Shown in pieces: positions 1 through 64,000 of a stretch of 64,000 nt of DNA; the first letter of the stretch is position 1; each line of letters begins with the position of its first letter. A model generated the notes under the pieces. It was not told the DNA's origin. It saw nothing but the letters and a program-made list of their open reading frames with translations, and ran no database searches. The stretch is from Lonicera japonica. Taxonomy: Eukaryota > Streptophyta > Magnoliopsida > Dipsacales > Caprifoliaceae. The stretch lies in the NCBI GenBank assembly GCA_021464415.1, contig CM038465.1, positions 18,631,839 to 18,695,838 of the forward strand. Direction: 5' to 3'. Position numbers and translations under genes: made by a program.

Positions 1-1148
1 TCTCCCCCCTCTCTCTTCTCCACTTACTGTCTCTTTTCCACCAGCAGCACCGGCACAAGGAGCATGGCGTCAACCACGGCGATGAAGAATGGAAGTTTGT
101 GAAGAATGAAAATTTGTGAAAATCAATGGAGATGATGATCGTGAACGACGTCCTCTATCTTGCTCCTGTTTTAAAATCCACTGTAGATCGAAAATTTCTT
201 AGTCGTGCTGAGCAAAAATGGCCATTCAAATTAAGATCCCTTTTACCTAAGTTTAAATAGGAAGGTAAAATCGGAATGGTATTTTAAAATTGTATTAATG
301 AGAAAAAGAAGGGGCAGTCTCTTGTAGTTAGTGGTCAAATCATAATCATTTTATTTTCAATCTTGGTTAATATATCATTGTTTTAGAGCATCTCACCACA
401 TCTCTCAACTTATTTTCCATCTTCTCATTCAAATTAAATGCTTTTCTTATCATTTTACATGTTGATATTAAACGGGGCCATAAAGTACTCTAGGATTTAA
501 ATTGATACAATTAGAACTTTGAGGTACACAATAAAATTGACCATAACTTCAGGGTTTATTTAATGATTAACCTATTTCTTTTTTATGGCGAGGGGGAGTT
601 TTGAAAAATCATATTTGTATTATGTTATTTGGTATTAAATCAAGTTCGTTTTGTGATTTCCATTTAGTTATGAGTTACTATTGCCTTTGTTTTGTGTATA
701 GTTAAATAAAAATCATACATGGCTCTATTATTGAGTAAGAATTACAAAATTCCTCTGAACTCATATTACATTTAATATGTATGATTCTAAAACTTGGGAT
801 TTACTTACTTGACATGTTAACGTGAAAGGGAAAACAAAAATCATAAACTTATACGGACAAATACAATCCACGTTGCTTGCGGGTACATATATATAGTACA
901 TTTTTTTTAATACATCGATGTAGGATTCCAATTAAAGACATCTCGATAGTCGGGAGTGAGTTTTGACCACTAAGTAAATTCTAATGGTTATGTATAATAA
1001 ATTTTGACCATACCATGCATGTTCCAAAGAACAAATTAAAACAAACTATATATATACACAGTGTATCATGCTAATATATATAGTTTTTATGTTTGTTTCT
1101 TTAGTTAGTATTTTCATTGATGGCTGACATGTCCTTTATAATCCACAG
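1..1148. other. AT-rich non-coding DNA upstream of the NB-LRR gene
   Basis: I see no coding exon here. No TIR-domain sequence is recognisable in any frame, although a TIR exon would be expected upstream of the NB-ARC exon at 1149. The last bases (atccacag, ending at 1148) make a good 3' splice site, so the stretch is best read as intron 1 of the receptor gene, or as what is left after loss of the TIR exon. Confidence 0.6.
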
Positions 1149-4100
1149 GCATGAAGCGAAATGTATCGATATTGTTGTCAAAGAGATTCGTAGTAAACTG
1201 CCATATACAATTTCAATCGTAGATGAGCCTCTAGTCGGAATGAAGTGTCGTATAGAAGAGGTAACTTCATTGTTGGATGCAGAGTTGAATGTTGTTCGCA
1301 CTGTTGGCATATGGGGATTGAGTGGAATAGGTAAAACAACTTTAGCAAGAGCCGTGTTCGATAAAATCTCACATCAGTTTGAAGTTGCCTGTTTTCTTCA
1401 TAACATTGGAGAAGTTGCAAGGAAGAATGGTCTCGAACGTTTGCAGGAGCAACTTCTTTCCAAAACCCTAATGGTAGATGACTTGCAGATAATGAATGTT
1501 TATGAAGGAATCAGTATAAGCAAACGCATGTGCTTTAAATGTGTTCTTCTCGTTCTTGATGATGTTGATCATTTAGACCAATTAGAAGTGTTAGCTGGAA
1601 CGTATTGCTTGTTTGGTCCCCGGAGTAGAATTATCATAACAACAAGGGATAGAAGTTTGCTTGTTGCACATGGAGTGGATGAATCATATGAGGCGAGATT
1701 ATTAAATGATGGAGAAGCTATTCAGTTCTTCAGTTGGAAGGCCTTTAAGGGTATTTGTCCTACAGACGATTTCGTGGGCCTATCAAATCAAATAATACAC
1801 TTAGCTGGTGGCCTTCCTTTAGCTCTTAAAGTATTGGGTTCCACACTATATGGTGAAAACTTTGGTTTTTGGAAAGCTTCATTGGAAAAACTAAGCAAAG
1901 AAGGCCCGGATGGAGATATTCTTAAAAAACTCAAAATCAGTTTTGATGGTTTAGATAAAAAAGTGCAGGAAACGTTCCTAGATATTGCATGTTTCTTCGA
2001 AGGACAGGAGAAAGAACATGTATCAAGAATACTCGACAGTTGTGATTTTTACCCGGATTATTCTATACCTATTCTCGTTCATAGATCGTTGATATATGTT
2101 TCAGAACACAATAGACTTTGCATGCACCAATTGATACAAAAGATGGGTCAATATATTGATCGCGAGAAGCCTAGAAGGTTGTGGCTTACCGATGACGTTG
2201 TACGTGTACTAAAAAGTAGCACGGTGAGAAGTTCTTCAAACTGCAAGCTTCCACCTTCCATTTGAATTGTAGTTAAGAAAAAGTTATGTATGCATAGCGT
2301 CTATATTTCTTTATTTTGTTACTAATTATATATATTATATTTCTTTGTTGTTAGGGTACAAAAAACATTGAAGGCATATTACTGCATCCCCAACGTGAAC
2401 TGAAACACATAGACATCGCAATTGAAGCCTTTAGAGAGATGCAGAAACTAAGGCTATTGGAAGTTCATAATGTTTGGACTCCTCGAGTTCCTGAATATCT
2501 TCCGAGTCAACTACGGTGGCTTATTTGGGAAGAATTTCCTTCAAAATCTCTGCCACCAAGGTTTGAAGCAGACAATCTTGTTGGACTTCAATTGCATTGC
2601 AGCAGCATAGAACGACCTTGGAGAGGGGAAAAGGTAAACTTTTTTATTACAGTCGTTTTAAGATTTTCAACCTTACTAGCGGCTAAGAATTAAACTTGTT
2701 ACAATTTAATACATTGATTATTTGAATATGTAATAATAAGAAACTCTACCATGAATTTTGCTATGTCGATTAAATATTTTTTGAAAAAGCAAGTGGACAC
2801 ATAATTTAGGACATTTTAAAAAAGGATGGTGGATTTTAAATTCAGGGCCATGGATTAATTGTCAAGAAAATAACAAAAGATAAAGAAAAAAGTATCATCA
2901 ACTACTTTTTAAATTCAGGGCTAGTAAATTCGGCCACTGTGATCAGTAAAATGCATGAGACTCGTTGTTTATTGTTTTCACTCAACTACTTTTTAGTACA
3001 AGCTAATTAATCAAATGCATAAGACCCATGGTTAATTAATCAAATTCAACAGTAGCTTTTCCTTTGTTGTTCCTAACAGATGATGCAGAAGTTGAAGTAC
3101 ATCGACCTTTCTAATTCTCAAAAGCTAATCAGGACTCCAGATTTTACATGGACCCCAAATCTTGAGAGATTGATTCTTCAAGAGTGTAAAAGTTTGGTAG
3201 AGGTTCACAGGTCCGTTGGATTTCTCAAAAGGCTTGCATGCTTTGATTTAGGCGGCTGTAGTAATCTTAAAAGCCTTCCAAATAGTATCCAATCGGAATC
3301 TCTTGAGAATTTCATACTGAGAGGCTGCCACAAAATTAAAAAGTTCCCTGAGATCTCTGTGATTATGGAACATGCATCAGAGCTTCTTTTGAATGGAACT
3401 GCTATAAGAGAGCTGCCCTCATCAATTGAACACCTCCCCAATCTTGTTTTGATAGATTTAACTGACTGCAAAAATTTAACAAATCTTCCGAGTAGTGTTT
3501 GTAAGTTGAAAAGTTTGAAAACACTCTTTCTCTCAAATTGCTCAAAATTTGACAAATTACCAGAGGATCTGGGATACATGGAATCATTAGAAGTGCTTGT
3601 TCTAGACAGAACTGCAATTAAAGAGTTACCCTCATCAATTCAACACCTCAGCAGGCTTGATTCGCTAAGTCTGAATGATTGCAAGAATCTTCTTAGTCTT
3701 CCGACTGCCATTTCTAAGTTGAAACGTTTGGAATATCTCTCTCTGTCCGGGTGCTCAGAACTTGAAACATTACCTGAGGAGCTTGGAAGTTTAGGATGTC
3801 TAAATATGCTTAAATTGGATGGAACTGCTATTACACACCTACCACTTTCCAATGGAGGTTTGAATAATCTCGGTTTCTTATCCTGTTGCAAGAGCCCTCA
3901 ATCAAGTACTTCACCTTTTCAGTTTTTGTTTCCCTTGAAGAGAAAACGGCAAGAAGACTCCACGAGGAGTTTGGTGTTGCTTTCTATATCGGGTTTACAT
4001 TCGCTAGGCTATCTATTTGTCAACGATTGCAATATGTTTGATGGAGCAATCCCCAGTGATCTTGAGCCGATGTGCTCTTTGCAGACGTTATATCTCAATG

Positions 4101-5008
4101 GAAACTATTTTACCAATATACCAAGCCTCAGTCAACTTTCTCAACTTTCACGCCTTTCCTTGGATGGTTGCAAAATGCTTCATGTACTCCCGGAGCTTCC
4201 ATCAAGTATAGAAGTATTGAGTGCAAATGATTGTCTGTCATTGAGACTCTTTGCAGACCAATTTACTAACAAGAAAAAAGTGTGGCATGCCTCATTCAGA
4301 AATTGCTTCCAACTGCTCAAGGAGTCGGCCAATGGAGAGAGTGAGAATATAGCTAGTACCTTGTGGCAACATATGATTCAGGTTCTCTATTTCCATATAC
4401 ATATATAATTTTCATTTTTTTTTGGGTGTCACTGTACACAAAGAAATTAAGTACTGACTACTGACTAAACGGCCGGCTTGATTATCTTGGTACAGCGAAG
4501 TTACAAGGGTTGGGTTTTCCAAAATGTTAACATTTTACTTCCAGGAAGAGATATTCCAGAGTGGTTCTGCAAGCAGACTGCAGGGACTTCAATTTCATTG
4601 AAGCTTCCTTCAAATTGGTCTCATAATAATTTCGAGGGATTTGGGTTTTGTATAGCTTTTGACCCAACATACAAAGCATTTTACGGCAGACGAAAAAAAG
4701 TCACAGGTGTTGAGGTGGAATTCATTGCCAGAACCAGCAGTAATCGTGAATACCGTCTCCGTCTAATTCGAGACATTGTAATAGGGGGAAACCAAAGAAT
4801 TAGCAGGGAGCATGTGTGTCTGTTCTACCTACCTTTTTCCTACCTGCAAGGTTATTATGACGGGAATGATTGGTGTGAAATTGAGGTTTCTATTAAAAAT
4901 TCAAGCCCAAACACTGCTGTGGTGACAAAATGGGGAATGGGTCTAGTTCCTAAGTCCCGAGGAGTATATATCGAACCATATGATAAGGAGGATGAAGATG
5001 TGGTGTGA
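1149..5008 (+). CDS. TIR-class NB-ARC/LRR disease resistance protein, no TIR exon in window
   Basis: Intracellular immune receptor: the NB-ARC domain is a nucleotide-dependent switch and the LRR senses effectors. Exons inferred from splice sites and frame: 1149-2223 (NB-ARC), 2355-2633 (linker), 3080-4381 (LRR), 4496-5008 (post-LRR, stop TGA). All are open and join in phase. NB-ARC motifs in order: P-loop GLSGIGKTT (1315), kinase-2 LVLDDVD, RNBS-B GPRSRIIITTRD, GGLPLAL, FLDIACFF, and MHQ (2122-2130) where MHD is usual. The LRR exon has about 23-residue repeats of the LPSSI type. The last exon holds the IPEWF motif typical of the C-JID/post-LRR domain of TNLs. The first base at 1149 completes a split codon, so a 5' exon is required; a TIR exon may lie before the window or be lost. 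No stop or frameshift is seen, so the visible part may be functional. Confidence 0.88.
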
Positions 5009-5849
5009 TGGTTCAACATATATATATATACAAGCAGCAGATTCATGTCAGGTTAGTTATCATTTGATTCATTAACATAATAATTCTACTTCTTCTAGCT
5101 TCCTCCTTCGTGGAATTCATGATCACACTATTTAATTTAATTAGCACCACTTCATTTTTATTTTTTCTAATTTTTTAGAGCAGCTCCACTTCATTTCTTA
5201 TCAAAACTATATATCTATATTTATACTATATATAAAACTACGAATAACTTAAATATTTTTTTCATTTTTTTGTGAAGACAAACATGCCCCTTGATTTTAT
5301 ACAAAATATTTTAAGATTTACATTAAATAATACAGTATAACTACATATATTTTTATATTAGTATTAGTATTCCAAATAAATTCAAACTTTACTCTATTTT
5401 GCTGAAATAATTAAACAAACATTTTAAGCTAGATTTACATTAAATAAAATAGTATAAGACTATAAGTGTATAACTCTATATATTTTTATATTAGTATTAA
5501 TATTTCTGATAAATTTAAACTCTACATTATTTATCTAAAATAATTAAACAAGTTAGAATTTGCGTTAAATTATGTGTTCTATATAAGACCTCTATATAAC
5601 TTGATAATAAACTTCCCAAGAAGGAAGCTATTTAATAGATGATATTAAAATTACAAGGCTTTTAGGTCGGTAAAAAAAATCAAATGAATTTTACACTTGA
5701 TACTATGTTTTGTTTATTTGTTATTATTTTTATTTCATAGTAATTATTCAATTCTTAATTATTTATATTTATTAATGGATTTAATGACATTTGTCAAGTA
5801 CTAAAACCACGTGCAATGCAAGTGCAAAAAGACTAATATATAAATAAGT
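5009..5849. other. 3' flank of the receptor gene, AT-rich
   Basis: Non-coding. It contains several near-repeats of the theme 'atatatttttatattagtatta' in shorter pieces at about 5340 and 5480, which look like decayed low-complexity sequence. I see no gene. Confidence 0.5.
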
Positions 5850-6417
5850 TGAATTGTATAAGAGAAAATAAATAAAAAGAAAAGAGATAATATGAGAGTT
5901 GTATAGATAATTGTGTGATTACAAAAACTCCCAAAATAGGTATTTATAGAAGTCAGACTAAACCCTAAGATAACAATAAAGGAAATAAATGTGAAGGAAA
6001 TAAAGAATTAAGGAAAAACTCCATAAATAAAATACCCTATATATAGTATGTTTTGGCCGAGACAAAATAAGCAATATGAAAACTAATATAAATATCATAA
6101 ATAAAATACACTCCACAAAAAATATAATATTGTTTTCCAGAACTCCCCCTCAAGTTGGAACATGTTAAACAAACATGACCAACTTGAAACAAATTAAAGC
6201 TAGAAATTGTAGCACAGCCACTGAGTAGAGTACCATATCCATGTTGCCGATAATCATCGAAAGTTGTCTACACCTAAAACCACATCCATATAAATTAGCA
6301 CCACATACTAGTGTCATGTACTTTTAAACACCACATAACGAGTACTTTATCATCCATGACACGTATACACGTATAATAAGTCGCATCACGATTTCAACAC
6401 AACTTGTTGCCACTACG
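5850..6417 (-). mobile_element. Remnant of a copia-type retrotransposon 3' end
   Basis: A run of LTR-like sequence (5850-6140) ends in a pyrimidine tract, actccccctcaagttgg (about 6141-6157). That is the usual look of the polypurine tract plus 3' untranslated region of a plant copia element read on the minus strand. The phrase gataattgtgtg.ttacaaa recurs at about 22590, suggesting a second relative there. The younger copia element at 6423 was inserted into this remnant or next to it. Ends and target duplication were not found. Confidence 0.4.
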
Positions 6418-6422
6418 ACATC

Positions 6423-6646
6423 TGTAACGAAATAGAAACGAAAGAGAGATTGAAGAAGGAGAATGAAATAATTGTATTACTTTCTTGATGATTAAATGTA
6501 CAATAGAGTAAGGATATATATACTAGAAATAAAACCCTAATCTAAGATACAATTAGGAAAGTATAATGGGAACACAATCAATACAATTAATACAATATGG
6601 AAAGTATAATAGAAATAGGAAACGTAATATATAGTATATTCTAACA
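6423..6646 (-). repeat. Copia 3' LTR
   Basis: Left LTR. It is followed directly by a C-run and ctcaaactcaagg (from 6647), the complement of the polypurine tract, which shows that this is the 3' LTR. Confidence 0.93.
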
Positions 6647-6662
6647 CCCCCCCCCCTCAAAC

Positions 6663-9600
6663 TCAAGGTGGTAAGTGAGAGACCAGCTGGAGTTTGGAAA
6701 TCAATGCTTGAAAACGGCTAAGCTGGTGAGCTTTAGTGAAGAGATCTGCAGGCTGGTCATCTGAAGATACGGGCATAAGATGAATGTACAGATTGCGAAT
6801 ATGCTGGCGAATAAAGTGACAATCAATCTCAATGTGTTTAGTTCGTTCATGAAAGACGTCATTGTGACTGATTTGAATGGCACTGCGGTTGTCACAATAA
6901 AGAGTAGTAGCAGAGTCTTGAGGAGCACCTAATTCATCGAGGAGGCGTCGAAGCCATATTAGTTCTTGTGAAGTATCAGCAAGAGCGCGGTATTCAGCCT
7001 CAGTGCTTGATCGAAAAACAACAGAATGTTTCTTACTACGCCAAGTAAGAAGGGAGTCCCCGAGGAAGAAACAGTAACCAGTAATAGACCGACGATCCGT
7101 AGGGTCACCGGCCCAGTCTGCATCAGAGTAAGCCCTTAATACAAGAGATGACTTTGAGGAGTAGTGAAGCCCATGAAAAACTGTCCCTTTAAGATAACGA
7201 ATAATCCGAATAACAGCATCAAAATGAGTAGAGCGAGGAGCAGCCATAAACTGACTGACAACATGGACAGCATAAGCAATATCCGGGCGAATAACAGTAA
7301 GATAAACCAGACTGCCAACTAACTGTCTGTATAAAGTTCCATCAGAGAGAGGAGTACCATCAAATGGAGTAAGTCTAACATTGGTGTCCAATGGAGTAGA
7401 TGCAATTTTACAGTCAGTGAGACCAGCACGAGCCAGAACGTCAGACGTGTATTTCACCTGAGATAAATAGTAACTTGTTGAATCAGAAAGGACTTCCAGC
7501 CCTAAGAAGTAGTTGAGACAACCAAGATCCTTCATTTCAAAAAACTGACTGAGAGATTGTTTGAGATCTGAGATACCAGAAATATCATCCCCAGTAATTA
7601 TCATATCATCCACATAAAGGAGAAGAAGAATAGTCCCAGAATCTGTCTTTCGAATAAAAAGGCTTGAGTCTGACGAACTGGATGAATAACCAAGCTTTGT
7701 GATGGTAGAGCTAAATTTTGCGAACCAAGCTCGGGGAGCTTGCTTGAGTCCATATAGGGCACGATGAAGTTTGCAGACCCTGAGTGGACTGGTGTAAATA
7801 ACCGGGAGGTGGTTTCATATATACTTCTTCTGTGAGGTCCCCATTAAGAAAGGCATTTTTAACATCCATCTGAAAAAGATCCCATTTACGAACGGCAGCA
7901 ATAGCAATAAGACTGCGAACAGACGTCATTCGAGCCACAGGAGCAAAAGTTTCTTCATAATCTATACCATACTCCTGATTTAACCCCTTGGCTACGAGAC
8001 GAGCTTTGTATCGGTCAATCGAACCGTCCGATCGTGTCTTGATTTTATACACCCATTTACACCCAACTGCAGATTTTCCAGGAGGAAGAGTCACAAGATC
8101 CCAGGTATGCGCTTTATCTAAAGCTTGTAATTCTTCTGTCATAGCTTGCTGCTAAAGTGGATTAGTACTAGCTTTCTTATAAGATGTAGGTTCATAGTGA
8201 GATATCATAGTAGAATAACAATGGTAATCACGAAGGTGATGAGGGAGCTCTCTTACCCGAGTGGACTGTCGTTGTGGTGGAGGTATGACAGGATCAGCAG
8301 GCGAGATATCATCATTGGGAGGTGCCGTATGTTGAAGCTCGTTGGAAGAAATGACGTCAGGTGAGGATGGTTCAGGAGGTGTTGGACTGGGAGGTTGAGG
8401 TGATGGTGTGGCTTCTGGTTCAGGTTCTGGTGGGAATGTGACAACTGGAGCCTCAAGTTCAGGGGTGAAAAGGTCAAGAGATGAATGAGTAAAGAACGGA
8501 AGTGGTGATTCTTTAAAGACATAAAATTTAGATAGAGAGGAGAACATTTTATGTTCCCAAAAGACAACATGACGAGAAATCCGTAAGCGTTTGAAAATAG
8601 GATCCCAACACCGATAACCTTTATGTTCTATCCCATACCCCAAGAAGCAACAAAGACGAGCACGTGGTTCCAATTTAGAATGTTCATGAGGCTGGAGTAA
8701 CACAAAACAAGCACAACCGAAGACTCGTAAGAAATTGTAATTAGGAGAGGTACAATGAAGTCTCTCATATGGAGATTAATGTTGAAGAAAGGGAATAGGG
8801 ATACGATTGATAGTGTAAATAGCAGTAAGTGCTACTTCCCCCCAAAACCTTTCAGGACAACTACTAGAGATAAGAAGTTTGCGAACAGTATCAAGAATAT
8901 GTATGTGCTTGCGTTCAGCACGACCATTTTGCTGAAATGTACTGGGAGAAGAATATTGAGAAATAGTGCCTTGTTCACGGAGAAATTTAAGAAATGAGGT
9001 TCCCTTGTATTCCATGGCATTATCAGCTCGAAAAATTTTTATTGGACGAGAAAACTGAGTTTGAATCATGCGAGCAAAATTAATATAGATTTGGGGTAAT
9101 TCTGAACGAGTTTTCATAAGATAGATCCAAGTAAAACGATTATAATCATCCAAAAAGATAACAAAATATTTTGAACCCACCATAGTAGAATGTGGAGAGG
9201 GTCCCCAAACATCAGAGTGAATAAGATCAAATGGTGCTGAAGAAATAGAATCATTTTTATTAAAACATAATGCCGGTTTTTTTCCAAGTTGACAAGATAA
9301 ACAAGACAATTTCTCAGACTTTATTGACCCTAACTGACCAGATGACACAATAGAACGAAGACGATCAAAAGACACATGTCCTAAACGGGAATGCCACAAC
9401 TCAAATGAAGAAATAGTTGGTGGGGATGCAACAGGTGGTGTGGATGCAACAATAGGAGTGGGTGAGGTACGGAGGTGTATGAGCTCGAACATGCGGCCAA
9501 CTTTACGGCCTATCCCAATAATTTGTCCCGTTTAAGGATCCTAGACATGACAACCAGAAGAGGAAAATATAACATTCAGCCCAAGATCACATAGTTGACC

Positions 9601-10797
9601 AACAGAAATAAGATTGATAGTCAATTTGGGAATATGAAATGTAGCAGGTAAAGAGAGGCTAGGAGTAGTAACCGTTCCAACATGACTAACAGATAATTGA
9701 GAGCCATCAGCAGTTTTAATGGTGGGTGTATGAGAATTATGACTTTTAGAGGTGAAAATAGTAAGATCAGAAGTCATATGATTGCAGCAGCCAGAATCAA
9801 AGAACCAAGATGTACCTGTGGTGGTGGCCATAGCAGAACCAGAAGAGGATGTAACCTGTTTCAGAAGAGCTGTGATGTCAGCTAGAGTCACTGGTGCAGT
9901 AGAAATGTCTGCTTCAGAAGAATCAGTGGTGGCAGCGGTGATGGTGCCAGAGGATGATCTAGAGGAGGATCTCCTGGATGGGTTCTTGTAACAATCGGCT
10001 TGAAAGTGACTTGGTCCCACCTTTTTGCAAAAGAAACACGTCCTAATTGGACACTTTAGTAGCATATGGGTGGTGGCATGACAGTACGAACATTCTCGAG
10101 AAAACGAGTTTTTGGTAGGTTTCGAGCTCGGAACGGCTAAAACAGCATTAAAATTGTGGGCCCGAGTGGCGAACCGAGTTTCTTCAGAGAGAAGCTCTGT
10201 CGTGACATCATCAAGAGACGGTAAAGGATTGCGATGGAATAGAGCAGCCGGAACTGGTTCGAATTTATCGTGAAGTCCCATTAGAAGAGTGATAACACGC
10301 TGGTTATCTCGGTATGTTTCAAATTTTTCTGCATCATGCTCACAAAAAGAAGGTTCGGATTGGGCTAACTGATCCCAAATAGCTTGAAGGTCGGATAAAT
10401 AATCATCAATTGATTACTCGGGTTGTTGGGTTTTAGAATGTAAAGCAGTAAGCAACTGGTATTGATGAGAGAGATCCTTTGGAGTGTACCTAGATTGTAG
10501 AAAATCTCAGACTTCCTTCCCGGTGGAAAAACGACCAATCTGCTGCGCTATACGAGAGATAGATGTATTCCGAACCCATGTGATAATATCACCATTTTTG
10601 CTTTCCAAATCATCAAGACGATCATTGAACTTATCGTCAGTTTCATCGGTTTTCTTGGTTGGCTTAACAACTTCTCCAGTAACAATTCTCCAGGACTTAT
10701 GAGACTTCAGAAAACTTGTCATGGCTTGGGACCATTGAACATAGTTGGTGCCATTGAGAACGACAGAAATCGGACGCGAAAACTTGTGCTTTTCCAT
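6663..10797 (-). pseudogene. Copia gag-pol polyprotein, broken
   Basis: Capsid/polyprotein gene read from ATG 10797 to the stop at 6663. Visible parts: gag N-terminus (10797-10507); two zinc knuckles (CSYCHATTHMLLKC and CFFCKKVGPSHFQADC, about 10000-10100); protease motif DSG near 9790; the HHCC zinc region and DDE integrase with HSDVWG, RADNAMEY and NGRAERKH (9490-8780); reverse transcriptase from KWVYKIKT to MDVKNAFLNG (8142-7711) and YVDDM near 7610; RNase H with SDADWAGD and TEAEYRAL (about 7130-6960). It is interrupted by several in-frame stops: near 10506, near 10415, two near 9536-9543 and one near 8776. There is also a frame shift in reverse transcriptase near 7711-7760. Several stops look like TGG, CAA or CAG codons changed by C-to-T or G-to-A. 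It cannot make an intact polyprotein. Confidence 0.92.
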
Positions 10798-11470
10798 TGA
10801 GAAACGTGTAAGATAACACAATATCTGTAAAAACTAATTTGATTCCGAGAGATCTGAGGCCAGAAACGGATCCGGAGCGGTTGATTTAGTGGGGAACCGG
10901 TCTTAGAGTGAAAAAAAACGGGTTGAATATAGGTGAACCGGTCAAGGGAGTAAGAATTGGTTCAGAAAAAAAAACCGATTTAGGGTTTTTAGGGCAGTGG
11001 CGCGTGGATCTGGGCAGCGCGACTGGGCTGTGTTCCAGAGGCGCGTGGAGGCGTGAGCCAACTCCGATTGGGGTGATTTTGACGGCGTTTGGTTCGTATT
11101 GAAGAGACAAAGGTTTTGGTATATTATATGGATGGTTTGGGGTTATGTATTGAGGTGGCGATTGATCAAGAAAGGAGGGTGCGCGTGGGATCTGGGCTGC
11201 GCGACTGGGGGATCTTGCAGAGGCGCGTGAGAGCGCGTGTGGTGTCCGAATGGGGTGTTTTCAACGGGGTTTGGTTCGTATTGAAAAGACGACGCTTTTG
11301 GTATATGGTTTGGGTTAATCGAGGTTCTGCAGGGCTTCGAATAGTGGATCGACAGTTGGATGAAGCTAGGGTTTTTGATTGGTTGGTTGCTTGGGTTGAT
11401 GATGCTAGGGTTTTTGATTTGGATTTGATTGAAGATTAGATGAGAGATTGGTTCTAGAGGAGGATGAATC

Positions 11471-11482
11471 CCTCTGATACCA
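11471..11482 (-). other. Copia primer-binding site
   Basis: On the minus strand this reads TGGTATCAGAGG, complementary to the 3' end of initiator methionine tRNA, directly next to the 5' LTR. Confidence 0.9.
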
Positions 11483-11706
11483 TGTAACGAAATAGAAACG
11501 AAAGAGAGATTGAAGAAGGAGAATGAAAGAATTGTATTACTTTCTTGATGATTAAATGTACAATAGAGTAAGGATATATATACTAGAAATAAAACCCTAA
11601 TCTATGATACAATTAGGAAAGTATAATGGGAACACAATCACTACAATTAATACAATATGGAAAGTATAATAGAAATCGGAAACGTAATATATAGTATATT
11701 CTAACA
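11483..11706 (-). repeat. Copia 5' LTR
   Basis: Right LTR, 224 bp, same ends as the left LTR and followed by the second ACATC target copy. Confidence 0.93.
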
Positions 11707-11711
11707 ACATC

Positions 11712-14700
11712 AACACACTAATAAAAGAAATTTACAACCATCTGTCCATCTCTCACTTCATTTTGCCCATTTTGATAATTAAGAGGCCTTTCTCTATCCC
11801 CTCATTTTCTCTTCCATTTTATGTGTTTATTGTTTGGATTTTCGTGTTGGGGGTGGTGGGTTTATGAGGATTGGGGGTGGATTCGAGGTGGAGCTGGTGG
11901 TTTAGTGTGGTGCCGCAATGGTGAGGGAGAGAGCAAAACGTAAGATATTATTTTATTTTTAAAAATCTAAAAAAAAAAAAAAAAGTAAAGAAGTGCTTGC
12001 CAGATCTGCATAGAGAGAAAAATTGGCTATGGAGAGCACGAGAGATGAGACGTGTTTGTTAAAAAAAAATGTGATTATGTTGATGAGACGTGTTTGTTAA
12101 ATGTTTTTAATTTTAATCTAGATATCTGTGTATATAAAAAAGAGTGTGTATATATATATATTGTGTGCTGAGTGTGTTGACAGTAAAAGTACAAGTTATC
12201 CTTTAATGTGAATTTTAATATATTTAATTATGTGTTGGAAAAATGAATATAAATACTAATTAGATACATCTTAAATATAAAATTAAAATTATATTATTTT
12301 GAATATATTTTCTTTGGCAAGTTTTTCGATCTCTTGGACTCTCTTTTCTTGTTTAATGTTTAGGCATTTTCTTTTTTTAAATATTTATTATTGTTAGGCT
12401 TTCTTTTTAATTTTTGAACATATATTATTTTGAAGAAAATAGTTCATTACTTATATACCGAACCAATAGAAATACAATAAGTGTACTAATTGGTTCAGTT
12501 CGGTTTTTGTCAGTTTTATACATCAAAAAACCCACAACAGTACCAACCTACTTCGGTTGTCCAATTTCTTAACCAAACCGAACCGCAAAGCTTAAAAGCC
12601 ACTCGGTTTGGACTAGTTCGTTTCAATTTTTTGCACATCCCTAGCCAATACCCTTATTATAATTTATCACTAAGAAAATTGATGAATAATTTCAAGGAAA
12701 ATGTCGGAGACATCATTGCATCATCATTCGAGATTTTTATTTTAAGACTCGACATTGAAGAAGAATTTTAATACCATATCTTTAAACCTGCTTATATGTA
12801 TGTCCATGTTCTTGATAGATCTATTTCGTATTTACATTGGAGATCGCTCTTTATCACACGTAATCTAATTTTATATTCTTATAACTATTATGTTTTGAAT
12901 GTGCAGTTCTCTAAAATTCGAGGAATGGAACAGATTGTGAACTAGAGATGGGGAAGACCAAGGAGCAATTAATCACATAAAACGTTTAGGCATCAGTCTC
13001 CTTCTCTTTAAACTATCTCTTTAAACTATCTGAATTTATCCACCATTTGTATAATAATAATAATAATGAATAAAAACTCTACTACAGATTGTGTACTTGA
13101 ACTATATTTTCTGCTTGGGTTAGTGATTTATTTTGACATCTGGATGTAATATATTTCTATGTGCAGACCATTTATGTAATTGATTGATTTATATTGAAGT
13201 CCGAGGTCAAGCAACTAATTCAGAACTCAATTAATATTGAATGAGTTGTATGTTTTGGCCCATTCTAAAATTTTTGGTTTGGGTATATGTGTGGGCTAAA
13301 ATTACTTTATTTTTTTGGCTTTTGCCTAGCATTATTTTTTGGGCCATATTTATCAAGAGGAAATAATAAGTAGAAGAGGAATTAGTCGTTATGAACCAGC
13401 TATTTGAATTTTGTCTATTTAGAATGTAAGGTGTAAGTGTGGGCTAAAATTATATATATAGTTTCTAAGATACGTAAAGGCATTTAGTAATAGTTAGGTG
13501 TATTGTGGCGAAGCCGGAAACCAAACCATACCGAGTCGAATCGATTCGCTAAAAACCGAATTGAATATATTTAGTTCGGATTTGGGGTGTGCCGGTGTAA
13601 ACTGAACTAAACCGAATCATTGCATATTTGATTCAAAAATAATATTATTTCACTATCTAAAATTTTATCTACAAGTTTTAATGAGAATCCAACTCTTTGA
13701 TCTATCATGAATATTGAAGTCACCTTATACATGTAAGTTAATATTTTTTTTGTCCAAAATAAATGGGTGCAAGTTAATATTTTTTTGAGCAAATTTTTAC
13801 AAAAATATATGAAAAGTGAATAAAACCGAACCGAAAATTAACCTAAAATTTTACTTGACCAAAACCGAAAACACCACTTGCGAGTTTACTAAGGGGCAAA
13901 GAGCAAAACAACTTAAAGGAGGTTTAATGTAATTTATCCTAATTTATACTCATCTCCAATAGCCTTTATTATTATTAGTAGTAGTTTTTAACTCGTACGA
14001 TGCACATGCATTTTAAAAAAATGTGAAGAAATTGAACTTATAATTTAAATATTAAATAACTAAAGTGTCAAAAATTGTAATAGCAGATACTGCAAAACAA
14101 TTTTATGATTGTATAAATGAAATAGAATTATAATGAAAGTCATTAAATAATGAGAAAGAAGTATGTGAAAAGTGCTTGAAATTTTTTTTTGTCCGAATTT
14201 CTAATTTGAGATGCAATTCAAATGGAATATTACAATATTTGTAGTAAAAAATCTCATTAAAAGAAGGGCAAAGATTTGGGCGTGTAACTTGGAGAAAAAT
14301 TGAAAAACAGAAAAGTTATAAAAAATTATACACAGTGAACAGTATCGTCTATAAAAAAATATAGATGATAAAAAAGGCGGTTTCTAGCCATGTAGGTGAG
14401 GAATTCATATACATTTGTTTATTATTTCATTTCCTAAACCTATTCATCACGAGCAAAATGATTCATTTTTGAACAGTATCATCTATAGAAAAAAAATTAG
14501 AAGCACAACGATGTTACTACAGTCGGTAAATAGGAAAACACCGGACTGAGTTGCGAATTAGGTCGCACTCTTTAAAAAGTTTTACGGGTTTGGAGGATTT
14601 TTTTTAAGCTCAGAAGGTAGACAACAATGGAGATATTTTGTTCGTATACTTTTTTGAGAAAGAAGACGAAAACTTTTAAAGAAGAGAGAAAAAAATCCTT

Positions 14701-17700
14701 CCATTGTGTTGAGGGAGCTATCCAAAACAACAGCAAAAGAGGCTGAGTCAAAAGCCTTTTAAATTTCAATTCTGAAATTAAAAAAATAATTTTATTTTTT
14801 AACAAATAAAATTTTCCAAGTGAATTTTGTCCAAAAAGATAGTATTTTACACGCCCAAAGCTCAAGGCCAGTGCGCGCATTTGGTGAACCACACCATCCA
14901 AGTCCTCCCAAATAGCTCAAGCCCTTAACCAAAATCCCCTTTATAAAAAACCCATGAAAGTTAGGACTTAGGAATACACACAAAATTCTTGCTTTGGTTT
15001 TCTTCTTCCATTTGTATTTTTTTCAAGTACATAATAGCTCCAACAGAAATCTTATGAAAATTAAATAAGCATTGAGTAGTTCAGTATTTTATACATTAAA
15101 GAGTATATATTATTACTATTTTTTTATTTTTAGTGCTTCTCAAATACTAGGAGAAAAATGGAGAAATTTGGGGATTTAATGGACAAGTTATGAATAAAAG
15201 AAGAATCGGGAAAACGGGAAATCGGGAAATTCTATGTTAACAAATAAAGAAGCGAGATTATAAACAAGAATGTGTTCAGCTTGATTGGCAGCAAGGTTCA
15301 ATTTCTTGCTCCAGCAATTATTAATGGTGTTTTTTTTTTTTTTTAAAGTCTCAAAGTATTTTTAACGGGGTACATAATGGTTGTGTAAAAATAGTCAATT
15401 TAGCATTGTATAAAATTTATACATTGTATAAAGTTTTTGTTGCTCCAATAGTTGTGTAAAATTCATGCTAACTAAGCTTTTGTACATAACGGTTGTGCAT
15501 TTTGTACATTCAATTTACAAAGTCAAGTAAGATTATTTCTTCACCCGCTCATTCTCTCTCCTTATTAACTCAATCTCTCCGCCCACTCATTCTCTCTCAT
15601 CATTTGTGGAATTTTGTATTTTTCATTTGACTGTTTTTTATTGAACCACTTTTTTTTACACAAAAATATTAATATTGATTATTGAAAAATAAGTAGATTT
15701 ATATAAATTTTTTGTATAAAATTCATTTATTATATAAAATTTATATAATAATTTTATACAGCGTTATTGGAGATACTGTGAGCAGACAAAGAGCATAGCA
15801 TAGCCCATGTTCAAAAAAGGCCCAGCTACCCCCGTGTCCTTGAAGTGGCCACCCAAATGCCCCATGTCCAACATTACATTCTAATGTGTGGGCCAAACCC
15901 ACTAAATTAATTAAAATACTCCAGCCAAGCAATTCCCCTATATTTCAAAAAAATAAAAGAAGGCCAACAGCCGCAGCAAATATCACCGTAGGGCGGCAGC
16001 TGCCGAGCACTTTTGTCTCTTCTCTTTTTTAATATATATTTTATTATTATTATTTTTTTTTTCATTCAAGATATTGAGATTTTGAAGACTTAATTTACTC
16101 ATTTAATGTTAAGTAATTTTATTTTAATTTTATTATTTTTTGTTTATTTAATTTTATTTATGTTAACGTAAATTTATATTAATGTTAGGATGATTATATT
16201 TAATTGATTTTATTATATGTGTCCCTGCTAATTTATTCAACCAATTTAATACTTTAATGTTAAGTAAAAATCTTCCTATTTGATGCCTATTTTAATTGAT
16301 AAAAATAAGTTGGATTCTCATTATATATAAATTTGGTTGTGAAAGAATTATAATTGAATTTTATAAATTAATTAAACTTGAATGATTTTATTTTTCGCAA
16401 ATAATAGAGTCGAGAGACCAAATTATTGCGAGACAATAGTAGGATTTACGCGCATGAATACTTAGAAAGATGATATTAAATATATGACTTCGAAACCTAG
16501 TAAATAAATTCATTATTTAGTTATCTTTCTTAATATTATTTAATTTAGTTCCATTACTTTAGTTTACTTTCTTTGCTTTGTTTTATTTAATTTGTATGAT
16601 TCCCATAAACTTTTTAACCAGATTATGAGTTAGTGAGAGATTAACAAGATAATTATAAAATATATTGTTTGAATCTCTGTTAGATCAACATTTCTTGCAC
16701 ACTATACTATCAATCAATTCGTGCGCTTAAGAATATAAAAATTTATCACAACAAGCTAGCATCTACTATCTTAATTACCACTTTTGAGTTAAACGGAAAT
16801 GTGTGAAAAACTTCAAATCTTAATGAAATTATCTAGTCCATTTGAGAGTGAAACCATTTACCATCTTAATTACCACTTTTGAGTTAAACGAAAATGTGTA
16901 AACAACTTCAAATCTTAATGGAATTATCTAATCCATTTTAGGATTTATATTTAATATACACTTATACTATTGCATGATGTTTTATCAGGTAAAGCATAAC
17001 CAATGATAGTCGATATATGATAACTTTAAGGAATAATTCAAACATTACAAAATATCAGACAAACAGAGAAACAACAATTGCAAATTTTGCCCATTCAAAA
17101 AGTCACATATGCATAATATATATAGTAACATATAAGATATGAGAAATGGAATCATACTACCGATCCAAGAAAACAAAATTTCTTACCCCCTTATTGGTTA
17201 TAAGTTTTAGATTGTTGAATGAGCAACGCTACACTCACCTACAAATCTTACTGCCAATTTTGACCGGGTGCATTAAATGGGTTGTCATTTACATTTCGTG
17301 GGAGGCATCTTGTAATGTGAGAATCGCTACGTAAATTAAAGACCACTATAGGTGAAAAATAAAATAAGTTTCAAAGTGAATATCCACCTAAATTATTTCC
17401 TATATCTCTATTAAAATAAAAGATGTAATTAATTGCGCTTGACGAGGTGACCTCATGGTAAAAAATAAGTCATTCAACTGTAAAAGCAATAACATTTTTA
17501 AGTTTTGTTCTTCACATTTTAGATTCGACCTAAACATGCATAAAAAACATGTCCATGACTAGTATATTACACCTTAACATCAGCCCCATTTTTTGAGATT
17601 CAATTGGAAACTTGAATCTTCCTAGTTGACACAGTTTTTGAACACAGAGTATAGTTGAAAACCAAGACTCAACAATGTTTTAAAAAGGCGGTAGGAGGGG

Positions 17701-17889
17701 TTTTGAGGCATTTTTTCTAAGCAAGGCGATGTGTAACCGTGTAGGACTCATATTTTTAATTTATGTTTTCATATAAGTGATGAAATTACAAAAATATAAT
17801 AAAACATAATCATCATAATAACAACTTCAGAAATATAATAAGAATTTCATAATCATCAACAAAATGGCATATTTACGTTACAATAGTCA
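11712..17889. other. AT-rich intergenic DNA without a supportable gene
   Basis: Open frames here are short, have no recognisable domains and look like chance. Two patches rich in the theme ACCGAACC/GGTTCGG (about 12450-12640 and 13500-13870) look like decayed repeat ends. A patch at about 15360-15500 repeats 'tacataa.ggttgtg' and 'attgtataaa'. 15940-16020 is relatively GC-rich with no reading frame of note. I found no tRNA or other RNA gene. Confidence 0.5.
16768..16942. repeat. Imperfect tandem duplication, 95-bp period
   Basis: The segment starting atcttaattaccactttt at 16768 returns at 16863 with a handful of substitutions and small indels. There are two copies, non-coding. Confidence 0.8.
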
Positions 17890-18109
17890 GGGCCAGTCCT
17901 ATTACTACACCAGTGGGGGGGTCTGGGCGACGTATGAAATAGACTACGTTGCCTAAGATTAACCTAGACGACGTACAGACATCACTTTGCCCTAAAAATT
18001 CTTACGCGTCGTAAGCATCACGGTAAGTCGCCCTAGAAAATCTTAGGCCACGTAGGTATATCCTCCGTCTCCCTAGATAATCTTAGGCAACATATTCAAA
18101 TACCCATGT
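17890..18109. mobile_element. Possible end of a DNA transposon with short sub-terminal repeats
   Basis: Begins near actacaccagt (17902) and then repeats short blocks of the type cttaggc/cctaga and acgtc/gacgt in both orientations up to the LTR fragment at 18110. Such clusters are typical next to CACTA-like termini, but the second end was not found. Confidence 0.3.
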
Positions 18110-21100
18110 TGTGACATCCCCGAATCCCTTTATGAGGTCTAGGCCTCTGGACCCAGTTAATCACGGTGTGCCGTACGCTACGGGCAGGTTTGAAATACAT
18201 GGCGTGAGATTGGTATAATTGAAAATATCATACAAGGACACATTTTTCAGAAAATTTCGGCTCGCGGAGTCCACATTTTCAACAAAACCAAACCTATAAA
18301 TATGAAAATAAAGTTTATCTAAAACTTTAACTCCACACCTTTAAGTCAAATAAAAATCAATAAACCAATCTAAAGCGATTCCTCCCAACGAGGTCTAAAT
18401 TTAATAAAAGGCATTTACAAATCATATGAATTGAAATGAATACAATTGAATAATACAAATAATACTAATGGTAATAAATACATATAATTCCTAAGTCACA
18501 AGTCGTCCTCGGACGACTACGACAGTTCATGGTCATTAGAGGCTCTAATCCATACTCGCATCGCCCCAAAGAAGTACTTGCAAAACTGTTGGAAAATGGG
18601 AGTGAGCCAAACACGGGCTCAGTGGAAACTATAAGGTTTATGTATACAAAATAAATTCTAAAACCATGCATGCAATGATACTTCATAATGAAAGTAATTT
18701 TGTTATGATCATGCATATATATATATACCATTTCTATACCCTTTATAGATATATATATATATACATATATGCAATGAAAACCATTTTTCATTCAATGCAT
18801 ACTAATTACTATCCCATCCCTGAAAACAAGAGAAAACAAGTATCCAAAAGTACTGCTAAGTTATACGTAATCGTAATAACTAAGATATATACATTTTCGA
18901 AGTATGATAAACCAAAATATGGAAGTATTTCCTATAAATAAAGGCATAAGAGAATTATAGTCGTAAAACAGACATAGCACTAATCTCGTTCAACATCTCA
19001 TCTCGTATCCAATATCTAACATTTAGGATTTTACTCTACAGTACATTGCGATTCGGATCTAAGCCCCCAAGGCTAGGATATGCAGCCCCAAGGCTGGGTC
19101 CCCCCGTGGACCACCTATATGGTGTAGGGTATGCCGCATCATGGGGTCCTCCTACGGACCATAAAGTATGCCACTCTGAAAGCAGGGTCTCTCTACACGG
19201 ACCAGGGTATATAGGCCAAGGCTAGGTTAACCCCATAGACCACTAGTGCCTTAAGAATCAAAACAATAATAGAGAAAGTATTCTTAAAAGAATAGACTGA
19301 TAAGAGGTACGTGTCACACACATACATACATATACGTATCGTATATATCTTAAGAGTATCTTTGTCTACCAAAGGCCCATCCGTACTTAAAATAACATGA
19401 TTTACGATAATAGTACATATCAGGTAAATTATAAATATCAATCAAAATATTACTTAAAATATGCATATATCTCATATACATAGAGATATCTTAAATCATA
19501 TAGTTAACTCTCGTCATATTTTATAAATATCAAATATTTATCCATAAGTTTGGTACGTAAGCCAAGTATGTGTATTCGGTATATACCTTTAAACCATATA
19601 TATATATATATCAAAACATATATCTTTTCACTCGTCTATATAGTAATATCATTGTTGTACTTAAGTCAGGATCGCCAAGTCCATCAACTAGTTGCTCAGT
19701 CAAGAAATTTATTCACTAGTTTCACCGATTGGGGAGTTTCACAATAATTTTCCAAATCGGCACCAAGCCAAGTATAATTCATAATTTTTTAATACTTAGA
19801 TTCAATATAAACTACCCTAATGGTTTTCCATACATTTGTCAATTTAAAAGTACATTATAAACCTGCTCGGCATAGTTACGGACTGGTGACTTTCCATCAA
19901 ATCTTATGAATTAATGACCTAGTAGCTTAAGTACATCATTGATATCATAGACATGAGTAATCAATAGCGAAACATACTTTAAACCCACTAACTTATTAAT
20001 ATATATGTATTTCCAATTTTTATCCGTTAGCGTATACGTTTCAATACTAACTCTATATACTTGTCAAGGTTTTACACCTCTCAAATATTTTTCATATAAT
20101 ATATAAGTATTATATATATAGCACTAAGTCCAAATGTCTCATAAGAATCCTCTTATCTAAGACATAATCGTATTTATATAGCCTTTTTAACGAAGTATAC
20201 GCGTACACGCGCCAATGGTTACTACTTAGGCTAGTAATACTCAACCCATAGCACATTCTTTTACAAATAACAATATATAACAGCAAAAATCATAGAGAAA
20301 TTAACAAATACATGTTTAGATATCAAACCAAGCCCCATGTATGCATTCAACAACAACTTATAAGAAAATCTTCATTTTTGCTTTGAAAATGAGAATTCAA
20401 CACATAATATTTAAAATCAAGCTTAGGTATTAGTGTTCCCACCTCTAATAAGCCGCTAATCAAAGCTTTTAAGTGCTGGATCAAGCCACCGAAGCCTTGA
20501 TGTCGAAATCCCCAATTTTAGCTATAAAAACCTAAAATGGTGGAATGATGTGGGGAAGAAGATGAAGATGGTGATGGAGGTTTGGTCTGGGTTGTGGAAC
20601 CCTAGAATATCCCTCTTCTAACTCTCTTACATCTATCTTTAAGGAGCTTAAAGCATGGGGCCAAAAATGGAGAAGAAAGAAGAAGAAGAATGAACAGATG
20701 TAAGAAGAAATGGGTACAAAAACCCGCTGTTGCACACCTGTCTGACTTTTCTACGATCAGAGGTCAACAAAAATCTGAAGCTCTGCATTTTTTATTTGGT
20801 TAAAACTTCACTTTTTGCAGCCCTAGTTANNNNNNNNNNNNNNNNNNNNNNNNNNNNNNNNNNNNNNNNNNNNNNNNNNNNNNNNNNNNNNNNNNNNNNN
20901 NNNNNNNNNNNNNNNNNNNNNNNNNNNNNTTGGGTGTTCTTGGTACCGTAAATGGCTAAAACTATCATTCGAACAATCCAATATATCAAGAAATGAAAGA
21001 TGAAGGGGAAGTTCCCACCTGAATAGCTAGAAGAACAGAGCTCAAGTGACCTAAGTGGCTCAAGAAACCAGCCAAAACAAGCATGCAAGACTAGAAATGA

Positions 21101-21870
21101 GACAAGAGCGCGAAGAACCCCCCAAATCTGAAGTTTCGATTTGATTCTCCAAGATTTGAGCTATGAATCACCAAAATTTCATTAAGAGTGACACACTCTC
21201 TCTCTAGAAATGTACAAAGCTCTCTCACCCTCGAGAATGAGCTGAAATGGAGAAGAAAGTGTCTTAAAAACGAGTCAATGCAGGTCAAAACGTTAAAAAC
21301 GAGGTTACAGAGTTACTACTAGTAATTTGGTCGTAACTCATTGCTCGGAACTCTGATGTGATGATCTTTATATCAACGGAAAGGTAATTCAAATCTCTAG
21401 AACTTTACTAAAGGATGTTTCACCAAATGTTGGACATATTAATACCATAATTTGATCAAAGTCAGCGCTGTGCCAAAATGCAACAGAAATCTGACAGTGC
21501 AGTTTCTTTTTTCCGGTTACTTAGAACTCAGTTTTGACCAACGAGGACCGCGAATTAGATTTCGGTCAAAACACAAAAGTTGTAGGGGGGAATAAGATGA
21601 AACTATAGGAGTTTACAGAGTGAAATATGAATAACTCATGAAGAAGTTATAAGTGTCCAAAGTTGATTGAAATCTAATCGATGCTCAAATATTCCGGGTT
21701 CGAAAAATATCACCGAAATACTCGTTTGAATTCCGATAGTGACCAAACTTTCCACAATAATCCTAAATATATAATAGGACACTATAGAGGTGATGAAGTC
21801 AAATTCGGATCTCTCAAAATAAGTAATCCGAAAGAAAGTGTTCCAGTATAATAGTAACAAGGCTTAGAGC
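18110..21870 (-). mobile_element. LTR fragment, first of an opposed pair (contains assembly gap)
   Basis: Starts TGTGACATCCCCGAAT and follows the same order of landmarks as the 2.6-kb LTRs at 32778 and 38966: the block GGGAGTGAGCC...GGGCTCAGTGG (about 18597), gttcccacct (20440), and the late 'acacaaaagttgtag' block (about 21580). No matching terminal ACA end is seen near 21870, so the outer end is lost. By comparison with the complete element at 32778, whose primer site shows minus-strand transcription, this copy is also minus-strand. Divergence from the other LTRs is large. Confidence 0.6.
20830..20929. other. Assembly gap of 100 N
   Basis: Exactly 100 N, a conventional placeholder for a gap of unknown size. 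Structure across 18110-22511 is therefore uncertain. Confidence 0.99.
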
Positions 21871-21879
21871 ATTAACTAA

Positions 21880-22511
21880 AAATAAAATACAATAGATGAT
21901 ACATGTTTTCATGCTACATTATTTATTATCCTTGGTTGGATATGGATTATAATTTTACGTAAATGGTTTACCGTATACTAATTTCCTTTGGGAGGAGATA
22001 TCATGTGTTGTGCATAGTATGTATCACTAGTTTCTATATATGGTTTTATAGTATTCTGGTATAGTACTATATATATGTATATGGTATACATATAAGGAGT
22101 AAATTGTATGCATCTCCTAATTTTCTATTATTTTTGATATTGCACGTGGTGTGTGTTTGACTAGTTGTATTTTTATAGAAAAACCTTTATAGTTTCTACT
22201 GAGCCCGTCTTTGGCTCACTCCCATTTTTCAAAACATTTTTGCAGGTACATTCTTTGGGTATTGGTAAAATAGAGGAGACCATGATATGCCGAATTTTTA
22301 AAAAAAATCTAAGATACACATTCGTATATTTATTTCATTTATTTATTTATTTATACTCATACCGCTTTATAAAATGAGTAATTTCTTGAAAAATATTTTT
22401 TTTAACTAATGATTAATTTGTAAAATTTTAATATCACCCGCCGTCAACGTACAGTATCCGTGACAAACCGATCCCGGTGGTGAAAACCTCTAAACGGGAT
22501 TTGGGGTGTCA
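21880..22511 (+). mobile_element. LTR fragment, second of an opposed pair
   Basis: The reverse complement begins TGACACCCCAAATCCCG and contains GGGAGTGAGCCAAAGACGGG, the same start-of-LTR landmarks as at 18110 but in the opposite orientation. Only about 630 bp remain. It is too different from the 18110 copy to be its partner LTR. Confidence 0.6.
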
Positions 22512-22519
22512 CATGTAGA

Positions 22520-23146
22520 GAGCCATTTAGTGTTTTAGATGAGTTGTATCATGATATTCGGATTATAGAATGTGAAATATATTGATAATTGTGTGTTTAC
22601 AAAGATTCGCAAATTAAGTGGGTATAAATATAATACAAAGTGAAATCTAACTCGAACTAATTGTGGTCGATAAACTTTAATGATTGGCCAAAAAAGGTAA
22701 TAGTTTAGGCAAGAAAATAAAAAGAAACTGATACAATCTAATATTTAAGAAAAGACTAAATTAATCAAATCTGCTATCCACGATATATTTAACCAAAGAT
22801 AATAAAACAATGCCATAACTAAAAATATATTTCATAGATCAATTTAATCTCTCCTAAAAATGACAATTTTGATTTCCAAGAACACCCCCCCTCCCCCCCA
22901 ACCCCAGCCCTTTTCAATCGACAGAGTTGTCAAACCAAAATCAAATTGCACCATTATAATATACTCATTTATTGAAAAATCTCTTCCCTTAAGTCGCTAG
23001 ATAAATGTTACATGTTATGCTTAAAATAAAAATCCAAGATGAGCGAAAGGTGGGAGCAACATCTAATCCAACACGTGCAAAGATGGAAAGAACATGTACC
23101 CAAAACAAATTTGATTGCGGGACAAAACGAGCTTACATACAAAACT
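22520..23146 (-). mobile_element. Possible copia-type 3' end remnant
   Basis: LTR-like AT-rich sequence (22520-22880) sharing gataattgtgtg.ttacaaa with the remnant at 5850. It is followed by a strong C-rich tract (22884-22910) that reads as a polypurine tract on the minus strand. No coding remains are seen. Confidence 0.35.
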
Positions 23147-23444
23147 CGTACATCGTAAGTCGTAACTATTGGCCAAGTATTCGTTGTTTCCACTTTAATT
23201 ATAGTTCATTAATTATGTAGTCTATACTTGGCCGGCTATTAGGCTTCATTGCTAGATCATCCCATTAAAGTATTACGTTGTGGTATTCTCTCATCTAACT
23301 ATTCCGTAGCTATAATTAAAGTTGAAACAATTATTACTTGGCCAATAGTTACGACTTATGGTGTAGGACCGGATAGCATAGTTGAGAGTGGAGCCACCAA
23401 AATGCAGACAATATCTTATTAGGGTCGGAGCTCGGGTCGTCACA
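23147..23444. mobile_element. Foldback (MITE-like) insertion in a TRIM LTR, truncated copy
   Basis: About 55-bp inverted ends (taagtcgtaactattggcc at 23155 and its complement near 23340) enclose a short unique core. The right-hand side runs into the end of a TRIM LTR finishing at 23444. The complete version is in the other arm at 51297-51655. Confidence 0.65.
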
Positions 23445-23949
23445 AATGGTATCAGAGCGGACCCCATAGAGTACGTTGTGTCGACGAGGGCGTCAATCCC
23501 TATGGTGGGGAGAATGTAATGTCGCACATCGAAATGTGGGGGAAAGTTTAAGTACCTTATATATGCACCTAAGGGATTTCCACTAGTAAGAGGCCTTTTG
23601 GGGGTTGGCATGGGGGCACCTGCCAAGAACAAAACAATATCTTGCTAGGGTCGGAGCCTGGGTTGTCACAAATGGTATCAGAGCGGACCCCACAGAGTAC
23701 GTTGTGCCGACGAAGGCGTCGGTCCGCATGGTGGGGAGGATGTAATGTCCCACATCGGAATGTGGGGAAAAGTTTAAGTACCTTATATGTGCACCCAAAG
23801 GGTTTCCACTAGTAAGAGGCCTTTTGGGGGTTGCCATGGGTGCACCTGCCAAGAACAAAACAGTGCAGGAAAGGGCAACATAGTTGGAGCTAGAGTGGAG
23901 CCACCCAAATCGGACAATATCTTGTTGGATCGGAGCCTGGGTTATCTCA
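23445..23949 (+). mobile_element. Tandem TRIM retrotransposons, left arm
   Basis: LTR-like units 23515-23670 (156 bp) and 23741-23949 (209 bp) follow an LTR end at 23444. They are separated by 70-bp internal pieces (23445-23514 and 23671-23740). Each internal piece begins with aaTGGTATCAGAGCGG, a primer-binding site for initiator-Met tRNA, and ends in the purine tract GTGGGGAGGA/GAA. The LTRs start TGTAATGTC and end GTCACA, or GTTATCTCA in the last. This is the minimal layout of TRIM elements joined in tandem by shared LTRs, and it has no coding capacity. Confidence 0.8.
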
Positions 23950-24325
23950 GATAATAACCGTTACTAAAATCAATTAAGGACCATTACTATAATTACGTCT
24001 ATAATGGATTTTAACCGTTACAAACGTCTCCAAGACCGTTGAAGATTTGATTTTTTGTCATGCTTTTAATCTGTTATTAAACTTAAAAGACTGTTACTAT
24101 GTTTTATTTAATTATAATTTAAATTCTTTCTAGTAATGCGCGAAAACTATTACTGTATACAATTACAGACAAATTTTATGGACCGTTACTAATTCCAATA
24201 ACGGATATTGATAGTTATTATCACCAATTATAAAAAAATATATATATATTTTTATATTTTCGCCCCAACCCTGCAACTATAATTAATTACCTAGCTAGTG
24301 AAAATCCCTCTCGGGGCAGCTAACT

Positions 24326-26672
24326 TGTAATAACTCGTGTTCCATTCTCAAGTTAATCCTTTTCTTAAGCCCAGTTAAGGCTTAATCTCTGTTAGGGCAT
24401 GAACTTTTGGTTTCGGCTGATCCAATACTTCTAGCATGTCATATTAGGTATATCTAGTTTATGGGAACAATCCTATTGTAATTCGGGTGGTCCGAATCAA
24501 AATTGAGATGTTAATCATGAGTTTTCACTTTACGCGATTTCTTAATTTTAGCCAACTTTGAGGTATCGTAACTTCTCCGTTCTTTGTCCGATTAAACTCT
24601 TGTTTGCTCCTATGTTTAGGCTTTGAAATAACCTACAACTTTTATGTTTTGACCGGAACCTAATTCATGCTTTTGGTGGGTCAAAACGATGTGCGAAGTA
24701 AGTAAGTCTTAAAATCTTATCATTCGACAGCGCTTCGGCAGAGAGCTGTCTTCGAAAAGTTTTTGAGAATTATCCATCCAAAATTTGGATAAAATTCCTC
24801 TTAGGAATCTATAGATCTTTGAATTACCTTTTCGCTGACATAAAGACACCACAATCGGAGTTTCGAGCGAAAAGTTATGACAAAAATACCAACAGTGCAC
24901 TTTTCACCCGGAGTAAGATCTATCTTACTAGTAAGATCGATCTTAGTCATTAGAAATTGTTAAGAAAATAGACCAGTGCACTTTTTACCCAAACTAAGAT
25001 CCATCTTACTCATTAGTACAAACCCATTTTGACTACTTCTGGCTCAATTTTAACACCTTAAACCCCAAAACTTAAACCATTTTCAAGCTACAAGCCTGAA
25101 GCATTCTAGAGAGAGATAGAGAGCAACTTTGAGAGGGATTTAAAGGGCTCTTCACCTACATCTCTTCACCACTCAAAACTAACATCAAACCAACACCAAA
25201 ACCACCCTTTCCATCACTATTCATCATCCCCTAGATCCTCTCTAACCTCCATGGCTAGGACTCAAAGGAAAAAATTGGAGATTTTGCGATTGGAGGGCTT
25301 AAAGATCGATTCAAGCTTCTAAACTTGAGGATTTATCTTCTTAGAGGTGGGAATCTAGTTCTGAAACTTAATTTTCAACTCATTATTACTTGATTATGAC
25401 TTTACCACTTGATTGTATAAAAACCTAACATGTGCAAAAGGGGATTTTGAATATATGAAGGTATTTTGCATTAACGATGGAATTGATGGTTCGGTTAGCC
25501 TTTATATACATTAAAACTCGTGCTTTAACAAGAGATTACAAATTGATTTCTCAATTTATACAAAAACCCACTTGAACCGATGAAAATGTTGACAATTCTT
25601 ACTAATATCTCTTCTAAATGGTTCAAGCAATGGTTTCTATGTTATGAAACAATTGTTTATGAGTTCTTAAGTTAGATGGAATGGCTTACATGAGACTTTC
25701 CCCATCGGTTGCACGTTGAAGTTATAATTGATTTATGATAATCATTGATGTGGTACAATTGTTTCTCATATAAGCCGATTGAAACAATTTTGTGATTATA
25801 TGATAGAACTACTCCATGATGATCTCGGGTTTGGTCTCTAACAATTGGGGTCGAAAGTTGGGACACAGTCTCTTAGGTGCAAGACCTAAAACCGTGCACA
25901 AAAACGAACAGGAGGCCCCGCTGCCGCGTGGATGGAAGGCCACGAAATGCAGACCCAGTTATACGCTTGGATAGTGTGGGATTACGGCTCGAGGTTTAAG
26001 AAGTGAAAATACGTAAAATGTGCCATAGTTTTCCATTTGAGAAGGGTGTACACTATACGTGGGGTTTTTTAAAAGAAAAAGTGTTTTTAAACATGAAGAG
26101 GTTTCTTTCTTTTCTACTATATACAAGAGTAACATATCTTATAATTTTACCATAAAGGATTTTCAAATATTATTTTTTACGTTTAATGCATTATATGATT
26201 CCCACTAAGTCCTTTTGACTCACCCCACCTCTTTTCCAAATAGTTCTTTCTGCAGGTTCCATTGGGGAAAGTGAAGAGGGATGACGCATCTCGTAAAGTG
26301 CCTCTATACTATTACCTTGTCGATGATCCTTCACGACAGAAGGATCATTGGTCGTAGAGTTTTGTAGGTGGTATATGTATTGTGCTATTGTCTGAGTATA
26401 TGTATTTTATGAGAATTGTATACATTATGGGAATTGTATTAGCTGTGAACTTGTACTTGGGACCTCGTTTGAGGCTAGTTGTTAGATTAGATATGGTTTC
26501 CTGAACATTTTAAATAGGTTGTATGGGATGGATGTTATTCTTGTTATTTAAGAATGCGAATTTTAAGTCCCTTACATGAATTTTGCACAGTTAACCCGCC
26601 GTCGGCGTACAACACCCCTAACGAATCGAGTCCCGGAGGAGAAATCCTCGTAACAAGATTTGGGGCATTACA
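24326..26672 (+). mobile_element. Solo LTR, left arm
   Basis: 2347 bp, from TGTAATAACTCG to GGGGCATTACA. Flanks are TAACT (24321-24325) and TAGCT (26673-26677), the 5-bp target duplication with one later change. There is no internal region, so it is the product of LTR-LTR recombination. Its start block (cccaaatcttgttacgagg on the complement) resembles the LTRs at 32778 and 18110, so all may belong to one broad family. Strand is inferred from that comparison. Confidence 0.88.
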
Positions 26673-27960
26673 TAGCTAGAGTATCTACTAACCAACATCG
26701 GCCTAGCTGTACATAACTTCAATCAATTACAAAACAAGATTAATGCAATTCTTGCTAGTAAGATCTATAATGCTACACAAAAACCATTGGAATTGAAACC
26801 TAATGAAGGATCGTAAACATCAACAACAATGACAATTATGAAATTGAAATTGAAAAAAAGGGGAAAATAAGACATTATAATTCAAAAGCTATTAGCAACA
26901 TCTTGTTAAATTCTTTTTTTGTTTTTCACTGCCTCAAGTGCCGCTCCTCAGCCTCCATTATTTTCAAAATTCAACATTAATTAACTGCAAATGAATCCTA
27001 AACCGATAAAAATAAACATATGCATGCACGTATTTTCTTACCCTCTTTCAAGATTCAATTTCAAATGCTAGCTAACCAACTAGCAGCAACTTTCATGTTA
27101 ACGGTAATAATCCGACATGCATAAAATAAAAACAAAAAAATATCAATTCTTTCATGTCAATGGTTACACATCCACCAAGTTATATATAAACTCTAAAGCA
27201 AAAAAGCATAAAGATAAAAAAGATGAAATAATGTTAACTTCCTAAACAAAATTGCATATGAAATTGAATAACAAAAAAATTTTAATAGGGAAAAGGAAAG
27301 AATTTAGAAAATTGAAGAATCATGGAGTTGCTAAAACTAAAACATCTTAATGATTTGTTTTAGTTGAAACACGACAACAACCAAAAGAAGAATCGCTATC
27401 AAGCGCATGGGAAAAACCTTCAAAGTTGAGCCCCCCACCATTTTTTGAAACACAATCCCAACAACAACAAAAAACAAAGCAAGTAATCTAACCTGCATGA
27501 ATTGTTCTAAAAAGCAAAACCTTTTTTTAATTTGGGTTCGAAAAAGATAAAAACATGCAAATCCATATAATAGTAAACTTAATCAACCCATTAATGATAA
27601 AAGGACTCCAAAGCATAAACCCTAGGTGTTATAACCGTAGAAACAAATGGATGGTGCAAGGCTACGAGGAAAAAGTGCAAAGACCAAGTTGCAGAGGAAG
27701 GAGAAATAAAAATGAATGATCTGTCCATTTAAACTACAAAACTGATTTTTCTTCTTAATAGAACTTCTCTCTTTATTGGAAGAGTCTGGCAGAGAACAAA
27801 GGCATAATGTTGTTCTCAACCATTTATATTTCTATGCAGCCTATCTAATTTGTGAAGACACCATTGTTGATGACAATAAAAAGGATAAAACTATAAAAAA
27901 GCACAAGAAACATATCAATGGAATAATTTTGAAAGGATAATTAGCTCAACTATGTCAAAC

Positions 27961-28086
27961 CTGAGCAAGTGACTAGTGAGCATTAGCATCAAGAGCTACC
28001 ACAGTTGCAACACTATTCAACGCTTTACAATGACCACACCAAGGTGCAAAGAACTCAACTAAAACTACCCCATTGGAATTTAAGAC
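27961..28086 (-). pseudogene. Captured protein disulfide isomerase exon, left arm
   Basis: A 126-bp exon bounded by a splice acceptor (ttgcag) and a donor (gtttga), encoding [20 protein letters not shown] and more. This is a thioredoxin-fold active site (CGHC) as in plant PDI-like 2-3/P5 proteins, which form disulfides in the ER. About a dozen residues usually found between the active site and VATV are missing. This copy also has a stop in place of Gln in the AHQSLAQ end. It is a transposon-captured fragment, not a gene. Confidence 0.8.
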
Positions 28087-30887
28087 CTGCAATTTTAGCA
28101 AAATATGTTAGAAATTCGTAAGCTTTTACGTCTTACTGAGAATTATAAATATACAGGAAACCAAGGGAAAAACAATGTATAGATTTAATTGAAGAGAAAC
28201 GTGTATTACTAGTTCAATTCTCCATAACCCCAATCAACCTCAACATTTACGGACTCCAATAGTGCTTGCAATGCATTTTTTTCCTCCTAAACACATAAAG
28301 AAATTAAAAGGTCAAAGAAAGGACTAACATAAATACAAGTGCATTAACGCATAGTGCCAATAAATGCATTTTTTACCTAGTCCCTCGTCCTTTATCCGGG
28401 CTTGGGTCCGGCAATGCCAAGAAGTTATCTTTGCATTGGTGGAGTTAAATAGGTTTTTGTTTCTTCAAGCACTAAGTAAGAAGTTATCCCAGAACTAAAT
28501 TAAAAATTATCCAAGCACAAATAAAAAGTATAATACTAGTTACCAAAATGTCCAAGCATAATTATAAAGTCCAATACATAAAGACTAAAATGCCCAAATA
28601 CTAAGTACCAAAATGTCCAAGTACAAACTTAAAGTATAAATAGTTGGTTTTGTTGAGACTCAATGATGAGAAAGGAAAGAAACTGAAGAGGTATAGTCCT
28701 CGACATAAAAAGAAGAGTTATGTTACGAGGCTAAATATACGGGGAGGGTAAGAGAAAGCCCCAGGAGATTGAAAAAAAAAACACCATTTTGTTGACCATC
28801 CAGTTGCCAACAGGTGGAGAATGAGTTATTTAGTTGTACAATGTATTTGGCGAGAGAGACCAGCGGGAATATTTGGGATTTTGTCGAGAGAACCAACGGG
28901 AATATTTGGGGATTTTGGCGAGAGAGACACAAGAGGGAGAATGAAAATTTGGAATGAGAATTTGGGAGATTTGGGGTTAAATTTCTTTTCTCATAAAAAA
29001 TCAAAATTTTAAAATATTATTAATAATTAAATTTATGTAGTAATGATTAGTACCCAATTTTGTCCGTTACTACCTAATTTTAGGATTGTCATTGAATTAA
29101 AAGTATATTCAAATTTGGTTAATTAAATGCAGCAACGATCTTATCTTATTTTGTAATGGACTACATATGTGGCATGCTAGTAACGGACTTTAACCGTTAC
29201 AAATAGAAAAAAATTTCCGTTACTAATTCCCTGCTTTGGTTTAGTGAACCCTACATAGGCCTAAAATAAAATTATCAAAATATGTGAACAATTACATTTT
29301 ATTTTTGTAAAATTACATTTTTTATAATTACTTATAAAAATAAATTGTTTTATTTGAGTTCGCAATTCTTAAAGGCTCGTTTGATTACATAAATTATCTA
29401 ATTTTTGTATTTGTTCAATTTAAATTGATGGATTCTAAATATTAACAGTTATAAAAGATAATTCAATTCTAATTTACAATGTTCGGGAGGTGTGAATGAG
29501 AAATCCAAAAAGTTAAAATAAGAACATGCTCTACTTTTTAAAATTTTGTGCAGCTCATCAACAACACTTGTGGATCTCTTTAAAATATATATTTGAATTG
29601 AGCTCCCTTATTCTAAAATTTGACAATTTTAAGTTAAAATGAATCAACTTGAATTTTCATATAGTAACAATGAAAATTTGCTCAACTACGTTAGTGCATG
29701 AGTTCAAACCCCTGCTTGGAAGCTACTCGTAATACCATGGCACTTCACCTAAGCCGAATTATTATATTTATAAGCTGTTTAATATTAACAACCAAACACA
29801 TATCTATACTAGTTAAATTATTATAATACCCTTCATATGTAACAAAATAAATAAAACTTGTCTTGCTAAGGGATTTTGAACCCGTGACTTAATTTACAAA
29901 TAATAAAAATATGTACATTTTTAAGTTACCCCCTATTATTAATACGAAATTAGACTTATCGTGTATTTTACTAATTCTTTGATTTAACCCCTTAAAAATT
30001 AAAGGACCATTCACTCCGTCAAAAACTTTGTTGCTATGACCATTTTGTACCTTGTCTTTTCCATTGGAACCATTCATATACTTCTAAAAACACCTTAACT
30101 TTCTCTCCCTAAACCTACAACAAATCCTCTCTCTCAAAAACTCAAATCACCAAAATCAAATAAAACTCCTCTCATCCAAATAAAAAATCCATTAACAAAA
30201 AAAATTATCACCGTAATCAAATACACTTCTCTCCTCCTCCGTTCTAAAAAAATAGATATTCGTTAACAAATAATTCAATCACTCTAATCAAATACAGTTC
30301 CTCTCTTTTCATCCTCCAATCCAAATAAGAAACCCATTAACATGTATTTTTTTTTAAATAGAATTAAGGAATGTTTAATTATTTACCTTAACCTTACCAA
30401 CAAAGGAAAACCTCCATCCATCATCATAAGTCGACCCATTAACCTCAAGATAAGAGTGGAAGTTGCTATAACCGGACCAACCCCTCTCCTCCTATTAACA
30501 AGTTATAAGTAAGATGTGTTTAATTGATCTTTTTAATGTAAAAACTCATTAAAATTGGGAACTTCATTTGTCTAATCTACAAAGCCACCACCCCCACCGT
30601 CGACCTCACTGCCACTGAGGATTTCATTTGGGGTGCTGGTAAAAGCACCCTACAAATTCAATTTAAACACCCATTTTTTAGGCACCCATATTTTAAATGT
30701 AAATTTGTAAAAGCACACATATAGTTTAAGCACTCTAATGATAAACACATCTTAAAACAAAACATTACATTTGGTCACTAAATTCCGTCACTAAAAATTA
30801 ATCTTTTTTCAAAATTTATAGTTGAACACAAAAATGTCACTAGAATTATTAAATTTTATACTTGATTTTTATCTCATTTTTGTCTCA
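28087..30887. other. Non-coding part of the left arm
   Basis: Mirror of 43848-46647. It has a conserved exon-like block at about 28209-28290 whose plus-strand mirror at 46449 is described separately. No other coding region is supportable. Confidence 0.5.
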
Positions 30888-32777
30888 CAATTATTTTCAA
30901 TAAAACTCGAACTAACAATTATTTTTATCTCATTTTTTTCTCCCAAAATGTAATTATTATTTAAAATCACTAACAACTAAATATCAAAGTATTAGGGGTG
31001 TTCGTCGATTCCAATCCGGTGGTTTTTAAACCATTCGCATCTAATATGATTTGATGTTGGTTTTGAAATTTAATATGTAATACAAATCAAAATGTCTGGC
31101 AATCCATTCTAATCCAAATAGACTGGTTTTCAAACATATCCTATTTAATACTAAAATTTTGAAAATCAAATATCAAAAAATTGAATCTAAAAAAAATAAA
31201 AAAATTAATGAAGCACCATTTATCTAATAGACTAATACTAAAAAAAAAAGGAGAAGTGCAATTCAATTCTACTATTAAAAATCCACCATAATACTTGACT
31301 AAATAGCAAAATGCACCATCAAATCATATTTAAAGAAAAAACTAAAAAAATTAACATATTAAATGTCGAAATATCCACGAAACTCATCTTTCAAGTGCAT
31401 AAAGTTCTTCTCAAATGTTCACAATTTTAACTTGGTTCAAAATCCTTTAAGAAGTCATCATTTGAAGCTTATAATATGCATATGAGAAAAGTAAATATGT
31501 TAAATATAATATAACTAATTAATTACAAAAATAAGATGAAATACACAAGAATTGACAAAATCGGAGTTAACCGTAAATGTTAACATTGTTCATATTTTAA
31601 TATATAAACCTAAAATTAAATGTACCTTATGGGCAAGTAACGCGCACTTCCCAATCGTCACACTTGGTCTTTATCAAAGGTTCCCATCCAGCTGCATCTT
31701 TTGACCTGAGGTAGCCCCACCATGGTACAATCTTTGGAATTGGTGCATCATGCTTCAAAATTGCCTTCATGAAGTGAAACTCATCGTATAATACAATATG
31801 AATAATTTGGATGTTAGCCGGTGGTCCAAGCCTCAACGGTAAGTAGGTAAAAGACTGTAAGGGTGATAGAGCACAAATAACACAATTAAATGCAGTGGCA
31901 AATAAAGGCCCCATTTCACGAAACTGCATATAATATATCCTTTTACAACCATGTTGATTGAAGAAATCTAGTCTCCTCTCTAATTCTTTGTAACGTTTTT
32001 CACCACCCAATTGATATTTGTATAGCTCTTTATATTCCCTTAATTCTGTTAACATAGCAGTCCTAACTTCTTTCCACCCAGCCTCCTTATTCTTACCCAA
32101 TAACTCGGTGCAAGCTTTGAATCCACAATGACCATCAGGTGCAACGTCTTCCAATGCAAAGATAACATGCTCTTTAATATTTGGATTAAAGAGAGCTAAA
32201 ACATGGTTAATAAACCCCTCATCATTTAAATCAATCAATCCTGACTTCGTTTGCTTGGATTGTTTTTTCAGAATTTTCTTATGAACTGATTGAAGGTGGT
32301 TAATTAACTTATCTTTATTTAAATCGGTCAATGCTGGCTTCTTTCTCTTAGGTTGTTTCTTCAGAGTTTTATTCTGAATTCATTCAAGGTCTTCGATGGT
32401 CTTCGCATATTCAAACCCTGAATAGTCCCTTTTAGTGCTATAAGTTGCCGCTCTTTGTCTTTTTGTCAATTTTTGTGGTCGCCCTTTCGAAACAGCTGCA
32501 GCCAAAGGTTCATTCAATCATGTTGTTTCTGGATTAGCAAGCTCTCTTATTTTCTTTATTAAAATCCTACGTTGTTCATCATTACATTCTTGGAATCTCT
32601 TTATCAACCTTTTAATTTCCAAGGAGCCATCGAGTTCATTCTGATTTTCTTCTGTTGGCACGATCGAGAGTTTTGACCAGTGAGAGTCGCATGATAATAA
32701 AGGGATAGCCCTATTCTAGCCACTAAAATCAATGATTTCATGTGCACATGGAAGACCATGAGTTACACGCAGGATAC

Positions 32778-35383
32778 TGTGACGCCCCGAAATCCCGTTT
32801 AGAGGATTTCACCTCCGGGACTCGGTTAGCCACGGAGTCGTACGCGACGACGGGCATGAAATAGTAAAACTTAGAATTTTATATCAAAAACATATTCATG
32901 TAAAAATCAATTTATAAGAAAAATCTGGCATGTGGAGTCTATACTATAGATAAAACCATTTCCTGTCAAGTAACATATGTTTAACTTAAAATAATATCTC
33001 CACACCTTTCAACATCTTGTTAAATAAAAGGCACAGTACATTACCACGTGATCCCTTTAACGGGGTTCCAATCTCATACAAATACTTTACATATAAGGCT
33101 TAAGAGTTTAACACAATACAATATGTATACTTAAACAAAGAAGGGATAAGTCGTTTCCCACGACTTTGGTAATCCAATCTTCAGAGCTATCTAGACTCAA
33201 TGGCGCACCATTCCCCGGGTAATACCTGCAAAACCTGGTTTGGAAAATGGGAGTGAGCTAAACGGGCTCATTGGGAACTATAAGGGTTCGTATAAGAAAA
33301 TAGGTTAGAAATCATGCATGCCATGCAATGCAATTTAATGAAAATAGTTTATGTGCTGCTTCTTTGTAATAAGTCGCCTCAGCGTAAAATACATTCCTTT
33401 TTGTATATACAAATATAAGTATATATACATATATAATACATTTACGAAGCAGCCTATGCAAGGAAAACCTTTCGTGTAATATGTATATATAATGTTCCCA
33501 ACCCAAAGCATAAGAAAAGCAATATATATATATACATCGTCATACAGTATATGCCACAACACCGCGACTAGATCTATCACATCAATCACATATATCAAAC
33601 TCACGTCTAGGATTTTCATAAATCTACTGTGCACAGAGATAGCCGGCAACTCGGTTTCTTCTGCCCAAGGCATGGACCACCTACCAGGTCCACCTAGACG
33701 TTACCTCACGCAGCCACACAGGCATACGCTACCTCACGCCGCCATAAAGGCGCACGCTACAATAATACTCACGTAGCCACCAAGGCTATACGCTACCAGT
33801 AATCACCATCTATCTAGTACGAACGGCGTGGCCATCCGATGTAAAATCACAATAATCATCTCATCGAATCAATGAAATCACAAGAATCTAGAATCCAACA
33901 TATATAGATATGAATATACATGCATTCCATATGTATTCCTAAAACTTGTATATATGAATATATCCATTCATGTTATGGGTACTTATACACTTTGTAAAAC
34001 ACGTAGTGTTATTGTTGTTGAGGTTATACAAGATTCGCCAAGTCCGTCAATTAATAAAGGAAACCAGAAAAATCCTTAGTTTGGGAGGTTTCGCATGTTT
34101 TCATCAATTTGGCCCCAAGCCAAGTCTAATACAAGAAAACAATGTATACGAGTTCCCAATTAGCCTCCCAATATGATTTAAATACTTCATTTATTCAAAA
34201 CATATATATGTATTTGACCAGCATACTTACGGACTAGCTAGGTAAGTAGAAAATCTCAGAAAGATGGTTTATAACTTAAAACACTGCAACAATACCACTA
34301 ATATATGTAGCTTTATCCAAAATATACTTTAAACCCCATATATGACATCATATATAAGCGTATCAAAGCTTAGCGTATATATTCATATGCGTACTTGAAG
34401 GTTATATACCAAACTTTCTCACAAATCACTTAAAATTAGGACTTTTTGTCTAAAATAGTTATTGATGTCATATATGATGTAAATCTATCAAAAATACCCA
34501 AAGAAATTGACCCAAGCCCCATGCATATGCAACTTTGAGTAGAAAACCTAGGTTTAGTTTGATTTGGTGTGAATATGTTATAATAAGTTGAAAAGAAGTT
34601 TAAATACTATTGTTCCCACCTTAAGAGGGTCAATCCCTCGAAGTATTGCGGAAGAATCGAGCCGAAACCGCGTAGATGCGAAAATCCCCAATTTGAGCGC
34701 CAAAACCCTGGCCATGGAGGATTTGGATGAAGAAGGAGATGAAGATGATGATGGAGGTGATGATGATGATGATGATTTGGTGGGGAATAATACACATAGA
34801 TTTATCTCACAATATCCCCTCAAACCACTCCTCACTTCTCTCTCTAAGGCTCTCCAATGGTGGGCTGAAATGAGGATGAAAGGAGAAGAAGAAATATAAA
34901 AAAAACCTGTCCATCACGATGTAGTCGACTCCCTACTGTTCATGGAGTCGACTCCATGGCTTAATTTCTGCCTCCTTCAGTTTTTGGTCAACAACTCGAC
35001 TTCGGACGCACTTTTGGGCATCAAGGAGTTAGAATTTGGTCTCTTCCGAAACACAAACGTTGTAGAGGGGATTAATATGAAGATGTGGCCGAAAACGGGG
35101 ACTCATATGGAGTTCGGATGAAGAAGTTATGGTCTTCCAAAGTTGGGTAAAAATCATTAATCGCGTAGGATCGAAACTTGTGATTTTCGACCCGATTTTC
35201 GTCCGAGCCACCCGAGACAACTTATGGTCATTATAATACACTTATATATGTTAATATAACTTGTTGGAAGTTTCCAAACCATTCCAACCTTTCCGGAACT
35301 CAATTTGGCTACCCGGAGCCAAATTCAGCCTTATACGCGATACGGGCCGCGATTTGCAAGAGATAAGGAAACTGGGTGTTACA
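32778..35383 (-). repeat. LARD-like element 3' LTR
   Basis: Left LTR. It contains a GAT run of about 6 units near 34757-34776, and the block GGGAGTGAGC...GGGCTCATTGG near 33250. Confidence 0.93.
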
Positions 35384-38300
35384 ATCTTCCCTCCTTAATA
35401 ATTTTCGTCCTCGAAATTCCTATAGGATTGTATTCCTGAATTCCCATATATTTGGCCTTCCTTAACAGAGAAGACCACAATATCCAATGAAGAAAGATTC
35501 TGAACTCAAGGATCAGAATAAGAGAAATAACCTTACCAAATGATAAGGAAAAGAAGCCACATAACTAAAGTTATTCAAGTCATTCTCTTTCACAAGCCAC
35601 AACCTCTATAAGGGTTTTAATGGAAAGAGGCATTAACCAAACACGAAGGCTTTTTACCAGCCGATATACATAAACGAAGTAGCGGATGATAGAACTTCCA
35701 TTCTATAACCTCTTTCTCTCATCCATTTATCAAGAAAATCAACAATCTTGTCTTCGCCAACCCAATTTCTAATCACCATGTTCTTCAACTTGATATAGGC
35801 ATTGCACTCAGTATCCACCTCTTAATGGCTTTAAAAGTTTCTAACTCAAGAAACTTGGGATGCTCATATCAAAATATGGGGTGATTGAAGTTCCATCTAG
35901 GGTTATCCTCAAACAGATCCTTAAGTGACACTATGTTTCAGATATGGAAGGGTTTTCAGTGTCTTATTTCTCACGGAAAGGAACCATCCCCAAGGAATCA
36001 AAGAATGACTGAAGGATCCAAAATGAAGTGTCAGGTCTACTTTACGGTATATCGATAGCTTGAATTCAATTTCCACATACTCGGGAGAAAATAGTATAAG
36101 CCAATTTCCCAAAAGTTAAATAAAAGCAATTCTCAATTCGGTTGTGATAACTATAGTGTTATCTAGTCCGTAGATAAATAGCTCCACAAAAGTTTAGTGA
36201 CACCGGACCAAAATCGTTACCGTTTGATTAAGGAAACCAAATTCCGTACCCTACTTGAAATTTTGAAATGGATTCCAATTCCACCCAATCAGAACAAGAA
36301 GACGGGTAAAAATGCATGGATCGATTTCCAAAAATGAATCAGAATAACTCACATAATTTAGACTTAAAATTTTTGAGAGGTCGTTTCAAAACACAAGCGG
36401 TAGTTATACTAATGAATGCATTCCTTTCTCCAAACATCTTCTCTTAGATTAGACAAATTCCTGAACTAAGAATGAAATTTCAATGAATGTCGCGTAAACT
36501 TCAGGCTATGAAGATAGGTTCGCCAAGAGTGTATGAAGTCCTCTCTACTGAATACATGATCCCAACTGTTCCACTAGTAATCCAAGAGGTGGAGTATCGC
36601 AACTCATAGTCATGAATCAACTGACATGGTATGAATACCGTATATTCGAACTGTAAGGATTTCCTACTAATGCATCTGTCATGCATAGCATTTCCAATAA
36701 AAGAAATTTATAGGATCTTACCTTGTCTTCCCCTTAACAAGCAATAAACACATATCTCTGGAAAATCTGTTGGGGATTCCACTATACAAAGAGCAAAAGT
36801 GATACACGAATAATATGCTAGCATGATCTTAGGAGAGTCCATACTCCTTCAAAGGATGTAACTCATACCCAATAGAATAATTCAGACTGTCCTCCCCCGA
36901 GCCAGAACAAACTTCGACCTAAAAATAAAAGGAAGAGAAATGATAGTGCGAACAAGGTCTATCTATCAAGATTAAGTCTCGTCTCCCCTCCTTAAAAAGG
37001 TTTGCCCGATGTCAATGAGGCTTAAATCTGGAGTACGGTTTTAAATCCCAAGCTATCATCAAGAGGGGAATAGAAAAGTCTCAAATTTAAGATGCTTACC
37101 TCACCATCATCTGGATTCTTGAAATGGAGTAGGAGAAATTCTTGCTAGGACATTAATCTCGAACTTAAGGTAGGATCTTCCGTTCCAGACTTCTCCTTGG
37201 GTGAAAATTTGTTCTACAACTAGCGTACACTTCACTATAGTAAGATATCCACGTAGGATGGTATGGACGATTTCTTAAAAGTGCTCATCTCACCGAGGCT
37301 AACTCGATAATGAGTCAAGCAATGGTACACCTTGTGTCTCAAAGGTACTGCACCTTTTTAGCATGAGGAGAGTTTAAAAACTGAGTTCACTAATTTGTCT
37401 TTGATATTTCATCATGCTATTATTGAGCAATTCGAACCAATCTCCTCTATCAGGGAAAATGAAATCATAATCAACTTGAATGTGTACCCAAAACTCCACT
37501 TGAAAACAACAAAGGAAATGAAATAGAAGAGTATAGAGTTCTACTAAGGGTTCCATTCTCTTTCGCCACCAGATATAACCATTAAACAAACACTCTCCTT
37601 CAAGATTTACCAAGGGAGTTCACTTCTAGTCCCTTTACAAACCAAATTCTCAAAGTCCCAATGCAGTATACTTAACAAAGGTAAAAGGCTTACAAAGAAA
37701 TAGTCACCCTAGCCTCAATTCAACAAGTCCACAAGCTTTCGCTGCGTTACTCTGATAGGTCCCCCTAATGAAAATGAAAAAGAATTGTGCTTCAGGCGAA
37801 TTCGTTGTGGGTTCCTTATCGTGAAGGAAGAATAGGATCGCAGCTAATAAAGGTGAGATGGCTTGTAGATACCGTTTGAAAACTTATCCCCCGTCACTTT
37901 AGGGAACAAGGCATAATACAGATACACTAGATATAGGGGTCATTGAATGGTTCTCATTCCTAATTAAATTTACTTGACTAACCAAATGAGAACTTGAGTT
38001 CAAAATAAGCATATTCTATGCCTTTCTCTAGACAAGAACACCTTCAACCGCCCATTCTCGAAAGAAAATCTATATAAGTCTCTCTTATTATGGCCATGTA
38101 CCTCTCATTCCAAGAAATAACACAGCTACAAGCACTTACAAGGTGTCGGCGTCCATAAGGAAGTCCAATCACCCATCCACATCAGATCTCTGCACGATTG
38201 ATGGGATATATACATATGCATGACCATACTTGATCACTCTCATTTATTCCATATGGATTTCCAAGAAAATTTGCTCACCATACCACCATAAAAAGTCATC

Positions 38301-38965
38301 TTGCCAAAGAGATCTCGCAAGCCAAATGATTTCTAGAACAATATAAAAGTTTACTCATAGCAAGGTAGTCAATCTGAATATAATCCACATATTCCCCCTC
38401 TCGTAACTAGACTTACAAGTTCGAACGCGGTCGTGTAGATATAGAGGAACGATCATCCACGTAATAGGTTCACCCCTCAAGAAAATCGAAGAAGAAGCAA
38501 TGGGGCAAACACGGGGAATAGGATTTTAGCAGCCACTCTCCTACGAGTATGCCATGTTCTAACCTCAGTCAGCAGTAGTGGACTGGTGGTTTATCAGATA
38601 GTAAACCGTTGGCCGGCGGATGACTATGACATAAACCATCAGTCGCCTTTTGCTCACTTAGTGGCAGAACTAATCCTGAACACAAATCTCATATGTAAAC
38701 AGGTGATATAGGAGCCAATGGCAGAAATAATTTACGAAAGAGGCCAAAAGAATTAATCAAGAACTTTGTGAATTGATGCAGCCAAGATAAGCCACATCTC
38801 CTTTCATAATTCTCCCATTTTCCAAATATCCTAACGGTAGAATCCTATCGCAAGAGAATGTATATCGACCTTCCGAGGAATACTATAACTGCTCGCACCA
38901 CTAATCTCGGATCTACCCATGAATCCCCCGAGGAAAACGTCAAACCTATAGCTCTGATACCAACT
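35384..38965 (-). other. Interior of the LARD-like element, non-coding
   Basis: Bounded by the purine tract complement atcttccctcctta at 35384 and the primer-binding site complement gctctgatacca at 38951. I find no gag, protease, polymerase or integrase motif in six frames; the longest open frames are about 80 codons without features. Confidence 0.8.
38951..38962 (-). other. Primer-binding site of the LARD-like element
   Basis: The minus strand reads TGGTATCAGAGC, matching the 3' end of initiator-Met tRNA, with 3 bases between it and the 5' LTR. Confidence 0.92.
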
Positions 38966-40942
38966 TGTGACGCCCCGAAATCCCGTTTAGAGGATTTCAC
39001 CTCCGGGACCTGGTTAGCCACGGAGTCGTACGCGACGACGGGCATGAAGTAGTAAAACTTAGAATTTTATACAAAAACATGTTCATGTAAAAATCAATTT
39101 AAAACAAAGATCTGGCATGTGGAGTTTATACTATAGATAAAACCATTTCCTGTCAAGTAAAATATGTTTAACTTAAAATAATATCTCCACATCTGTCAAC
39201 ATCTTGTTAAATAAAAAGCACAGTACATTACCACGTGATCCCTTTAACGGGGTTCCAATCTCATACAAATATTTTACATATAAGGCTTAAGAGTTTAACA
39301 CAATACAATATGTATACTTAAACAAAGAAGGGATAAGTCGTTTCCCACGACTTTGGTAATCCAATCTTCAGAGCTATCTAGACTCAATGGCGCACCATTC
39401 CCCGGGTAATACCTGCAAAACCTGGTTTGGAAAATGGGAGTGAGCCAAACGGGCTCATTGGGAACTATAAGGGTTCGTATAAGAAAATAGGTTAGAAATC
39501 ATGCATGCCATGCAATGCAATTTAATGAAAATAGTTTATGTGTTGTTTCTCTGTAATAAGTCGCCTCAGCGTAAAATACATTCCTTTTTGTATATACAAA
39601 TATAAGTATATATACATATATAATACATTTACGAAGCAGCCTATGCAAGGAAAACCTTTCGTGTAATATGTATATATAATGTTCCCAACCCAAAGCATAA
39701 GAAAAGCAATATATATATACATCGTCATACAGTATATGCCACAACACCGCGACTAGATCTATCACATCAATCACATATATCAAACTCACGTCTAGGATTT
39801 TCATAAATCTACTGTGCACAGAGATAGCCGGCAACTCGGTTTCTTCTGCCCAAGGCATGGACCACCTACCAGGTCTACCTAGACGTTACCTCACGCAGCC
39901 ACACAGGCATACGCTACCTCACGCCGCCATAAAGGCGCACGCTACAATAATACTCACGTAGCCACCAAGGCTATACGCTACCGCTAATCACCATCTATCT
40001 AGTACGAACGGCGTGGCCATCCGATGTAAAATTACAATAATCATCTCATCGAATCAATGAAATCACAAGAATCTAGAATCCAACATATATAGATATGAAT
40101 ATACATGCATTCCATATGTATTCGTAAAACTTGTATATATGAATATATCCATTCATGTTATGGGTACTTATACACTTTGTAAAAGACGTAGTGGTATTGT
40201 TGTTGAGGTTATACAAGATTCGCCAAGTCCGTCAATTAATAAAGGAAACCAGAAAAATCCTTAGTTTGGGAGGTTTCGCATGTTTTCATCAATTTGGCCC
40301 CAAGCCAAGTCTAGTACAGTAAAACAATGTATACGAGTTCCCAATTAGCCTCCCAATATGATTTAAATACTTCATTTATTCAAAACATATATATGTATTT
40401 GACCAGCATACTTACGGACTGGCTAGGTAAGTAGAAAATCTCAGAAATATGGTTTATAACTTAAAACACTGCAACAATACCACTAATATATGTAACTTTA
40501 TCCAAAATATACTTTAAATCCCATATATGACATCATATATAAGCGTATCAAAGCTTAGCGTATATATTCATATGCGTACTTGAAGGTTATATACCAAACT
40601 TTCTCACAAATCACTTAAAATTAGGACTTTTTGTCTAAAATAGTTATTGATGTCATATATGATGTAAATCTATCAAAAATACCCAAAGAAATTGACCCAA
40701 GCCCCATGCATATGCAACTTTGAGTAGAAAACCTAGGTTTAGTTTGATTTGGTGTGAATATGTTATAATAAGTTGAAAAGAAGTTTAAATACTATTGTTC
40801 CCACCTTAAGAGGGTCAATCCCTCGAAGTATTGCGGAAGAATCGAGCCGAAACCGCGTAGATGCGAAAATCCCCAATTTGAGCTCCAAAACCCTAGCCAT
40901 GGAGGATTTGGATGAAGAAGGAGATGAAGATGATGATGGAGG

Positions 40943-40993
<51 letters not shown>

Positions 40994-41597
40994 GGTGGGA
41001 AATAATACACATAGATTTATCTCACAATATCCCCTCAAACCACTCCTCACTTCTCTCTTTAAGGCTCTCTAATGGTGGGGTGAAATGAGGATGAAAGGAG
41101 AAGAAATATATAAAGAAAACCTGTCGAGCACGATGTAGTCGACTCCCTACTGTTCATGGAGTCGACTCCATGGCTTAATTTCTGCCTCCTTCAGTTTTTA
41201 GTCAACAGCTCGACTTCGGACACACTTTTGGGCATCAAAAAGTTAGAATTGGGTCTCTTCCGAAACACAAAATTTGTATAGGGCATTGATATGAAGACGT
41301 GGAGGAAAACGGGGACTCATTTGGAGTTCGAATGAAGAAGTTATGGTCTTCCAAAGTTGGGTAAAAATCATTAATCGCGTAGGATCGAAACTTGTGATTT
41401 TCGATCCGATGTTCGTCCGAGCCACCCGAAACAACTTATGGTCATTATAATACACTTATATATGCTAATATGACTTGTTGGAAGTTTCCAAACCATTCCA
41501 ACCTTTCCAGAACTCAATTTGGCTACCCGGAGCCAAATTCAGCCTTATACGCGATACGGGCCGCGATTTGCAAGAGATAAGGAAACCGGGTGTTACA
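38966..41597 (-). repeat. LARD-like element 5' LTR
   Basis: Right LTR. It is 26 bp longer than its partner, mainly because the GAT run at about 40942-40991 has grown to roughly 16 units. Confidence 0.93.
40942..40991. repeat. (GAT)n microsatellite
   Basis: About 16 uninterrupted GAT units; the same site in the partner LTR has about 6. Confidence 0.9.
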
Positions 41598-43479
41598 GAT
41601 ACATCGACAAGTGTTTTCGTCAATGCCGACCTTATAACTCCTTTTAATTTCTCTCAATATCAAGTTTAATGCATGATGAGAAATGTAACCTCTCAACTCT
41701 CTCAAAGCTGGCAAATAGTAAGCACGCATTACACGAATCAAATTATGTTCAAACAACTCAGTGACAGCTGTAATCTGGCCAATGATCATGCGGTTGAGGA
41801 TATGCCACAGGGATGTGAAATTCTCTTTAGATGATTCTAGGTATTTCTTCAGTCTTGAATGTGCACCCTCAACTCGAGATGTTGTTGTGCTTCGAAAATG
41901 TCTTAGTTTATTGGTCCAAGCACAAAAAAATCGCTCCTTCCATGGCAACCATGTTTTATTAATATAACTAACACAATAGAAATATTGTGTCATTTTCCAT
42001 TTTTCTTCAAAAGCGATCCATCAATTGGCATACTCTTCTTCAAAAGATGAATAAATTATTTCTATCCACTCATGATCAAATGTAACCCATTCATCATTAG
42101 TCTGAAATGACTTTTTACAATGCGATGTAACATTCTTCGCTATGTGCCTAGTGCATAACAAGTGAAATGCATTAGGGAAAACTTTACGAATAGCACCTAT
42201 TAGTGCGAGCTCCCTATCTGTCACAAAAACAGTTAGTAGTTGAGACGAATCAAAAACATCCTTTAACCTATAAAGGGCCCAGGTGTGGTTCTCTTCTAGC
42301 TCATCTGTCAAAAATGTAAACCCAACGCAAAATGTTTTGTTCGTAGATGCAATACCAACAATCTGAAGTAGTGGTCACTTAAACCGATTGGTTTTGTATG
42401 TACAATCTAGTAACATGACTGAGCGAAAACGCTTTGCAAGCTTTATAGAATCTGGATTTGCCCAAAAGAGATCAAGCACCACATCAGTCATAGGATCCCG
42501 ATGATGCCATTCAAAATAATTATTTTCATATAATAACTTCATAACTTGTTGCATTGCCGACCTCCCTTCTGTTTCGACACTTTGAATTTTTTTTTGCGCA
42601 TTGTAAACTGTGGAAATAGTGGACTTGTTCTCCTTATTTCGTAGCTTTAAGGTTGCAAGAACATCTTTTGGTTTTACACCACTTTTTGTTAATTCTTCAA
42701 CAATTTGTTGTTCTTCACCTTTTAGTCTGCCAGCATAGGAGTGACCAACAGTAGTTTCACTAAGTGGGTGGTTGTGTAAACCATTAATCACCATAATCTT
42801 CCACTTTTCATCTTCATACATTGTTCCTCTCAACTTGAAAGGACAATTGCACTTTTTTGAACCTGACAATCGTTTGCGTTTCCTTACATCTTCCTTAACT
42901 ACGTTATCTGCACATAAAATATTTTTCCTTCGGTGACTACAAAAGACACCGCCCCTCTCACAACCTAGTAGAACTCTAGGCTTCTGTGAGTTATGTCCTG
43001 CGTCAGATTTTGCAATGACGACAACTGTGTTCAATCTAATGGCAACATTTTGAGCCCAAAGAATAAGTTCCTCCCGCGAATCAAATATCTGCATAGAAAA
43101 GTGAAAAAAAAGGTAATTGTAATTTACAAATAATTAACATTAATATAACAAGAAACTTTAAGCCTAAAATATATTCACCTTATCTGTTACAAAATGTGCA
43201 GTTAAATCCACACTATTATATTGTTGTTCGATTGCTTCTAATGGTGGTGCCAAATAATTTTCAACATCTTCAATTCTTAAATCGCGTGTGGACAACATCT
43301 TCTAATGATGGTATTATGTTGTATTAGATTGTTGGGATTCTTTTTAGAATTATAATAATAGGTTGAAAAAATCCACAAATATGTGGTTGCAATAGGTTGC
43401 AAAAAGCCAAATATGTGGCTGGAAACAAAAAAAAAACAGGAAAGGATAAAAAAATTCATTTTTAGAAGTGGCACTATTT

Positions 43480-43844
43480 AGGCACGGCTAACAACAGTGC
43501 CAAATACGTTTTAATAATAATAAAACAAACGCGGGATTATTTAAAAAAGACACGTGGAAGAATAAAAAAAAGACACATGGTCAAATGAGAAAATGACACA
43601 TGGCAAAATACCTGAAAATTAATGCAAAATATGAAACGGATCTGGAACGGTTTTTAGTAGTTCCAAAACCGTTCCTATTTTTGTAAAAATGGGGTACGGT
43701 TTGACCAAAATATACCACGTAATGGGAACGGATTTAGCCGTTCCAAAAAAAAAACCACCCCTGTTTTAGTTACTGCTAGGAACCGTTCCGGATGGATTTT
43801 GGCACGGTTTAAAACCGTTCCTGTTCGGCATTTCTGGTGTAGTG
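43480..43844 (-). mobile_element. CACTA-like terminus with GGAACGG sub-terminal repeats
   Basis: On the minus strand the end reads CACTACACCAGAAA (43844 to 43831). It is followed inward by repeated GGAACGGTTT and its complement AAACCGTTCC, at least seven partial copies over 43640-43830. The sequence just outside (taa, then the right arm) shows a sharp edge. The opposite end was not found near 30888-31600. It may be the end of the MULE carrying the transposase above, or of a separate CACTA element. Confidence 0.55.
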
Positions 43845-46448
43845 TTATGAGACAAAAATGAGATAAAAATCAAGTATAAAATTTAATAATTCTAATGACA
43901 TTTTTGTGTTCATCTATAATTTTTTAAAAAAGATTAATTTTTAGTGACGGAATTTAGTGACCAAATGTAATGTTTTGTTTTAAGATATGTTTATCATTAG
44001 GGTGCTTAAACTATATGTGTGCTTTTACAAATTTACATTTAAAATATGGGTGCCTAAAAAATGTGTGTTTAAATTAAATTTGTAGGGTGCTTTTACCAGC
44101 ACCCCAAATGAAATCCTCAGTGGCAGTGAGGTCGACGGTGGAGGTGGTGGCTTTGTAGATTAGACAAATGAAGTTCCCAATTTTAATGAGTTTTTACATT
44201 AAAAAGATCAATCAAACACATCTTACTTATAACTTGTTAATAGGAGGAGAGGGGTTGGTCCGGTTATAGCAACTTCCACTCTTATCTTGAGGTTAATGGG
44301 TCGACTTATGATGATGGATGGAGGTTTTCCTTTGTTGGTAAGGTTAAGGTAAATAATTAAACATTCCTTAATTCTATTTAAAAAAAAAATACATGTTAAT
44401 GGGTTTCTTATTTGGATTGGAGGATGAAAAGAGAGGAACTGTATTTGATTAGAGTGATTGAATTATTTGTTAACGAATATCTTTTTTTTTAGAACGGAGG
44501 AGGAGAGAAGTGTATTTGATTACGGTGATAATTTTTTTTGTTAATGGATTTTTTATTTGGATGAGAGGAGTTTTATTTGATTTTGGTGATTTGAGTTTTT
44601 GAGAGAGAGGATTTGTTGTAGGTTTAGGGAGAGAAAGTTAAGGTGTTTTTAGAAGTATATGAATGGTTCCAATGGAAAAGACAAGGTACAAAATGGTCAT
44701 AGCAACAAAGTTTTTGACGGAGTGAATGGTCCTTTAATTTTTAAGGGGTTAAATCAAAGAATTAGTAAAATACACGATAAGTCTAATTTCGTATTAATAA
44801 TAGGGGGTAACTTAAAAATGTACATATTTTTATTATTTGTAAATTAAGTCACGGGTTCAAAATCCCTTAGCAAGACAAGTTTTATTTATTTTGTTACATA
44901 TGAAGGGTATTATAATAATTTAACTAGTATAGATATGTGTTTGGTTGTTAATATTAAACAGCTTATAAATATAATAATTCGGCTTAGGTGAAGTGCCATG
45001 GTATTACGAGTAGCTTCCAAGCAGGGGTTTGAACTCATGCACTAACGTAGTTGAGCAAATTTTCATTGTTACTATATGAAAATTCAAGTTGATTCATTTT
45101 AACTTAAAATTGTCAAATTTTAGAATAAGGGAGCTCAATTCAAATATATATTTTAAAGAGATCCACAAGTGTTGTTGATGAGCTGCACAAAATTTTAAAA
45201 AGTAGAGCATGTTCTTATTTTAACTTTTTGGATTTCTCATTCACACCTCCCGAACATTGTAAATTAGAATTGAATTATCTTTTATAACTGTTAATATTTA
45301 GAATCCATCAATTTAAATTGAACAAATACAAAAATTAGATAATTTATGTAATCAAACGAGCCTTTAAGAATTGCGAACTCAAATAAAACAATTTATTTTA
45401 TAAGTAATTATAAAAATGTAATTTTACAAAAATAAAATGTAATTGTTCACATATTTTGATAATTTTATTTTAGGCCTATGTAGGGTTCACTAAACCAAAG
45501 CAGGGAATTAGTAACGGAATTTTTTTTCTATTTGTAACGGTTAAAGTCCGTTACTAGCATGCCACATATGTAGTCCATTACAAAATAAGATAAGATCGTT
45601 GCTGCATTTAATTAACCAAATTTGAATATACTTTTAATTCAATGACAATCCTAAAATTAGGTAGTAACGGACAAAATTGGGTACTAATCATTACTACATA
45701 AATTTAATTATTAATAATATTTTAAAATTTTGATTTTTTATGAGAAAAGAAATTTAACCCCAAATCTCCCAAATTCTCATTCCAAATTTTCATTCTCCCT
45801 CTTGTGTCTCTCTCGCCAAAATCCCCAAATATTCCCGTTGGTTCTCTCGACAAAATCCCAAATATTCCCGCTGGTCTCTCTCGCCAAATACATTGTACAA
45901 CTAAATAACTCATTCTCCACCTGTTGGCAACTGGATGGTCAAGAAAATGGTGTTTTTTTTTTCAATCTCTTGGGGCTTTCTCTTACCCTCCCCGTATATT
46001 TAGCCTCATAGCATAACTCTTCTTTTTATGTTGAGGACTATACCGCTTCAGTTTCTTTCCTTTCTCATCATTGAGTCTCAACAGAACCAACTATTTGTAC
46101 TTTAAGTTTGTACTTGGACATTTTGGTATTTAGCATTTAGGCATTTTAGTCTTTATGTATTGGACTTTATAATTATGCTTGGACATTTTGGTAACTAGTA
46201 TTGTACTTTTTATTTGTGCTTGGATAATTTTTAATTTAGTTCTGGGATAATTTCTTACTTAGTGCTTGAAGAAACAAAAACCTATTTAACTACACCAGTG
46301 CAAAGATAACTTCTTGGCATTGCCGGACCCAAGCCCGGATAAAGGACGAGGGACTAGGTAAAAAATGCATTTATTGGCTCTATGCGTTAATGCACTTGTA
46401 TTTATGTTAGTCCTTTCTTTGACCTTTTAATTTCTTTATGTATTTAGG

Positions 46449-46529
46449 AGGAAAAAAATGCATTGAAAGCACTATTGGAGTCCGTAAATGTTGAGGTTGA
46501 TTGGGGTTATGGAGAATTGAACTAGTAAT
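46449..46529 (+). other. Exon-like block of unknown origin
   Basis: Begins after a possible acceptor (tatttaggag) and reads EKNALKALLESVNVEVDWGY to a stop at about 46526. It is kept in both arms with one or two changes and lies 120 bp before the PDI exon. I do not recognise the protein. It may be a second captured piece. Confidence 0.3.
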
Positions 46530-46647
46530 ACACGTTTCTCTTAAATTAAATCTATACATTGTTTTTCCCTTGGTTGCCTGCATATTTATAATTCTCAGTA
46601 AGACGTAAAAGCTTACGAATTTCTAACATATTTTGCTAAAATTGCAG

Positions 46648-46773
46648 GTCTTAAATTCCAATGGGGTAGTTTTAGTTGAGTTCTTTGCACCTTGGTGTGG
46701 TCATTGTAAAGCGTTGAAAAGTGTTGCAACTGTGGTAGCTCTTGATGCTAATGCTCACCAGTCGCTTGCTCAG
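46648..46773 (+). pseudogene. Captured protein disulfide isomerase exon, right arm
   Basis: 42 codons between an intact acceptor (attgcag) and donor (gtttga), with active site APWCGHC and end [13 protein letters not shown]. The family is plant PDI-like 2-3/P5, ER disulfide isomerases. As in the left copy, the stretch between the active site and VATV is shorter than in the family. This copy has no stop. No flanking PDI exons are present, so it is a captured fragment. Confidence 0.82.
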
Positions 46774-48060
46774 GTTTGACATAGTTGAGCTAATTATCCT
46801 TTCAAAATTATTCCATTGATATGTTTCTTGTGCTTTTTTATAATTGTATCCTTTTTATTGTCATCAACAATGGTGTCTTCACAAATTATATAGGCTGCAT
46901 AAAAATATAAATGGTTGAGAACAACATTATGCCTTTGTTCTCTGCCAGACTCTTCCAATAAAGAAAGAAGTTCTATTAAGAAGAAAAATCAGTTTTGTAG
47001 TTTAAATGGACAGATCATTCATTTTTATTTCTCCTTCCTCTGCAACTTGGTCTTTTCACTTTCTCCTCGTAGCCTTGCACCATCCAATTGTTTCTACGGT
47101 TATAACACCTAGGGTTTATGCTTTGGAGTCCTTTTATCATTAATGGGTTTATTAAGTTTACTATTATATGGATTTGCAAGTTTTTATCTTTTTCGAACCC
47201 AAATTAAAAAATGATTTTGCTTTTTAGAACAATTCATGCTGGTTAGATTACTTGCTTTGTTTTTTGTTGTTGTTGGGATTGTGATTCAAAAAATGGCGGG
47301 GGCTCAACTTTGAAGGTTTTTCCCATGCGCTTGATAGCGATTCTTCTTTTGGTTGTTGTCGTGTTTCAACTAAAACAAATCATTAAGATGTTTTAGTTTT
47401 AGCAACTCTATGATTCTTCAATTTTCTAAATTCTTTCCTTTTCCCTGTTTAAATTTTTTTGTCATTCAATTTCATATGCAATTTTGTTTAGGAAGTTAAC
47501 ATTATTTCACCTTTTTTATCTTTATGCTTTTTTGCTTTAGAGTTTATATGTAACTTGGTGGATGTGTAAACATTGACATGAAAGAATTGATATTTTTTTG
47601 TTTTTATTTTATGCTTGTCAGATTATTACCGTTAACATGAAAGTTGCTGCTAGTTGGTTAGCTAGCATTTGAAATTGAATCTTGAAAGAGGGTAAGAAAA
47701 TACGTGCATGCATATGTTTATTTTTATCGGTTTAGGATTCATTTACAATTAATTAATGTTGAATTTTGAAAATAATGGAGGCTGAGGAGCGGCACTTGAG
47801 GCAGTGAAAAACAAAAAAAGAATTTAACAAGATGTTGCTAATAGCTTTGGAATTATAATGTATTATTTTCCCCTTTTTTTCAATTTCAATTTCATAATTG
47901 TCATTGTTGTTGATGTTTACGATCCTTCATTAGGTTTCAATTCCAATGGTTTTTGTGTAGCATTGTAGATCTTACTAGCAAGAATTGCAATAATCTTGTT
48001 TTGTAATTGATTGAAGTTATGTACAGCTAGGCCAATGTTGGTTAGTAGATACTCTAGCTA

Positions 48061-50407
48061 TGTAATGCCCCAAATCTTGTTACGAGGATTTCTCCTCCGG
48101 GACTCAATTCGTTAGGAGTGTTGTACGCCGACGGCGGGTTAATTGAGCAAAATTCCTGTAAGGGACTTAAAATTCGCGTTCTTAAATAACAAGAATAACA
48201 TCCATCCCATACAACCTATTTAAAATGTTCAAGAAACCATATCTAATCTAACAACTAGCCTCCAACGAGGTCCCAAGTACAAGTTCACAGCTAATACAAT
48301 TCCCACAATGTATACAATTCTCATAAAATACATATACTCAGACAATAGCACAATACATATACCACCTACAAAACTCTACGACCAATGATCCTTCTGTTGT
48401 AAAGGATCATCGACAAGGTAATGGTATAGAGGCACTTTACGAGATGCGTAATCCCTCTTCACTTTCCCCAATGGAACCTGCAGAAAGAACTATTTGTAAA
48501 AGAGGTGGGGTGAGTCAAAAGGACGTAGTGGGAATCATATAATGCATTAAATGTAAAAAATAATATTTGAAAATCCTTTATCGTAAAATTAAAAGATATG
48601 TTACTCTTGTACATAGTAGAAAAGAAAGAAACCTTTTCATGTTTAAAAACACTTTTTCTTTTAAAAACCCCCGCGTATAGTGTACACCCTTCTCAAATGG
48701 AAAACTATGGCACATTTTACGTATTTTCACTTCTTGAACCTCGAGCCGTAATCCCACACTATCCAAGCGTATAACTGAGTCTGCATTTCGTGGCCTTCCA
48801 TCCACGCAGCAGCGGAGCCTCCCGTTCATTTTTGTGCACGGTTTTAGGTCTTGCACCTAAGAGACTGTGTCCCAACTTTCGATCCCAATTGTTAAAGACC
48901 AAACCCGGGATCATCATGGAGTAGTTCTATCATATAATCACAAAATTGTTTCAATCGGCTCATATGAGAAACAATTGTACCATATCAATGATTATCATAA
49001 ATCAATTATAACTTCAACGTGCAACCGATGGGGAAAATCTCATGTAAGCCATTCCATCTAACTTAAGAACTCATAAACAATTGTTTCATAACATGGAAAC
49101 CATTGCTTGAACCAATTAGAATAGATATTGGTAAGAATTGTCAACATTTTCATTAGTTCAAATGGGTTTTTGTATAAATTGAGAAATCAATTTGTAATCT
49201 CTTGTTAAAACATGAGTTTTAATGTATATAAAGGCTAACCGAACCATCAATTCCATCGTTAATGCAAAATACCTTCATAAATTCAAAAACCCCTTTTGCA
49301 CATGTTAGGTTTTTATACAATCAAGTGGTAAAGTCATAATCAAGTAATAATGAGTTGAAAATTAAGTTTCAGAACTAGATTCCCACCTCTAAAAAGATAA
49401 ATCCTCAAGTTTAGAAGCTTGAGTCGATCTCTAAGCCCCCCAGTCGCAAAATCTCCATTTTTTTCCTTTGAGCCCTAGCCATGGAGGTTAGAGAGGATCT
49501 AGGGGATGATGAATAGGGATGCAAATGGTGGTTTTGGTGTTGGTTTGATGTTAGTTTTGAGTGGTGAAGAGATGTAGGTGAAGAGCTCTTCAAATCCCTC
49601 TCAAAATTGCTCTCTATCTCTCTCTAGAATGCTTTAGGCTTGTAGCTCGAAAATGGTTTGAGTTTTGGGGTTTAAGGTGTTAAAATTGAGCCACAAGTAG
49701 TCAAAATGGGTTTGTATTAATGAGTAAGATGGATTTTAGTTTGGGTAAAAAGTGCACTGGTCTATTTTCTTAATAATTTCTAATGAGTAAGATCTATCTT
49801 ACTAGTAAGATAGATCTTACTCCGGGTGAAAAGTGCATTGTTGGTATTTTTGTCATAACTTTTCACTCGAAATTCCAATTGTGATGTCTTTATGTCAGCG
49901 GAAAGGTAATTCAAAGATCTACAGATTCCTAAGAGGAATTTTATCCAAATTCTGGATGGATAATTCCCAAAAACTTTTCGAAGACAACTCTCTGCCAAAG
50001 CGCTGCCGAATGTTAAGATTTTAAGACTTACTTACTTCGCACGTCGTTTTGACCCACGAAAAGCATGAATTAGGTTCCGGTCAAAACACAAAAGTTGTAA
50101 GTTGTATCAAAGCCTAAACATAGGAGCAAACAATAGCTTAATCGGACAAAGAACGGAGAAGTTACGATACCTCAAAGTTGGCTAAAATTAAGAAATCGCG
50201 TAAAGTGAAAACTCATGATTAACATCTCGATTTTGATTCGGACCACCCGAATTACAATAGGATTGTTCCCACAAACTAGATATACTTAATATGACATGCT
50301 AGAAGTATTGGATCAGCCGAAACCAAAAGTGCATGCCCTAATAGAGATTAAGCCTTAACTGGGCTTAAGAAGAGGATTAACTTGAGAATGGAACACGGGT
50401 TATTACA
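48061..50407 (-). mobile_element. Solo LTR, right arm
   Basis: 2347 bp, from TGTAATGCCCC to GGTTATTACA, flanked by perfect 5-bp copies AGCTA (48056-48060 and 50408-50412). Same length and site as 24326-26672, so the insertion and its collapse to a solo LTR came before the arm duplication. Confidence 0.9.
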
Positions 50408-50781
50408 AGCTAGCTGCCCCGAGAGGGATTTTCACTAGCTAGGTAATTAATTCTAGTTGCAAGGTTGGGGCGACAAAATAAAAATATATATATTTTTTTA
50501 TAATTGGTGATAATAACTGTCAATATCTGTTATTGGAATTAGTAACGGTCCATAAAATTTGTCTGTTATTGTATACAGTAATAGTTTTCACGCATTACTA
50601 GAAAGAATTTAAATTATAATTAAATAAAACATAGTAACAGTCTTTTAATTTTAATAACAAATTAAAAGCATGACAAAAAATCAAATCTTCAACGGTCTTG
50701 GAGACGTTTGTAACAGTTAAAATCCATTATAGACGTAATTATAGTAACGGTCCTTAATTGATTTTAGTAACGGTTATTATC

Positions 50782-51296
50782 TGTAATGACCCAGGCTCCG
50801 GCCCAGCAAGATATTGTCCGATTTGGATTGCTCCACTCTAGCTCCAACTATGTTGCCCTTTCCTGCACTGTTTTGTTCTTGGCAGGTGCACCCATGGCAA
50901 CCCCCAAAAGGCCTCTTACTAGTGGAAACCCTTTGGGTGCACATATAAGGTACTTAAACTTTTCCCCACATTCCGATGTGGGACATTACATCCTCCCCAC
51001 CATGCAGACCGACGCCTTCGTCGGCATAACGTACTCTGTGGGGTCCGCTCTGATACCATTTGTGATAACCCAGGCTCTAACCCTAGCAAGATATTGTTTT
51101 GTTCTTGGCAGGTGCCCCCATGCCAACCCCCAAAAGGCCTCTTACTAGTGGAAATCCCTTAGGTGCATATATAAGGTACTTAAACTTTCCCCCACATTTT
51201 GATGTGGGACATTACATTCTCCCCACCATGGGGACTGACACCCTTGTCGACACAACGTACTCTGTGGGGTCCGCTCTGATACCATTTGTGACGACC
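50782..51296 (-). mobile_element. Tandem TRIM retrotransposons, right arm
   Basis: Mirror of 23445-23949. LTR units 50782-50990 and 51061-51216 are separated by 70-80 bp pieces, each with a purine tract complement (tcctccccacc) and a primer-site complement (ccgctctgatacca). Confidence 0.8.
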
Positions 51297-51655
51297 CGAG
51301 CTCCGACCTTAATAAGATATTGTCTGCATTTGGTGGCTCCATTCTCAACTATGTTATCCGGTCCTACACCATAAGTCGTAACTATTGGCCAAGTATTAAT
51401 TGTTTCAGCTTTAATTATAGCTACAGAATAGTTAGATGAGAGAATACCGCAACGTAATACTTTAATGGGATGATCTAGCAATGAAGCCTAATAGCCGGCC
51501 AAGTATAGACTACATAATGAACTATAATTAAAGTGGAAACAATGAATACTTGGCCAATAGTTACGACTTACGGTGTACGACCGGATAGCATAGTTGAGAA
51601 TGGAGCCACCCAAAGTGGACAATATCTTGCTAGGGTCGGAGCCCGGGTCGCCACA
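51297..51655. mobile_element. 359-bp foldback element made from inverted TRIM LTR ends
   Basis: Starts TGTGACGACCCGAGCTCCGACC and ends with its near complement (GGTCGGAGCCCGGGTCGCCACA). About 150 bp on each side are inverted copies, including ccggt.gtacacc.taagtcg. The core holds a short unique sequence. The DNA could form a long hairpin. Confidence 0.75.
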
Positions 51656-51876
51656 CTTTGTGTTGTTTGGGACGTATCAAATATTTGTAAACTCCCTTGT
51701 CTTTTCACTGGCTAGTAGTAATATTTTGATTCTTATGAATTTTTCATTGAAAAAAAATTAGGATCCAATCATTAAGTTCGAATTTTTTTAGGATGCGATC
51801 AAATTTTTTTTATTTAAAGGATGTGGTCACTAGGAGATAATATTTCATAGTATCAGCCTCACAGTTTCCACACTAT

Positions 51877-52053
51877 CTCCAGATATTGCAACTAGTATCT
51901 CCATGTTCCACATCTAGTATATCCTAATTTTGCAACGTGCTAGATGCAATATCTTCAGATACTAGCTCCAGATATTGCAACCAGTATCTCCTAGTTCCAC
52001 GGCTGAATATCCTGATTCTGCAACTCGCTAGAAGCAGTATCTTCAGATACTAT
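51877..52053. repeat. Imperfect tandem duplication, 89-bp period
   Basis: The block ctccagatattgcaac...atcttcagatacta at 51877-51965 recurs at 51966 with scattered substitutions. Confidence 0.8.
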
Positions 52054-52119
52054 GAAACAATATATCGCAGGAATTGCATTCTTTAAAAAAAAAAAAATTG
52101 TGGACCGCATCCCAAACTC

Positions 52120-52267
52120 ATGGGCCAGAAGAAACCTCTTTTCAACTCTTTCAATATTTCATTCAAGACTGTCCTGGAAGAAGATGAAGTTCATTCAGTA
52201 GCACAATTATTGGGTGATCTTACTGCTTATCGCGCATCTGGAATTGGGTATTTGGAACTTTTAGCAG
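52120..52267 (+). pseudogene. Exon-like fragment, family not recognised
   Basis: About 49 codons from MGQKKPLFNSF to YRASGIGYLELLAG, then a good donor (cag/gtttgtc). The composition (charged, helix-like EEDEVHSVAQLLGDL) looks like real protein rather than chance. No continuation exon was found. I cannot name the source gene. Confidence 0.4.
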
Positions 52268-53064
52268 GTTTGTCTCAACATTGGAAAGAAAATATTTTAT
52301 TTTATTTTATAAATGCAAAAACAAACAATTTATGTTTTAAGATTATGTTGTTTATAATCTGTATTATCTCATGGTAGTATGAACAATTTGAGGTAAATAT
52401 GGATGGCTTATTTTCAATGTGGTTTATGCTGTAGGTGAAATTCATATACATGTAGTCATTTCCAACGTGAGTTGTTAAGCACAATTTAGCGAGACATGAC
52501 TAGTTTCTTGTTTAGCATTCTTGAAGATTACACAAAACTAGCATGCTTTAAACAAGTACCAAATACTAAAATTTGAGTCAACCCATTTGTTTTGGTCGTG
52601 GAATAAATCCACCACACAGCGATAGAGCTTACATACTCTTAATCAAATTGCTTTTAACTACTTATGACTAACAACCTCCAAGAAGATCGAGAATTCGAAA
52701 ATCAATTAGCAAAATACTTCAGAGATCAAAAAGCTAAAGCTTGTTAGAATTCGTATTCCATAATTACTTAAATCCCTTTAAAAGGTCCATGATTCCTCTT
52801 GCGTTCCTCATGAGTTTTATTATACATTTAGTTCTCATTTGGTTCGAGTATTTCCTCATTTCTGGAATTCAAAATGGTAATCGCACATGGAAAGTTTGAG
52901 ATTCATCAACTCAACCTCTTGATATAAACTATAAGATACTCGTAGTGTGAATTCACCAATTTAGAATTCTAGTAATGGACAAAAACTCGAACCAAACAAG
53001 CACTTAGGATTGCAATTATTAGAACAATTGTACTTTCATGTTCAATCCACTTTGCTTGTCCATC

Positions 53065-54669
53065 TGTGAGAATCCGCAAATGCGACCCCCCGGGTCTCGT
53101 CCCCGTTTCTGTTTGGGCGTCTGAAACGTCGGAACGGATTCCATCGTTCCATTTGCAAGGAGAGTTTCTCTCTTGATTCATATCAAGTGTCCCTATGTTC
53201 TATTTCTAGATGCAAAGGGATTTGTTCAGAGTCGCCAGTAAGTTTTACGAGAAAACGGACAAAATAGTCGTGTAAGAGAAAAGGCTACAGATAAGCCTTT
53301 CTTTACACGTTTGTCTACGAAACCAGGATTCTATAGGGTTCGGAAACTATATTACAGTTTGGGAAGGTGTTAAGCACCCATTCCGCCCTTTCGGTCTCTA
53401 GTGGTCTTATATGTTTATTTTATGTTGAAAAACTTGGATGCTTTTACCGATAGCTTACTACTTTCTAAGTGAAAACCCTAACTCTTGGAAAAAACGGGAA
53501 AAGGATAGAAAACTTTGTGTTCCAAGATCCGACATTTCATTTTGAGAAATATAAATACAAGTGACAAAAGTGGTTTTCTTTAGAAATGGAGTTTCCCGTA
53601 TTATTTCTCAGATAATGACGGTTTTCTCGGGTTTTGACTATTTTCGTAAAAAGTCCGGATCTATGTAATGGAACTAATTCAATATGGAATTGGAACTCTT
53701 GAGGGGAGTTGTACCGGACATATCGCAATTTATGAAACAGATGGGATATGTCGGGTTTTTAATTCCTAAGTAAGTTTTACCGGTCCGGGTTTTGAAAATA
53801 GGATTTTATCCGGATGGTAATGTACTTACTCTTCTGGTTTTACAAATGATTTTATCAGGGTCTTTTGTTTTGAAAACGATAGACTATTTGTAACTTGGCA
53901 ATAAGTTTATTCAAATAAAACGTGGACAAAATAACAGAAATAAAACAAGTACACAGATATTTAATGTTAGATACTAGAAGAGACTTTCTTTACCTTCCTG
54001 ACGAGAATAATAATAATAAGAAAGAAAATATAATCCAACGGAGAGATTTCCGGCGATAATAATCTTTTCTTTCTTCAGATATTTCCGAGAATTCGATTCC
54101 AGAGATGGGACACGTCGAGTGTCGGGTATAGATCCGATAATTCTTCAGAGATAAGATGATAATATAGAATGCTTGATAAAATCAGACTAAAGCTCAGAAT
54201 TTCTAGATTCAAGATGCTGCCCCTGAACCCTTGGGGGTGTTGGCCTATTTATACTGCTCGGGGAAGATTGTCGCGCGACATTCCCCAAAAAAATGCAAGT
54301 GTCGCGCGACATATCTGACTGTCGCGCGACATTCCTAAATCACTGTACCTGTTTGTCGCGCGACATACCCGTATGTCGCGCGACAAGCGGCTGAAGTGAT
54401 GGGTACTGACACTGTGATGTGTCAGAGAGTTGTTGGTCGGGTGCAGAGAGGGATTGTTGCGCGATATAGTGGGATTGTCGCGCGACAAGCCAGTGATTGT
54501 CGCGCGACAATGTTATATGTCGTGCAACAATCCTTCATAAAAATAGGTTTGTCGCGTAACAAACCCCCCCGGATAGTTTCGGGTGCTCGGGTGGGTCCCG
54601 GACTCCAAAAACAGTAGTTCTCGTAGGTCGTTAGGGTTCTTGCGGGGGTCACGGATCGGGGTGTCTACA
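53065..54669 (-). repeat. Gypsy 3' LTR
   Basis: 1605 bp. On the minus strand it begins TGTAGACACCCCGATC at 54669 and ends GGATTCTCACA at 53065. U3 carries ten TGTCGCGCGACA-type palindromes followed by a TATA box at 54246-54253, giving a U3 of about 400 bp and R-U5 of about 1.2 kb. The adjoining purine tract is weak (gtcgagagggtt). The partner LTR is outside the window, so the exact ends rest on the TG/CA rule. Confidence 0.75.
54246..54561 (-). promoter_or_regulatory. LTR promoter: TATA box plus ten CpG palindromes
   Basis: TATAAATA on the minus strand at 54246-54253. Upstream on that strand are perfect TGTCGCGCGACA copies at 54269, 54300, 54320, 54354, 54374, 54476 and 54498, and degenerate copies at 54455, 54518 and 54550 (start positions). 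Centre spacings are 31, 20, 34, 20, 81, 21, 22, 20 and 32 bp. The nearest copy ends 15 bp from the TATA box. This should drive the genomic RNA from the matching 5' LTR. Confidence 0.75.
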
Positions 54670-54879
54670 AACCCTCTCGACTCAAGCTCCTTGCTTGCAA
54701 GGAATTGAGGCAACTGGAAGAGACCATGATCCATGGCTCCCGCATGGACTCTAAAGAAGTGTGTGTACACAGAAAGTATTTGTGACTGCCTCCGGAGAGG
54801 GCTTGTGTTTGGTTTTGCCTCTGGAGAGGGCTTTTGTTACCTCATTGCCTCTTTCGAGGGCTTTGATTTGTTCCACTTG

Positions 54880-55480
54880 CCTCAGATGGGCGGACTACCA
54901 TTGATCTTTTTTGCGCCTCAGGTGGGAGGACTACCATTGTGCCTCAGATGGGAGGACTACCGTTGTGCCTCTCTGGGAGGGCTTTGCCTCAGGTGGGAGG
55001 ACTACCGTTGTGCCTCTCTGGGAGGGCTTCGCCTCAGGTGGGAGGACTACCGTTGTACCTCTCTGAGAGGGCTTCGCCTCAGGTGGGAGGACTACCATTG
55101 TGCCTCTCTGAGAGGGCTTCGCCTCAGGTGGGAGGACTACCGTTGTGCCTCTCTGGGAGGGCTTCGCCTCAGGTGGGAGGACTACCGTTTGTGCCTCTCT
55201 GGGAGGGCTTCGCCTCAGGTGGGAGGACTACCGTTGTGCCTCTCTAAGAGGGCTTCGCCTCAGGTGGGAGGACTACCGTTTGTGCCTCTCTGGGAGGGCT
55301 TCGCCTCAGGTGGGAGGACTACCGTTGTGCCTCTCTAGGAGGGCTTCGCCTCAGGTGGGAGGACTACCGTTTGTGCCTCTCTGGGAGGGCTTCGCCTCAG
55401 GTGGGAGGACTACCGTTGTGCCTCTCTGGGAGGGCTTCGCCTCAGGTGGGAGGACTACCGTTGTGCCTCTCTGGGAGGGT
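54880..55480. repeat. 45-bp minisatellite, about a dozen units
   Basis: Unit gcctcaggtgggaggactac...gagggcttc. Unit starts at 54986, 55031, 55076 and 55121 are 45 bp apart; several later units are 46 bp through an extra T. On the plus strand a 45-bp unit reads as 15 residues, PQVGGLPLCLSGRAS-like, giving a 201-codon open frame from 54733 or earlier. The 46-bp units change frame, so I treat it as a repeat rather than a gene. Looser 'gcctct.gagagggctt' units flank it on both sides (54790-54870 and 55500-55600). Confidence 0.85.
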
Positions 55481-55600
55481 TTTTTGATCTGTAAGAAGAA
55501 GGAAAATTGCCTCTGGGAGGGCTTTCATGAGTAACTTTTGCCTCTGAAGAGGGCTTGTGTTTGTGTTTTGCCTCAGAAGAGGGCTTGTGTTTTTGATTTG

Positions 55601-56431
55601 GTGAAATTTAAATTTTGTCTCTCTTAGACTGCTAGAGTGAAAGAAAGAAGTTTTCGTGAAGGTGAAAAGAGCTCCTCGAGGTCTAATCTTATCCGAATGT
55701 CCGTTTTCCTGTATCTTTCTTGAATTTTATTCTCATGTTTTCCTCAAGTGAGGATACTTCTCTCAGAAGGCAGTTTTCGATTGTCTTTTGCTCTCCGCAG
55801 AGTGATGGTCCGAGGTTTTTCTAAATCATCTCTTCTTTATCGTGCTGAAAAGAAAATTTGTTTGAAAGTTCAATCTCTGATCTCTGTTTTCTTCTCAGTT
55901 TTCTCTTTTTGGTGGGCCCACATCGTTTTCTGTTTTTCGATGCCCTTATTTCTCCTTCTTTTGGGAAAGACTTTTCCTGGCCTTCTCTGTTTTTGACCAG
56001 GAGTCTTTTTATCCCTTTGTCGTGATCAGGAGCCTTACTCACCCAAAACGAAGCCCTGAGCCGATTTGGCCTAGCTGTCACTTTTGGTGTGGCTCTCCCT
56101 GTCACTCTACATTTCCGTTTCTCTCGCTCGCTCCGGGCGCTCCTACGGGTTATTTCTCTTTTCTACTCTTTCATTTTTTTCTCTATTCCCGTCTCAGGTA
56201 TTTTTGCTTCTTTCATTTTGATGGTCTCGGTCCTTCTGTGAGATCAGAGACTACTTTTAATCGTGGCATTCTGTTTTCGCATTTTTCGGAGAGATGATTT
56301 GGAAGTTTTCTCTTTGAATTCTTTATCATGGGTGTGTGGTTTTAGCAATTTTTTCGAAAACTGCTCCTCGGAAGTCCTCCTGCAGGAGATAAAATGAGAA
56401 AAAGGTCAAAAAATCAGGGGAGGGAGTGGTT
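55601..56431. other. Untranslated interior of the gypsy element
   Basis: CT-rich, no reading frame with recognisable features. It separates the minisatellite from the PMD gene promoter. Confidence 0.5.
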
Positions 56432-56515
56432 TGTCGCGCGACACTTCGGTGAATGGCTCTTTGTCGCGCGACAATGTGGCCATTTGTCGCGCGACAAACT
56501 GCCCCACTATATAAG
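56432..56515 (+). promoter_or_regulatory. Promoter of the antisense PMD gene: three CpG palindromes plus TATA box
   Basis: Perfect TGTCGCGCGACA at 56432-56443, 56462-56473 and 56485-56496 (centre spacing 30 and 23 bp), then TATATAAG at 56508-56515, only 11 bp further on. The first good ATG of the PMD gene is at 56652, after a CT-rich leader. Confidence 0.75.
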
Positions 56516-56651
56516 CCTCCTGCTGAGCTCATTCCACCTCATTCTCTCCTTTCTCTTTCTCTCTCTAGCTCTCTTTCTCTCTTCTTTCTAGCGCGGAAGC
56601 TCTGCCGTTTTTTTGACTTTTCCGACCTTTTCATATATTCTACCTATACCG

Positions 56652-59600
56652 ATGGACCCTGCTCATCCCAACAGACTGGAGGGCGACCAGGAGGAGGTCA
56701 CCTTCACTGACGCTCAGGGCGTTCTCCGCTGCAGCCTTCATCATGACGACTGGGCGGACTTGGATTGGTACGATAAGGATGGGATAGACCGCGGTCGGGC
56801 GGTGGTCTATCGGGATGCTATCCGAGCTGCTCCGGTCCCGGATGTCCCTTGGCTCTTGATGGAGCCTGTCTCTCACGAGATTCGTCGTCGATCTCTGGTA
56901 TGTCTTCTTTTGTGTACTTATCTGTTCTGCTTCTTGTCATTTCCTGTATTCATTTTAAACAATGTTAATATGCATGTCTGCCTAGGAATAACGCCCGATT
57001 TTTAGCGAACACATACTTTTACCTGTGATACCTCTCAGTTTTAGGAAAATTTACATAATTTACCCCTATAAACCTATAACTCTCATAATTACACCAAAGT
57101 ACCCTCAGTTTTAGGAAAATTACATAATTTACCCCTATAACCCTATAATTTTCATAATTACACCAAAGTACCCTCAGGTTTTGGAAAATTACATAATTTA
57201 CCCTTATAGCCCTATAACTCTCATAATTACACCAAAGTACCCTCAGGTTTTGGAAAATTACATAATTTACCCTTATAGCCCTATAATTCTCATAATTACA
57301 CCAAAGTACCCTCAGGTTTGGAAAATTACATAATTTACCCTTATAGCCCTATAACTCTCATAATTACACCAAAGTACCCTCAGGTTTGGAAAATTACATA
57401 ATTTACCCTTATAACCCTATAACTCTCATAATTACACCAAAGTACCCTCAGGTTTGGAAAATTACACAATTTTACCCCTATAACCCCATAACTCTTATAA
57501 TTACACCAAAGTACCCTCAGGTTTGGAAAATTACATAATTTACCCTTATAGCCCTATAATTCTCATAATTACACCAAAGTACCCTCAGGTTTGGAAAATT
57601 ACATAATTTACCCTTATAGCCCTATAATTCTCATAATTACACCAAAGTACCCTCAGGTTTGGAAAATTACATAATTTACCCTTATAGCCCTATAATTCTT
57701 ATAATTACACTAAAGTACCCTCAGGTTTGGAAAATTACATAATTTACCCTTATAGCCCTATAACTCTCATAATTACACCAAAGTACCCTCAGGTTTTGGA
57801 AAATTACATAATTTACCCTTATAGCCCTATAATTCTCATAATTACACCAAAATACCCTCAGGTTTGGAAAATTACATAATTTACCCTTATAGCCCTATAA
57901 CTCTCATAATTACACCAAAGTACCCTCAGTTTTTTGGAAAATTACATAATTTACCCTTATAGCCCTATAATTCTCATAATTACACCAAAATACCCTCAGG
58001 TTTGGAAAATTACATAATTTTACCCCTATAACCCCATACTCGTTCTCTTGTCTGCAGTGGGTTGGCCGGGTTAGGGTTCCCCCAACACTATATCTTCGGA
58101 ATGGCGACGAGCACCGGCCCCCGTCCAGGAGTTGATTCTCGCGACTCCTTTTGGCTCCCTCTTCGACGCCCTCCCAGAGCGGGTTTCTAGGGCGGCATTT
58201 TTGGTGTCGGCACTGGCTTGCCATTGGTGGGATACTACTCATACCTTCCATTGGAGCTGGGGTGAGATGACGATGACACCCCTCGATCTTTTTGCTTTGA
58301 CCGGGATTCCTTCGGGGGGGTTCCCATTCAGATCGATGTCCCTTTGCGTCTGACGGAAGAGGGTATTGTTAGCGCACTTGGATGGTTCCCGAAGCGACGG
58401 AGCTCTGGTGATACGATTCCTCGGGGTATCTTGGTTACGCGGCTAGCCACAGAGAGAGCTCGGCTAGTTGCTTCAGGGGTTCCTATGACCCGTCAGGAGG
58501 CGCGCCAGTATGCCCGCGTCCTTCTTCTGTTGACACTCCATGATTTATTTGAGGCTCGTGGTGGGGACACGGCTCATCTTTGGTGGTTGCCCTATCTTCA
58601 GGATTTCAGCCTCATGTTTGACTATGACTGGGGAGGCTTCATTCTTGCAGTCCTCTATGATGCCATGAACCAGGTCTCTCGTCATTTACCCCTGAACCTC
58701 AAGGGCTTTTCTCTGCTGTGGGAGGTACATACTTTAGTCCCTTTGCTTCAGTTCTTTACATATTACCTGTTGATCATTGCTGATTTCTTTTATCTTTCCT
58801 TTTCAGAGTTGGTTTGTTGCTTATACCCGCCTGGGTCGCGCCCAGGTGGATCTCCTCGTTGAGAACGAGGACCAGTTCCCTTTTCTTCGCCGATTCATTG
58901 CGGGGAACTACAGGGCTCCCTATGTATACCGGACTCGGGAGACCGGAGCTACTGCTGTCCACGACCTGCGGGAGGAGCAGGTAAAATATTTTAGTTTTCT
59001 TGCTCTTCAATAGTTAGATAAAATATATATATAAATTACTGAAATAAAATCTTGTCCTCTTTTCAGATTGAGTGGGCCCCTTGGGGTGATCTGGGTCTCC
59101 ATTTTGGGTATGGCCGCGCTCTGACCGCCTCGAGGACCAGGCGGCTTATTCAGGATGAGTACGGCCTTCTTTTCTACTTGGGCGAGAGGGTCATTCGACA
59201 GCACACGCCGTCCCAGTGGCCTCGTGTTCCATTATTTCCTCTTGTTCTGATGAGGCGGACAGGCGAGATCGATCCGGTGACGGTGCAGGCCTTGGTCGAC
59301 GGTCTCAGCTTCCAGACGTTCGTCGAGGAGGGAGACTACGCTGTTTTTGCTGCCCGTTACCTGATGAGGGAGCCGAAGGGGACTCGGGGACGGGTCTTCT
59401 ATGAGAGGTACCGGGCATTGGGAGGTGATCCCCATTACATACGGGGACATACCCATTTAGCTAGGGCGGTTCCGGGTCACTTGCCACCTGTCCCCGATCA
59501 GAGGGACAACATTCCGGATTTTGAGGACGAGGATCCTGAGGGAGAGAGGGATGTTCCTGCTGCGGCCAAGGGTGGTGATCGGCCGGAGGGCGAGGGAGGT

Positions 59601-60616
59601 GATACTACGGCGGCTCTAGAGCAGTCACCTCAGACGTCACCTGTGGGGGAGCAGTGTGTTGAGGGTTTTGAGTTCCCTGCCGGCCCTCCTGTGTCTCCGG
59701 GGGTCCTTTTTGCTGCTGCTGAGGCTGCTGAGGGGAGAGCGGGACTTTCTGAGAGGTCCTGGGAGCCCGCGGACCTTGGGGCAGATTACGACCAGTTTGG
59801 GCGGACTCCTCCTGCGGCGGCGACTACTCCTTCTGGTGGGGTACCTCCTTTGAGGGCGACGACGAAGGTGGACCCTCCAGGGGTCCATACATATGCTACG
59901 TTGACTCCTCTCCCGACGACTGTCATGGGGCCTCCCGCCCGATCTCCAGGATTTGGCGGCTCATCCTCTCGCCCACTCTTGTTCCCCATTCGTGAGGAGG
60001 GAGGGTCTACTTCTGCAGCTATTCCTGCGGGGTCGTCTATCCCGTGGGTAGATCTACCCCCACTCCCCAGAGATATCTCCTATGTCGGCGCTGGCTTGCG
60101 TCGATATCCTGTCCCGGAGTATCCTCTTTCTGAGGATACCTTCGACTATCTGGGTGGTCGCCCTGGTGACGAGGTACCTTCTTTTACCCATTATGTCTAT
60201 CTCTATTTATTTTGACTGTGCTGATTCTCTTTATGTCTTTTTTACAGAGAGTGAGCGTACGGGTGGCAGATCTACGGGCTTGGCACGCCCAGTACCTCTA
60301 CAGCTGGAACCTGCTCCAGTATGTCGGTCGAGACCCTCCAGCCTATATGCGTGACTACCAGAGGGCTATTGACGTCTCCCTACGGCCGGACGACCCCCTG
60401 ACTTCCTCTCATGCCCGGACGGATTCTCGGAGGAGCAGTAGTTGGACTTCTAGGCGTTCCTGATCGTCGGTGATCCGTCCTACGGCACCGGTCCAGTCCA
60501 CGGGGCCTTCCCAGGCGACAGTTCCTCCTGTTCCTGGCGTCCCAGTTGTTGATCTTACTCCCGAGGAGGGCTCGGGTGATAGTGGGAGCGTGTCAAAACG
60601 CGCCCGTATAGATTAG
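56652..60616 (+). pseudogene. Plant mobile domain (PMD) protein gene, five exons, two lesions
   Basis: PMD proteins include Arabidopsis MAIN/MAIL1, needed for gene expression and transposon silencing; the domain is also spread by transposons. Exons: 56652-56897, about 58075-58724 (58058 is an alternative acceptor), 58807-58980, 59067-60173, and 60248-60616. Donors and acceptors are canonical and phase 0. PMD landmarks: THTFHWSWGEMTMTPLDLFALTG in two parts (about residues 137-160) and FDYDWGGFILAVLYDAMNQ. The tail is Pro/Glu/Gly-rich, low complexity, and ends with a basic SKRARID, a possible nuclear signal. Lesions: a frame change at a run of seven G (58314-58320) and a TGA at 60461, after which the same frame stays open to TAG 60614-60616. 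The first could be a sequencing error. It lies antisense to the retrotransposon RNA. Confidence 0.8.
57030..58040. repeat. 68-bp minisatellite filling PMD intron 1
   Basis: About 15 head-to-tail units of 68-69 bp built on acataatttaccc.tatag, ccctataa.tctcataatt and acaccaaagtaccctcagg. The array lies wholly between the exon 1 donor (56898) and the exon 2 acceptor. Confidence 0.92.
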
Positions 60617-60951
60617 TTTTCTGTTTTCTGCACTTAGTGTTAGTTCTGGACAGATATGTATTATTTTTTTTTAGACATGTTTAGACGGATATTTAAAAAT
60701 TGTTCTTTTATTGGATTTATAAAATATCTTTATCTGTGTTTGATCATACTTTTATTCTCTGTGTGTGAAAGATATATACATATATATATATATATAAGAG
60801 TCGGTGATTTAGAAGCATGCCTTGTAGTGTAGTGATACTTTTCCTGTAAAAAGAGCAAAGTGAGAACAAGAAATCATCTAAAAATGATTCTTTTGGCAAA
60901 AATGACTGTTATGTGTAAGAAAAACCAAATTAAGGTGACCCCAAAGGGGTT
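60617..60951. other. PMD gene 3' flank
   Basis: Non-coding AT-rich sequence with an (AT)n run at about 60775-60796. It probably holds the PMD polyadenylation region. Confidence 0.5.
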
Positions 60952-61029
60952 TGTCGCGCGACAATCCCTCCTGGATATGGGTTTTTCACGCGACAAACAG
61001 GTACAGGTCCCTCTTTTTTGCTATAAATA
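60952..61029 (+). promoter_or_regulatory. Promoter of the DUF7745-like gene: two CpG palindromes plus TATA box
   Basis: Perfect TGTCGCGCGACA at 60952-60963 and a degenerate TTTCACGCGACA at 60984-60995 (centre spacing 32 bp). TATAAATA follows at 61022-61029 and the ATG at 61069. Confidence 0.72.
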
Positions 61030-61068
61030 CACCCATCTTCCTTCCTTCATCCCCACACTCTCCAAAAA

Positions 61069-62325
61069 ATGTCTTCTTATCGCACAAAATCTGATTTTTC
61101 TTATGTCAATGCTCGAGATGCTTTGATATCTTCCGAAAATGGTCTGAACTTTGGTGCCTTTAGTCCTTTAGCGGGCTGGTGCCATCGTCCCGTCGATTTT
61201 TCCTTTCTGTTAGGTGCCTTGTATTTCTGGAGTCCTGGGGACCATCTCTTCCGCTTTGGACTGGATGAGCTCTGCCCGACCTATGAAGAGTTCTCCTGGC
61301 TGCTACGTTCTGACGTTCGTCTCCCAATGGCAATTCCCATAGAAGAAATCGGTCCCCGAAACATGCTAATTGCTCTGTTAGCCATTCCCCAGGCGGCCTG
61401 TGATGGTTTCATTGCTGACGGACTTCTTGACCTCCATAAAATGGTGAGGTTCTTTCATCGTTATGAAGATAGGGCCTCTTACGGCATGGGGCGTACTGCA
61501 GCGGCCCTGATTTGCCTGGTTTCTGATATGCTACTGGTGACGGGTTCTTCCCGTGTTGATCCGACTATCCTGAGTCTGATTTACCAGGCTAGAAATGGGG
61601 AGTCTATAGTGCCGATCGTTCTTGCAGAAACCCTGAATGGTCTGGATGAGGTTCATCGGGGGACTTCACCCTTTTTTCGGGGGAGTCCGCGTTTACTATA
61701 CATGTGGCTGCTGGAGCACTTTCGATCGGTGGGTTTCAACGGAGTTCGGCTCGATAATCCTACTCATTTCTTCCATCGACCTCTTTTTGGTGCTTTGACC
61801 ATGTCTTCCTCTGATTGGACGGTGTGGTTTTCGGAGAACTTTCGCGCTATCCGGTGGAACATTCCTTGGTGGAAACTGAGGGCGATGGTACTTAGCACTA
61901 GTGGACAGAACTATGTTCGGCTCCGCGGGCTCTGGTTTACTTCCTTTTATCTCCCCGGACGTCTTCTTTGGCAGTTTAACATTCCTCAAGAGGTTTCTCT
62001 TGGTCTGAACAACTTCTCTTCTGAGTCTAAATTTGTGACCCCGCATGTTTCTTTATCGGTAGAGAGGATGTGGCGTGCTCGACTGACTCGTCAGTTCAAC
62101 TATGCCCGTTTTGGTATTACCCGACCCCTCCGGGCTGATATTATCCGCTCTTGCTGGCAATCTCTGGAAGGAGAACTGATCCACGACCCCTTTCAAATGG
62201 AGTGGTTCCGGTTCATGGATACGGAGGCTACTGATGATAACATTGTTTTTGCATATCAGATTTTGGACGAAGCTCGGATCGACTTGGCTACTGAGGACCC
62301 AGTGTGGCCAACCCCTAGGGATTAG
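61069..62325 (+). CDS. DUF7745-like protein, antisense accessory gene of the gypsy element
   Basis: 418 codons, single exon, no stop or frame shift, from ATG 61069 (just downstream of TATA 61022 and a short leader) to TAG 62323-62325. The pattern FSFLLGALYFWSPGDHLFRF, then LDELCPTYEEFSWLL, then PIVLAETLNGLDEVHR with RLLYMWLLEHF, then LRGLWFTSFYLPGRLLWQF, resembles the plant-specific DUF7745 family, common in and near retrotransposons. The molecular function of that family is not established. No signal peptide or membrane segment is obvious. It is convergent with pol, whose end is 226 bp away, and shares its promoter palindrome with the PMD gene and the LTR. Confidence 0.78.
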   Translation: MSSYRTKSDFSYVNARDALISSENGLNFGAFSPLAGWCHRPVDFSFLLGALYFWSPGDHLFRFGLDELCPTYEEFSWLLRSDVRLPMAIPIEEIGPRNMLIALLAIPQAACDGFIADGLLDLHKMVRFFHRYEDRASYGMGRTAAALICLVSDMLLVTGSSRVDPTILSLIYQARNGESIVPIVLAETLNGLDEVHRGTSPFFRGSPRLLYMWLLEHFRSVGFNGVRLDNPTHFFHRPLFGALTMSSSDWTVWFSENFRAIRWNIPWWKLRAMVLSTSGQNYVRLRGLWFTSFYLPGRLLWQFNIPQEVSLGLNNFSSESKFVTPHVSLSVERMWRARLTRQFNYARFGITRPLRADIIRSCWQSLEGELIHDPFQMEWFRFMDTEATDDNIVFAYQILDEARIDLATEDPVWPTPRD

Positions 62326-62550
62326 TTTCTTTTGTATTGTTATGTCTCCTTTGTAACCTTTGGTGTTCTGAACCACCTTTTAATAATAATATATAAGGGA
62401 TTGCTTGTGGGAAATAAATTTATTTACAAAGTTTAAACCGGGCCTGAAGTCACCTCTCAGGTTGCCTACGTTCCCCTTTTTGATTTTTACAAAGAACAAA
62501 AAGTTTTGAGTTGGGGCTCAGGTTTACGTAGTTCTTATTACATGCCACAC
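62326..62550. other. Spacer between convergent genes
   Basis: AT-rich with taataataatat (about 62382), a possible polyadenylation signal region for the plus-strand gene. No gene. Confidence 0.5.
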
Positions 62551-64000
62551 CTATTGGTGATACTTCTTCAGTCGATCCATGTTGACTGGTGAATGTAGTA
62601 ACTGCCCATCCAAATCAGTGAGTATAGTGGCACCTCCTGTATCGATTTTTTTGACGATGTACGGCCCTGTCCACTTCTGTCCGAACTTACCCCTCAGATC
62701 TCTGGCTGGTTCTCGAATTTCTTTTAATACGACATCGTTCTCATTGATACCCCGAGTCTTCACCTTCTGGTTAAATGCTCGAGCGATTCTCTTCTGATAC
62801 CCTGATGGTGGTACGCGGCTTTCAATCTCTTTTCATCTAGTAGGGCTAGCTCGTTATAACGTGCTTGGACCCACTCTAGTTCATTGACCTGATTTTCTAG
62901 CATTACCCTGAGGGAGGGGACTTCTAACTCAACAGGGAGGACTGCTTCCATCCCGTATGTAAGAGAGAACGGGGTTGCCCCGGTGGAGACCCTCTCGGTG
63001 GTGCGGTATCCCCACAATGCATAAGGTAATTTCTCTGGCCAGTCTCGACAGGTGTCGGTCATCTTGCTTAGGATATTCTTCAAATTTTTGTTGGCGGCTT
63101 CAACTGCCCCATTGGTTTGTGGCCTGTATGGCGAAGACCTGTGTCTGGTAATACCGTATTCTTCCATGACGGTATTAGCTTCTCCTTCGAAGTGGGTGCC
63201 GTTATCTGAGATGATCTCGTGTGGGACCCCATACCGGCAAACAATATTCCTTTTGATGAATCGGGCTACTTTTTTGGCATCTAGGGTCTGGTAAGACTCG
63301 GCTTCTACCCATTTGGTGAAGTAGTCGATGGCCACTAGTATGAATTCATGGCCGTTGCTGGCTTTGGGCGAGATCTTCCCAATGATGTCGATTCCCCAGG
63401 TTGCGAAAGGCCAGGGAGCAGTCATGGTGTACAACTCTTTTGGAGGAAGCTTCTGGGATTTAGCATAAATTTGGCACTTGTGACAACGGCGTATGTGGTT
63501 AGCGCAGTCGGTTTGCAGGGTAGACCAGAAATAACCTTGTCTGATGATTTTGCGGGCAAGTGTATGTTCGCTCATATGAGGTCCGCAATCGCCCCCATGT
63601 ATTTGATCCATCATTCTGGCTGATTCTTCTTCGGTGAGGCATTGAAGATGAGTCCCGTCGTAGTTCCTTTTATACAATCTTCCGGCACAAAGTATGAACC
63701 CCGATGCTAATCTTCTGAGTGTGACCCGTGTTTTCTTGTCTGTTTTCTCAGGATATTGATGGTTCTTCAGCAGGTTCCAGATATCGTAAAACCAAGTGGT
63801 CGAATCCTCTTCCCCTTCATTTTCTACCACCAAGGCTGTGCAGTGTGCTGGTTCTGACTTCTTTTGCACCGTAAGAGTTATTTCTTTCATTCCTTCTGGG
63901 ATATCGATCATAGATGCCAGGGTTGCCAGTGCGTCAGCAAAACTGTTCTGAGACCTGGGGAGATAGTAAAATTCCGTATGCTTGAACTTTCCCGCGATAT
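62551..64000 (-). pseudogene. Gypsy pol, RNase H end and integrase, partial and frame-shifted
   Basis: The frame is open from the window edge: FADALATLAS is the end of RNase H; then the integrase zinc finger (HGGDCGPHMSEH...CHKC); and the catalytic core with TWGIDIIG, ISDNGTHFEG and GAVEAANKNLK supplying D, D, E. The core inserts the DNA copy into the chromosome. The C-terminal part (LRGKFGQKWTGPYIVKKIDT) is in another frame: one base is lost or gained near 62800-62806. The protein ends at 62551, with no chromodomain seen. The N-terminal parts of pol are outside the window. Confidence 0.9.

Follow-up and report, generated by a model that had tools for sequence, protein, structure and literature searches.

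Introduction

The locus described here raises the question of why a single 12-bp palindrome, TGTCGCGCGACA, should stand at three promoters that read in opposing directions, and what kind of protein would recognize it there. By the window we mean the whole stretch of 64,000 bases that was analyzed. Papers are cited by PMC number.

Results

The carrier is a Ty3-type element with two antisense genes

The window contains one LTR, a minus-strand integrase, and two antisense accessory genes. Judged on its sequence, the element that carries the palindromes is a Ty3-type LTR retrotransposon from Lonicera or a plant close to it, with the following parts:

53065..54669, minus strand: LTR of about 1.6 kb, with candidate limits; the upper end is TGTAGACACC (minus strand) beside a purine tract, the lower end guessed
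54941..55479, no strand assigned: 45-bp tandem repeat, 11.9 copies (TRF), between the PMD-like gene and the LTR
56652..60463, plus strand: PMD-like gene, antisense to pol and broken in this copy, with an eye-predicted structure of about five exons
57029..58038, no strand assigned: 68-bp tandem repeat, 14.7 copies (TRF), in intron 1 of the PMD-like gene
61069..62325, plus strand: DUF7745/PMD-like gene, an intact single-exon open reading frame of 418 aa, antisense to pol, 93% identical to P0002 of Lonicera macranthoides
62760..63998, minus strand: end of pol, integrase (rve, H2C2) of Ty3 type, from profile and protein matches

The integrase is the last part of pol, and its matches include Ty3 Gag-Pol; the reverse transcriptase lies beyond the window, with a weak RNase H tail inside it (RVT_3, E 0.22). 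The label LTR U3 is used because of a TATA box, a TG end adjoining the purine tract (54669, minus strand), and the end of a minus-strand pol, and is not based on a matching LTR pair, there being no second LTR in the 64-kb window.

The PMD-like gene has a frameshift in exon 2 and, in its last exon, a stop where the relative P0006 reads on. Its spliced translation, scanned from within exon 2 onward, matches the Pfam PMD profile (PF10536) with an E-value of 7.6e-07 and 29.1 bits, under the curated cut-off of 34.9 bits; the DUF7745-like protein (14.5 bits) and P0002 (24.7 bits) also fall below this cut-off, and P0006 and P0008 give no match to the profile. For DUF7745 (PF24924, curated cut-off 26 bits), P0003, a 43% identical relative, scores 27.8 bits and P0002 12.3 bits, and the window protein is not listed. 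The remaining Pfam matches of the accessory proteins are weak and at chance level, and a search by sequence found no PDB relative of the DUF7745-like protein.

One palindrome forms three clusters, each upstream of a TATA box

At up to two mismatches, TGTCGCGCGACA has 15 matches in the window, 11 perfect and four with exactly two mismatches, whereas 100 dinucleotide shuffles average 0.49 matches and never exceed 2. An earlier note on this DNA had reported 15 copies, 11 of them perfect, in three clusters only, and this count is borne out in one element copy with one LTR:

54269..54561, no strand assigned: cluster 1, in the U3 of the LTR, with ten palindromes, of which seven are perfect
56432..56496, no strand assigned: cluster 2, three palindromes, all perfect, before the PMD-like gene
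60952..60995, no strand assigned: cluster 3, one perfect and one two-mismatch palindrome before the DUF7745-like gene, with a spacing compatible in P0002

The palindrome is the sole palindromic 12-mer present more than twice in the window, AT runs and N runs aside, and every CGCGCG hexamer of the window (11/11) lies within one of its perfect copies. The CpG observed/expected ratio of the U3 is 1.37 with the sites included and 0.76 with the sites excluded. Hand counts over the 15 sites give 40 of 45 CpGs intact, and six of the eight mismatches in the imperfect sites are CpG transitions.

Only three TATAWAW boxes were listed near the clusters, and in all three cases the box lies downstream of the sites on the transcribed strand:

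54247..54253, minus strand: LTR promoter TATA box, reading TATAAAT from 54253
56508..56514, plus strand: TATA box of the PMD-like gene
61022..61028, plus strand: TATA box of the DUF7745-like gene

The gap between the nearest site and the box is 15 bp in the LTR, 11 bp at the PMD-like gene, and 26 bp at the DUF7745-like gene, and the ten U3 sites lie 15-296 bp from the LTR box. About 10% of window positions have a TATAWAW 5-35 bp away in either direction, and the probability that all three clusters would do so by chance is about 0.001, for a range that was picked after seeing the data. The LTR is read opposite to both accessory genes. The earlier note had placed a TATA box 11-26 bp downstream of each cluster on the gene strand and had the LTR transcribed against the other two promoters; both statements agree with the boxes listed here.

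Spacing of the sites and their probable preservation in a relative

Successive spacings in cluster 1 are 31, 20, 34, 20, 81, 21, 22, 20, and 32 bp. When the 12 successive spacings of the window are pooled, whole helical turns are favored, with a mean cosine of 0.69 and p of about 0.0006 against jittered spacings, in a test that was designed after the spacings had been seen; the eight spacings of perfect sites alone give p of about 0.011. Taken one by one, the spacings of 34 and 81 miss whole turns, and a resultant-length measure rates periods near 12 bp no lower. The spacings favor placement of the sites on one face of the helix.

The spacers are mostly dissimilar, with an identity over their first eight bases that averages 2.67/8 against 2.07 expected (largest 6). 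An 11-bp flank is nevertheless common to U3 site 54354 and DUF7745-promoter site 60984, and faces the TATA box in both. Not all of the sites can therefore be of independent origin.

The L. macranthoides protein P0002 appears to be annotated too long, and its N-terminal 41 residues read as promoter: 31 of the 41 agree with the window when it is translated from 60945, in a frame shifted by one base from that of the gene. Perfect sites would fit at two places in this promoter-like stretch, separated by 32 bp, which by hand count is also the spacing of the window copy, and one of them is the site that is degenerate in the window copy. Outside this stretch, none of the 16,506 residue-and-phase positions in P0001-P0019 is compatible with a site. 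P0002 and the window agree in the first site and differ in three of the six residues between the sites; the sample is small, and conservation on the TATA side about equals that of the sites. Preservation of the sites in the DUF7745-like gene promoter of this relative is supported by this one comparison at the protein level, which is compatible with the sites and does not prove them. The upstream extension of P0019, a DUF7745-type gene of another species, leaves a TATA box possible, and no palindrome can be inferred from it.

Taken together, the palindromes at the three promoters are best read as one shared cis-element of one retrotransposon, as the earlier note had proposed; the spacings, the compatible places in P0002, and the common 11-bp flank lend support to this reading.

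Palindrome arrays and antisense genes in other elements

In Sireviruses the env gene lies in the sense orientation. These elements have RM boxes, in which each element carries one CpG-rich palindrome in 8-32 copies, located in the LTR upstream of the TATA box, with more before env; the core is mostly CGG-CCG, the signature is missing in one of the 13 published RMs (Tnd-1), and the paper names no binder (PMC2829016). The array described here is likewise palindromic and high in copy number, likewise has a cluster upstream of a TATA box in the LTR (an LTR assigned by its features rather than as one of a pair), and likewise has extra copies before accessory genes, here three and two before two genes. 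It differs in its core, GTCGCGCGAC, and in its host element, since Sireviruses belong to Ty1/copia, whereas this is a Ty3-type element with two antisense genes and a close TATA box for each cluster. By this comparison, the closest precedent is the Sirevirus palindromic repeat, and it shows that the design is already known, in another superfamily and with another core.

Retand and Grande elements have a long region between pol and the 3' LTR with antisense genes and, in many cases, tandem repeats; gene23 of Grande has a promoter of its own, from which it is transcribed, and a TRP28 domain is nearly always present in Retand clusters (PMC11963269, PMC7264820). Our element resembles them in its antisense genes, here two, and in its tandem repeats, and differs in encoding PMD-like and DUF7745-like proteins where Retand has TRP28: the antisense genes gave no Pfam match to TRP28 (PF04195) in a scan that began within exon 2 of the PMD-like gene. 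Promoter palindromes common to Retand or Grande genes were not met in the excerpts of these two papers.

A proposed dyad site and its binder

We propose that TGTCGCGCGACA is probably a dyad site for one homodimeric nuclear protein and serves as a proximal upstream element of all three promoters. The LTR promoter would produce the genomic RNA, and separate antisense promoters would drive the PMD-like and DUF7745-like genes. Sites about two or three helical turns apart would allow several dimers to line up along the same side of the helix, immediately before the TATA box, and these dimers would switch the LTR and the accessory genes together. Each site has three CpGs, and CG methylation would probably affect the putative binding; the arrays would then also indicate whether the element is silenced. 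We infer the protein, its homodimeric form, an activating effect, and its sensitivity to methylation.

The element's own proteins are less likely binders than a host factor. It stands at about an even chance that the clusters are captured host response elements, read by a host transcription factor such as an auxin response factor (ARF), with its TGTC half-sites, or by another protein that binds CG palindromes. The earlier note had offered a host factor, for example of the E2F type, as its alternative, and of this the host factor in general stands while E2F is a weak fit. The E2F consensus includes TTT, which the palindrome lacks, and the TGTCGCGC that the palindrome contains is one base off the E2F-like TTTCGCGC of that note; two forms of the E2F site were tested in the window and dropped. 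The CAMTA CGCG box, VCGCGB, was dropped with zero positions in the clusters, from which TTTCCCGC and TTTGGCGC are likewise absent. A further pattern, TCTCGCGAGA, was tested in the window and dropped.

The case for an ARF draws on TGTCGC, a tested variant of the auxin element (PMC10690724), and on the several TGTC that are typical of ARF peaks, clade A ARFs preferring TGTC:TGTC direct repeats 7 bp apart with 10-bp phasing (PMC6207667). By hand count, TGTC:TGTC gaps between neighboring palindromes are 16-18 and 26-30 bp, near 17 and 27, and the palindrome spacings do not contradict the published phasing. However, canonical auxin sites fit poorly: the TGTC and GACA cores of the palindrome are 4 bp apart, against the 11-12 bp that ARFs prefer, a range of spacings being also seen (PMC6207667), and recognition of TGTC leaves the invariant GCGC center of the 11 perfect copies unexplained. 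A literature string search with the palindrome or pieces of it listed 10 papers, none of them on a plant promoter to judge by the titles. If a host factor does bind, the element would show a route by which two retrotransposon superfamilies reach the same promoter design.

The earlier note had inferred that an accessory protein of the element acts on these sites in the manner of VANC; it is doubtful that the DUF7745-like or PMD-like protein is such a binder, able to activate or de-silence the three promoters of its own element. In favor of this, each accessory gene has palindromes at its promoter, and anti-silencing proteins of transposable elements that bind short repeated motifs of their own element are known. 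VANC of VANDAL is such a case, with binding shown by ChIP and gel shift (PMC5735166). In both systems a mobile element with accessory genes carries several copies of a short motif outside its coding sequence; VANDAL, however, is a DNA transposon with a non-palindromic motif, YAGTATTAY, and ours is an LTR retrotransposon with a palindrome, and the comparison is no more than an analogy. Only Gypsy elements encode the PMD-A clades (PMC5418596). The host PMD proteins MAIN and MAIL1 are needed for the expression of genes many of which share a promoter motif (PMC7156037), and MAIN/MAIL1/PP7L are a case of PMD proteins tied to a promoter motif (PMC7156037, PMC9899485). Yet this 'DOWN' motif, as printed for MORC1, is CATGCAGTTT, which bears no relation to the palindrome and does not occur in the window; it was dropped. 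The AlphaFold2 model of the DUF7745-like protein has a mean pLDDT of 39.8, too low for use, and the PMD-like gene is the broken one in this copy. In addition, four Sireviruses without env keep 8-9 palindromes, in the LTR alone (PMC2829016); arrays therefore need no accessory gene, which weakens the argument for a protein of the element. We regard it as unlikely that the PMD-like or DUF7745-like protein recognizes TGTCGCGCGACA, autoregulates the accessory promoters, and activates or de-silences the LTR. Were an accessory protein the binder, the VANC system would have an equivalent among LTR retrotransposons, here with antisense genes, transposon PMD proteins would gain a biochemical function, and the antisense genes of a plant retrotransposon would be transcriptional regulators of their own element. 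The locus offers a clean test within one element, with one palindrome, three promoters, and one intact accessory protein.

An improbable explanation is that the palindromes act as hairpins of the genomic RNA, in dimerization, packaging, or as a source of small RNAs, and lie near TATA boxes incidentally. The minus strand of the U3 has a folding energy of -161 kcal/mol where shuffles give -99 (z -11.5), the PMD cluster folds with z -5.6, and 15 of the 545 windows tested reach -40 kcal/mol or lower, 13 of the 15 overlapping clusters 1 and 2. Such folding is expected of any palindrome array, however, and hairpins predict neither a TATA box beside all three clusters nor one invariant sequence, as any stem would suffice. 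Palindrome-rich Sirevirus LTRs are small RNA hotspots, but maize Ty3 elements generally have no clear peak of such structures (PMC10760457, PMC5311732).

Very improbable is passive copying, with the clusters as relics of LTR promoter duplication or site amplification that have no present function: besides the 11-bp flank, a 7-bp flank is common to sites 54455 and 60952 and faces the TATA box in both, TRF scores one 20-bp unit in two copies in the U3, and the U3 and the DUF7745 promoter, with sites masked, compare at p 0.007 or 0.077, depending on the orientation, but the PMD cluster has no flank of more than 4 bp in common with the other clusters and its three masked comparisons give p 0.68 to 0.96, and the unchanged first site in P0002 also speaks against it.

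Searches of viral contigs gave no protein-confirmed relative, whether the query was the DUF7745-like protein, an alignment of it, or the integrase, and 0 stretches with paired palindromes 5-30 bp apart. A 14-base form of the palindrome was seen in 65 stretches of these contigs, 63 with a single site and two with two distant sites, which we take as background.

Palindrome sites and their TATA boxes

The earlier note had described fifteen sites of the CpG palindrome TGTCGCGCGACA, eleven of them perfect, in three clusters that each have a TATA box 11–26 bp downstream on the strand from which the gene is read, and our count over the window confirmed this: the pattern is genuine and had been described well. 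With up to two mismatches allowed, the 64-kb window contains 15 sites (11 perfect), compared with a mean of 0.49 and a maximum of 2 in the shuffled window, and all 11 CGCGCG hexamers of the window fall within the perfect copies. The gap from cluster to TATAWAW is 15 bp for cluster 1 (minus strand), 11 bp for cluster 2 (plus strand) and 26 bp for cluster 3 (plus strand). A TATAWAW lies 5–35 bp away, in either direction, of about one position in ten, giving a chance of ~0.001 for all three clusters over this range, which was chosen post hoc. We consider that the palindrome is probably a shared promoter element, and it is possible that it belongs to a putative control circuit encoded by the element itself.

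Features of the element
53065–54669: LTR (upper end 54669; the lower end, 53065, is a guess)
54269–54561: cluster 1 of TGTCGCGCGACA, in the LTR U3
54354–54365 (lower flank) and 60984–60995 (upper flank): shared flank AACAGGTACAG, in U3 and the DUF7745 promoter
Between the LTR and the PMD-like gene: 45-bp tandem repeat
56432–56496: cluster 2 of TGTCGCGCGACA, before the PMD-like gene
56652 to 60463, plus: PMD-like gene, about five predicted exons
60952–60995: cluster 3 of TGTCGCGCGACA, before the DUF7745/PMD-like gene
61069–62325, plus: intact DUF7745/PMD-like gene (418 residues), below pol

The carrier and its accessory genes

The end of a pol gene lies on the minus strand, with integrase domains rve (5.3e-11) and H2C2 (1.7e-06), and the integrase matches Ty3 Gag-Pol among other integrases. 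No second LTR was found in the window, where a blastn search with 52500–64000 gave no other match (matches within 1,200 bases excluded). A 68-bp tandem repeat of 14.7 copies (57029–58038) lies within intron 1 of this PMD-like gene.

Neither accessory protein passes a Pfam cut-off: the PMD profile scores 29.1 bits on the PMD-like gene (cut-off 34.9) and only 14.5 bits on the 418-residue protein. P0003, a relative of the latter, is above the DUF7745 cut-off, and P0002 (LguiA_007186 of Lonicera macranthoides), with which the 418-residue protein is 93% identical, scores weakly for both. The labels "PMD-like" and "DUF7745/PMD-like" are fair. The PMD-like gene is 92% identical to LguiA_017809 (P0006) over 58% of the query. 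Two lesions disrupt the copy in the window: exon 2 contains a frameshift, and the final exon has a stop codon at a point where P0006 continues. The frameshift could also be an assembly error, because none of P0006–P0008 covers that region. The close matches of the two accessory genes make Lonicera (Caprifoliaceae) or a near relative the likely host.

P0002 carries 41 extra residues ahead of the true start and appears to be annotated too long, residues 1–41 reading as translated promoter: 31 of the 41 match the window promoter translated from 60945. This frame is one base off that of the DUF7745/PMD-like gene, so the two copies differ by about one base in length near the start codon. Two places in this stretch fit TGTCGCGCGACA, 32 bp apart by hand count and spaced as in the window, the second fitting a perfect TGTCGCGCGACA where the window has TTTCACGCGACA; the stretch is also compatible with the TATA region. 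This is compatibility of protein letters rather than a reading of DNA. Elsewhere in P0001–P0019, 16,506 residue-and-phase positions gave no compatible place.

Shared flanks, spacing and mismatches of the sites

Sites 54354 and 60984, the latter with two mismatches, share the identical 11-bp flank AACAGGTACAG, which faces the TATA box in equal orientation to transcription, and sites 54455 and 60952 have a common TATA-facing flank of 7 bp. Flanks of the PMD cluster never share more than 4 bp with the other clusters. Five comparisons of clusters with sites masked gave p values of 0.68, 0.077, 0.74, 0.96 and 0.007, the two low values (0.077 and 0.007) being those of U3 against the DUF7745 promoter. 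Given this pattern of flank sharing, fragments carrying the sites may have passed from U3 into the DUF7745 promoter, or vice versa, and the PMD cluster looks separate.

The twelve successive spacings (31, 20, 34, 20, 81, 21, 22, 20, 32, 30, 23 and 32) jointly favour whole helical turns (p ~0.0006; perfect sites alone, p ~0.011) in a test devised post hoc; taken individually, the spacings of 34 and 81 do not match whole turns, and periods near 12 score too. The spacers are mostly unrelated to one another. The CpG observed/expected ratio of U3 is 1.37, falling to 0.76 when sites are masked. The imperfect sites have eight mismatches between them, and by hand count six of these are CpG transitions, the change that methylation of silent copies would be expected to produce.

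A known promoter design on another carrier

Passages of PMC2829016 describe palindromic repeated motifs in 13 Sireviruses (8–32 copies each), mostly forming CpG islands in the LTR upstream of TATA. Elements that bear env, and only these, also have copies in the linker, and nearly all of those precede env. The element in the window has the same design, with LTR palindromes upstream of TATA and copies at accessory genes; unlike Sireviruses, it has a Ty3-type carrier, another core, and antisense accessory genes with their own TATA boxes. Among the matches listed in the open-licence literature, no title or displayed abstract reported this palindrome in a Ty3/gypsy or PMD-bearing element.

Candidate binders

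A host factor binding the palindrome has, in our estimate, about an even chance of being correct. Neither the CAMTA pattern nor either of two E2F forms occurs in the clusters. The case for auxin response factors is mixed: the TGTC–GACA distance within the palindrome misfits, but the distances between palindromes approach the phased direct repeats preferred by clade A factors.

Binding by a protein of the element itself is rather unlikely. The VANC proteins (passages of PMC5735166) offer a fair analogy without membership. PMD-A clades are described as Gypsy-borne (PMC5418596), and PMD is reported in 57% of Ogre elements (PMC6317226). Host PMD proteins are linked to a "DOWN" motif, printed for MORC1 as CATGCAGTTT, which is absent from the window. 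Four Sireviruses that lack env retain LTR copies of their motif, which argues that such arrays need no accessory protein; the authors of that study found no common binder (PMC2829016).

What probability remains falls to RNA structure or a relic. Folding is strong for the U3 minus strand (z −11.5) and the PMD cluster (z −5.6), and of 545 windows tested, 15 reach −40 kcal/mol or lower, 13 of which overlap clusters 1 and 2; this is indecisive because palindromes fold by nature. Such folding predicts small RNAs, which are reported for Sireviruses (PMC10760457, PMC5311732); one of these sources, though, describes maize Ty3 elements as generally without such peaks.

Other features of the window

An ORF at 42378–43094 (minus) encodes an AFT/FAR1-type DNA-binding domain (AFT 3.5e-08; FAR1 3.5e-05, below its cut-off). 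Parts of a disease resistance gene occupy three ORFs at 1117–5008 (plus), with NB-ARC, leucine-rich repeat and C-JID domains, and Ty1/copia remains lie in four ORFs at 6663–10281 (minus; RVT_2, SH3_retrovirus, gag_pre-integrs, rve and Pol_BBD). At 50869–51655, a pair of 226-bp direct repeats (88% identical) is followed by a 134-bp inverted repeat (89% complementary).
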